From: Desulfobacterales bacterium | Lineage (GTDB): Bacteria > Desulfobacterota > Desulfobacteria > Desulfobacterales > JARGFK01 | Assembly: GCA_029211065.1 (NCBI GenBank) | Contig: JARGFK010000001.1 | Coordinates: 1 to 37,264, forward strand | DNA: 37,264 nucleotides | Direction of reading: 5' to 3' | Part shown: positions 1-37,264 of the stretch, one piece after another | How the letters are laid out: each line of letters starts with the position of its first letter | Numbering within the stretch: the stretch's first letter is position 1 | The notes under the pieces: model-generated | What the model saw: only the letters and a program-made list of their open reading frames with translations | Databases searched by the model: none | What the model was told of the DNA's origin: nothing | Program-made: the position numbers and the translations under genes

Positions 1-666
1 GTTATTGGTGATAACATTGCCGACGTTATCTCCACCGATGGTTGCATTAGATGAATCAAGATAAATCCCGTTGCTGCTGCTGTGCCGTATCGTGCTGTTT
101 TTAATTGCGAACGAAGCCGAAGCAACATAAATATCGGCATTGTTGGTATGACCTCCATACTCCACAACGCAGTGGTCCAGGATGGTCTTACTGTCATTGG
201 TCTGATCCGTAAAATAAATCCCCTTCCAGTTGCCCGGCGCCGAAGTCGACGCATTGGAAGTAAAGATGATGGGAGATCCCGCCGTACCTTGGGCCGACAG
301 CGCGCCGTAACACCCGTCCGCACCGATATAAAGACCCGTGCCGGTATTAAAGCGCACCTCCACCCCTGGCTCAATCGTCAGCGTCGCCGTATAGGCCGGA
401 TTGTTCCAGGTAGTATGCCGCACCCTGACATCACCGGTGACAATATAGGGGCTGCCGGCCAGAGTCCAGGTAGTATTTGCGGTAATGTTCCCACTGACAT
501 TGGTGGCGGCAAGAGAAATCGGCGAAAAGGAAACAATGAAGACCAAAATCATGAAGATCCCAAGTAGGGCACGTATCGTTCTGCCTGTCTTTTCCGGAGA
601 ACAGAAGCAACCGATTTTCATTTGATTCCCAACCGGCTTGAAATCAAAAAAGCAGGTCTTTATCAT
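1..666 (-). CDS. Secreted parallel beta-helix repeat protein, N-terminal part (runs off window)
   Basis: The first 222 codons read through to the window edge without a stop. The start at 666 is preferred because GGAG lies 6 nt upstream; an in-frame ATG at 621 has only a weak GGG upstream. The N-terminus is basic, then has a hydrophobic segment (LLGIFMILVFIVSFSPISLA, about residues 35-54), which I read as a signal peptide. The mature part alternates short beta-strand runs with turns: TWTLAGSPYIVTGDV, LTIEPGVEVRF, SPIIFTSNAS, GNWKGIYF, ILDHCVVEYGG, FAIKNSTIRHSSSNGIYL. This is the usual look of secreted right-handed beta-helix proteins, where each coil carries phrases such as 'pi.ftsn', 'W.gi.f' and 'l.hc.veygg'. 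The substrate is unknown; family members include polysaccharide lyases and surface structural proteins. It is the last of four exported proteins on this strand. The C-terminus is missing, so no enzymatic call is made. Confidence 0.8.
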   Translation of the reverse strand, partial: MIKTCFFDFKPVGNQMKIGCFCSPEKTGRTIRALLGIFMILVFIVSFSPISLAATNVSGNITANTTWTLAGSPYIVTGDVRVRHTTWNNPAYTATLTIEPGVEVRFNTGTGLYIGADGCYGALSAQGTAGSPIIFTSNASTSAPGNWKGIYFTDQTNDSKTILDHCVVEYGGHTNNADIYVASASFAIKNSTIRHSSSNGIYLDSSNATIGGDNVGNVITNN

Positions 667-720
667 AAATTTCTCCAAATATTTCCAGAATGTATTGGAC
701 TGCTTTTTTCGCCACATTTA

Positions 721-890
721 TTTCACCACAGAGGCACTGAGAACACAGAGAAAATTTATTTTTATTCAATCGGGAGATGCCGATTGAATAAAAGATTCCC
801 TGTAGAAAATCCTTGCCACAGGCAAGTGTTTTTCCCGGCCGGTATCTTCCGGCCGGGGAAACTGCTCTACCCTCTGTGTCTCAATGGTTG
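721..890. repeat. Inverted-repeat element with three internal hairpins
   Basis: This fills most of the gap between the beta-helix gene and the rhodanese gene. The left end contains CACCACAGAGGCACTGAG, extended by AACACAGAG. The right end, read on the minus strand, is CAACCATTGAGACACAGAG, a degenerate copy. Between them lie three hairpins: 760-773 with 780-793 (14 bp perfect stem, 6-nt loop), 812-817 with 821-826 (6 bp, 3-nt loop), and 831-842 with 849-860 (12 bp with one G-T pair, 6-nt loop). None is followed by a T-tract on either strand, so simple intrinsic termination is unlikely. No open reading frame in it looks genuine. Confidence 0.65.
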
Positions 891-913
891 TTTATTTTTC
901 ACATTCAAAAAAA

Positions 914-1708
914 TCATTCTCTCTGCCCGCAGGGCGCACAGTCCACGGTTTTTTTTACGCGGCTATCTCGTGCCTGTAAGGCCAGGTCCTGATTGGACAG
1001 ATAAGTCCGGTATCCTGCCAGACCGCCTTCAAGGAAAAAAACATTTTCAAGATTGGTTTGGGCGACGATTTTTTCGATCTCTTCGTACCCTGCGCCGGTA
1101 TCGTTAAAAATGAGGATTAACTTTTTCCCGGCCGCAGCAGCACGGAGCGCCCCGGCGGTCAATTGCCGGGGAAACGGCAGATAGCGCGTCTCCGGCAAAA
1201 GGCGTTTTGCCTGCGAATTCTGCCGTTCGGACACATCGATAACGACCTGGTCTTTGCGGTCTTTTTCCTGGTAGAATTCCAATGCCGAAATATGTTTGTA
1301 TCGGTCCGGAAAAAACAGATCGCCATTTAGCTGTCCGCCGCTGCGCTGCCAGGCGAGCAGGCCGCCGCTTAAGATCGAAACCCTGAAACCGCTTTTGTTT
1401 AATTCCCGGCAGGCCGCCTCCGTTTGCCCGTCGGGATAGCCGCCGTCCACCAGCACCACGGGATTGTTTTTCAAAAACGCCTTGGTCTTGATAAAATACA
1501 GCGGCACGTTGATGGAATCGGGTATCCGCACCGCGCTGAATTCCTCCGGCCGGCGGATGTCCACCAAAAAGATCTGCTGCTGTTGTTTGAGCTGCTCCAG
1601 GACGGACCGGGTCGAAACCGGCGTTGTTTCCGCCGCCGATGTAGGCCGGGGATAAAGGGATAATCCCATCATCGCAGTGATCAGAATTAATCGGTTTAAT
1701 ATTTTCAT
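914..1708 (-). CDS. Exported double-rhodanese-domain protein lacking both catalytic cysteines
   Basis: 264 residues. There is a signal peptide at about 1-25 (LNRLILITAMMGLSLYPRPTSA) and then two rhodanese-like domains. Domain 1 spans about residues 30-125, with the IFLVDIRRPEEFSAVRIPDSI entry motif split over strand and helix and the closing LSGGLLAWQRSGG. Domain 2 spans about 140-245, with VVIDVSERQ and FLEGGLAGYRTYL. In active rhodaneses a Cys opens the active-site loop after the central strand. Here domain 1 reads VVLVDGGYPDGQ and domain 2 reads LILIFNDTGAGY, so neither loop has the Cys. The protein ends with CAPCGQRE, a CxxC pair. It is probably a binding or redox-linked periplasmic protein, not a sulfurtransferase. 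The start ATG has no strong ribosome site; the nearest purine-rich stretch (GTGGTGA) comes from a dispersed repeat. Confidence 0.8.
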   Translation of the reverse strand: MKILNRLILITAMMGLSLYPRPTSAAETTPVSTRSVLEQLKQQQQIFLVDIRRPEEFSAVRIPDSINVPLYFIKTKAFLKNNPVVLVDGGYPDGQTEAACRELNKSGFRVSILSGGLLAWQRSGGQLNGDLFFPDRYKHISALEFYQEKDRKDQVVIDVSERQNSQAKRLLPETRYLPFPRQLTAGALRAAAAGKKLILIFNDTGAGYEEIEKIVAQTNLENVFFLEGGLAGYRTYLSNQDLALQARDSRVKKTVDCAPCGQRE

Positions 1709-1711
1709 ATA

Positions 1712-1740
1712 TTCACCACAGAGACACGGAGAGCACAGAG
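1712..1740. repeat. Dispersed CACCACAGAG repeat, single copy
   Basis: The core CACCACAGAGACACGGAG followed by AGCACAGAG matches the left end of the element at 721-890 with few changes. It lies just upstream of the rhodanese start codon, between that gene and the end of the large PKD gene. No second inverted copy is visible nearby. Confidence 0.65.
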
Positions 1741-1766
1741 TGATTTTATTTTATTTTCCTTTCACA

Positions 1767-4700
1767 TCAGTCGCAGCCTCCCATGCTGTTGATGCTTTCA
1801 CAGATATTTTTGGCCTGAATGAAGTCGGCTTTGTCCGAATCGGGATTGTTCAGAATGCTTTCCACCCACAGGATGGCTTCAGCCAAAGTCATGTCCGGAA
1901 CGTTGTCAAAATCCGTATCCACCGGCATATCCAGCGAAAGCGCTCCGTCGGCAAAGTTCAGCCAGGTCGCCAGAAAGTGTTCCAGGGCCTGTTCTTTTTT
2001 GGCCAGGTCTTTGTCTTTTTTGCCGTTGCCCCCGGCCGGCCAATACACCTGCTTGGCTTCTTCGATGGTCGTCATGCCGATGCTTTCAGAGAACACGCTG
2101 CTGAAACGGTCTATGATATAGAGATAGGCCTGGAGCGTGTCATCATTGATCTGGTGGTTGCCGTTGTCGCCGAACTGATGCGCCCAGAATCCCTTGCCTC
2201 TGACGCAGCCGGAGTTTCCGGTTACGGCAACGATCAGGTCCCGGCCGTCCTCACCCCCGTCATCATCGGATATCCTCACAAGGATCGAATGGAGACCGGT
2301 TGAGGAATAGGTGTGACTGAATGTAAAACTCTTATTCTGATCCAGCGCCAGTGTCTCCTGGACCCCGTCGCCGAAATCAATCGCGGCGGTCCAGGTGTCA
2401 CTGCCGGGATCGGTAAAAGAACAGGAACCAAATATTGCTTCCCCCGTTTTAATGATTTCGTCGGCGGCAAGTTCATTTATTACCGGCGGCACGTTGTTCA
2501 CCGTAACCGTCAGGGTGCTTGAACCCACCCCGCCGTCATCGTCGGTCACCGTCAATGTCACGGTATAAATGCCGTTGTCGGCATAGGTGTGTGTCGGCGT
2601 CAGACTCCCGCCGGCAGTCGCACCGTCGCCGAAGCGCCAGAGAATTGTATGGCTGTCCGTGCCCGGATCGCTGAAGCTCCCGCCAAAGGCCACTTCCGCG
2701 CCCTCGGCCGCGGTCTGATCCGGCCCGGCATTTGCCATCGGCGCCACGTTGTTCACCGTAACCGTCAGGGTATCGCTGCCCACACCGTCATCATCGTCTA
2801 TCACCGTGAGAGTGACGGTATAAACTCCGTTATCTTTATAGGTATGCGCTGGATAGAGAGTATCGATGACGTTGGCACCGTCGCCGAAGTTCCACAGGAT
2901 CGTATGGGCGTCATCGCCCGGATCGGTAAAGCTGCCGCTAAAACTGATATCCGCGCCTTCACCGGCATATTGATCTACTCCGGCGACTGCCGCCGGTGCG
3001 ACATTATTAACCGTAACCGTGAAGGTGTTTGAGCCTGCAGCGCCGTCATCGTCGGTTATCGTGAGCGTTACGGTATAAACGCCGTCATTGGAATAAATAT
3101 GGTCTGCCTGAACCGTGCCGGAGCCATCGGTCTCCACCACGCTGCCGGCAGAAACCGTGCCGTCTCCCCAGTCAATTTGGGCGCTGTGGGTATCCAGCCC
3201 TCCGGAATCGCTGAAACCGGCGGAAAAACCGACGCTCGCGCCTTCATCAACTGTCAGGTCGGGGCCGACATCTACAACAGGAGCAACATTATGAACCATA
3301 ACCGTGACCATGTCGGTGCTCTCCAGGCCCACCGCGTCGACTACCGTCAGCGTAAAAGTCAGTACTTCGCCGCCGCTGCCGGCATCCGGGGCCGTAAATG
3401 CGACCTGCGCTGACTCCGGATCGGGCAAAGAAACGGCCGGCCCGCCGGTCTGCTCCCAGCGGTAAGACACCGTCCCGTTGCCGGGATCGTAAGAGGCAGA
3501 ACCATCCAGAAGGATTACCGCGCCCTCATCCACATCCTGATCATCCCCGGCCTCGGCCGACGGCGGGGTCTTATCAACGGTTACGGCCCCAGAACTGTAT
3601 GACGTGACGGTTGAGTTGCCGTCGCTGATCACGGCATAGATATAATAGTTGCCGTCGGCTACAGCGGTAATGTCCCATACAAAGGTATCGCTTTCTTCAT
3701 CCGGATCCTCGCTAATATCCGTCATGATCGGAATGCCGTCCGCCCCGGAAGTATCCGTATCGTAAAAGAGAGAAATGGCTGCATCGGTCTCGGGATCGCC
3801 GTCGTCCCAAGCAATGGTGATACCTGCATGGGTCCGCAGATCCCCGGCCGGTTCCACAATTACGATCCGGGGCGGATCATCGACACCGTTCTGATCGGTA
3901 AAGAAAGCCGATACCGCCGACCAGTCGCCGGGAAGCCCGTGTTCGTCCTCGGCCCGGGCGCGCCAGTAATACCAGTGGTTGTCCAGCAGCGTCGCAGACG
4001 GCGTCCAATTGAGACTTTCCGTAACCGTGTCATCAACCGGTTGGCTCAATGCCTCATCGCTATACAGCCTAAACCGGTAATAGATGACATCTTCATCCAC
4101 GTCCACGGCCGGGTTCAGCTCAAGGGTCGGCTCAAGCGAGCTCACCCAGGCGGCGTGTCCCGGATTTTTCACCGTCGGAACCGAAGGTGCGTCATTGGCC
4201 GTATTGACAAAGAAGCCGGCCGTGGTCCAGGGGCTCTGGGCGGCGTCGTCGCCGGCTTTGACCCGCCAGTAGTAGCGCGTGTTGTCGCTGAGACCGGAAA
4301 CCGGCCATACGGCCCCATCGGCGCCCGGGCTGATCTCACCCGACGTCCGTTTGAGGGACCCGTCAAATGTGATGACGGTATCAATCTCAAAGATATAGGC
4401 GAGGGCATCCCCATCGATATCAACGGCATCAGCTGCGACAAGGTCCAGTTGCTGGATCGTCACTTCATTGCCGTCCTCTGGAAATACGATCCGGGGCGTC
4501 GTGGGGGCGTCATTGGCCGTGTTGACAAAAAAGACAGCCTGCGCTGTTGCCGTCCAGGCGCCGTGTTCATCAATGGCGACCGCCCGCCAGAAATACCGGG
4601 TATTGTCATCCAGGTCGTTTGTCACGCTCAAGAAGGTGGTACCGGCGCTGCCGGCGGCAATGTCTGCGGCTGTGGCCACCACCTGGCTCATGGCGCTATC

Positions 4701-6947
4701 GGCATAAATTTCAAAAGTATAGGTGACGGCGTCCCCGTCCACATCCACGCTGTTGGTCACTTCCAGCATCGGTTTCAGCGTGTCCACTTCGGAACTGTCC
4801 GCCGGGCTGCTGATGTTAAACGCACCGGGGGGATCGTTTTGGGTATTGACAAAAAAGCCGGCCTGGGCCCACTGGCTGAAGCCAGTGCCGTCCCCTGCCC
4901 TGACCCGCCAGTAGTAATGCGTATTATCGCTGAGATTTTCAGGAACCGTCCAGCCGGTCTGCTGGGCGGTTTGGGGCACGGCCGGTTGATATGCCACCCG
5001 GGCGGTGAGACCCGCGTCGGCATAGACCTCAAACTCATAGGTAATCACGTCGCCGTCGGGGTCCGTGCTGTTTTCAACGACAAGCTCGGGCTGCAGCAGG
5101 GGTGTTTCGGAACCGTCCGGGGGCGCAAGGATGTTCGGAATGCCGGGGGCGTTGCTCGACGCCGGATCGGTGCCGTTGAGATACTCATCCAGATCCGAAA
5201 TGCCGTCGCCGTCGGCATCGCCGCTGCCGTCACGGTCCAGGTTTCCGAAATGTGCCATCTCCCAGTCATCCGGCAGGCCGTCCTGGTCGCTATCCCCGAA
5301 GGCATTGATGCTGACAAGCACCGCCCGGGCATCTTCCAAAGCGCCGTCTGAGGCTTTGAACGTGATGGTATAAACACCGGCCTGGCCTTCGGCCGGGGTC
5401 CAGCTGAAAAGACCGGTGCCGTCGCCCCGGTCCACAAACGTCGCCCCGAACGGCAGGGGCGCGGCGCTTAGAGTAGGGATCGTGCCGTCCGGATCGCTGG
5501 CCGCAACCGTAAAGGCGAGGGCGTTTTTTTCAAAGCCGGTCTGGTTGGCGATGGGTTCAAGGACCGGCGCGCGGGGTGTTTCCGCCGATGCATCGAATAT
5601 AAAGGTATAGGAATTGGTGGTATTGACATCGAACAGGTTGACAAAGTGCTGCCAGGTATGGTCCGCCTGCTGCTTTTTGGAAAGCCAGGCGTTTTCGGGT
5701 TTGATGACCTTGCCGTCGCTTCTCAGCACCTGCTTGAGTATCTTCTGGCCGTTATGGGGGTCCGGCAGCGTCACAACCATAAACCCGGCCGTGGCCGGCG
5801 CGGACAGGGTATAGCGGCTCTCGGCATCGGTCGACGACGCTAATACCAGGGATGAGTTGGCGCTCTGGTTGGTGACGGCCGTGTTCTGGCCGTTTGACTC
5901 ATACAGGGTGTAGATCTGGCTGTCGGCGCTTTCTTTGGCCAGAAAATCCCGGACCGTGTCCCGCCCGGGCAAGTCCGCCAGGACGTCCCGCACCGAATAA
6001 TGGGTCCGGGCGGCCTCAAAAAGCGAGGTGAGTTGTCCGCCCAGCTCGTCTGAATGGCTGAAGTTTGCGCGAAAATCCACGAAGCGGCCCGACAGGGTGC
6101 AGGTCATGAACCAGCGGGCGGCTTTGGCACCGTCGGGCGCTATGTCGCCGAAATCCGCCAGCAGACTGGCCGTGGCCGGCTTGCCGTTGACTTCGCTGCC
6201 CTCAATCACAAAGCCAATTAAAAGCCCCTGATCGTTGTCGACAATCTTTGGCTGAGCGGAGTCAATCTTAAGCGCCTTGGCCGTGCCGGCGCCGGTATTC
6301 TTCACGCGTACGCCCAAACTGAAAGGAACCGACGCCTCGGTCTCGGCCGTCCAGGGATCGTCGCCAAAAACATCCGTGGGCAGAAAATAATCGAGGGTCA
6401 GCGCCGGCATGGGTTTCACAAAAATGTAGTCCGGGGTCACTTCGGTGGTATGGGTTTCGCCGCCGATGGTATAGGAAAGGGTGGCCCCCACGTAGTAAAG
6501 GGTGCCGGCGTTCAGGCCGTTGGAAGAACCGGGGGCCGGGATGATGAGCCAGTGGATATCGGCCGATGAAGCCGGTGAGACTGCGCCGCTGCCGTCCACA
6601 GCGTCAATATTCTGCAGGGAGTCTATGCGCACAAAAAACAGGGCGTCGGCATCATCGGGGTCTGAACTCGCGCGGATGGTGTTTCCGGCCGCGTCCTTGA
6701 ATGAAACCGTCGCAGCCACATTTTTAAGCATGATATGGGATAGGCCGTTGTTGATGCGCATGTGGGCGTCAAAGGCCTGCCGTTCCAGGGTCAGCTCCTG
6801 TTTGATTTCGATCTTAACATCGGCGCAGACGGAATCGGTTGCGGCCAATGCAGTGCCCGGCGCGGCAATGAGGCACAAAACCGCCCAGAACATCAAAAAC
6901 AGTCGACTGATACCCGAATACCCCGGCGATCCGTTCGGCTTTCCCAT
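1767..6947 (-). CDS. Giant secreted multidomain protein (Ca-binding, FN3-like and PKD repeats)
   Basis: 1726 residues from the ATG at 6947, chosen over an upstream in-frame start at 7016 because GGAGGAAAAGG directly precedes it and the signal peptide (LFLMFWAVLCLIAAPGTALA) then sits correctly. Approximate order: unique N-terminal region 35-460; a cadherin/He_PIG-like Ig domain 465-545; Ca-binding DxDxDG loops 549-592 (DSDQDGLPDDWE, DRDGSGDADGDGISDLDEY); four FN3-like repeats 602-1019 joined by NDAP/NDPP linkers and each containing a DNTRYYWR-type motif; an Ig-like domain 1022-1125; five PKD-type domains 1129-1577 (IDWGDG, WNFGDG, WRFGDG, IDFGDG, DNGVYTVTLT); and a unique C-terminal domain 1580-1726 beginning GCVRGKGFWAHQF and ending NSMGGCD. 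There is no LPXTG, PEP-CTERM or type IX signal. PKD and FN3-like domains usually mediate adhesion or extend extracellular enzymes. No catalytic domain is recognisable. Confidence 0.85.
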   Translation of the reverse strand: MGKPNGSPGYSGISRLFLMFWAVLCLIAAPGTALAATDSVCADVKIEIKQELTLERQAFDAHMRINNGLSHIMLKNVAATVSFKDAAGNTIRASSDPDDADALFFVRIDSLQNIDAVDGSGAVSPASSADIHWLIIPAPGSSNGLNAGTLYYVGATLSYTIGGETHTTEVTPDYIFVKPMPALTLDYFLPTDVFGDDPWTAETEASVPFSLGVRVKNTGAGTAKALKIDSAQPKIVDNDQGLLIGFVIEGSEVNGKPATASLLADFGDIAPDGAKAARWFMTCTLSGRFVDFRANFSHSDELGGQLTSLFEAARTHYSVRDVLADLPGRDTVRDFLAKESADSQIYTLYESNGQNTAVTNQSANSSLVLASSTDAESRYTLSAPATAGFMVVTLPDPHNGQKILKQVLRSDGKVIKPENAWLSKKQQADHTWQHFVNLFDVNTTNSYTFIFDASAETPRAPVLEPIANQTGFEKNALAFTVAASDPDGTIPTLSAAPLPFGATFVDRGDGTGLFSWTPAEGQAGVYTITFKASDGALEDARAVLVSINAFGDSDQDGLPDDWEMAHFGNLDRDGSGDADGDGISDLDEYLNGTDPASSNAPGIPNILAPPDGSETPLLQPELVVENSTDPDGDVITYEFEVYADAGLTARVAYQPAVPQTAQQTGWTVPENLSDNTHYYWRVRAGDGTGFSQWAQAGFFVNTQNDPPGAFNISSPADSSEVDTLKPMLEVTNSVDVDGDAVTYTFEIYADSAMSQVVATAADIAAGSAGTTFLSVTNDLDDNTRYFWRAVAIDEHGAWTATAQAVFFVNTANDAPTTPRIVFPEDGNEVTIQQLDLVAADAVDIDGDALAYIFEIDTVITFDGSLKRTSGEISPGADGAVWPVSGLSDNTRYYWRVKAGDDAAQSPWTTAGFFVNTANDAPSVPTVKNPGHAAWVSSLEPTLELNPAVDVDEDVIYYRFRLYSDEALSQPVDDTVTESLNWTPSATLLDNHWYYWRARAEDEHGLPGDWSAVSAFFTDQNGVDDPPRIVIVEPAGDLRTHAGITIAWDDGDPETDAAISLFYDTDTSGADGIPIMTDISEDPDEESDTFVWDITAVADGNYYIYAVISDGNSTVTSYSSGAVTVDKTPPSAEAGDDQDVDEGAVILLDGSASYDPGNGTVSYRWEQTGGPAVSLPDPESAQVAFTAPDAGSGGEVLTFTLTVVDAVGLESTDMVTVMVHNVAPVVDVGPDLTVDEGASVGFSAGFSDSGGLDTHSAQIDWGDGTVSAGSVVETDGSGTVQADHIYSNDGVYTVTLTITDDDGAAGSNTFTVTVNNVAPAAVAGVDQYAGEGADISFSGSFTDPGDDAHTILWNFGDGANVIDTLYPAHTYKDNGVYTVTLTVIDDDDGVGSDTLTVTVNNVAPMANAGPDQTAAEGAEVAFGGSFSDPGTDSHTILWRFGDGATAGGSLTPTHTYADNGIYTVTLTVTDDDGGVGSSTLTVTVNNVPPVINELAADEIIKTGEAIFGSCSFTDPGSDTWTAAIDFGDGVQETLALDQNKSFTFSHTYSSTGLHSILVRISDDDGGEDGRDLIVAVTGNSGCVRGKGFWAHQFGDNGNHQINDDTLQAYLYIIDRFSSVFSESIGMTTIEEAKQVYWPAGGNGKKDKDLAKKEQALEHFLATWLNFADGALSLDMPVDTDFDNVPDMTLAEAILWVESILNNPDSDKADFIQAKNICESINSMGGCD

Positions 6948-6991
6948 CCTTTTCCTCCGGAATGAGATGTTAAGCTGGTAAATACAAAAAG

Positions 6992-7017
6992 GCTCACGGC
7001 TAACGGTGCACGGCACG
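6992..7017. repeat. Short ACGG-based tandem repeat
   Basis: The sequence reads as near-repeats of a CACGG unit: CTCACGGCTAACGGTGCACG followed by GCACG. It lies in the leader between the transglutaminase-like gene and the translation start of the giant PKD gene. It has no reading frame of its own. Confidence 0.4.
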
Positions 7018-7087
7018 AGGAGAACTTAACTTTAACGTCGCGCCTATTCTTTTTCTGACTGATGCTGAAAACTAATTTTAAAAAAAT

Positions 7088-7999
7088 TTAATTCATGCTG
7101 ACTTTAAGCCCGTCTCCTTTATAGCTGAAACGGTTAAACCGATTTTCAGCGCCATCCCCTTGGTTGCCCATAATGTGCATGGCAATGTACCCGGCCGTGT
7201 TTTTAAAAAAAAACCTGTTCTGGGGGTCGGCGATATGCCAGGCGCCGTCCTGGTAAAACTCGGCCCAGTTGTGAAAGCCGGCTACCTTTAAGATTGTATT
7301 TTCAGGGCAGATGTAACCCCCGACCCCCCGGGACGGGATTGCATTGGCCCGGCAAAGGGCGGCAAACAGATACATATATTCGGTGCAGTCTCCCTTGCGG
7401 TACGTGTGCGCATACAGAGCACCGCGATCGTTTTTAATATAACCGGCATACTGAATATGGCCCGCGACCCACTGAAATATATTATTGGCCGTCTGCAGCA
7501 CGTCGGAAGACTTTAACTGCCGGGCGGTGCTTTGAATGGCCGGATGGTCCGCTTCGATATATTTTTCCGCCTTCAGCCATAAGGCCGGGGCATCCGGACT
7601 GTTCGGCTTCGCCCCTTCGGACAGTCGCAGATCCGCCGTAATGCGGATGATCCGGGTCGCATAGGGCGGCAGCGCCTTCAGTTTAAAATACAAAATCTGG
7701 TTGCCCAACCCATCAATGGACAAATCAAACGGATGGGACGCCGTGATCGCGTCGCAGCGCTGGTTGGCCGTCTGTTTGACCGGCGCGTAGGTCCGGAATT
7801 CGGCATTTTCCAGCAATTGCGATCCCGTGTTCTGGAGCGTAAATTCATAGTAAACCTGTCGCGGGATCGTGTATGCGCTCCGGTCATCGGCCGCATCCGT
7901 TTTTGCGTCAAAATACACCGCCACACCCCAGATCAGAACACTCCCGAGGAACAAACAAACCACCTGTCCTGGTTTTTTATTTCCGGCCAAACGATACAT
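7088..7999 (-). CDS. Exported transglutaminase-fold (cysteine protease-like) protein
   Basis: 303 residues from the ATG at 7999. An in-frame TTG at 8077 would add 26 residues before the membrane segment; neither start has a clear ribosome site, so this choice is tentative. A hydrophobic segment at about 13-28 (VVCLFLGSVLIWGVAVYF) is a signal peptide or N-terminal anchor. The core from about residue 160 is a transglutaminase-like domain: Cys205 in GDCTEYMYLFAALCRA, His243 in FHNWAEFY and Asp258 in IADPQNRFF form the expected triad. The region before it (about 40-150) resembles the beta-sandwich that often precedes bacterial periplasmic transglutaminase-like domains. Known bacterial members act as peptidases or amidases, or crosslink proteins. 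It lies directly upstream of the giant PKD protein on the same strand, so that protein is a plausible substrate or partner (inference). Confidence 0.8.
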   Translation of the reverse strand: MYRLAGNKKPGQVVCLFLGSVLIWGVAVYFDAKTDAADDRSAYTIPRQVYYEFTLQNTGSQLLENAEFRTYAPVKQTANQRCDAITASHPFDLSIDGLGNQILYFKLKALPPYATRIIRITADLRLSEGAKPNSPDAPALWLKAEKYIEADHPAIQSTARQLKSSDVLQTANNIFQWVAGHIQYAGYIKNDRGALYAHTYRKGDCTEYMYLFAALCRANAIPSRGVGGYICPENTILKVAGFHNWAEFYQDGAWHIADPQNRFFFKNTAGYIAMHIMGNQGDGAENRFNRFSYKGDGLKVSMN

Positions 8000-8539
8000 G
8001 GTTAGCTTTTGTTTGAGTGTTAACTTTTTAAATTGCGTTATGCCGCAATAACGAGGAATGTAATGAAGGGTTTCCAATTCGACGGCAAACCCGTTTTGTC
8101 TTTAAATGGAAAAGCGTCTTAATGAAGCGATAGGAAAATCTTTAAAGGTAAGAACTTCATTAAATTTCAACTATCCTAGCGATTTTGTCAATGGTTAAAT
8201 GTGCCAGCGGTTTCTACCGGCTTTATTAAGCCTCCCGGAGTCCTGCCCAGGTGGGACGGCGGGGATCTTTAACCCCAAATTTCGCAAGCGCACGGCACAA
8301 AAATGAATATAGTATATTCAAAATTCATGCCGGAACCGTGATAGTATCCATAATTTTTTTTGCCTGGAGCTGCCTGTTCGTTTGATTTCTTAACAATCCG
8401 GTATTTTTTGAAATATAACCTTGGCGGCAGGGGCTCCGAAGGGGATTTTTGAAACAAATTGATACGACAGACCGGACAAGGCAGTTTCCTTTTGCACATT
8501 TTTTTGTGCACGTGCACAATTTTCTGTGCATTTCCGGTA
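8000..8539. other. Intergenic region with a 16-bp palindrome and a doubtful small reading frame
   Basis: No convincing gene. A perfect palindrome TTGTGCACGTGCACAA lies at 8504-8519, flanked by further TGCAC/GTGCA half-sites (8493-8498, 8524-8529), just past the stop of the acetyltransferase gene. A minus-strand frame from about 8517 to 8269 begins with CKRKLPCPVC (a CPVC pair), but lacks a good ribosome site and recognisable homology. A minus-strand TTGACA at 8191-8186 could be a -35 element for the transglutaminase-like gene, but no good -10 follows it. Confidence 0.4.
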
Positions 8540-8998
8540 TTAGTTCAGTTCCTTCATCAACGCGATTTCATCGCAATTGGGGAATTTGACGCAGGCCAGG
8601 CAATCTCCCCAGATCTTGAGGGGCAGTTCCGAAATTTCAATCTGTGAAAACCCATGTTTTTTAAAAAATTCCGGCTGGTAGGTGAGGGTAAACACTTTGG
8701 CCACTTTAAATGTTTGCGCATCGGCAAGGGCGGCTTCCACCAGTTTGGCGCCGATTTTCCTTTTCTGATGCTGCGGGTGCACGGCCAGGGAGCGGATTTC
8801 GGCCATGTCTTCCCAGCAGATCTGCAATGCGCAGCAGCCCACGACGGTTTCGTCGGGGCCGTCTAAACAAACCAGAAAATCCCTGATATGATCATAGAGC
8901 TTGCTCAACGGCCGCGGAAGCAGTTCGCCCTTGTTGCCGTATTGCTGCAGCAGGCTGTGAATGGCTTTGATATCCTTTATTTGGGCTTTGCGAATCAT
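8540..8998 (-). CDS. argA: GNAT acetyltransferase, short ArgA-type (N-acetylglutamate synthase)
   Basis: 152 residues, one GNAT domain. The start MIRKAQIKDI leads into the first strand and helix. IRSLAVHPQHQKRKIGAKLV is the acetyl-CoA-binding motif A (V-x-P-x-x-Q-x-x-x-x-G). FTLTYQPEFFKKHGF is the C-terminal strand-helix motif. The ending IWGDCLACVKFPNCDEIALM, with a C-x2-C-x5-C pattern, is typical of the stand-alone N-acetylglutamate synthases that replace classical ArgA in many delta-proteobacteria and other bacteria. These make N-acetylglutamate from glutamate and acetyl-CoA as the first step of arginine synthesis. No other arg gene is nearby, so the symbol rests on sequence style only; a related GNAT specificity cannot be excluded. 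Confidence 0.75.
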   Translation of the reverse strand: MIRKAQIKDIKAIHSLLQQYGNKGELLPRPLSKLYDHIRDFLVCLDGPDETVVGCCALQICWEDMAEIRSLAVHPQHQKRKIGAKLVEAALADAQTFKVAKVFTLTYQPEFFKKHGFSQIEISELPLKIWGDCLACVKFPNCDEIALMKELN

Positions 8999-9104
8999 GG
9001 CGGTTCCTATAGCATTATTTGCGGTTAAAGCAAATTATTTTTCGGATTCTTCTCCGGATTTCGGCTTCAGGCTATAGACCTGTTCTTCCGACTCCCGAAC
9101 TTCA

Positions 9105-9177
9105 GCCTTGTTGTGTCCGTTGATTGTTGTCCGTTGTCGGTTGCGGTTCCGGACACGGACAACTGACCACGGACAAC
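9105..9177. repeat. Dispersed GGACAACTGACC repeat, inverted arrangement
   Basis: Two ACGGACAAC units separated by TGACC lie at 9155-9177. TTGTTGTCCGTTGTCGG at about 9124-9140 is an opposed copy upstream, so the block can fold back on itself. The 23 nt at 9155-9177 recur exactly at 20380-20402, downstream of btuD. The block sits in the ~220-bp gap downstream of the penicillin-binding protein gene. Confidence 0.6.
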
Positions 9178-9216
9178 CGGTAGTTCTTTCCAACCCTTCA
9201 GCCTATTTACCTACTC

Positions 9217-11175
9217 TCATCGGTTCGGCTCCATCCCCTTTCTGAACATCGCAGAGACTGCATTCTTTGAATTTTCCGGGGCCGGCAGGCCGGTCTGGGG
9301 ATCCATCCGCACCGACACCACGTCGTCGGGAATGTCAAAGTAATGATAAGGCCGGTCGTGATGCGCCTGGCTCATAAACTCAATCCAGGCGGGTAGCGCC
9401 GCCCGGGCCCCGGTTTCACCTCGTCCCAAGGGAGTGAAATCATCATTTCCAACCCAAACGCCGGCGGCGATGGAAGGCGAAAAACCGATAAAAAGGGCGT
9501 CTTTGAAATCATTGGTGGTTCCGGTCTTGCCCCCGAGGGGGAAGGTCAGGCGGACGGCCATTTTTCCGGTTCCTTCTCGAATCACGCCCTGGAGCATATC
9601 GGTAATGATCGCAGCCCCGGTCCGTGACATCGCAAGATGAACCTGGGGTGCCCGCTGCCAGACGGTTCGACCGGCCGTATCCATTACTTTTAATACCCCG
9701 AACGGTTGTATTTTTTTCCCCCGATTGGGAAACACCGCGTAGGCGGATGTCAGATCCATCAGGGTGATTTCCGAGGTTCCCAGTGCCAAGGAAAGATTCG
9801 GCCGCAACGGAGAGTGAATCCCTAAAGAAAAAGCAAAATCGGCGACGGCGGCCGGTCCCAAAGTCTCAATGAGCCTGACGGCCGGGATATTTTCCGATAA
9901 GGCCAGAGCCTTTCGCAGGGTTATTTCCCCCAGATACGTTTTTGAGAAATTTTCAGGCTGCCAGTCATTTCCGTCCTTGGCCCCTTTAAATATTACCGGT
10001 GCATCCAGGATTGTCTGGTTCTGGGAAAAGCCCCGTTCAACGGCCAGGGCATAGACGATCGGTTTAAAGGCCGAACCCGGCTGGCGCAAGGCCATTGTCG
10101 CTCGGTTAAATGGGCTTTGTACGAAATCCCTGCCGCCGGTCATCGCCAGGATGGCGCCGGTCTGAACGTCCAGGGCAACCAGCGCGCACTGGGGCTCCGG
10201 TTGGGCGATGCCGTTTTTTTTCATACGGCCTTCAAGGGATCGCAGACCGCTGATGGCCGCTTGATCGGCTGCTTTTTGCAGATCATGAGAGAGGGTCGTT
10301 ATGACCGTAAGTCCGCCCTTGTATAGTCTATCCGACCCGATGTCATCTTCAAGAAAATTTTTAATATATTCAACAAAGTAGGGGGCGTTCCGGGCAAATT
10401 TACCTTGATCGGGTGTGAGAACCGGTTCAGCAAGCGCCTGCCGGTATTGTGCGTCCGTGATGATATGAATCTCATGCATCTGTCGCAAAACAATATCCCG
10501 GCGTTGTCGGGCAAGCGCTTTGTTAATCAACGGGGAAAACCGTGAGGGCGCTTTGGGCATGGCTGCGATAAGGGCGCACTCCGCCAGGGTCAGCTCGCCG
10601 ATGGGTTTACTGAAAAATATACGCGCAGCAGACGCGACCCCGTAAGCGCCGCTGCCGAAATAGACCTGATTCAGGTACAGCTCCAGGATTTCATCCTTGG
10701 TGTAGCGCCGTTCCAGATGAAATGCCAGCAGGGCTTCTTTGAGCTTGCGGACTATGGTTTTGCGGGGTGTCAGAAAAAGGGTTTTGGAAAGCTGCTGGGT
10801 CAGCGTGCTGGCCCCCTCCACAAACTCACCCGCCCAGATATCTCTTACAATGGCCCGCAGAATACCCTTGAGGTCTATCCCGGTATGCCGGTAAAAGTTT
10901 CTGTCTTCGGTGGCAATCAGGGCTGATTTCAGATAGTCGGGTACCATTTCAAGGGGGACCGGATCCCTTTTTTCAACAAACAGTTCGTCCAGCAGAATAT
11001 TGTCGGCGGAAAATATCTGCGTAGTGGCCGATGGTTTATAAGTTTCCAGGGAACGGATCTGGGGCAGATCGCGGGTCAGGGCGAAAAAAGCCCCCACCGT
11101 CATGCCGCAGGCAATGCCGGCAATAACGATCAGGAGTATGGGGATTTTTAGTTTTTTAAAACCGGTTTTAACCAT
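9217..11175 (-). CDS. mrcA: Class A penicillin-binding protein 1A (glycosyltransferase/transpeptidase)
   Basis: 652 residues from the ATG at 11175 (GGAA about 9 nt upstream). An in-frame TTG at 11223 would add 16 residues and is less likely. A membrane anchor lies at about 12-36. The GT51 domain spans about 45-220, with EDRNFYRHTGIDLKGILRA (catalytic Glu) and GASTLTQQLSK. The transpeptidase domain runs from about residue 330: the S-x-x-K serine is in RQPGSAFKPIVYA, S-x-N is in LSENIPAVRL, and KTGTT follows. The enzyme polymerises lipid II and crosslinks peptidoglycan at the periplasmic face. At about 650 residues it is shorter than E. coli PBP1A (about 850), because it lacks the large inserted OB-type region; compact forms like this are common. 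It appears monocistronic. Confidence 0.93.
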   Translation of the reverse strand: MVKTGFKKLKIPILLIVIAGIACGMTVGAFFALTRDLPQIRSLETYKPSATTQIFSADNILLDELFVEKRDPVPLEMVPDYLKSALIATEDRNFYRHTGIDLKGILRAIVRDIWAGEFVEGASTLTQQLSKTLFLTPRKTIVRKLKEALLAFHLERRYTKDEILELYLNQVYFGSGAYGVASAARIFFSKPIGELTLAECALIAAMPKAPSRFSPLINKALARQRRDIVLRQMHEIHIITDAQYRQALAEPVLTPDQGKFARNAPYFVEYIKNFLEDDIGSDRLYKGGLTVITTLSHDLQKAADQAAISGLRSLEGRMKKNGIAQPEPQCALVALDVQTGAILAMTGGRDFVQSPFNRATMALRQPGSAFKPIVYALAVERGFSQNQTILDAPVIFKGAKDGNDWQPENFSKTYLGEITLRKALALSENIPAVRLIETLGPAAVADFAFSLGIHSPLRPNLSLALGTSEITLMDLTSAYAVFPNRGKKIQPFGVLKVMDTAGRTVWQRAPQVHLAMSRTGAAIITDMLQGVIREGTGKMAVRLTFPLGGKTGTTNDFKDALFIGFSPSIAAGVWVGNDDFTPLGRGETGARAALPAWIEFMSQAHHDRPYHYFDIPDDVVSVRMDPQTGLPAPENSKNAVSAMFRKGMEPNR

Positions 11176-11272
11176 TGAAATTATTTCCGGCCAAATTGAG
11201 CTGTCGGGGCCTTCTCGGCCCAACGCTCACTAAGTACATGTATTCTTAAATACGATTATGTATAACTTTTCA

Positions 11273-11521
11273 TTTCACCACAAAGGCTCAAAGGACGCGA
11301 AGTATTGCCCGAACCGGGTGCCGGCCCTAAATAATAGCCGGCTTCGGTTCGAGCAAAGGTGCACACTTTTTTACCGGTAGCGCCGTGAGCTCTAACCTTG
11401 AAGCGATAACCATTTGCGGGATCGCAGCCAGGTGGAGTCGGTTCTTTGACGGAGCCAGGACCCGATACCGCAAATTTTTCTCTTTGCGACCTTGGCGTCT
11501 TGAGCGCAGCGGGCGGTGAAA
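11273..11521. repeat. Inverted-repeat element, CACCACAAAGG type
   Basis: This occupies the ~540-bp gap between the penicillin-binding protein gene and the DUF1232 gene. The left end is TTTCACCACAAAGGCTCAAA followed by GGACGCGAAG. The right end on the minus strand is TTTCACCGCCCGCTGCGCTC followed by AAGACGCCAAGGTCGCAAAG. The ends share TTTCACC, GCTCAA and a GACGC/CGCAAAG tail. Inside, GAACCGGGTGCCGGC (about 11309-11323) faces GCCGGCTTCGGTTC (about 11337-11350) as an imperfect hairpin. The outer TTTCACCACA matches the element at 721-890, which suggests a related family. No genuine ORF is seen; the rest of the gap (11522-11716) shows nothing recognisable. Confidence 0.55.
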
Positions 11522-11716
11522 CAATACAAAAAATATTTCATCGAACTTACGAATTTGACCATTAAGTACACCTAATTCTTAAATCCTACTATTATTTTGC
11601 TTTTTACACTAGATCAGGTTTAGAGTCATCTTTCTTTTGAAACAAATTGGCCATAAGCCGTTTCCAAAAACCATTCGGGAAGGTCTTCCGCCCGCCGAAA
11701 TGAAAGGCTGGTTGTC

Positions 11717-12112
11717 ATGAAAAGCGTCATTGCGCGCTGGAAACAGAAAGCGCGCGATCTCAAAAAAGAAACGTTCGCCATTTATCTGGCGTATAAAGAC
11801 CCGCGGGTTCCCTGGTATGCAAAGCTGCTGGCTGCCTGCGTGGTGGGGTATGCCTTAAGCCCGATAGATCTGATACCCGATCCGATCCCGATTCTGGGTT
11901 ATTTGGATGATCTTGTGATCGTCCCACTCGGCATTGCGCTGGTTGTCAGAATGATTCCGCCCGATGTCCTGCAGGAATGCCGGCAAAAAGCTGAAACAGC
12001 TTTCCGCCAGGGCAAACCAAAGAATTGGATAGCTGGCGCTATTATTATCGTTATATGGGTCATTGCTTTTGCTCTAACAATTTTCTATTTGAAAAAATTG
12101 TTCATGAAATAG
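11717..12112 (+). CDS. DUF1232 (YkvA-like) small membrane protein
   Basis: 131 residues. The DUF1232 signature is clear at about residues 33-60: PWYAKLLAACVVGYALSPID followed by LIPDPIPILGYLDD. This family usually carries an amphipathic or membrane segment with the SPIDLIPD motif. A second hydrophobic helix at about 103-125 (WIAGAIIIVIWVIAFALTIF) gives a C-terminal membrane anchor. The first 25 residues are strongly basic. The molecular function of the family is unknown; YkvA-like proteins occur alone or fused to other domains. The gene is convergent with tonB, with only 31 nt between the stops and no clear shared terminator. Confidence 0.85.
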   Translation: MKSVIARWKQKARDLKKETFAIYLAYKDPRVPWYAKLLAACVVGYALSPIDLIPDPIPILGYLDDLVIVPLGIALVVRMIPPDVLQECRQKAETAFRQGKPKNWIAGAIIIVIWVIAFALTIFYLKKLFMK

Positions 12113-12143
12113 CGAACCTATAATCCGTCATAACGAGATGATC

Positions 12144-12920
12144 CTATTTGAGTTGAAAACGGATCGGTATCTTAACCCACATTTCAATTTTATTCTCCCC
12201 TTCCATACCGGGTTCAAATAACCAGTCTTCAACAGTGGTCCGGGCGGCCTTGTCCAGGGTCGTGTAGCCGCTGGATGAAAATATCTTCATATCCGCGACG
12301 CGGCCGTTTTTATCAATGAAAACTTCGAGTATCACGGTGCCCTGGTAGTTTCTTTTTCGAGCCAGGATGGGATAATGCGGGGGTGGATTGTCGCGATACC
12401 TGGGTTTGGCCTCCCGGATGAGCGGTGGGGCCGGAGTTTGTTCAACAGTCCCGTCCGAACCCGCTTTTTTCTGTTCATCCGTCTTCAGTATTGTCCGGAG
12501 CCGGGGTTCAGGACCGGGTGGGGATGCAGGGACATCCGGTTTTTCTTCCCCGGTTATCGGATCAGGCTTGGAATAGTGAACCGGTTGGCTTTCAGAGATG
12601 AGCTGAGAAGGCATTTGCTTCTCCGGTGGAGGGGGAATCGCCTTAATATCAGAGACACGATCGCGGCCGGATTCTGGTTCTGATTTGGGCGTGGGCTTTG
12701 GTTTTGGTTCGGGTGCAGGTTCAGGTGTTGACTTCGCGGCCGGTTTTGAAAGTTTTGGTGCGGGTTCAGCTTTCGGCATCGGCCGGGACACCAGGGCCAG
12801 GGTCACCATTTGAGGTTTCGGTTTTAAATAAGGTTTTTTCCCCATCCAGCCGAAATCCGCCCACAGAAGATAGGCATGGATCCCCATTGCTATTATTGCT
12901 GACAGCAATATCCGCTTCAA
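12144..12920 (-). CDS. tonB: TonB energy-transducing protein
   Basis: 258 residues. One N-terminal membrane helix (ILLSAIIAMGIHAYLLW, with a His in the helix as in other TonB proteins) is followed by a Pro/Lys/Glu-rich periplasmic spacer at about 35-170 (repeated PEPKP/PKPTP phrases). The C-terminal TonB domain at about 175-258 includes NPPPHYPILARKRNYQGTV, VFIDKNGRVADMKI, SSSGYTTLDKAA and DWLFEPG. It transfers proton-motive force from ExbB/ExbD to the TonB-box of outer-membrane receptors. It is the last gene of the corrinoid unit, 6 nt after exbD. Its placement suggests a dedicated partner for the BtuB encoded upstream, although TonB proteins can serve several receptors. Confidence 0.92.
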   Translation of the reverse strand: MKRILLSAIIAMGIHAYLLWADFGWMGKKPYLKPKPQMVTLALVSRPMPKAEPAPKLSKPAAKSTPEPAPEPKPKPTPKSEPESGRDRVSDIKAIPPPPEKQMPSQLISESQPVHYSKPDPITGEEKPDVPASPPGPEPRLRTILKTDEQKKAGSDGTVEQTPAPPLIREAKPRYRDNPPPHYPILARKRNYQGTVILEVFIDKNGRVADMKIFSSSGYTTLDKAARTTVEDWLFEPGMEGENKIEMWVKIPIRFQLK

Positions 12921-12926
12921 ATCGGG

Positions 12927-13328
12927 CTACTCCCATTCGGCCTGAAGCGAGACGTGATTCAGGCCTGTTGATCGGATTTGATCCAGAACCCGGAAGAGCT
13001 TCTGATAGGTGAGGCTGCGGTCGGCAAACAGGAGCACGCCTGTTTGATGCTTGCCGGCGGCTTTCGCTTTCAGTACGCCGGCCAACTCGGAAAGAGGGAC
13101 CGGTTCTTTGTCCACAAAGGTTGAACCGTCCGCAGTGATGGTGACGGACAGGGTCGTCAGTTTTTCAATTTGGGCAGCGGCGGCGCTCGGCAAACGAACC
13201 GGCAGGCCGCGATGAACGGCCATGGAGAGTATGGCATAGATAAAGAAAACCAGCAGCAGAAACACGATATCGATCAAAGGGATCAGTTCGATGCGAACTT
13301 TACTGCTTTGGTTGAGTTGGATTTTCAT
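12927..13328 (-). CDS. exbD: ExbD/TolR-family proton-channel subunit
   Basis: 133 residues. The single N-terminal membrane helix contains the conserved proton-pathway Asp in LIPLIDIVFLLLVFFIY. A small periplasmic domain follows (about 45-133), with VTITADGSTFVDKEPVPLSE and VLLFADRSLTYQKLFRVLD, as expected for ExbD/TolR. It overlaps the end of exbB by 4 nt, which indicates translational coupling. With ExbB it forms the motor that drives TonB. TolR is the alternative, but the adjacent tonB and btuB and the absence of tolA/tolB favour ExbD. Confidence 0.92.
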   Translation of the reverse strand: MKIQLNQSSKVRIELIPLIDIVFLLLVFFIYAILSMAVHRGLPVRLPSAAAAQIEKLTTLSVTITADGSTFVDKEPVPLSELAGVLKAKAAGKHQTGVLLFADRSLTYQKLFRVLDQIRSTGLNHVSLQAEWE

Positions 13329-13957
13329 GCCGAATCGCCTTTTGGTAATTCTGACTTCTGGAACAGTTTTTCATAAACGATTTCCAGGCTGGTGGCATAT
13401 TTTTCAATATCCAGAACGGCGCCGGCCACGCGTGAATTAAAATAGTTGTAGGGAAAGACCGAAAGAATGGCGATTCCGAGTCCTGCCGCCGTGGTAATCA
13501 GCGCCTGGGCAATACCGGCGGTTACCGCTTCAGGGTGTTCAATGCCGGCAGATCCCAGCATTTCAAATGATGTGATAATGCCAAGCACCGTGCCGAAAAT
13601 ACCCAAGAGCGGGGCAACCGTAATCATGGTGTCCAGCACCCCCATATAGCGGCGCATATTTTTGACCTCATCGGCCGCAGCCGACTCCATGGCCTTGGTC
13701 ATGGAAAATTCACGGTGCAGGATGCCGCTGACAAGAATCCGGATCAGGTAATCTTTTGATCCGGCCACCTTTATTTTGACCGATTCCCAATCGGCGGCCC
13801 GGCAAAGCTCCAAAACCTCATTGACCAGCGACTGGCTTCGCAGCATGTCCAACCGGATCCAAAACATTGCCCGTTCAATGACAACGGTGAGCACAATGAA
13901 GGAGCATGCCAGGAGGGGATACATGACCGGTCCGCCGCTTTTAAATATTTCCAGCAT
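13325..13957 (-). CDS. exbB: ExbB/TolQ-family proton-channel subunit
   Basis: 210 residues with three membrane segments: about 12-30 (VMYPLLACSFIVLTVVIERA), about 105-128 (MITVAPLLGIFGTVLGIITS) and about 145-170 (AGIAQALITTAAGLGIAILS). The motif APLLGIFGTVLGIITSFEML and the ALITTAAGLGIAI helix are characteristic of ExbB/TolQ/MotA. GAGGAG lies about 11 nt upstream of the ATG. It follows cobC by about 24 nt in the same direction and overlaps exbD, so the energising complex appears to be transcribed with the corrinoid genes. Confidence 0.93.
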   Translation of the reverse strand: MLEIFKSGGPVMYPLLACSFIVLTVVIERAMFWIRLDMLRSQSLVNEVLELCRAADWESVKIKVAGSKDYLIRILVSGILHREFSMTKAMESAAADEVKNMRRYMGVLDTMITVAPLLGIFGTVLGIITSFEMLGSAGIEHPEAVTAGIAQALITTAAGLGIAILSVFPYNYFNSRVAGAVLDIEKYATSLEIVYEKLFQKSELPKGDSA

Positions 13958-13981
13958 AGTCTGTCGTTCTCCTCTAAATAA

Positions 13982-14653
13982 TCATTTCATTTGATGGGAA
14001 ACATGACCCCGGCTGCCGGCGGCCACAAAATTCATCCGTCTCAAGACAGCGAACTCGCCATGGAAACTGAACACATTGAGAGCGCTGTAATCCTGTTCGA
14101 TTCTGAACATATTCTGTAAAGAAACCCCCAGCAGTTCGCAAATAATAATCCGGTTAACCCCTCCGTGGGCGACAATGGCGGTCTTCTTTCCTTTCTCTTT
14201 CTCAATGATGTCGCGGAAGGCCGGCATAACTCTGTCCCGGACAGCTTCGGTGCTTTCCCCGCCGACGGGGAAAAATGTTAGGGGATTGTTTATCCAGGCC
14301 ATGAACTCATCCGGGTATTTACGGTTGATTTCATCAAAGGTCATGCCTTCCCATCGGCCGAAGCCGCGTTCTCTTAAACGGGGAATGATGATCGGTTGCA
14401 ATCCAAAAGAACGGGCGATAATTTCTGCGCTTCTTCTGGAACGTTGCAAGTCTGAACAATAAATGCAACCCAAAGCGTTGCCCGCGCTCCCCGGCAATTG
14501 ACTCTCATTCGCTTCATGAACAAGATGATCTGCCAGACGTCCTATCTGTTTTTCACCTTCTTCAGAAAGCGGCACATCCAGATGGCCTGAGTATCTTTTT
14601 TCTTCCGCGTTGATCGTCAATCCATGACGAATGATATAAACTGTTGTAATCAT
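13982..14653 (-). CDS. cobC: Alpha-ribazole phosphatase (histidine phosphatase family)
   Basis: 223 residues from the ATG at 14653, so the protein begins MITTVYIIRHGLT, the usual family start. An in-frame ATG at 14698 (GAGGTG upstream) lies inside cobS and would add 15 residues; it cannot be excluded. The RHG motif carries the catalytic phospho-His. The family also shows YSGHLDVPLSEEGEKQ, SDLQRSRRSAEII, RERGFGRWEGMTFDEI and VAHGGVNRIIICELL (second His). CobC removes the 5'-phosphate from alpha-ribazole phosphate or adenosylcobalamin phosphate at the end of nucleotide-loop assembly. The family is broad, but the place directly after cobS makes this role likely. Confidence 0.88.
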   Translation of the reverse strand: MITTVYIIRHGLTINAEEKRYSGHLDVPLSEEGEKQIGRLADHLVHEANESQLPGSAGNALGCIYCSDLQRSRRSAEIIARSFGLQPIIIPRLRERGFGRWEGMTFDEINRKYPDEFMAWINNPLTFFPVGGESTEAVRDRVMPAFRDIIEKEKGKKTAIVAHGGVNRIIICELLGVSLQNMFRIEQDYSALNVFSFHGEFAVLRRMNFVAAGSRGHVSHQMK

Positions 14654-14661
14654 ATTTAAAT

Positions 14662-15441
14662 TTAAGTTGGATAGGGCACTAAAAACATGAATAGGCATAA
14701 CACCTCATTCATTTCTGTAATTGCACCTAGATTGTCACCGGTGAGCCCGCCGAATTTTTTTGCAAAGAAGCGCGACATCGAAAAAGAAAAGATATAACAC
14801 GATATGAATATGACGATTATTTTCAGTGGCACCAGCAAGTGAGATGCCATTAATACATTTACAGCGGCAATTCCCGTTGCAAGGCTGGTTGCGACAATCA
14901 ACTCCCTGTGGCCCGTCTGTTCGATGAATATTTTTCCCAAACCATCATCCCGGGCGCTTTTGGCATGAAAGAGGGCCGGGACCATACTCCAGCGGGCGAG
15001 TACCGGGGTTAGGATCAGCACGACGTAAGCGGTTACGCCCGGCATGAAAAAAACATTCTGAAACAGAAGATATTTTATCAGAATAAGGATAACAATGGAA
15101 ACCACACCGATGGGACCGGTGGTGCTGTCCTTCATGATGGCGATCATTCTTTCTTTGCTTTTCCGTGATGCCAGCGCATCAACCGTATCGGAAAGTCCAT
15201 CGATATGAAACCCGCCGTTACTGAGAACAAGTGATGCGACGACAAGTGCGGCAACAATGTCGTTCGGAAATATCCGCACAAAGATCGCATAGACCAGGGC
15301 AAGCAGAAATCCCTGTATCAGGCCTACAATGGGGAAAAAGGCGCTACTTTTGCCGATTTCGTCCGCGCTTGCATGAGCAGACCCGGACGGAACCGGTAAA
15401 ATCGTAAGGAATTGAACTGCGCCAAGTAGTTTCTGCAACAT
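14662..15441 (-). CDS. cobS: Adenosylcobinamide-GDP ribazoletransferase (cobalamin synthase)
   Basis: 259 residues, polytopic membrane protein. The start MLQKLLGAVQFLTILPVP is typical of CobS. The Asp-rich motif GGFHIDGLSDTVDALAS (about 76-92), followed by MKDSTTGPIGV, is the family signature and probably binds Mg2+ and substrate. ALVVASLVLSNGG, GVTAYVVLILTPVLARW and LKIIVIFISCYIF are among the membrane segments. It joins adenosylcobinamide-GDP and alpha-ribazole (phosphate) in the inner membrane. It starts 13 nt after cobT ends. Confidence 0.94.
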   Translation of the reverse strand: MLQKLLGAVQFLTILPVPSGSAHASADEIGKSSAFFPIVGLIQGFLLALVYAIFVRIFPNDIVAALVVASLVLSNGGFHIDGLSDTVDALASRKSKERMIAIMKDSTTGPIGVVSIVILILIKYLLFQNVFFMPGVTAYVVLILTPVLARWSMVPALFHAKSARDDGLGKIFIEQTGHRELIVATSLATGIAAVNVLMASHLLVPLKIIVIFISCYIFSFSMSRFFAKKFGGLTGDNLGAITEMNEVLCLFMFLVPYPT

Positions 15442-15454
15442 CCTTTAACCCTTG

Positions 15455-16510
15455 TTATTTATTCTGATCGGAAACTCCGGCCTCACCGAAGGTCGCCATT
15501 TCCCGATAAATCTTCAGCCCCGCGTCAATAACCGTCATGGCAAGGGCTGCCCCGGTGCCTTCACCCAGTCGAAGATCGAGATTCAGTATCGGCCGTAATT
15601 TCATATGGGCAAGCATGGCCTGATGACCCTTCTCTACCGAATGGTGGGCCGCAAACAAATAATCGGCAACATCAGGGTTCAGGGTATACGCGATCAGGGC
15701 GCCCGCTGTTGAGATGAATCCATCGATAACCACCGGAATGCCCCTTGCGGCAGCTCCCAGACACAAACCGGCGATACCGCCGATTTCGGCGCCGCCGATT
15801 TTTGCCAGCACATCCAGTCCATCCCGGGGATCGGGGCGATTTATCGAAATCGCTTTGGTGATGCCCCGGACTTTATTGTCCAGGGCAATTTCGTCGATAC
15901 CGGTCCCCTTGCCGGTAACATCCGCTACGGATTCTCCGGTGATGACCGCGGCAATTGCCGATGAAGGGGTCGTGTTGGCAATGCCCATTTCACCGGTTGC
16001 AAAGAGCCGATAGCCCCTGTCCGCATATTCCTGCGCCAGCTCCCTGCCGACCTCGATACATCGGACGGCTTCGACAGGCGTCATGGCCGGGCCCTTGATG
16101 ATATTCTTCGTTCCATGGACGACTTTCCTTTTAACCAGTCCCTCCAGGTCGTCAAACTCAAAATTAACCCCGATGTCGATGACCACCACATCCGCCCCGG
16201 CGTGCCGGGCCAGGACGTTGATTCCTGCGCCGCCATGGATGAAATTCAAAACCATCTGGGCTGTCACTTCCTGGGGAAACGCGCTGAAGCCTTCTTCGGC
16301 AACGCCGTGGTCGCCCGCAAAGGTGAAGACCACCTTTTGAGGGATCTCAGGCATTTCAGTGTTGTATATCGCAACCAGTCTGCGGGCAAACTCTTCCAGC
16401 CGGCCGAGACTGCCGGGCGGTTTTGTAAGGTTGTCAAGCCGTTGCTGCGCAAGCGTATATAGCTCGGTTCTTACGGGTCGGATATTTCCAAGCAATTCCT
16501 TCATGTTCAT
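15455..16510 (-). CDS. cobT: Nicotinate-nucleotide-dimethylbenzimidazole phosphoribosyltransferase
   Basis: 351 residues, the usual length. [15 protein letters not shown] (about 28-42) is the N-terminal signature. [50 protein letters not shown] and the C-terminal [13 protein letters not shown] with the catalytic Glu are all present. The enzyme moves phosphoribose from nicotinate mononucleotide to the lower-ligand base (dimethylbenzimidazole or another benzimidazole), giving alpha-ribazole phosphate for CobS. The gene lies between cobU and cobS, 26 nt after cobU, and is co-directional. No bza or bluB gene for base synthesis is seen, so the base is presumably made elsewhere or scavenged. Confidence 0.95.
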
Positions 16511-16536
16511 AAACAGTCCCTTTTCAAAACATAATT

Positions 16537-17121
16537 CTATCTTTTCAACTGAAGCGGCAGCCCGCTAACCATCAGATAAACTTCATCGGCAATTTGAGCG
16601 ACCTTTTGATTGAGTCGTCCGGCCATATCCCTGAAAATTCTAGCTGATCTGTTGCCCGGCACGATCCCCATGCCTACTTCATTGGAAACGAAAAAGATGG
16701 AAGATAAATTCTCAAACCGTTGCGGGGATCGTTGAACATCCTGCAACCTGTTCATCAATGTGTCGATTGTTTCGATCACTTTGGTCTCACAATCTGATGT
16801 TTCCGCATGCCCCCCCATCACATTGAATAACCAGAGGGTCAGGCAATCAATAAGGATTACCTGGTAATACGGGCCGTTATTTTCCAGCGTTTCGCCGATT
16901 TCAGAGGAGACTTCCGCAGTATCCCACTCCGGACTGCGCTCCTCCCGGTGCGTCTTGACCCGCTCCGCCATTTCCGCATCCAGCGGCTGCGCCGTGGCGA
17001 TAAAGAGTTTTCTGCCGTCGATCTTTTCGGCCTGGCGAAGGGCAAACGAACTTTTGCCGCTGCGGGCGCCGCCGGTAATAAATATGATCCTGGTCTGTTT
17101 GTTGTTTGAATGTAAATTCAT
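16537..17121 (-). CDS. cobU: Adenosylcobinamide kinase / adenosylcobinamide-phosphate guanylyltransferase
   Basis: 194 residues from the ATG at 17121 (GGTG 8 nt upstream). A GTG three codons earlier is less likely. The P-loop is [34 protein letters not shown] followed by REER carries the His that is guanylylated in CobU enzymes. [13 protein letters not shown] is the Walker B strand. [20 protein letters not shown] followed by [10 protein letters not shown] closes the family pattern. It phosphorylates adenosylcobinamide and then guanylylates it, which is the entry to nucleotide-loop assembly. Confidence 0.94.
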
Positions 17122-17185
17122 AGGTGGCACCTATCCATTGTCGGTAAAAATCAAAATCGCCTGACGGTTTTTCATGGCCGAACGG

Positions 17186-17860
17186 TTAAACGGGCATCAA
17201 ATCACAAAAGTAGAAACGATTGTCCCTTAAAACGATCTCCCCTGTGCGGTGTTCTATGCAGTAGCGAAATATGGGACCGTTATAAGCAAACGAGTGAAAT
17301 TCACCATTTTCCCCACAGGGGTCGACGGTCGCCGGCAAGGCGGACAAAAACTGCTTGTCGAATTTCCGCCCGACAAATGTTTTGTCCAGAAATTGAGAGT
17401 CAACACATGTCACAACAGCGTCAAAAGCCAAAGACAGAATTTTACCAACAAGCTTGCGAGCATTTTTTCCCCAAAGCGGAAATATTCCTTTCATACCAAT
17501 CAGCGCAAGATTTTTTTCCCGATACCTCCTTAAATCTTCAAGGAATATATCACCAAAAGCGATTGCAGAAACACCTTTGTCGCGGTATTTCAGCAAGACC
17601 GTGCGCATTTTTGATTCATATTCGTCATTGGAACAGTTTTTTGCGATATACACCTGCTCGAGGGGCAATCCCAGAGAATCAGCCTGTCTTTCAAGCAATA
17701 TCCGACGCACCCCGTGCATACTGATTCTCTCATATTCTTCCGTGACGGTCGTGATAAGGGAAACTATTTCATAGATTCCAATTCGCATGAGCTCATGGAG
17801 AGCGAGCGCACTGTCTTTTCCCGCACTCCATGATACAATTATTTTTTCTTTATTTGGCAT
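17186..17860 (-). CDS. Dph6-like PP-loop ATP-binding protein in the corrinoid operon
   Basis: 224 residues. SWSAGKDSALAL (about 10-21) is the PP-loop (SGGxDS-type) that binds ATP in N-type ATP pyrophosphatases. The middle segment SAIAFGDIFLEDLRRYREKN and the ending GENGEFHSFAYNGPIF match the pattern of the diphthine-ammonia ligase (Dph6, PF01902) family. Those enzymes adenylate a carboxylate and amidate it. Bacteria do not make diphthamide, so the substrate here must differ. The gene lies between btuB (98 nt upstream) and cobU (64 nt downstream), inside the unit behind the riboswitch. A role in corrinoid side-chain amidation or remodelling is an inference with no direct proof. The start codon has no clear ribosome site. 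Confidence 0.82.
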   Translation of the reverse strand: MPNKEKIIVSWSAGKDSALALHELMRIGIYEIVSLITTVTEEYERISMHGVRRILLERQADSLGLPLEQVYIAKNCSNDEYESKMRTVLLKYRDKGVSAIAFGDIFLEDLRRYREKNLALIGMKGIFPLWGKNARKLVGKILSLAFDAVVTCVDSQFLDKTFVGRKFDKQFLSALPATVDPCGENGEFHSFAYNGPIFRYCIEHRTGEIVLRDNRFYFCDLMPV

Positions 17861-17958
17861 ATGCGGTTTGTCAAACCCAGACTGAACAATCGTTCCGTCG
17901 GTTTTGTAAGGCTTTAATTATATTCGACTGAAACATATTCCCGGCACGATTCAAGGGC

Positions 17959-19932
17959 CTAAAACGTTTTCAGCTTCACGCCGACATAAACCGAAAGACC
18001 GGGTGTGGCATAACTCCAGGCACTTTCATAGAAGGCGTCAAACAGGTTGTCGATTCTTCCGTAAAGCTGGAGCCATTGATATAAATCGTAAGTAACTGCC
18101 AGATTAACCAGAGAGTAGGCGTCCAGTTTTTCAACCGGGGTGCCGTTTACATCTTTGGCCGAATCGATTTCGCGTCTTTCATCGACCCAGTAATAATCAA
18201 GGTTAAAGACTCCTCTATTAAGAAAACGATATCGCATGTTTGCATAAACCTTGTTATATGGGCGCCGAACCAGCTGATTTCCGTCAGGATCTTCCGTGTC
18301 CGTATAGGTGTAATGGATCGTCAGGTCCAGCGTCGAGGCGGGCGCATATTTGATAAAGGCTTCGATACCCTTTGTCTTTGTGTTGCCCGGGAGCTGGTTG
18401 TATGTTGACGTCGCAAAGTCATAATCAATGCGATCGTCGAAAACCGTGTCAAAATACGTTAGCCCCACTTTGATTTTATTATCGGACAACGGTTGTTCAA
18501 CCCCGACATCCCAGCCTTTGCTTTTTTCCTCTTGTAAATTTTCATTGCCGTAAACCGAATACAACTCGAACAGGGAGGGGGCGCGAAATCCGGTTCCATA
18601 ACTGGCCTTGAGGGTAGTATTGGATGTCGCAAGGGTATAAGCCGGGGCGACGCGATAGGTGGTGGCCCCGCCGAATCTGTCGTGGATATCATAACGCAGT
18701 CCGGCGACAAGATCCAGGCTTTCACCCCAAAACAGTTGGTCCTGGACCCAGAAGCTGGATATATCGGCATCTTTATCAATACTGGAAGACTTGCTCTCCA
18801 GCGCTTCTTTCCAGTAACTTGCCCCCATGTGCAGTAAGTTTACGTCCTGAAAATTCATAGTACCCTGAAAGCCGAATTCATTTGTTTTACCATCGTAGTC
18901 ATAAGCCAGGGTTCCATCTGCGTCAAATCCATCACGGGTGTGCAAAGAACCATTGTAATAAAATGTTGATTCTAAAAAGCGGTCAAAGAAAAAATTGTGG
19001 GCGTCAACCCGGTAATAGGCCTGTTCATTGTCCCATCGCTGTCGTTTGTTGCCGCTTGGATTCGGTGTGGCAGTCCAGAACGGGTCGTAATCCACTTGGT
19101 CAACCAGATAACCGGCATCATATGTCGGCCAGTTGCCGGAATACCAGTCATCCACCCGGACTTCCGAATTCATGTATCGAACGCTGGCATTGATATCAAA
19201 ATCAGGGGTAATATCGTAGCCGAGTTTTCCGGAAAGGGTCGTATTTTTCCAGCCGTCCTTCTCGGATGTATTACCGTTATGCAGGATACGGTCGTTGTCT
19301 GCGTTGGCAATGGAGAATCCATCGGTTTCGGTTCGCGAAAGCGAAAATGAATAATTAAACACATCCAGCCCTCCGTCAGACCCGGCGTAAACCTTCCAGG
19401 TATTATAGGAACCTCCCTCAATACCCCCGTAAACCGAAGGTTTACTTTTGCCCTTCTTGGTGATGATATTAACAACGCCGGCAGTGGCATTGCTGCCGTA
19501 TAAAACGCTCATGGCGCCTCGGACCACTTCAATCCGTTCAATATTATCAATATTCAGATTTCCGATATCGGCGCTGCGATTGGGGGAAGAGGGGTCGTTG
19601 AACACAACACCGTCGATCAGCACCAGGGTGTTTTTGGAATCGGCGCCTCTGATGAAAACAGCGGTTTGGGTGCCGGGCCCTCCCTGCGACTCTATATCAA
19701 GGCCGGGTATTTCTTTCAGCAACTCTGCAACAGATCTTGATTTTTTAGACTCGATATCCTTGGCGGTAATGACTGTAATCGAATTGCCGCCGATTTTGTC
19801 CATCGTTGTTGCACTGCGTGTCGCCGTGACGACTACTTCGGGTAGTGTAACTGGCTGAGCATCAGATGCAGCCAGGCAGATTCTCGACAGGATCAGAGGG
19901 ATACAGATTAAAAACAGTTTGAGGTACTTCAT
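17959..19932 (-). CDS. btuB: TonB-dependent outer-membrane corrinoid receptor
   Basis: 657 residues from the ATG at 19932 (AGGAG 8 nt upstream; a GTG just before is in frame). The signal peptide is about 1-22. The TonB box region is LPEVVVTATR (about 28-37). The plug domain at about 45-165 has SVAELLKEIPGLDIESQGG, FIRGADSKNTLVLIDGV, IERIEVVRGAMSVLYGSNAT and GVVNIITKKG. The 22-strand barrel follows, with YGTGFRAPSLFELYS and the terminal YVGVKLKTF ending in Phe as Omp85 assembly needs. Length and plug match BtuB. Location behind a cobalamin riboswitch and before cob genes makes cobalamin or cobinamide the likely ligand. Confidence 0.92.
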   Translation of the reverse strand: MKYLKLFLICIPLILSRICLAASDAQPVTLPEVVVTATRSATTMDKIGGNSITVITAKDIESKKSRSVAELLKEIPGLDIESQGGPGTQTAVFIRGADSKNTLVLIDGVVFNDPSSPNRSADIGNLNIDNIERIEVVRGAMSVLYGSNATAGVVNIITKKGKSKPSVYGGIEGGSYNTWKVYAGSDGGLDVFNYSFSLSRTETDGFSIANADNDRILHNGNTSEKDGWKNTTLSGKLGYDITPDFDINASVRYMNSEVRVDDWYSGNWPTYDAGYLVDQVDYDPFWTATPNPSGNKRQRWDNEQAYYRVDAHNFFFDRFLESTFYYNGSLHTRDGFDADGTLAYDYDGKTNEFGFQGTMNFQDVNLLHMGASYWKEALESKSSSIDKDADISSFWVQDQLFWGESLDLVAGLRYDIHDRFGGATTYRVAPAYTLATSNTTLKASYGTGFRAPSLFELYSVYGNENLQEEKSKGWDVGVEQPLSDNKIKVGLTYFDTVFDDRIDYDFATSTYNQLPGNTKTKGIEAFIKYAPASTLDLTIHYTYTDTEDPDGNQLVRRPYNKVYANMRYRFLNRGVFNLDYYWVDERREIDSAKDVNGTPVEKLDAYSLVNLAVTYDLYQWLQLYGRIDNLFDAFYESAWSYATPGLSVYVGVKLKTF

Positions 19933-19977
19933 CACATTTTCTCCTTTCCAAAATTAAATTTTGTTTTGGTCCGGAGC

Positions 19978-20017
19978 AAAAAAAATCCCCGGACCGAAAT
20001 TGATTCGATCCGGGGAT
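19978..20017 (-). terminator. Intrinsic terminator in the riboswitch expression platform
   Basis: On the minus strand ATCCCCGGA (20017-20009) pairs perfectly with TCCGGGGAT (19993-19985) around a 15-nt loop, and eight T follow (19985-19978). It sits between the cobalamin riboswitch and the btuB ribosome site, so it most likely stops transcription when B12 is bound. GATCCG inside the aptamer (about 20104-20099) is complementary to CGGATC at the base of the terminator stem, a possible antiterminator (inference). Confidence 0.85.
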
Positions 20018-20075
20018 ATCCCTTTTTCATCCTCTGATCCAATGGCATCCTCTGTCCGCGGAGGCGCAACCGTAG

Positions 20076-20279
20076 CTTCAGGCAGGTCTTCTGACTCTCG
20101 GATCATCCTACCGGCCGCACCTTCCCGACCGAATTAAGAAGCGGTCAGTGGTAATTCGAGAACATTTCGAAAAACGGATATTTCCTAAACATTCTCAGCG
20201 GCGGTCGTCCCCGATCACAGCGGCGGGCCCGTCCCCGTTTTTATGGGAGTTCCCTTTTAAACTCGAAAGAGTACCTGAA
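20076..20279 (-). promoter_or_regulatory. Cobalamin riboswitch (adenosylcobalamin-type aptamer)
   Basis: Read on the minus strand, the conserved blocks occur in order: TTCAGG (5' side of P1), AAAGGGAACTCCC, GGGGACGGGCCCGCCGCTGT followed by GATCGG, ACCACTGACCGC, GGTCGGGAAGGTGCGG, and GAGTCAGAAGACCTGCCTGA. CCTGAA at the 3' end pairs with TTCAGG to close P1. The spacing (~205 nt) is normal. In this class binding of the corrinoid normally represses expression. It lies in the leader of btuB with a terminator before the start codon, so btuB and the co-directional genes down to tonB are the likely targets; btuFCD lie upstream and would escape it. Confidence 0.95.
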
Positions 20280-20285
20280 TGCAAA

Positions 20286-20316
20286 ATCCTATGGCGCAAA
20301 GAAAACGGAAAGTCAA
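20286..20316 (-). promoter_or_regulatory. Candidate promoter for the riboswitch-btuB transcript
   Basis: TTGACT (20316-20311) is followed after 17 nt by CATAGG or after 19 nt by TAGGAT (20291-20286), which fits a sigma-70-type promoter moderately. Transcription would start a few bases before the 5' side of riboswitch P1, as expected for a leader RNA. Readthrough from btuD is the alternative source. Confidence 0.5.
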
Positions 20317-20360
20317 TAAAAAAATCAGGGGTCAGGGGTTCAAGGGTAGTAGCTGTCCAT

Positions 20361-20407
20361 CGTCCGTCGAAGTTCGGCGACGGACAACTGACCACGGACA
20401 ACTGACC
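20361..20407. repeat. Dispersed GGACAACTGACC repeat with hairpin
   Basis: Two tandem copies of ACGGACAACTGACC lie at 20380-20407. GTCCGTCG (20363-20370) and CGACGGAC (20378-20385) form an 8-bp hairpin at its left. The first 23 nt of the tandem pair are identical to 9155-9177. It lies just downstream of the btuD stop codon and upstream of the btuB promoter. There is no T-tract, so it is not an obvious terminator. Confidence 0.6.
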
Positions 20408-20420
20408 TTCAGCCACCCGG

Positions 20421-21254
20421 TTATTGACCTGGTCCTTTCGATTTCTGCCCCCCGATCCCCGGTCCCTGATACTTTTTGGGCACCAAGGTTACCCGGGGGA
20501 ACCGGCCGATGGGGCTTTCGTCCACCAGCAGGGTGCAGCCATAAACCGCTTCCAGGGTTTTATAGTTGAGCACATCCTGGGGCGGTCCCAGGGTTACGAT
20601 ACGGCCGCGATTAAGCAGCAGTAGTCGCCGGGCATACATGGCGGCCAGGTTCACGTCATGGGACACCATGACAATGGTGATGTTCTTTTCCGCCCGCAGC
20701 TTTTCCATCAGATCCATGATCTTGATCTGGTGAGCCAGGTCCAGGGCGGCCGTCGGTTCATCTAAAAGGATGATTTGCGGTTCCTGACAGATGGCGCGGG
20801 CAATGTACACCCGTTGGCGTTCACCGCCGCTTAACTCATTCAGTTTGCGGTGCGCGAGATGCGTGGTTTCGGTAAAGGCAATGGCTCTTTGTGCAATTTC
20901 AAAATCTTTTTCCTGCTCCCATCCGAGCAGCCCCAGGTGGGGGGAGCGGCCCATCAATACAATTTCCGTGACGGTAAAGGGAAAATCCAAATCTGCCAGT
21001 TGCGGAACAAAGGCCACCTTTCTGGCAAGTTTTTTGCGCGGGTATAGCTCAAGGGGGCGGCTAAATAATGTCAGCCGGCCCTGGAGCGGTTTAATGATAT
21101 TTGCGATGATTTTCATCAAGGTGGTTTTGCCGGAGCCGTTGGGTCCGATCACAATGAAAAAGTCGCCGGTTTCAATGGAAAAAGATATATCCTGTAGCAC
21201 GGGAAAGTCGCCGTATGAATGGTCGATCTTATGTATATCGATTGCAATCGTCAT
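20421..21254 (-). CDS. btuD: ABC transporter ATP-binding subunit, corrinoid/siderophore type
   Basis: 277 residues. Walker A is IGPNGSGKTTLMK (about 37-49). The Q-loop VAFVPQLADLDFPFTVTEIV, the signature LNELSGGERQRVYIARAI, Walker B QIILLDEPTAALD and the switch His in IVMVSHDVNLAA are intact. The Q-loop and VTEIVLMGR phrase are typical of the FecCD/BtuCD importer family. It powers import of BtuF-delivered substrate through BtuC. The start overlaps the btuC stop by ATGA. The last ~16 residues (GPGIGGQKSKGPGQ) are low in complexity and may be a tail acquired from adjoining repeat sequence. Iron-siderophore transport is the alternative, disfavoured by the context. Confidence 0.9.
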   Translation of the reverse strand: MTIAIDIHKIDHSYGDFPVLQDISFSIETGDFFIVIGPNGSGKTTLMKIIANIIKPLQGRLTLFSRPLELYPRKKLARKVAFVPQLADLDFPFTVTEIVLMGRSPHLGLLGWEQEKDFEIAQRAIAFTETTHLAHRKLNELSGGERQRVYIARAICQEPQIILLDEPTAALDLAHQIKIMDLMEKLRAEKNITIVMVSHDVNLAAMYARRLLLLNRGRIVTLGPPQDVLNYKTLEAVYGCTLLVDESPIGRFPRVTLVPKKYQGPGIGGQKSKGPGQ

Positions 21255-22255
21255 CGCTTGGATGTTTTCATCAAAAATATGAATAAGGGCGCCCCGATCA
21301 TGGCGGTGATGACACCGGCCGGCATCTCACCCTGTTCGGGCAAAATCCTTGCCAGCAGGTCGCAAAGGACCATGTAGGTGCTGCCGCCCAGAATGCAGGC
21401 CGGAACCAGCACGCGGTGGTCCGGGCCCAGCAGCAGGCGCAGCAGATGGGGCATGACCAGGCCCACAAAACCCAGCAGTCCGCTGTGGCTGACGGTTGCG
21501 CTGACCATAAACGACGTGGCGACCAGCAGGGTTACCGTTACCGCCTTTACATGGACGCCCATGGACTGGGCCGGTTCTTTGCCCGCCAGGAGCAGATTCA
21601 TGGGATGGGCAAACCAGAAGATCAGAATCATTCCCGGCAACAGCGTTGCCGCAAGGATTGCAACCTGCCGGGCGTCGACCATGGAAAAATCCCCCATCAG
21701 CCAGAAAATGATATTGTGCAGGCGGCTATCCTGGGTCAACGATACCAGGAACATGATGACCGCCGCGCAAAAGGCATTGACCATCACACCGGACAGCAGC
21801 AGCGATTCTCTTTTAAGAATCGTCTGGCCGGACACCATCATTAAAATCAGCAGGAGGGTGGCCATGCTGCCGATAAAAGCGAAAAGGCTGACGCCGGGAA
21901 AGGGGGATACCCCCAGCAGGATGCCGATAATGGCCCCAATGGCCGAACCTCCTGAAATGCCCAGGATGTATGGTTCGGCCAGGGGATTGCGCAGCAGCGC
22001 CTGAAATACCAGGCCGCCCACCGATAGCGTGGCGCCCACAAGGGCTGCCAGCAGAACCCGGGGCAGACGAATCCGCCAGATGATGGCAGCGAGAGTGGGG
22101 TCAATATCGTTTTTACCCCAAATGGTTTGAACGACGGCTGTCAGGCTGCTCCCGGTTGATCCCGCCGACAGACCCAGCAGCATGGCCGCAAGCAGCAGCA
22201 GGAGCATCACAATTGAGACGGTCATCAGGCGTTTAAGGACAAGGGGTGGTTTCAC
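21251..22255 (-). CDS. btuC: ABC transporter permease, BtuC/FecCD family
   Basis: 334 residues, about ten membrane helices. LPRVLLAALVGATLSVGGLV (about 65-84), followed by FQALLRNPLAEPYILGISGG, is the family hallmark. GLLGFVGLVMPHLLRLLLGP (about 257-276) carries the cytoplasmic coupling loop. The start is a GTG that overlaps the btuF stop (GTGA), and the stop overlaps btuD (ATGA), so the three genes are translationally coupled. It forms the inner-membrane channel for corrinoid import. FecCD-family permeases share these motifs whatever they carry, so the substrate is assigned from context. Confidence 0.9.
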   Translation of the reverse strand: MKPPLVLKRLMTVSIVMLLLLLAAMLLGLSAGSTGSSLTAVVQTIWGKNDIDPTLAAIIWRIRLPRVLLAALVGATLSVGGLVFQALLRNPLAEPYILGISGGSAIGAIIGILLGVSPFPGVSLFAFIGSMATLLLILMMVSGQTILKRESLLLSGVMVNAFCAAVIMFLVSLTQDSRLHNIIFWLMGDFSMVDARQVAILAATLLPGMILIFWFAHPMNLLLAGKEPAQSMGVHVKAVTVTLLVATSFMVSATVSHSGLLGFVGLVMPHLLRLLLGPDHRVLVPACILGGSTYMVLCDLLARILPEQGEMPAGVITAMIGAPLFIFLMKTSKR

Positions 22256-23268
22256 GGCGATTGATTCTCCCTTATAAGATCAGGGTGGATCAGTCCTGCC
22301 AGCAGCTCAAGGGCATCCACCAGGCGGGGTGACGGACGGTCGAAAAGATTAGAGTCCGTGATGAAGATTTTCCGGTTTTGGACCGCGGGCATGTTGGGCC
22401 AGCGCGACCACTCTTCTTTGACACGTTCAAAAATATCGGTTCTGGCCATGGAGGTGATGATAATGACGTCCGGCGAAAGCCCCAGGACCTGTTCCCGGCT
22501 GAATCGGGGATATGGGGTATCGCCTGCCGCCAGATTTCTCCCCCCTGCTTTTTCGATCAGTTCGTGGATAAAGGTGGGCGTCCCCACGGAAACAATCGGT
22601 GAAATCCCAATCTGGAAAAAAACGCCGGGCCGGCCGGCGGCTTTGGAAACGTTTGTCTGAACACGCGCGACCCTGGCTTGCATGGTTTGTACCAGGTCCC
22701 GGGCGGTATTTTCGGCCTGCATCAGCCGGCCGATTGCCAGGATGGTTTCCATGACCGAATTTAAATTGCGGGGGTCTAAGGCGTAAACGGCTATCCCCAT
22801 TGATTCGAGTCGTTCCACTACTGACCTTGGATTTCCATCCTTGATCGCAATGCAAAGGTCCGGCTTCAAGGCCACAATGCGCTCCAGGTCCAATTGCACA
22901 TAGGAACCCACCTTGGGTAATTTCCGGGCCTCAACCGGGTAATCGCTGAATTGGGTGACGCCTTTCAAGCGATGTTCCTGTTTCAATGCAAAGATTATTT
23001 CAGTGATATTGGGCGCCAATGCGATGACGCGCCGGGGGTCGGCAGGCACCTTGACCGACCGGCCCAGCAGGTCCGTTACGACCGTATAGGTTGCGGCAAA
23101 GGCTGTGGGGGGAAACAGTCCACCCGCCACCAAAGAAAAAATGACCAAACAGCAGGCTGAACTGATGGCGGATTTGATTGCGCCAATCTTTACCTGCAAC
23201 TTCTCTAAAACCGGCTGCAATAAAAAACCCGGACTGAAATCGATCAATCCGGGATATTCTTTATTCAT
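22252..23268 (-). CDS. btuF: Periplasmic corrinoid-binding protein, BtuF-like
   Basis: 338 residues from an ATG preceded by GAGGGGAAGACA. The N-terminus is longer than usual: about 35 residues precede the hydrophobic signal core (SACCLVIFSLVAGGLFPPTAFA, about 38-59), so an internal start is possible. The mature protein has the BtuF/FecB fold: VTDLLGRSVKVPADPRRVIA, LAPNITEIIFAL, GVTQFSDYPVEARKLPKVGS, DLERIVALKPDLCIA, IAVYALDPRNLNSVMETI, and FSREQVLGLSPDVIII. GVTQFSDYP and VGSYVQLDLERI resemble cobalamin-binding BtuF more than siderophore-binding members. It delivers corrinoid to BtuCD and is the first gene of the btuFCD unit, outside the riboswitch. Confidence 0.88.
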   Translation of the reverse strand: MNKEYPGLIDFSPGFLLQPVLEKLQVKIGAIKSAISSACCLVIFSLVAGGLFPPTAFAATYTVVTDLLGRSVKVPADPRRVIALAPNITEIIFALKQEHRLKGVTQFSDYPVEARKLPKVGSYVQLDLERIVALKPDLCIAIKDGNPRSVVERLESMGIAVYALDPRNLNSVMETILAIGRLMQAENTARDLVQTMQARVARVQTNVSKAAGRPGVFFQIGISPIVSVGTPTFIHELIEKAGGRNLAAGDTPYPRFSREQVLGLSPDVIIITSMARTDIFERVKEEWSRWPNMPAVQNRKIFITDSNLFDRPSPRLVDALELLAGLIHPDLIRENQSP

Positions 23269-23320
23269 TGTCTTCCCCTCAGTCCACAGAGAAAATTTTT
23301 GTTTATGCAGGTCTTTGACG

Positions 23321-23489
23321 AGAAGCTATCTCAAAAATTGGATTTTGGTTCAAGATCTCCCGCCAAAACCCGGCGGGACAAGAACGCGGGGCCGAGTTTT
23401 AACCCGCAGGCATACTCAAGTATGTCGAGGACTTGAAACGAGAACCCAACGCAGATATTGGATCAAAAGGCTTTGTTGAGATAGCTTCT
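23321..23489. mobile_element. MITE-like element with 14-bp terminal inverted repeats
   Basis: The ends AGAAGCTATCTCAA (23321-23334) and TTGAGATAGCTTCT (23476-23489) are perfect inverted repeats, and weaker symmetry continues inward for about 25 nt. The interior holds a hairpin CCCGCC/GGCGGG (about 23360-23378) and a near-palindrome CATACTCAAGTATG (about 23411-23424). It is 169 bp, too small to encode a transposase. I see no clear target-site duplication. GAAGCTATCTCAA-type ends recall those of IS elements mobilised in trans, but no parent element is in the window. It lies 53 bp upstream of the btuF start. Confidence 0.65.
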
Positions 23490-23514
23490 AATGAAAAAAG
23501 GGCATTCCTGTCAA
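23485..23514 (-). promoter_or_regulatory. Candidate btuF promoter overlapping the MITE-like end
   Basis: On the minus strand a consensus TTGACA (23514-23509) is followed after 18 nt by TAGAAG (23490-23485), four of six matches to TATAAT. The -10 lies in the terminal repeat of the element at 23321-23489, so transcription of btuFCD would cross the whole element. This is sequence-matching only. Confidence 0.4.
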
Positions 23515-23599
23515 GCGATTTATTTTTCGTAGCAGTGAACGCCACCCCGTGACATACAATTCCGATGGAACCCTGAAATAACGGAATGAAGTTAAATCC

Positions 23600-23627
23600 T
23601 TGACAAAGGCACCTGTTTTTGTGTAAT
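23600..23627 (+). promoter_or_regulatory. Candidate promoter for the LysM transglycosylase gene
   Basis: A perfect TTGACA (23600-23605), a 16-nt spacer and TGTAAT (23622-23627, five of six) form a good sigma-70-type promoter. The start site would be about 150 nt before the TTG start codon at 23785, which leaves a long leader with no evident structure. Apart from this, the MITE-like element and the btuF promoter, nothing is seen in 23269-23784. Confidence 0.55.
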
Positions 23628-23784
23628 CGAACAGCCAAAGATAGATGCATTGTATACCTCGAGGATTAATCTGGATTAATCCGTCTGGGGCGAAGACAAA
23701 TTAGCCCTGACACCGAATGGGGCAAAAAGAGCGTTTTGCAAAGGTGTCGGATCGTTTCTCACACGCTGTTTTAAGGATTTTGGT

Positions 23785-25812
23785 TTGAATAGATTACGTT
23801 TTTTCCCCCTGGCCGTCCTTTTGATATTCATTTTGAGCGCTTGCATTCAAGCTGTTCCCAAACCGGTGTCGACACAGGATAAACAGGGATCCCCGCCCCC
23901 GCAAAAAACTACAGCTGCTACTGATAACAACGTTGTCGCCGATAATGTCGATAATCAGGTGGTCGCCGAAGATGCCGATAATAAGGTTGTCATCGAGGAC
24001 ATGAGTCCGGCAAAGCCCAAAATGAGCAACCCGCCGTCCGGGAGCGCCCCTTCGGCCCCGCAAGTGGCATTGGTTGTTCCGGGGGCTGCTGAGAAGCCGA
24101 AAGCAGCGCCGGGGACGTCCGCCAAAAAGATGGAACCAACGCCGCCAAAACCGGTTGTAAACTCAAATCCGGATAAGGCTGCTGCCCAACCGGTTGGGGA
24201 AGGCTCGGCTGCCGGCGCCAAAGAATCAAATGATCCGGCCACGGAAATCCCGCTTACTCCCAAAAAAATACAGTCTTTGCTGGATGAAGCCCTTGATTTT
24301 TGTCAGGCGGCTCAGGATTTCTGGCAAAAAGGCGAATTGGAAAACGCATTGGAGGCCCTTGATCAGGCCTATTCACTTATTCTTAAAATCGACAGTCCGG
24401 ATATCAAACCCGAATTGATCCAGCAAAAAGAAGACCTCCGACTGATCATATCCAAGCGAATCCTTGAAATATATGCCTCCCGAAATATCGTCGCCAACGG
24501 AAAGCACAATGCCATCCCGCTGGTGGTCAATAAGTATATTCAGGCTGAAATCGATCTGTTTACCACTGGAAGGGAAAAAAAATTTTTTATTGATTCCTAC
24601 AGGCGCTCCGGCCGGTATCATGATTACATCGTTTCGGAACTCCGTAAAGCCGGTCTTCCGGAGGAATTGTCCTGGCTGCCGTTGATTGAAAGCGGATTCA
24701 AGGTCAATGCCCTTTCCCGGGCAAGAGCATTGGGGCTTTGGCAATTTATTCCTTCAACCGGCTTTAAATTCGGACTGAAGCGGGATGTTTTTATCGATGA
24801 ACGCATGGACCCTGAAAAAGCGACCCAGGCGGCGATCGCGTATTTAAAGGAGTTGCATCAGATCTTCGGCGACTGGACGACCGCACTGGCTGCCTACAAC
24901 TGCGGGGAAGGCAGGGTGCTGCGGGTCATCAAAAGTCAAAATGTGAACTACCTCGATGACTTCTGGGATTTGTTCGAACGCCTGCCGTTTGAGACGGCCC
25001 GTTACGTTCCCAGGTTTTTGGCCACGCTGCATGTTCTCAACAACAAGGAACGATACGGGCTCGACAGCGTAACGGTCGATCCGCCCTTTGAATTTGAAAT
25101 ATCAACCGTTACAAAACAGATGCATCTGCGGGATATCGCCAGTATATTAGGTATCGACCTGGCCGATTTGACGGAACTGAATCCCGAACTGCGCTATAAG
25201 ATATTGCCGCGCGAACTCTACCAGCTTCGCGTGCCCCCTGGAAAGGCGGAAGAACTGCTGGCGAAACTGGACGATATCCCCGTATCCTCCAGACCGCAGC
25301 CGGATTATGTCAACCACAGGGTAAGATCGGGCGAATCGCTTTCCGGCATCGCCAATCGATACCGGACCAGCGTTAGCAGCATTGCCCGGGCGAACAACAT
25401 TCACAGGCACAATTTCATCGTTGCCGGCCAGGTGCTGAAAATACCCCAGGGCGGGTCCTATCAGCCGCCGGCTCAGACCATCGTGCCGGAAAAACCGCCC
25501 GCAACCCACACGGTCCGAAGCGGTGATTCGCTCTGGATTATCGCCAAGCGCTATGGTACCACCACCAAAGAGATCCAGGAGTTAAACAAGCTGAATTCCA
25601 CCATGCTCAGTATCGGCCAGGTTCTCCATTTATCGGGGAAAACAGAGGAAGCGCCGCCAAGAGAAGAACTAAAAACCTATCAGGTCAAACACGGCGACAG
25701 CCCCTTTAAAATCTCGCAGCAATTCAAAATGCCCCTGGAACAATTCCTTCGGATTAACCAGTTAACCCCCAGGAGTAAAATCTACCCGGGCCAAAAACTC
25801 TATATCGAATAA
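23785..25812 (+). CDS. mltD: Membrane-bound lytic murein transglycosylase (MltD-like) lipoprotein with three LysM
   Basis: 675 residues, TTG start preceded by AAGGAT at good spacing. The lipoprotein signal ends in the lipobox LSAC (Cys about residue 20). Residues 25-155 are a low-complexity Pro/Ala/Lys linker containing a repeated VVA-[DE]-x-x-DN phrase. A short helical segment spans about 160-230. The SLT (GH23) domain runs about 265-420: ELSWLPLIESGFKVNALSRA (catalytic Glu in ES), then RALGLWQFIPSTGFKFGL and AALAAYNCGEGRV-type motif TALAAYNCGEGRVLRVI. Three LysM modules close the protein: about 510-557 (VRSGESLSGIANRYR), 572-615 (VRSGDSLWIIAKRYGT) and 629-675 (VKHGDSPFKISQQF). It cleaves peptidoglycan glycan strands, releasing anhydro-muropeptides, from the outer-membrane inner face. 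Three LysM modules is at the high end for MltD. Confidence 0.93.
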   Translation: MNRLRFFPLAVLLIFILSACIQAVPKPVSTQDKQGSPPPQKTTAATDNNVVADNVDNQVVAEDADNKVVIEDMSPAKPKMSNPPSGSAPSAPQVALVVPGAAEKPKAAPGTSAKKMEPTPPKPVVNSNPDKAAAQPVGEGSAAGAKESNDPATEIPLTPKKIQSLLDEALDFCQAAQDFWQKGELENALEALDQAYSLILKIDSPDIKPELIQQKEDLRLIISKRILEIYASRNIVANGKHNAIPLVVNKYIQAEIDLFTTGREKKFFIDSYRRSGRYHDYIVSELRKAGLPEELSWLPLIESGFKVNALSRARALGLWQFIPSTGFKFGLKRDVFIDERMDPEKATQAAIAYLKELHQIFGDWTTALAAYNCGEGRVLRVIKSQNVNYLDDFWDLFERLPFETARYVPRFLATLHVLNNKERYGLDSVTVDPPFEFEISTVTKQMHLRDIASILGIDLADLTELNPELRYKILPRELYQLRVPPGKAEELLAKLDDIPVSSRPQPDYVNHRVRSGESLSGIANRYRTSVSSIARANNIHRHNFIVAGQVLKIPQGGSYQPPAQTIVPEKPPATHTVRSGDSLWIIAKRYGTTTKEIQELNKLNSTMLSIGQVLHLSGKTEEAPPREELKTYQVKHGDSPFKISQQFKMPLEQFLRINQLTPRSKIYPGQKLYIE

Positions 25813-25817
25813 GTTTC

Positions 25818-25893
25818 GCCCCCGTAGCTCAGTGGATAGAGCAATGGATTCCTAATCCATGCGCCGCAGGTCCGATTCCTGCCGGGGGCACCA
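25818..25893 (+). tRNA. tRNA-Arg (anticodon CCT)
   Basis: 76 nt including encoded CCA. The acceptor GCCCCCG pairs with CGGGGGC, the D-arm is GCTCAGTGGATAGAGC, the anticodon stem ATGGA/TCCAT encloses loop TTCCTAA with anticodon CCT, and the T-loop TCCGATTC is standard. It reads AGG. It starts 5 nt after the mltD stop codon, so it may be transcribed by readthrough from that gene. Confidence 0.95.
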
Positions 25894-26404
25894 ATAATAT
25901 CAGTAAGTTATGAATTATGATGCCCTTGCGTGAGGATCAGTCGACTTATGAAAGGGAAGATCCATGATGACCTTAAATCTTTTTGCGCTGAAGTTTGAGT
26001 CCGTTCCTGCATCCACTTCCTGGTATCTTTCAGATCTTGGGGAAGCGCGTGGCAAGCAGGAATTGTTTGCCCGAATGTCAGCGTAGACATGATCCGGCGA
26101 GTGTTTAAAAATTTACGCACGAAGAATCAAGTGGAGTGTTTAGGACGAGGTCAGAATGATCGATGGAGCAAGACCAAAAAATGGCAATTGGGTAATGTCT
26201 AGTGAATTGGGCAATGAAATGGGTAGTTTTGGCGTGAGGATAAGGGGTAGAAGTGTCAGGCTGCATTTTTGACATCTCAGATCGCAAAATTTTTCTACGG
26301 CAATAAACTTCACCGGCGGTGTTGCTAAAATCAGAAAAAAATCATATGGAAAAGAAAATTTTTAAAAACCAAATCAATTTTTCCAGCGAGTAGGAATCGT
26401 CATA
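25894..26404. other. Intergenic region without a recognised gene
   Basis: 511 nt between tRNA-Arg and rmlA. The short frames on both strands have no ribosome sites or recognisable motifs. No terminal inverted repeats, clear terminator or tandem repeat is visible. AGGAAT about 6 nt before the rmlA ATG is the probable ribosome site. The central part (about 26150-26260) has runs such as GGGTAATG and GGGCAATG that look degenerate, possibly decayed sequence. Confidence 0.4.
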
Positions 26405-27286
26405 ATGAAAGGAATCGTTCTGGCCGGCGGGTCCGGCACGCGGCTCTATCCGATTACCCGGGTCGTCAGCAAACAGCTTTTGCCGGTCTACGACAAACCG
26501 ATGATTTATTTTCCGCTTTCGGTCTTGATGCTGGCGGAGATCAGGGAAATACTGATCATTTCGACTCCGCAGGATCTTCCGTTGTTTGAAAAGCTTCTGG
26601 GGGACGGGTCCCAGTGGGGTATCTCCTTTAGTTATGCCGAACAGCCGCATCCCGGGGGACTGGCCCAAGCGTTTATTATCGGGAAGCACTTTGTCGGGCG
26701 CGACCCTGTTTGCATGGTCCTGGGGGATAATATATTTTACGGCCAGAGTCTGACGGCGCAGCTCACCAAGGCCAAGTCCAGAAAAACGGGCGCCACTGTT
26801 TTCGGGTACTGGGTCAAATATCCCGAACGCTACGGGGTGCTTGAATTCGATGGCAGCGACAATGTTATCGGTATCGAAGAAAAACCCAAAAGCCCCAAGT
26901 CCAACTATGCGGTGACCGGCCTCTATTTTTATGATAACCGGGTCCTGGATATTGCCGCTGCATTAGAGCCTTCGCCCCGGGGCGAGCTGGAAATAACGGA
27001 CGTCAACCGGGCCTATTTGGATAGGGAATCTCTGTTTGTGGAAAAGCTGGGTCGCGGCATCGCCTGGTTGGATACCGGGACCCATGAGACCCTGATGCAG
27101 GCCGCTAATTTCATCGCAACGATTGAAAACCGCCAGGGGCTGAAAGTGGCCTGTCTGGAGGAGATTGCCTATCGCATGGGATATATTGATGCCGCCCAGG
27201 TTGAAAGGCTGGCCCGACCGCTGTTGCAGAACAGCAACGGGCAGTATTTAATGGACATGTTGAAATACGATAAGAAACAGTTATGA
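26405..27286 (+). CDS. rmlA: Glucose-1-phosphate thymidylyltransferase
   Basis: 293 residues, the standard length. [20 protein letters not shown] followed by [18 protein letters not shown] is the nucleotide-binding signature (G-G-x-G-T-R-L, [11 protein letters not shown]). [12 protein letters not shown] carries the metal-binding Asp, [17 protein letters not shown] and [20 protein letters not shown] bind the sugar, and [17 protein letters not shown] closes the core. It makes dTDP-glucose from glucose-1-phosphate and dTTP, the first step to dTDP-L-rhamnose. It is the first gene of a tightly coupled rmlA-rmlC-rmlD set. Confidence 0.95.
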
Positions 27287-27840
27287 ATATCATCCCCACC
27301 GACCTTGAAGGGGTTCTGATTATTGAACCCGATGTATTTGCGGATCCGCGCGGCTTTTTTGTGGAAACATATCAGCGCCGGAGATATGGGCAACTGGGAA
27401 TTGAGCAGCAATTCGTGCAGGACAATCTGTCGTTTTCAGTCAAAGGCACCCTCCGGGGACTGCATTACCAAATAAAGCGCCCCCAGGCAAAGCTGGTGCA
27501 GGTGATTACCGGTGAAATATTTGATGTGGCCGTGGACATACGGCCCGGATCATCCGGCTTCGGCCGATGGACCGGTGTCACCCTGTCTGAAAAAAACAAA
27601 CGCCAGATGTTGATCCCGGAGGGGTTTGCCCACGGGTTTTGTGTCTGCAGTGAAACCGCCCACGTACTGTATAAATGTTCGGATTATTATAAACCTGAAG
27701 ATGAAGGCGGCATCAATTGGAAAGATCCCGACATCCGGATTGACTGGCCGGAAAAAGACCCCATCCTGTCACATAAGGACCGGCAGTTTTCCTTCCTGCA
27801 AAACCTGTTACCCGAGCAGCTTCCTGTTACGGAGGTTTGA
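27283..27840 (+). CDS. rmlC: dTDP-4-dehydrorhamnose 3,5-epimerase
   Basis: 185 residues, cupin fold. [20 protein letters not shown] opens the family pattern. [20 protein letters not shown] contains the catalytic His (LRGLHYQ). [20 protein letters not shown] and [20 protein letters not shown] followed by YKCSDYY carry the Asp/Tyr active-site pair. It epimerises dTDP-4-keto-6-deoxyglucose at C3 and C5. The start overlaps the rmlA stop (ATGA), and GGAGG near its own end serves rmlD. Confidence 0.95.
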
Positions 27841-27842
27841 CA

Positions 27843-28736
27843 TTGAAGATTCTGGTGACCGGGGCGGACGGGCAGCTCGGCCAGGAACTGCTGCTGCAAG
27901 GCCGGAAAAGCGAATTCGAGCCCGTCGCCACTGATTTGTCGGAGCTGGATATCACAGCCGCGGCGGATGTCGACAAGGCCATTGCCCGATTCAGACCATT
28001 CCTGGTGATAAACGCGGCAGCCTATACCCAGGTGGACAGAGCTGAGTCAGAGCCGTTGCCGGCCGGCCGCGTCAATGCTGAAGGCCCCGCCGTCCTCGCC
28101 GGGGCCTGCCGGTCGGCCGGCATCGCGATCATCCACATTTCAACGGATTATGTTTTCGACGGTGAGAAAAACACCCCGTATACGGAATCTGACCCGGTCG
28201 CGCCGACGGGCGTCTATGCCCGCAGCAAAGCAGACGGCGAGAACCGGATCCGATCGCTCTTGCCCGAGCATATCATCCTGCGGACATCCTGGCTCTACGG
28301 CGTTTTCGGTCATAATTTTGTGAAAACCATGCTGCGAATCGGCCGGGAAAGGAAGGTTATAAACGTCGTCAACGACCAGTTCGGCTCTCCCACCAGCGCC
28401 ACCGATCTGGCCCGGACGGTCTTGAAAATAGCGTCGGATATTCATAGGAAATCCGCTGTACCGTGGGGAACCTATCATTACTGCGGCAAGGGTGTTGCTT
28501 CCTGGCACGAATTTGCTGAAAAAATTTTCAGCCTGACAGCACCCTATCAACTTTTTAAACGGCCCGTTGTCCAGGCGATTTCAACCGATCAGTATCCCAC
28601 CCCGGCCAAAAGACCGCGATATTCAGCATTGGACTGCAGCAGAATCCATCAGAATTTCGGCATATCCACCCAGCCATGGCCCGAGAGTTTGGCAGCTGTA
28701 ATTAAAAGGATCATGAATGCTGACAAAAACGGATAG
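27843..28736 (+). CDS. rmlD: dTDP-4-dehydrorhamnose reductase
   Basis: 297 residues. I place the start at the TTG at 27843, since GGAGG at 27831-27835 is 7 nt upstream; the in-frame TTG at 27837 is only 1 nt from it. The protein then begins MKILVTGADGQLGQEL, the GxxGxxG NAD(P)H site. Further motifs are FLVINAAAYTQVDRAE, IIHISTDYVFDGEKNTPYTE, the YxxxK pair in VYARSKADGENRI, and ILRTSWLYGVFGHNFVKTML. It reduces the keto sugar to dTDP-L-rhamnose. Its 3' end overlaps the next gene by 20 nt. Confidence 0.94.
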   Translation: MKILVTGADGQLGQELLLQGRKSEFEPVATDLSELDITAAADVDKAIARFRPFLVINAAAYTQVDRAESEPLPAGRVNAEGPAVLAGACRSAGIAIIHISTDYVFDGEKNTPYTESDPVAPTGVYARSKADGENRIRSLLPEHIILRTSWLYGVFGHNFVKTMLRIGRERKVINVVNDQFGSPTSATDLARTVLKIASDIHRKSAVPWGTYHYCGKGVASWHEFAEKIFSLTAPYQLFKRPVVQAISTDQYPTPAKRPRYSALDCSRIHQNFGISTQPWPESLAAVIKRIMNADKNG

Positions 28737-29949
28737 GATCGAATTGCTGGCGCCGGCAGGCAATTTTGAAAAACTTGAAGTTGCCATTCATTTCGGGGCG
28801 GACGCAGTCTACCTGGGGGGAAAGGATTATAGCCTCCGGAATTTTTCAGGAAACTTTACCCTTGATGAGCTCAGGTCGGCCGCAGCCCTTGCCCATGCAG
28901 GCGGTGTACGGGTCTACCTGGCCTGCAATATTTATTCACGCAATGCCGAGCAGCCGGCGATACGGCGCTATCTTGAAATGCTGAGCGATATGGAGATTGA
29001 CGGCCTGATCGTTTCTGATCCCGGCATCATTGCAGCGGCGCGTCAAATTGTCCCGCACATTCCGCTGCATTTAAGCACCCAGGCCAATACGACCAATTAT
29101 AACAGTGCGCTGTTCTGGAAAAATCAGGGCATTAAAAGAATTGTCATGGCCCGGGAGCTGTCGCTGGCTGAAGCCGGTGAGATGGTCGCACAGTCCGGTC
29201 TGGAGGTGGAGGCGTTTGTGCATGGGGCCATGTGCATCTCGTATTCCGGCAGGTGTCTGCTGAGTAATTTTATGGCGAACCGCGACAGCAATCAAGGCAT
29301 GTGCTGCCACCCCTGCCGGTGGAAGTACGCGGTCATGGAAGAAACGCGTCCCGGACAGTACATGCCCATCAGCGAAGACGAGCGCGGGACTTATATTTTC
29401 AATTCAAGCGACCTGTCTATGATTGCGCATATCCCTGAACTGATCCAGACGGGACTGACGGCGCTGAAAATTGAGGGACGCATGAAAGGCATCCATTACG
29501 TCGCCGCTACGGTAAAAGTGTACCGCGAAGCCATTGATGCATATTATAAAAATCCGCTACAGTATGAGTTCAGAGAGGAATGGCTTAGGGAACTCAACAG
29601 CATCAGCCACCGCGGCTACAGTACCGGATTTTATTTCGGCGAACCGGACGGGGCGTCGCGCTGTAATGGGGGCGCTGAAAACGAAAGTAAACCGCTTTTC
29701 ATCGCTAAAGTGCTGGACCCAATCAACCCGCAACAGGTGAAGGTGGACGCCCGCAACAAGTTTTTTAAAGGGGATCGGGTTGAAATCCTCAAACCAGGCA
29801 GCCCGGTCCATACCGACATCATCGCAGCGATTTTCGATGAAAACGGGCACTCGATACCGTGCGCTCAGCCCGGTTCAAAGGTTTCGGTTTCACTCGGGAC
29901 GGACTGCGCGCGCAATGATCTCATCAGAAAGGCAGGCGGGCACCCATGA
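28717..29949 (+). CDS. U32-family peptidase / tRNA or rRNA hydroxylation protein
   Basis: 410 residues. RIELLAPAGNFEKLEVAIHF followed by GADAVYLGGKDYSLRNFSGNF is the standard N-terminal start of the U32 family. HLSTQANTTNYNSALFW and RIVMARELSLAE continue the TIM-barrel pattern. The signature EAFVHGAMCISYSGRCLLSN and MCCHPCRWKYAV carries the four conserved cysteines that can hold an iron-sulfur cluster. SSDLSMIAHIPEL and LTALKIEGRMKGIHYVA follow. E. coli relatives TrhP and RlhA hydroxylate tRNA U34 or 23S rRNA C2501, and others were described as collagenases; TrhP-like is my best guess from length and motifs. It overlaps rmlD (20 nt) and cobO (4 nt), so all are probably co-transcribed. Confidence 0.88.
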   Translation: MLTKTDRIELLAPAGNFEKLEVAIHFGADAVYLGGKDYSLRNFSGNFTLDELRSAAALAHAGGVRVYLACNIYSRNAEQPAIRRYLEMLSDMEIDGLIVSDPGIIAAARQIVPHIPLHLSTQANTTNYNSALFWKNQGIKRIVMARELSLAEAGEMVAQSGLEVEAFVHGAMCISYSGRCLLSNFMANRDSNQGMCCHPCRWKYAVMEETRPGQYMPISEDERGTYIFNSSDLSMIAHIPELIQTGLTALKIEGRMKGIHYVAATVKVYREAIDAYYKNPLQYEFREEWLRELNSISHRGYSTGFYFGEPDGASRCNGGAENESKPLFIAKVLDPINPQQVKVDARNKFFKGDRVEILKPGSPVHTDIIAAIFDENGHSIPCAQPGSKVSVSLGTDCARNDLIRKAGGHP

Positions 29950-30464
29950 AAAAAGGTTATGTTCAGGTCTATACCGGGGATGGAAAGGGCAAGACCACGG
30001 CCGCCCTGGGGCTTGCCCTGCGGGCGGCCGGAGCCGGATTAAAGGTTTATATCTGCCAGTTTATGAAAATCGGTGATTATAGTGAAATCAAATCGTTGAA
30101 ACGATTTTCAGACATGATCAGCATTGAACAGTTTGGAATCGGCAAGTTCGTCAAGGGCCTCCCTGCACCAGAAGACATGGCGGCGGCTCGCAGGGGTCTC
30201 GAAAAAGCAAGGGGAGCGATGGAATCCGGCCAATACGGGTTGATCATACTGGAAGAAGCCAATGTTGCGGTGCATTTCGGATTGTTTCCGGTTGAGGAAC
30301 TGTTAAACCTTATCGCTGATAAACCCGAAGGGGTTGAAATAATCATCACCGGTCGGGGCGCCCGCCCTGAGATTATAGATCGGGCGGACCTGGTTACCGA
30401 AATGAAGAGTGTTAAACATTATTTTGATAAAGGGGTAGCCGCCCGTACCGGTATCGAAAAGTAA
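29946..30464 (+). CDS. cobO: Corrinoid adenosyltransferase (CobA/CobO/BtuR type)
   Basis: 172 residues. KGYVQVYTGDGKGKTTAALG is the P-loop that starts the family. VYICQFMKIGDYSEI, EAREAMESG-like EKARGAMESGQYGLIILEEA and VEIIITGRGARPEIIDRADL followed by VTEMKSVKHYFDKGVAARTG are the remaining signatures. The enzyme moves the adenosyl group of ATP to cob(I)alamin or cob(I)inamide, and would supply adenosylcobinamide to CobU. It is separate from the main corrinoid locus: it overlaps the U32 gene (ATGA), and no riboswitch precedes it here, so it seems not to be under the same B12 control. Confidence 0.93.
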   Translation: MKKGYVQVYTGDGKGKTTAALGLALRAAGAGLKVYICQFMKIGDYSEIKSLKRFSDMISIEQFGIGKFVKGLPAPEDMAAARRGLEKARGAMESGQYGLIILEEANVAVHFGLFPVEELLNLIADKPEGVEIIITGRGARPEIIDRADLVTEMKSVKHYFDKGVAARTGIEK

Positions 30465-30675
30465 GCGCAAGGGGGCTTTATCGCGCGAAACGGTGAGGTG
30501 GCAGGTCTAATAAACGGTACCTTTCACTGCCAATGAATTTAAAATGGGATTATCGTCAAAAATCAAATATCTAATCAAATAATCAAAAATCAAAGATAAT
30601 AGTCAAAAATAGAATATTTAAGACAATATTTATTAAATTTGAATAATAAACGGCTTTTATAAACAATTTTATGGG
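30465..30675. other. AT-rich intergenic stretch with AATCAAA repeats
   Basis: No gene is seen. From about 30555 to 30610 the sequence repeats ATCAAAAATCAAA-like units (TCAAAAATCAAATATC, AATAATCAAAAATCAAAG, ATAGTCAAAAATAG). It separates the rml-cobO transcript from the tRNA-tuf transcript. No clear intrinsic terminator with a T-tract follows cobO. Confidence 0.5.
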
Positions 30676-30704
30676 TTGATATTTAATAGATACATCGCTA
30701 TAGA
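30676..30704 (+). promoter_or_regulatory. Promoter for the tRNA-tuf transcript
   Basis: TTGATA (30676-30681), a 17-nt spacer and TATAGA (30699-30704) match a sigma-70 promoter well. An AT-rich upstream tract (30600-30670) could act as an UP element. Transcription would start about 65 nt before tRNA-Thr(TGT), with no gene between. Confidence 0.65.
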
Positions 30705-30777
30705 AGAACGTTCTGTTTAGGATATTGGATCGAATTAATCAGTTAAGCATTTAGAAAAATTAAAAAAGTTTGTGTAT

Positions 30778-30853
30778 GCCAGCGTAGCTCAGCTGGTAGA
30801 GCTACTGATTTGTAATCAGTGGGTCGGGGGTTCGAGTCCCTCCGCTGGCTCCA
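30778..30853 (+). tRNA. tRNA-Thr (anticodon TGT)
   Basis: 76 nt with encoded CCA. The acceptor GCCAGCG/CGCTGGC is perfect; the anticodon arm ACTGA/TCAGT has loop TTTGTAA, giving anticodon TGT for ACA. It is the first of four tRNAs before tuf. Confidence 0.96.
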
Positions 30854-30913
30854 CTAATTGTTTGGGTTGATGGGTGGCGGATATTCGATGCACCCTCCAT
30901 GTTACGTTTAACG

Positions 30914-30998
30914 GGTGGGGTTCCCGAGTGGCCAAAGGGAACAGACTGTAAATCTGTCGGCGAAGCCTTCGGAGGTTCAAATCCTCCCCCCACCACCA
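30914..30998 (+). tRNA. tRNA-Tyr (anticodon GTA)
   Basis: 85 nt with encoded CCA and a long variable arm (GTCGGCGAAGCCTTC region), as expected for a class II tRNA. The acceptor GGTGGGG/CCCCACC is perfect; the anticodon arm ACAGA/TCTGT has loop CTGTAAA, anticodon GTA. Confidence 0.96.
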
Positions 30999-31169
30999 TC
31001 CCTAATGTGAGTTGTATGTAGGAGATTTCGATACTGAAATCGGAATCGGGATACTACATGGCTTCCTGCATGATTCTAACTGCGGTTAGCGCAATTTTGC
31101 GGAAACTTGATATTATCTCCTGAATTCTTCATAGGGGTGTGCCACAGCATATTTGCCCTGATAACATGA

Positions 31170-31245
31170 GCGGGAGTAGCTCAGTTGGTAGAGCTTCAGC
31201 CTTCCAAGCTGAATGTCGCGAGTTCGAGCCTCGTCTCCCGCTCCA
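31170..31245 (+). tRNA. tRNA-Gly (anticodon TCC)
   Basis: 76 nt with encoded CCA. The acceptor is GCGGGAG/CTCCCGC; the anticodon arm TCAGC/GCTGA has loop CTTCCAA, anticodon TCC for GGA/GGG. The 171-nt spacer from tRNA-Tyr has no gene. Confidence 0.96.
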
Positions 31246-31315
31246 GCCAGATGGTTGCTACGGTTCCTGATGGTAACAGCGGGGGCTTTATCGGTTTTAC
31301 GGATTGCCCGTCAGC

Positions 31316-31392
31316 GCCCACGTAGCTCAGTAGGTAGAGCGCTTCCTTGGTAAGGAAGAGGTTCACCGGTTCGATTCCGGTCGTGGGCTCCA
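31316..31392 (+). tRNA. tRNA-Thr (anticodon GGT)
   Basis: 77 nt with encoded CCA. The acceptor is GCCCACG/CGTGGGC; the anticodon arm CTTCC/GGAAG has loop TTGGTAA, anticodon GGT for ACC/ACT. It is the last tRNA before tuf, a position common across bacteria. Confidence 0.96.
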
Positions 31393-31499
31393 CAGCGCAG
31401 TTGAAGCGCTGGAGTCGAAAACTGCGTGCCGGGCGGGGTATTGACGGTAAGAAGATCTGAATTTGAAAAAAATGAATAATATTAAGGGGAGGACGAGAG

Positions 31500-32693
31500 A
31501 TGGCGAAGCAGAAATTTGAGCGGACCAAGCCGCATGTGAATGTGGGGACGATCGGCCATATCGATCATGGCAAGACGACATTGACGGCGGCGATAACGAA
31601 GCATATGGGATTGAAGGGTCTGGCGGAGTACGTGCCGTTTGACCAGATCGACAAGGCGCCTGAGGAGAAGGAGCGCGGCATTACGATCGCGACGGCGCAT
31701 GTGGAGTATCAGACAGCCAATCGTCATTATGCGCATGTGGATTGTCCGGGTCATGCGGATTATATCAAGAACATGATCACGGGAGCGGCTCAGATGGACG
31801 GCGCCATATTGGTTGTGGGAGCGGATGACGGACCGATGCCCCAGACGCGGGAGCACATACTGCTGGCGCGTCAGGTGGGGGTGCCGCGGATCGTGGTATT
31901 TTTGAACAAGTGCGACATGGTGGATGATGAGGAGTTGATTGAGCTGGTGGAGCTGGAGCTGCGGGAGCTTTTGGACAAGTATGAGTTTCCGGGGGATGAC
32001 ACGCCGATTATCCGGGGCAGTGCCTTAAAGGCGCTGGAGAGTGATGATCCGGACAGTGCCGAGGCCAAGTGCGTATTTGAGCTGATGGAAGCGATCGACA
32101 CGTTTATTCCGGAGCCCAAGCGGGACATCGACAAGCCGTTTTTGATGCCCATCGAGGATGTGTTCAGCATCTCGGGGCGCGGCACGGTGGTAACGGGTCG
32201 AGTGGACCGGGGGATCATCCATGTGAGCGATGCGATCGAGATTGTGGGCATCCGGCCGACGGTAAAGACGGTGTGTACGGGCGTAGAAATGTTTCGCAAG
32301 CTGTTGGACGAGGGTCGTGCGGGGGACAATGTGGGGTTATTGCTGCGGGGGACCAAGCGCGAGGATGTAGAGCGCGGCCAGGTGGTGGCGATTCCGGGAT
32401 CGATTAAGCCGCACACGAAGTTCAAGGCAGAGGTATACATATTGAGCAAGGAAGAGGGGGGACGGCATACGCCGTTTTTCAATGGGTACCGGCCGCAGTT
32501 TTATTTTCGGACGACGGACGTGACGGGGATATTGCAGCTGCCCGAGGGCGTCGAGATGGTGATGCCGGGAGACAATGTAACGATATCGGCCGATTTGATC
32601 ACGCCGATCGCGATGGAGAAAGAGTTGCGGTTTGCGATTCGTGAAGGCGGCCGTACGGTGGGCGCCGGCGTGGTAAGCGAAATAATCGAATAA
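31500..32693 (+). CDS. tuf: Elongation factor Tu
   Basis: 397 residues, standard length. The GTPase motifs are G1 [10 protein letters not shown]2 RGITI, G3 DCPGHAD, G4 NKCD and G5 GSALKAL. Domain 2 contains [17 protein letters not shown], and domain 3 contains [20 protein letters not shown]. It delivers aminoacyl-tRNA to the ribosome. GGGGAGG before the ATG is the ribosome site. Base use differs from the neighbours: Lys is almost always AAG, and third positions are strongly G (GTG, GAG, ACG, GGG), while rplK and rplA use AAA freely. A second tuf in the str operon, with gene conversion between copies, is likely but outside the window. Confidence 0.98.
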
Positions 32694-32713
32694 CGGCACA
32701 GAGGAGTTTGCTG

Positions 32714-32863
32714 GTGAGAATAATAATTACGCTTGCATGTGCTGAATGCAAAAGAAGAAATTATAATACGACAAAAAACAAACGGACAACTCCGGACAAG
32801 CTGGAATTTAAGAAGTATTGTAGATTTTGTCGAACGCATACGATGCATAGAGAGACCAAATAG
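32714..32863 (+). CDS. rpmG: 50S ribosomal protein L33
   Basis: 49 residues from a GTG start with GAGGAG about 8 nt upstream; too short for a length-filtered gene search. The sequence reads [20 protein letters not shown], then [20 protein letters not shown] and [13 protein letters not shown] and CRFC form the zinc-binding C+ version of L33. [17 protein letters not shown] and [14 protein letters not shown] are the family hallmarks. It lies between tuf and tRNA-Trp as in many bacteria. Confidence 0.96.
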
Positions 32864-32926
32864 CCTGTTCTATTGTAGATTCGTGTTGTCAACGGCGGAA
32901 CTGGATTCTTTGATAAGGGAACCTGC

Positions 32927-33002
32927 AGGCCAGTAGCTCTAACGGTAGAGCATCGGACTCCAAATCCGGGTGTTGGGGGTTCAAATCCCTCCTGGCCTGC
33001 CA
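32927..33002 (+). tRNA. tRNA-Trp (anticodon CCA)
   Basis: 76 nt with encoded CCA. The acceptor AGGCCAG/CTGGCCT is perfect; the anticodon arm TCGGA/TCCGG (last pair A-G mismatched or shifted) has loop CTCCAAA, anticodon CCA. The place between rpmG and secE is conserved. Confidence 0.96.
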
Positions 33003-33013
33003 GCATATATTGA

Positions 33014-33074
33014 GGCGAAAGCTCAGAGTTTGATGGTCCGAGAACGGCAGGTGTTAAGACTTTGAGCTTTCACC
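33014..33074 (+). promoter_or_regulatory. Hairpin between tRNA-Trp and secE
   Basis: GGCGAAAGCTCAGAG (33014-33028) faces CTTTGAGCTTTCACC (33060-33074), a 15-bp stem with two mismatches and a 31-nt loop. TTTT follows, then the secE ribosome site AGGGAG. It could be an attenuator or an RNA-processing site that frees tRNA-Trp from the mRNA; the short T-run makes full termination doubtful. Confidence 0.5.
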
Positions 33075-33088
33075 TTTTAGGGAGCAAA

Positions 33089-33481
33089 ATGGGACGGATA
33101 CAGCGAAAAAAAGCTTCACCAAAAAAGAAAAAAGGCATCGATGAAGGGGCTGCGCCCCAGGCAAATACTGAAGCCGCGGTCGAGGGGGCTGTTCCGGCGG
33201 TTATATCCGACAAGGATACAGCAAAAAGGCAGGCGGCGCCCCAGAAAAGGTCCTTGCCCGCCGTTAAATCGACCCAGGGCGGCGCTGTCAGGAATTTTAT
33301 CGAAAAGGCCTTGCAGTTTTTGCGGGAAGTCAAGGTGGAACTAAAAAAAGTAACTTGGCCTACGCGTAAACAGGCGCTGGGTTCGACGCTGGTGGTCATT
33401 ATATTGGTAATAATCATTTCACTCTTTTTGGGGGTCGTCGATATCAGCTTGTCGAGTCTGATTCGTTTGGTTTTTAAATAA
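33089..33481 (+). CDS. secE: SecE preprotein translocase subunit, N-terminally extended
   Basis: 130 residues from the ATG at 33089 (AGGGAG upstream), chosen over an in-frame TTG at 33062. The C-terminal ~60 residues are the SecE core: FLREVKVELKKVTWPTRKQA (amphipathic helix with the conserved VTWPTR) and one membrane helix LGSTLVVIILVIIISLFLGV. The first ~65 residues are Lys/Ala-rich and disordered, beyond the minimal SecE. It stabilises SecY in the inner membrane. It is 17 nt before nusG and co-directional. Confidence 0.94.
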   Translation: MGRIQRKKASPKKKKGIDEGAAPQANTEAAVEGAVPAVISDKDTAKRQAAPQKRSLPAVKSTQGGAVRNFIEKALQFLREVKVELKKVTWPTRKQALGSTLVVIILVIIISLFLGVVDISLSSLIRLVFK

Positions 33482-33498
33482 ATGAGGAGAAAAGTATA

Positions 33499-34029
33499 GT
33501 GGCACGCAAATGGTATATCGTCCATGTTTATTCGGGGTTTGAAAATAAGGTTAAAACAGCCCTTGAGGAACGGGTTGCTCTATCCTCTCATCCGGATAAA
33601 TTCGGTGAAGTGATTGTGCCGACCGAACATGTTGTAGAACTCATAAAGGGAAAACGAAAGACGTCGGCGCGTAAATTTTATCCCGGTTATATCCTGGTGA
33701 ACATGGAACTGGACGATGAAACCTGGCACATCGTTAATGATACCGCCAAAGTCACCGGTTTTTTGGGGGGCAGAGACAAGCCAACGCCCATTACCGATGA
33801 TGAAGCCGAGCAGATATTGAACCGGATGGAGGCCGGCAAATTAAAGCCGAAGCCGAAATATTTTTTTGAATACGGCGATGAAATTCGGGTGATTGACGGA
33901 CCGTTCACCAATTTTAACGGCACGGTGGAAGAGGTTAACCCTGAGAAGGGCAAGATAAGGGTCCTGGTGAGCATTTTCGGACGTTCTACACCAGTTGAAT
34001 TGGATTTCGTTCAGGTCAGCAAGCTATAA
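33499..34029 (+). CDS. nusG: Transcription termination/antitermination protein NusG
   Basis: 176 residues from a GTG start with GAGGAG about 9 nt upstream. The NGN domain begins [20 protein letters not shown] and includes [20 protein letters not shown] and [20 protein letters not shown]. The KOW domain has [20 protein letters not shown], then [20 protein letters not shown]. It binds RNA polymerase beta' and couples transcription to Rho or ribosomes. Position between secE and rplK is conserved. Confidence 0.97.
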
Positions 34030-34051
34030 CAATTTAGGAGTGTGAAGAAAA

Positions 34052-34474
34052 ATGGCGAAGAAAGTAATGACACAGATAAAACTGCAGGTAACGGCCGGAA
34101 AAGCCAACCCGTCACCGCCGATCGGTCCGGCCCTGGGGCAGCACGGTGTTAACATAATGGATTTCTGCAAAGCTTTTAATGCCAGGACCGCAAATGATGA
34201 AGGCATGATTATTCCCGTCGTGATCACCGTTTATCAGGACCGATCATTTACCTTTATCACCAAGACGCCACCGGCCTCAGTCCTGTTGAAGAAAGCGGCT
34301 AAGATTGCAAAAGGCTCAGACAATCCCAAACGAAATAAGGTCGCTAAAGTGTCACGGGCTCAGGTTGAAGAGATAGCAAAACTGAAGATGGTCGATTTAA
34401 ATGCGAACGACCTGGAAGCTGCCTGTAAAATTGTTTCAGGGACAGCTAGAAGTATGGGGATCGAGATCGCCTAA
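34052..34474 (+). CDS. rplK: 50S ribosomal protein L11
   Basis: 140 residues. [20 protein letters not shown] followed by [17 protein letters not shown] is the N-terminal domain signature, and [15 protein letters not shown] starts the rRNA-binding half. AGGAG precedes the ATG by about 13 nt. It helps form the GTPase-associated centre. It lies 22 nt after nusG. Confidence 0.97.
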
Positions 34475-34499
34475 AGAATAAAAGGAGTGATGTAGAAAA

Positions 34500-35204
34500 A
34501 TGCCGAAGCACGGTAAAAAATTTATAGAGGCAAGAAAAAAGGTTCATTCCGGCAAAAAGCATGATTTTGTTGAGGCCGTTCAGCTGGCAATCGATTCAGC
34601 CTATGTAAAATTTGATGAGTCCGTTGACCTGGCGGTACGCTTGGGGGTGGATCCCCGGCATGCCGAGCAGATGGTGCGCGGTACGGTTGTATTGCCCAAC
34701 GGTCTCGGCAAAGAAGTAAAGGTGCTGGTGTTTGCCAAGGGTGAAAAGGAAAAAGAAGCCCAGGATGCCGGAGCGGATTTCGTAGGCAACGACGATCTGG
34801 TTGAACAGATCAAGAACGGATGGTTCGGCTTCGATAAAGCCGTCGCGACACCCGATATGATGGGGACGGTGGGTAAGATCGGTAAACTTCTCGGCCCCCG
34901 GGGATTGATGCCGAATGCCAAAATTGGAACCGTCACGTTTGATGTTACCAGAGCGGTCAACGAACTTAAAGCCGGAAAGATCGATTTCAGGGTTGAAAAG
35001 GCCGGGATCGTGCATGCGCCCATGGGCAAGGTTTCTTTCGGAGCGGAAAAAATTGTTCAGAATATTTCCGCTTTCATCGAGACCATCATCCGTTTGAAGC
35101 CTGCGGCCAGCAAGGGGACTTATCTAAAGACGATTGCCATATCCACCACAATGGGACCGGGCATCACCATCGACACGTCCTTTGCCAAGGAAATCGTTAA
35201 ATAA
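34500..35204 (+). CDS. rplA: 50S ribosomal protein L1
   Basis: 234 residues. [20 protein letters not shown] starts the protein; [40 protein letters not shown] followed by [11 protein letters not shown] (the L1 signature), and [12 protein letters not shown] are present. It binds the L1 stalk of 23S rRNA, and in many bacteria represses its own rplK-rplA mRNA. It is 25 nt after rplK. Confidence 0.97.
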
Positions 35205-35240
35205 AAGATTGTTTCCCATCGGGTTTAAATAAACTGTCAA

Positions 35241-35330
35241 AGACCGTAGGTTCACTCTATCTGTGTATAATCGGGTTGACCGGCCTACAGAGACAGGCGT
35301 TAGCAATGAAATAGTGCCTCCGGTTTTTTA
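35241..35330 (+). promoter_or_regulatory. L10-leader-type autoregulatory RNA upstream of rplJ
   Basis: GACCGTAGGTTCAC (35242-35255) and CCTACAGAGACAGG (35284-35297) form the closing helix GTAGG/CCTAC and the conserved AGAGAC bulge of L10 leaders, where the L10(L12) complex binds. A second pairing AGGCG.../GTGCCT and a T6 run at about 35324-35329 could act as an attenuator. The gap between rplA and rplJ is 151 nt and is explained by this leader. Confidence 0.8.
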
Positions 35331-35355
35331 CAGAAAAGGAGGGAGGTGTTAATAA

Positions 35356-35883
35356 TTGAAATTAGACGATAAGAAAAAAGTTGTTCAAGATCTGCGCGAA
35401 AAATTTTTAAAAACAAAGGTTTTGATCGTTACCGATTATAAGGGATTGCGGGTTGAATCCCTGAATGACCTGCGCAGAAAACTGCGGGATGCCGGGATCG
35501 ATTATCAGGTTGTGAAGAATACGCTGCTGCGAAGGGCTTCCCAGGAAACGGATGTCGCCCTGATCCAGGACAGTTTTAAGGGCCCCAGCGCCATTGCCTT
35601 AAGTTATGATGATCCGGTGGCGCCGGCCAAGGTTTTGACACAGTTCGCCAAAGAGAACGAAAAGCTCGAACTCAGAATCGGCGTCATGGGCGGCAAGATC
35701 ATCGACTTGAACGGGATAAAAGCGCTGGCAAATCTGCCTTCACGCGAAGTTCTGCTCAGTCAGCTGCTTTCGGTCATGAACGCAGTGCCGACGTCGTTTG
35801 TAAGGGTGTTGAGCGCGGTTCCGTCCGGCATGTTGAATGTGTTGCTGGCCCTCAAGGCAAAAAAGGAAGAAGCGGCGGGCTGA
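35356..35883 (+). CDS. rplJ: 50S ribosomal protein L10
   Basis: 175 residues from a TTG start; GGAGGTG lies 7 nt upstream. LDDKKKVVQDLREKFLKTKV followed by LIVTDYKGL, then LRRKLRDAGIDYQVVKNTLL and FKGPSAIALSYDDPVAPAKV are the family pattern. The C-terminal helix (about 140-175) binds L7/L12 dimers to build the stalk. Autoregulation through the upstream leader is expected. Confidence 0.97.
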   Translation: MKLDDKKKVVQDLREKFLKTKVLIVTDYKGLRVESLNDLRRKLRDAGIDYQVVKNTLLRRASQETDVALIQDSFKGPSAIALSYDDPVAPAKVLTQFAKENEKLELRIGVMGGKIIDLNGIKALANLPSREVLLSQLLSVMNAVPTSFVRVLSAVPSGMLNVLLALKAKKEEAAG

Positions 35884-36024
35884 AAATCGATGGACAGTGT
35901 CGGCTGCAGTTAAAAATGGCGGCAGACAGAATGGAACGTCACTAACAGATAAAACGTAAAAAGCTGAATACATTAGCGGGCTGATGACAACACCATCCCG
36001 TAAGTGAAACTGGAGGAAAGTCAA

Positions 36025-36405
36025 ATGGCAAACATTACCAAAGAAGATGTGATTGAATTTATAGCAAATATGTCCGTACTGGAGTTATCCGAACTGATCA
36101 AGGAAATGGAAGAGAAGTTCGGCGTTTCCGCAGCAGCGCCGGTTGCCGTCGCAGCGGCTGCTTCGGGAGACGCGGCTGCGCCGGTAGAAGAAAAGACGGA
36201 ATTCGACGTTATCCTGACAACCGTGGGCGACAAAAAGATTCAGGTTATTAAAGAAGTGCGGGCCATTACCGGTCTCGGGCTGAAAGAAGCCAAGACCCTG
36301 GTGGATGAGGCCCCCAAACCCGTCAAAGAAGCTGTTTCCAAAGAGGAAGCCGAAAAAATCAAGGCTCAGTTGGAAGGCGCCGGCGCCCAGGTGGAATTAA
36401 AGTAG
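36025..36405 (+). CDS. rplL: 50S ribosomal protein L7/L12
   Basis: 126 residues from the ATG at 36025 (TGGAGGAAAG upstream); an in-frame GTG at 36004 is not needed. The N-terminal dimerisation part is [20 protein letters not shown]. An Ala-rich hinge (about 37-58) follows, and the C-terminal domain contains [20 protein letters not shown], then [19 protein letters not shown]. It recruits translation GTPases. A 141-nt gap from rplJ has no gene. Confidence 0.97.
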
Positions 36406-36408
36406 TCC

Positions 36409-36521
36409 GTAACTGGTGAATGAAAAGGGGTGTGGGTGATAGGAATGAAAAAACGTCGGCGGGCGTTTGCGAGCGCTCGCTGCAACGTTCTGATTTTCGC
36501 CTATCACCTATAGCCCGTTAC
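36409..36521 (+). promoter_or_regulatory. Large hairpin between rplL and rpoB
   Basis: Nested pairings: GTAAC/GTTAC (36409-36413 with 36517-36521), GGTGATAGG/CCTATCACC (36435-36443 with 36500-36508), GAAAA/TTTTC (36447-36451 with 36494-36498) and AACGT/ACGTT (36452-36456 with 36485-36489), with the 12-bp palindrome GCGAGCGCTCGC (36469-36480) near the tip. No T-tract follows. It may be an RNA-processing or attenuation site, as known at this junction in E. coli, or a dispersed repeat. Confidence 0.6.
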
Positions 36522-36551
36522 CCAATTACACTATAAGATATTGGAGATGTC

Positions 36552-37264
36552 ATGGCGGAAAGCACCGTGGTTAATATGCGTGTCAGAAAAAGCTTCGGCA
36601 AGATACGTAAAATTGTTGAAATCCCTGATCTGATCGGGATGCAACGCGACTCATACAAACGATTTTTACAAATAGGCGTCCCGCCTGAAAAGCGTGAAGA
36701 TATCGGTTTGCAGGCGGTATTCAAGTCTGTTTTTCCCATCAAGGATTTTACGGGAAGCGCCTCGCTGGACTTCGTATCTTACCGCTTTGCCGAGGTGAAG
36801 CATACGGTTCAGGAGTGTATCCATAAAGGGATGACTTACGAACTGCCTGTGCGCATTACCGTCCGATTGGTAGTAAACGATATCGATAAAGAGACCGGGG
36901 TTTCCAATATCCGTGACATCAAGGAACAGGAAATCTATTTTGGTACGATTCCCCTGATGACGGATAAGGGCACGTTTATCATTAACGGCACCGAACGGGT
37001 AGTCGTCAGCCAGCTGCACCGCTCGTCGGGCGTGTTTTTCGACCACGACAAAGGCAGCAGTCATTCCAGCGGCAAGATTATCTATACCTCACGGATTATC
37101 CCGGTGCGGGGCTCCTGGATCGATATGGAGATCGATCCCAAGGATATCGTCTATATTCGGATCGACAGGCGTCGCAAGTTTCCCGTAACACTGCTTTTTA
37201 AAGCGTTCGGTTATTCGGCCGAAGACATTTTGACGTATTTTTATAGTACCGAAAAGATCCAGGT
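36552..37264 (+). CDS. rpoB: RNA polymerase beta subunit, N-terminal part (runs off window)
   Basis: The first 237 codons and two bases are present. The start ATG at 36552 follows [31 protein letters not shown] begins the protrusion. [20 protein letters not shown] followed by [15 protein letters not shown] is the near-invariant beta-subunit block, and [20 protein letters not shown] followed by [20 protein letters not shown] continues into lobe 1. The rifampicin region is beyond the edge. It completes the secE-rpoB order. Confidence 0.98.

Follow-up and report, generated by a model that had tools for sequence, protein, structure and literature searches.

Why should a bacterium keep, in the middle of a cobalamin (B12) salvage operon, a gene whose product resembles diphthine-ammonia ligase? 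To our knowledge, the reaction of that ligase answers no need in bacteria. The locus lies on a contig of a Desulfobacterales bacterium, of which 37,264 nucleotides were analysed (hereafter the window). According to the sections of de Crecy-Lagard et al. (2012; PMC3541065) that deal with this family, diphthamide is absent from bacteria, and the predicted reaction of the ligase Dph6 consists in the adenylation of a carboxylate, which is then passed to ammonia. The first-pass annotation, made from the sequence of the window, had described a Dph6-like PP-loop ATPase gene flanked by btuB and cobU and preceded by a cobalamin riboswitch, and had proposed that its product either amidates a corrinoid carboxylate or attaches the aminopropanol arm.

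The interval given for the gene, 17186-17860, proved right and its strand is the minus strand: frame 1 of the plus strand is interrupted by four stops, and the minus-strand frame starts with an ATG at 17860 and encodes 224 aa. Family searches and the RF00174 match (Table 1) confirm both its neighbours, btuB and cobU, and the cobalamin riboswitch that precedes them. On the minus strand, the order is riboswitch, hairpin, btuB, the PF01902 gene, cobU, cobT, cobS, a cobC-like gene, two ORFs which, from gene order, we take to be exbB-like and exbD-like, and tonB; immediately upstream of the riboswitch, and in the same orientation, come the btuF-, btuC- and btuD-like genes. The hairpin located between the riboswitch and btuB is likely the expression platform of the riboswitch. 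The gaps flanking the PF01902 gene measure 98 bp towards btuB and 55 bp towards cobU, and a scan of both for terminators revealed no minus-strand terminator-like site in either; a weak one was seen inside the PF01902 gene itself (17377-17354, nine pairs, three of them G-C). Co-transcription of these genes as one operon is likely. With a G+C content of 43.9% (third position 45.3%), compared with 47.1-58.2% in 11 other genes of the B12 cluster, the PF01902 gene is the lowest of the 12 genes compared, which may reflect a later arrival.

Table 1. Features of the B12 salvage locus in the window, and DUF6580 copies at other loci
Feature	Position	Strand	Basis or remark
TonB family protein	12144..12920	-	family searches
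exbD-like	12927..13328	-	label presumed from gene order
exbB-like	13325..13957	-	label presumed from gene order
cobC-like histidine phosphatase	13982..14698	-	156.9 bits, just below TIGR03162 cut-off of 162.9
cobS, cobamide synthase	14662..15441	-	family searches
cobT, DMB phosphoribosyltransferase	15455..16510	-	family searches
cobU, cobinamide kinase/guanylyltransferase	16537..17130	-	family searches
PF01902 PP-loop ATPase (clade A), 224 aa	17186..17860	-	ORF, Pfam, tree, structural model
btuB-like TonB-dependent receptor	17959..19935	-	best NCBIfam model TIGR01779, 294.6 bits, below cut-off of 599.7
Terminator-like hairpin, 14 pairs and T run	19985..20017	-	between riboswitch and btuB
Cobalamin riboswitch aptamer RF00174	20064..20293	-	81.8 bits, E 7.8e-19
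btuD-like ABC ATPase	20421..21254	-	ABC_tran match; btuD label presumed from gene order
btuC-like permease	21251..22255	-	label presumed from gene order
btuF-like binding protein	22252..23268	-	best NCBIfam model BtuF, below its cut-off
CobA/BtuR corrinoid adenosyltransferase	29946..30464	+	family searches
DUF6580 copies at other loci	L100:11732-12256; L118:10662-11246; L123:5356-5904; L139:2578-3207; L160:1493-2122		five more loci also carry a copy

The window protein matches Pfam PF01902 over nearly its full length (E 1.4e-37, 129.8 bits; gathering cut-off 23.2). This was its sole Pfam match at E 0.001, the adenosyltransferase domains PF02572 and PF01923 being absent, and it is the single PF01902 match of the window genome. 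The PP-loop motif SWSAGKDSALAL is present and, as claimed, intact except at position 13, which is Ala in the window protein only (the other rows of clade A, defined below, that have a residue there show 65 Gly, 20 Ser and 1 Thr). The motif CGENGEFHSFAYNGPIF was likewise found, although at residues 182-198 and not at the very end of the protein. A predicted structure of the window protein (pLDDT 96.7) could be superimposed with residues 5-224 on the structure of PF0828 (3rk1_A; Z 25.0, 206 aligned, rmsd 2.2) and also on that of PH1257 (Z 26.1, 205 aligned, rmsd 2.1). Both the PP-loop domain and the C-terminal domain of PF0828 are matched by the full-length model, the residues of the PP-loop and the C-terminal motif are kept between the window protein and the Dph6 structures, and GMP and argininosuccinate synthases were among the structure matches. 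Thus, the window protein shares with Pyrococcus Dph6 (PF0828, PH1257) a predicted full-length fold and the PP-loop residues, and is related to it in sequence (phmmer, E 3.1e-18). It differs, however, in carrying GENGEFH instead of the Dph6 motif EGGE/D-X-E with Glu188, the equivalent residue being His189, and it scores 89.1 bits against the NCBIfam equivalog Dph6_archaeal, below the cut-off of 197.3. Motif and cut-off rule out its identity as Dph6, and the His in place of the predicted catalytic Glu188 may indicate a different chemistry.

In the 2012 study, the sections on PF01902/COG2102 distinguish, besides Dph6, a subgroup named DUF71-B12 with the signature ENGEF/YH and His instead of Glu188; 75 of 102 DUF71-B12 genes adjoin B12 transporter genes and 18 of 102 adjoin cbiB (PMC3541065). 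A CbiZ-like role was proposed there because genomes with CbiB, with few exceptions, had CbiZ or DUF71-B12 and, in bacteria, not both (PMC3541065). In their passages on the family, PMC8305020, PMC5481537 and PMC5041015 cite this B12 prediction and give no test, a table entry of 2016 reading 'function unknown, B12 salvage' (PMC5041015), and our literature searches found neither a test of the predicted function of B12-linked PF01902 proteins nor anything apt on corrinoid amide repair. The B12 association of bacterial PF01902 proteins has therefore been in print since 2012 and is not a discovery of this window, whose protein, with ENGEFH at residues 184-189, is a member, or a near member, of the known but uncharacterised DUF71-B12 group.

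Homologues were drawn from two samples, namely 247 genomes of the phylum, 38 of which have a PF01902 protein, and a scan of named genomes, which yielded 587 relatives; 80 of these loci, with best-segment identities of 45-68%, were retained. In a quick tree built from 116 proteins, 89 rows, including the window protein, formed a clade A (SH-aLRT 99), the remaining 27 rows being termed clade B. The tree leaves out L093 (same contig as L034), L047 and L088 (both partial) and L072; furthermore L054, clade B by identity, has a very long branch and is placed next to clade A, though not within the branch supported at 99, and B makes up one side of the tree only when L054 is set aside. The sequence Gly-Glu-x-Gly-Glu-Phe/Tyr-His is kept nearly throughout both clades, and the His at the Dph6 Glu188 position is found in 88/88 clade A and 26/26 clade B rows with a residue there.

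Linkage to B12 genes was scored from BLAST hits of window proteins and of CbiB and CbiZ references within about 4 kb, combined with a B12-box pattern and a reading of the neighbourhoods; B12-box hits did not qualify L041, L130 and L131 as linked, and L092 was counted although there the riboswitch follows the PF01902 gene and precedes btuB. So scored, 24 of the 27 clade B loci (including L071 of G053, from outside the phylum sample) and 23 of the 89 clade A loci were B12-linked. The first-pass annotation had suggested such a survey of homologue neighbourhoods, and had regarded a lack of corrinoid genes elsewhere as an argument against its reading. The outcome was divided, as the association was recovered in both clades and yet 66/89 clade A loci were unlinked, as were 7 of the 10 nearest named homologues; 27 of the 68 unlinked clade A loci have less than 3 kb on one side. 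The window protein falls into a clade other than that of the strongly B12-linked sequences of its own phylum, a distinction that is new here. It is like DUF71-B12 in its motif, in the His for Glu188, in its B12 salvage neighbours and in a genome without CbiZ, but unlike it in belonging to a clade that is only partly B12-linked and stands apart from clade B (SH-aLRT 99 in the quick tree, in which it is set against the clade B of the phylum). It also differs in that its genome lacks CbiB, on which the 2012 hypothesis rests, and does not show the expected pattern of CbiB without CbiZ.

Within clade A, the linked rows are scattered, with 18 changes on the tree compared with 21.3 for shuffled labels, where 12 of 500 shuffles gave a value this low. 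A single clade for 22 linked rows was rejected (p-AU 1.2e-8, with labels set from gene neighbourhoods), and 16-18 changes of linkage are needed on the clade A tree. Among the neighbours of unlinked genes no Pfam family occurred in more than three (63 scanned of 68 close same-strand neighbours), and no alignment column clearly separates linked from unlinked members. Because linkage is scattered and the unlinked genes have no recurrent neighbour, either the whole of clade A serves B12, in many cases from a locus of its own, or B12 operons have repeatedly taken in an enzyme of general function. A rival reading, in which the protein is a widely distributed enzyme for housekeeping or repair outside B12 metabolism and only happens to stand in the B12 operons of some genomes, would account for the unlinked majority, for the lack of a common neighbour and of a separating column, and for a single case (L096) in which a TPP riboswitch (8850-8952) lies upstream of an ORF (9008-9805) preceding the clade A gene (from 9998), a finding that would fit a role outside B12. 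We nevertheless consider it rather unlikely, as linkage must have been gained or kept many times and core B12 genes cluster close to it: across 79 clade A loci of named genomes, ORFs resembling BtuF, BtuC, CobU, CobT, CobS, CbiB or CbiZ numbered 17 within 2 kb, four at 2-4 kb, four at 4-6 kb and none at 6-10 kb. Moreover, two riboswitches directly precede the PF01902 gene, at 1424-1628 in L139 (gene from 1926) and at 9648-9852 in L149 (gene from 9941), and DUF6580, described below, was found at linked loci only. An Rfam cobalamin riboswitch was present in 14/21 linked named loci compared with 0/26 unlinked loci examined (of 68), a contrast which arises partly by construction, and the order riboswitch-btuB-PF01902 recurs in L100, L106, L108, L116 and L123, named genomes of several phyla. 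The riboswitch operon, the linkage of clade B and the repeated linkage in clade A support the suggested role in B12 salvage, and the window protein probably serves B12 salvage of some kind.

Examination of the neighbours of linked clade A genes brought up a membrane protein of the DUF6580 family (PF20221). An HMM built from five copies and run against the ORFs of at least 80 aa of the window and of L034-L073 and L086-L165 detected DUF6580 at 10 loci, every one of which is a B12-linked locus of clade A (10/23 linked versus 0/68 unlinked; 10/21 linked named loci). In seven of these it is directly adjacent to the PF01902 gene (gap -65 to 43 bp), and in L100, L116 and L156 the distance is at most 2.2 kb, the L116 copy standing ahead of the riboswitch. 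Viral contigs, plasmids and NCBIfam yielded no DUF6580, and a literature search found no paper naming it. Foldseek with a structural model of DUF6580 (from nine sequences, pLDDT 89.1) gave no match at E 0.001; its top two rows were BtuM (E 0.18 and 0.23), followed by ECF S-components. In VIA-align 2, the model aligned best with BtuM (8ovv; Z 14.0, 157 aligned, rmsd 3.0), S-components reaching Z 9.6-12.4 and unrelated proteins 6.0, although by the tool's own note a Z of 14 is not decisive for a helical protein. The order of the matches and the B12 context agree that the predicted fold of DUF6580 is closest to that of the B12 transporter BtuM, without being decisive, and DUF6580 is a candidate for a new B12 permease family.

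Pairs of a permease with a trapping enzyme exist for other vitamins, as in PnuC with its kinase. The PF01902 protein could by analogy modify newly imported cobamide at the expense of ATP, for example by adenylation or amide formation, thereby retaining it inside the cell and serving permeases such as the BtuM-like DUF6580. The seven directly adjacent and three nearby DUF6580 genes speak for such trapping, as does the occurrence of BtuC near 1/10 DUF6580 loci versus 6/11 other linked named loci (p 0.063). Against it, the window encodes BtuFCD-like proteins, the HMM gave no DUF6580 match in its ORFs of at least 80 aa, and a modified cobamide would have to stay active. We regard trapping as improbable.

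The set of corrinoid genes in the carrier genomes bears on the remaining explanations. The window genome (completeness 100, contamination 4.29%) has CobA, CobU, CobT, CobS and the transporters and, genome-wide, no CbiP over the cut-off, no CbiB and no CbiZ, so that the absence of the latter two, first remarked for the window, extends to the whole genome. It can salvage cobinamide and cobamides, and it can neither synthesize the ring nor use cobyric acid by any known route. Among the 12 clade A genomes of the phylum, none has CbiP or CbiZ, three have CbiB, eight, including the window genome, have CobS and all 12 have CobA or PduO. CbiP is thus found in 0/12 clade A genomes versus 142/235 others of the phylum sample (p 2.4e-5); counted by family, all nine clade A families are among the 28 of 89 without CbiP over the cut-off (p 1.1e-5), with CbiP pieces at contig ends in G125, G163 and G175 below the cut-off and uncounted, and the family of G125 being one of the 28. 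A further 49 named clade A genomes, hand-picked from the 80 loci, with background rates that are not phylum-matched and completeness not given, comprised five with CbiP over the cut-off, five with CbiB (one a weak match) and 11 with CobS. In the 20 of them that are B12-linked, CobS occurs in two (L138, L156), CbiB in one (L138) and CbiP in two (L125, L138). Clade B genomes, in contrast to these, have CobS in 24/27 and CbiB in 19/27, the 27 including G223 (fragment only) and G133 (both clades).

The CbiZ-like proposal of 2012 sees the protein as an enzyme that converts unwanted cobamides, pseudo-B12 for instance, into cobyric acid by cleavage or assists in their recycling; rebuilding from cobyric acid is then left to CbiB and the loop assembly genes. 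The motif, the clustering and the anti-correlation with CbiZ as set out in that study argue for it (PMC3541065). In our phylum sample, CbiZ likewise occurred in 1/38 PF01902-positive genomes versus 47/209 others (p 0.003), and the genomes of clade B mostly possess the CobS and CbiB that the proposal requires. For the window genome, however, cobyric acid would be a dead end as CbiB is missing, and CbiB is missing also in 9/12 phylum and 44/49 other clade A genomes, and CobS in 18/20 linked ones. For a genome unable to close the loop, neither loop opening nor the addition of aminopropanol has an evident use, and most of the linked clade A genomes are in this position. This distribution, which is the main new argument presented here, argues against the published hypothesis for clade A, for which we hold it distinctly improbable, and leaves it open for clade B, in which a CbiZ-like role is plausible though 8/27 genomes are without CbiB. 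CbiZ and CbiR share with the window protein the setting of corrinoid salvage but belong to other families, CbiZ to PF01955 and CbiR, as described in the relevant part of PMC7733943, to the AP endonuclease 2 superfamily, and their products need a loop assembly that is missing in most linked clade A genomes.

The sole exception to the anti-correlation among the 38 genomes is L051 (G234), in which CbiZ, CbiB and a clade B PF01902 gene stand in one cluster. Many CbiZ matches of the phylum (e.g. L084) lie in open frames of about 670-820 residues compared with a model of 191 positions, suggesting fusions. A CbiZ label at L156 was found to be false, caused by a long CbiZ reference, as Pfam identifies the protein as a periplasmic binding protein.

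The second half of the original proposal, attachment of the aminopropanol arm, is disfavoured by the same counts. A replacement for CbiB, joining aminopropanol or its phosphate to cobyric acid, would suit a window genome that has CobU, CobT and CobS without CbiB, and ATP-dependent amide-forming enzymes do share the PP-loop fold. Cobinamide salvage by CobU, CobT and CobS needs no CbiB, however, and the window genome lacks CbiP, so cobyric acid would have to be imported; in the 18/20 linked clade A genomes without CobS the resulting cobinamide would be useless, and clade B mostly coexists with CbiB. This activity is therefore very improbable. Rejected altogether was a new ATP:corrinoid adenosyltransferase, an idea suggested by an ATP-binding family adjoining B12 transport genes, because the window encodes CobA, which makes the PP-loop protein dispensable for adenosylation, and all 12 phylum clade A genomes have CobA or PduO.

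What, then, might the protein do? Corrinoids bear amidated carboxylates, and mild hydrolysis of B12 yields monocarboxylic acids. As most linked clade A genomes lack both CobS (18/20) and CbiB (19/20), the product must be usable without loop assembly, and repair of a side chain fits this demand. We tentatively propose, as a possibility, that the PF01902 protein is an ATP-dependent enzyme restoring a side-chain amide on deamidated imported corrinoids, and amidation of a corrinoid carboxylate, the other half of the original proposal, is possible in that it agrees with the way the genes are distributed and with the chemistry to be expected of PF01902 proteins. In such a scheme, BtuB with TonB and BtuFCD would import corrinoids, which CobA would adenosylate, CobU, CobT, CobS and CobC would turn cobinamide into cobamide, and the riboswitch would presumably stop the operon when B12 is plentiful. 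The PP-loop protein would adenylate a carboxylate of an imported corrinoid and the AMP would be replaced by an amine, most simply ammonia, so that the amide of a putatively acid-damaged or incompletely amidated corrinoid would be restored. The enzyme would then act in repair or conditioning of scavenged B12 in cells without the biosynthetic amidase CbiP. A repair ligase fits the observed pattern because it would be useful to importers of cobamides that lack CbiP, needs no loop assembly and sits with transport genes. The shortage of CbiP in clade A and the BtuM-like DUF6580 near linked genes also speak for it. CbiP/CobQ, the cobyric acid synthase, would offer a parallel in the ATP-dependent amidation of corrin carboxylates proposed here, but it is of another family (TIGR00313), is biosynthetic and exceeds its cut-off in none of the phylum clade A genomes and in 5/49 elsewhere, so that clade A is not a strict substitute for it.

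Several observations weigh against the repair reading. The 66/89 unlinked loci, the 26/26 examined unlinked loci without a riboswitch and the lack of a separating column could reflect a general function of the clade, and in the phylum CbiB is absent from only 9/12 clade A genomes and CobS is present in 8/12, including the window genome. Extended to the clade, the repair reading would make clade A a corrinoid-conditioning ligase for importers of intact cobamides, forming with DUF6580 or BtuCD a riboswitch-controlled uptake unit and re-amidating or otherwise modifying corrinoids at the cost of ATP, a broader idea that we consider unlikely. The clade A distribution argues that, for this clade, the CbiZ-like hypothesis is not the whole story, and it narrows the task to intact imported corrinoids. 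De novo producers of B12 make up 37% of bacteria in the estimate quoted from PMC6461909. If true, the broader idea would add a damage-repair enzyme for vitamin B12, together with DUF6580 as a further B12 transporter family, and confirmation of the ligase or of the permease-plus-enzyme pair would show how bacteria that do not build B12 use damaged environmental corrinoids.

Further PF01902 sequences were observed outside the main comparison. Plasmid records contained 20 with PF01902 matches at up to 46% identity, several of them named diphthine-ammonia ligase. In L102, an ORF at 9150-10001 that overlaps the start of the clade A gene shows a weak similarity of its own to PP-loop proteins (PF01171, E 9.4e-5). 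The phylum has a second B12-linked gene in clade A, L042:1249-1656 (G185), which adjoins cobU and has an in-frame TGA directly after a conserved FPL; it was used as found, shortened by this stop, which may represent a pseudogene, a sequencing error or recoding.
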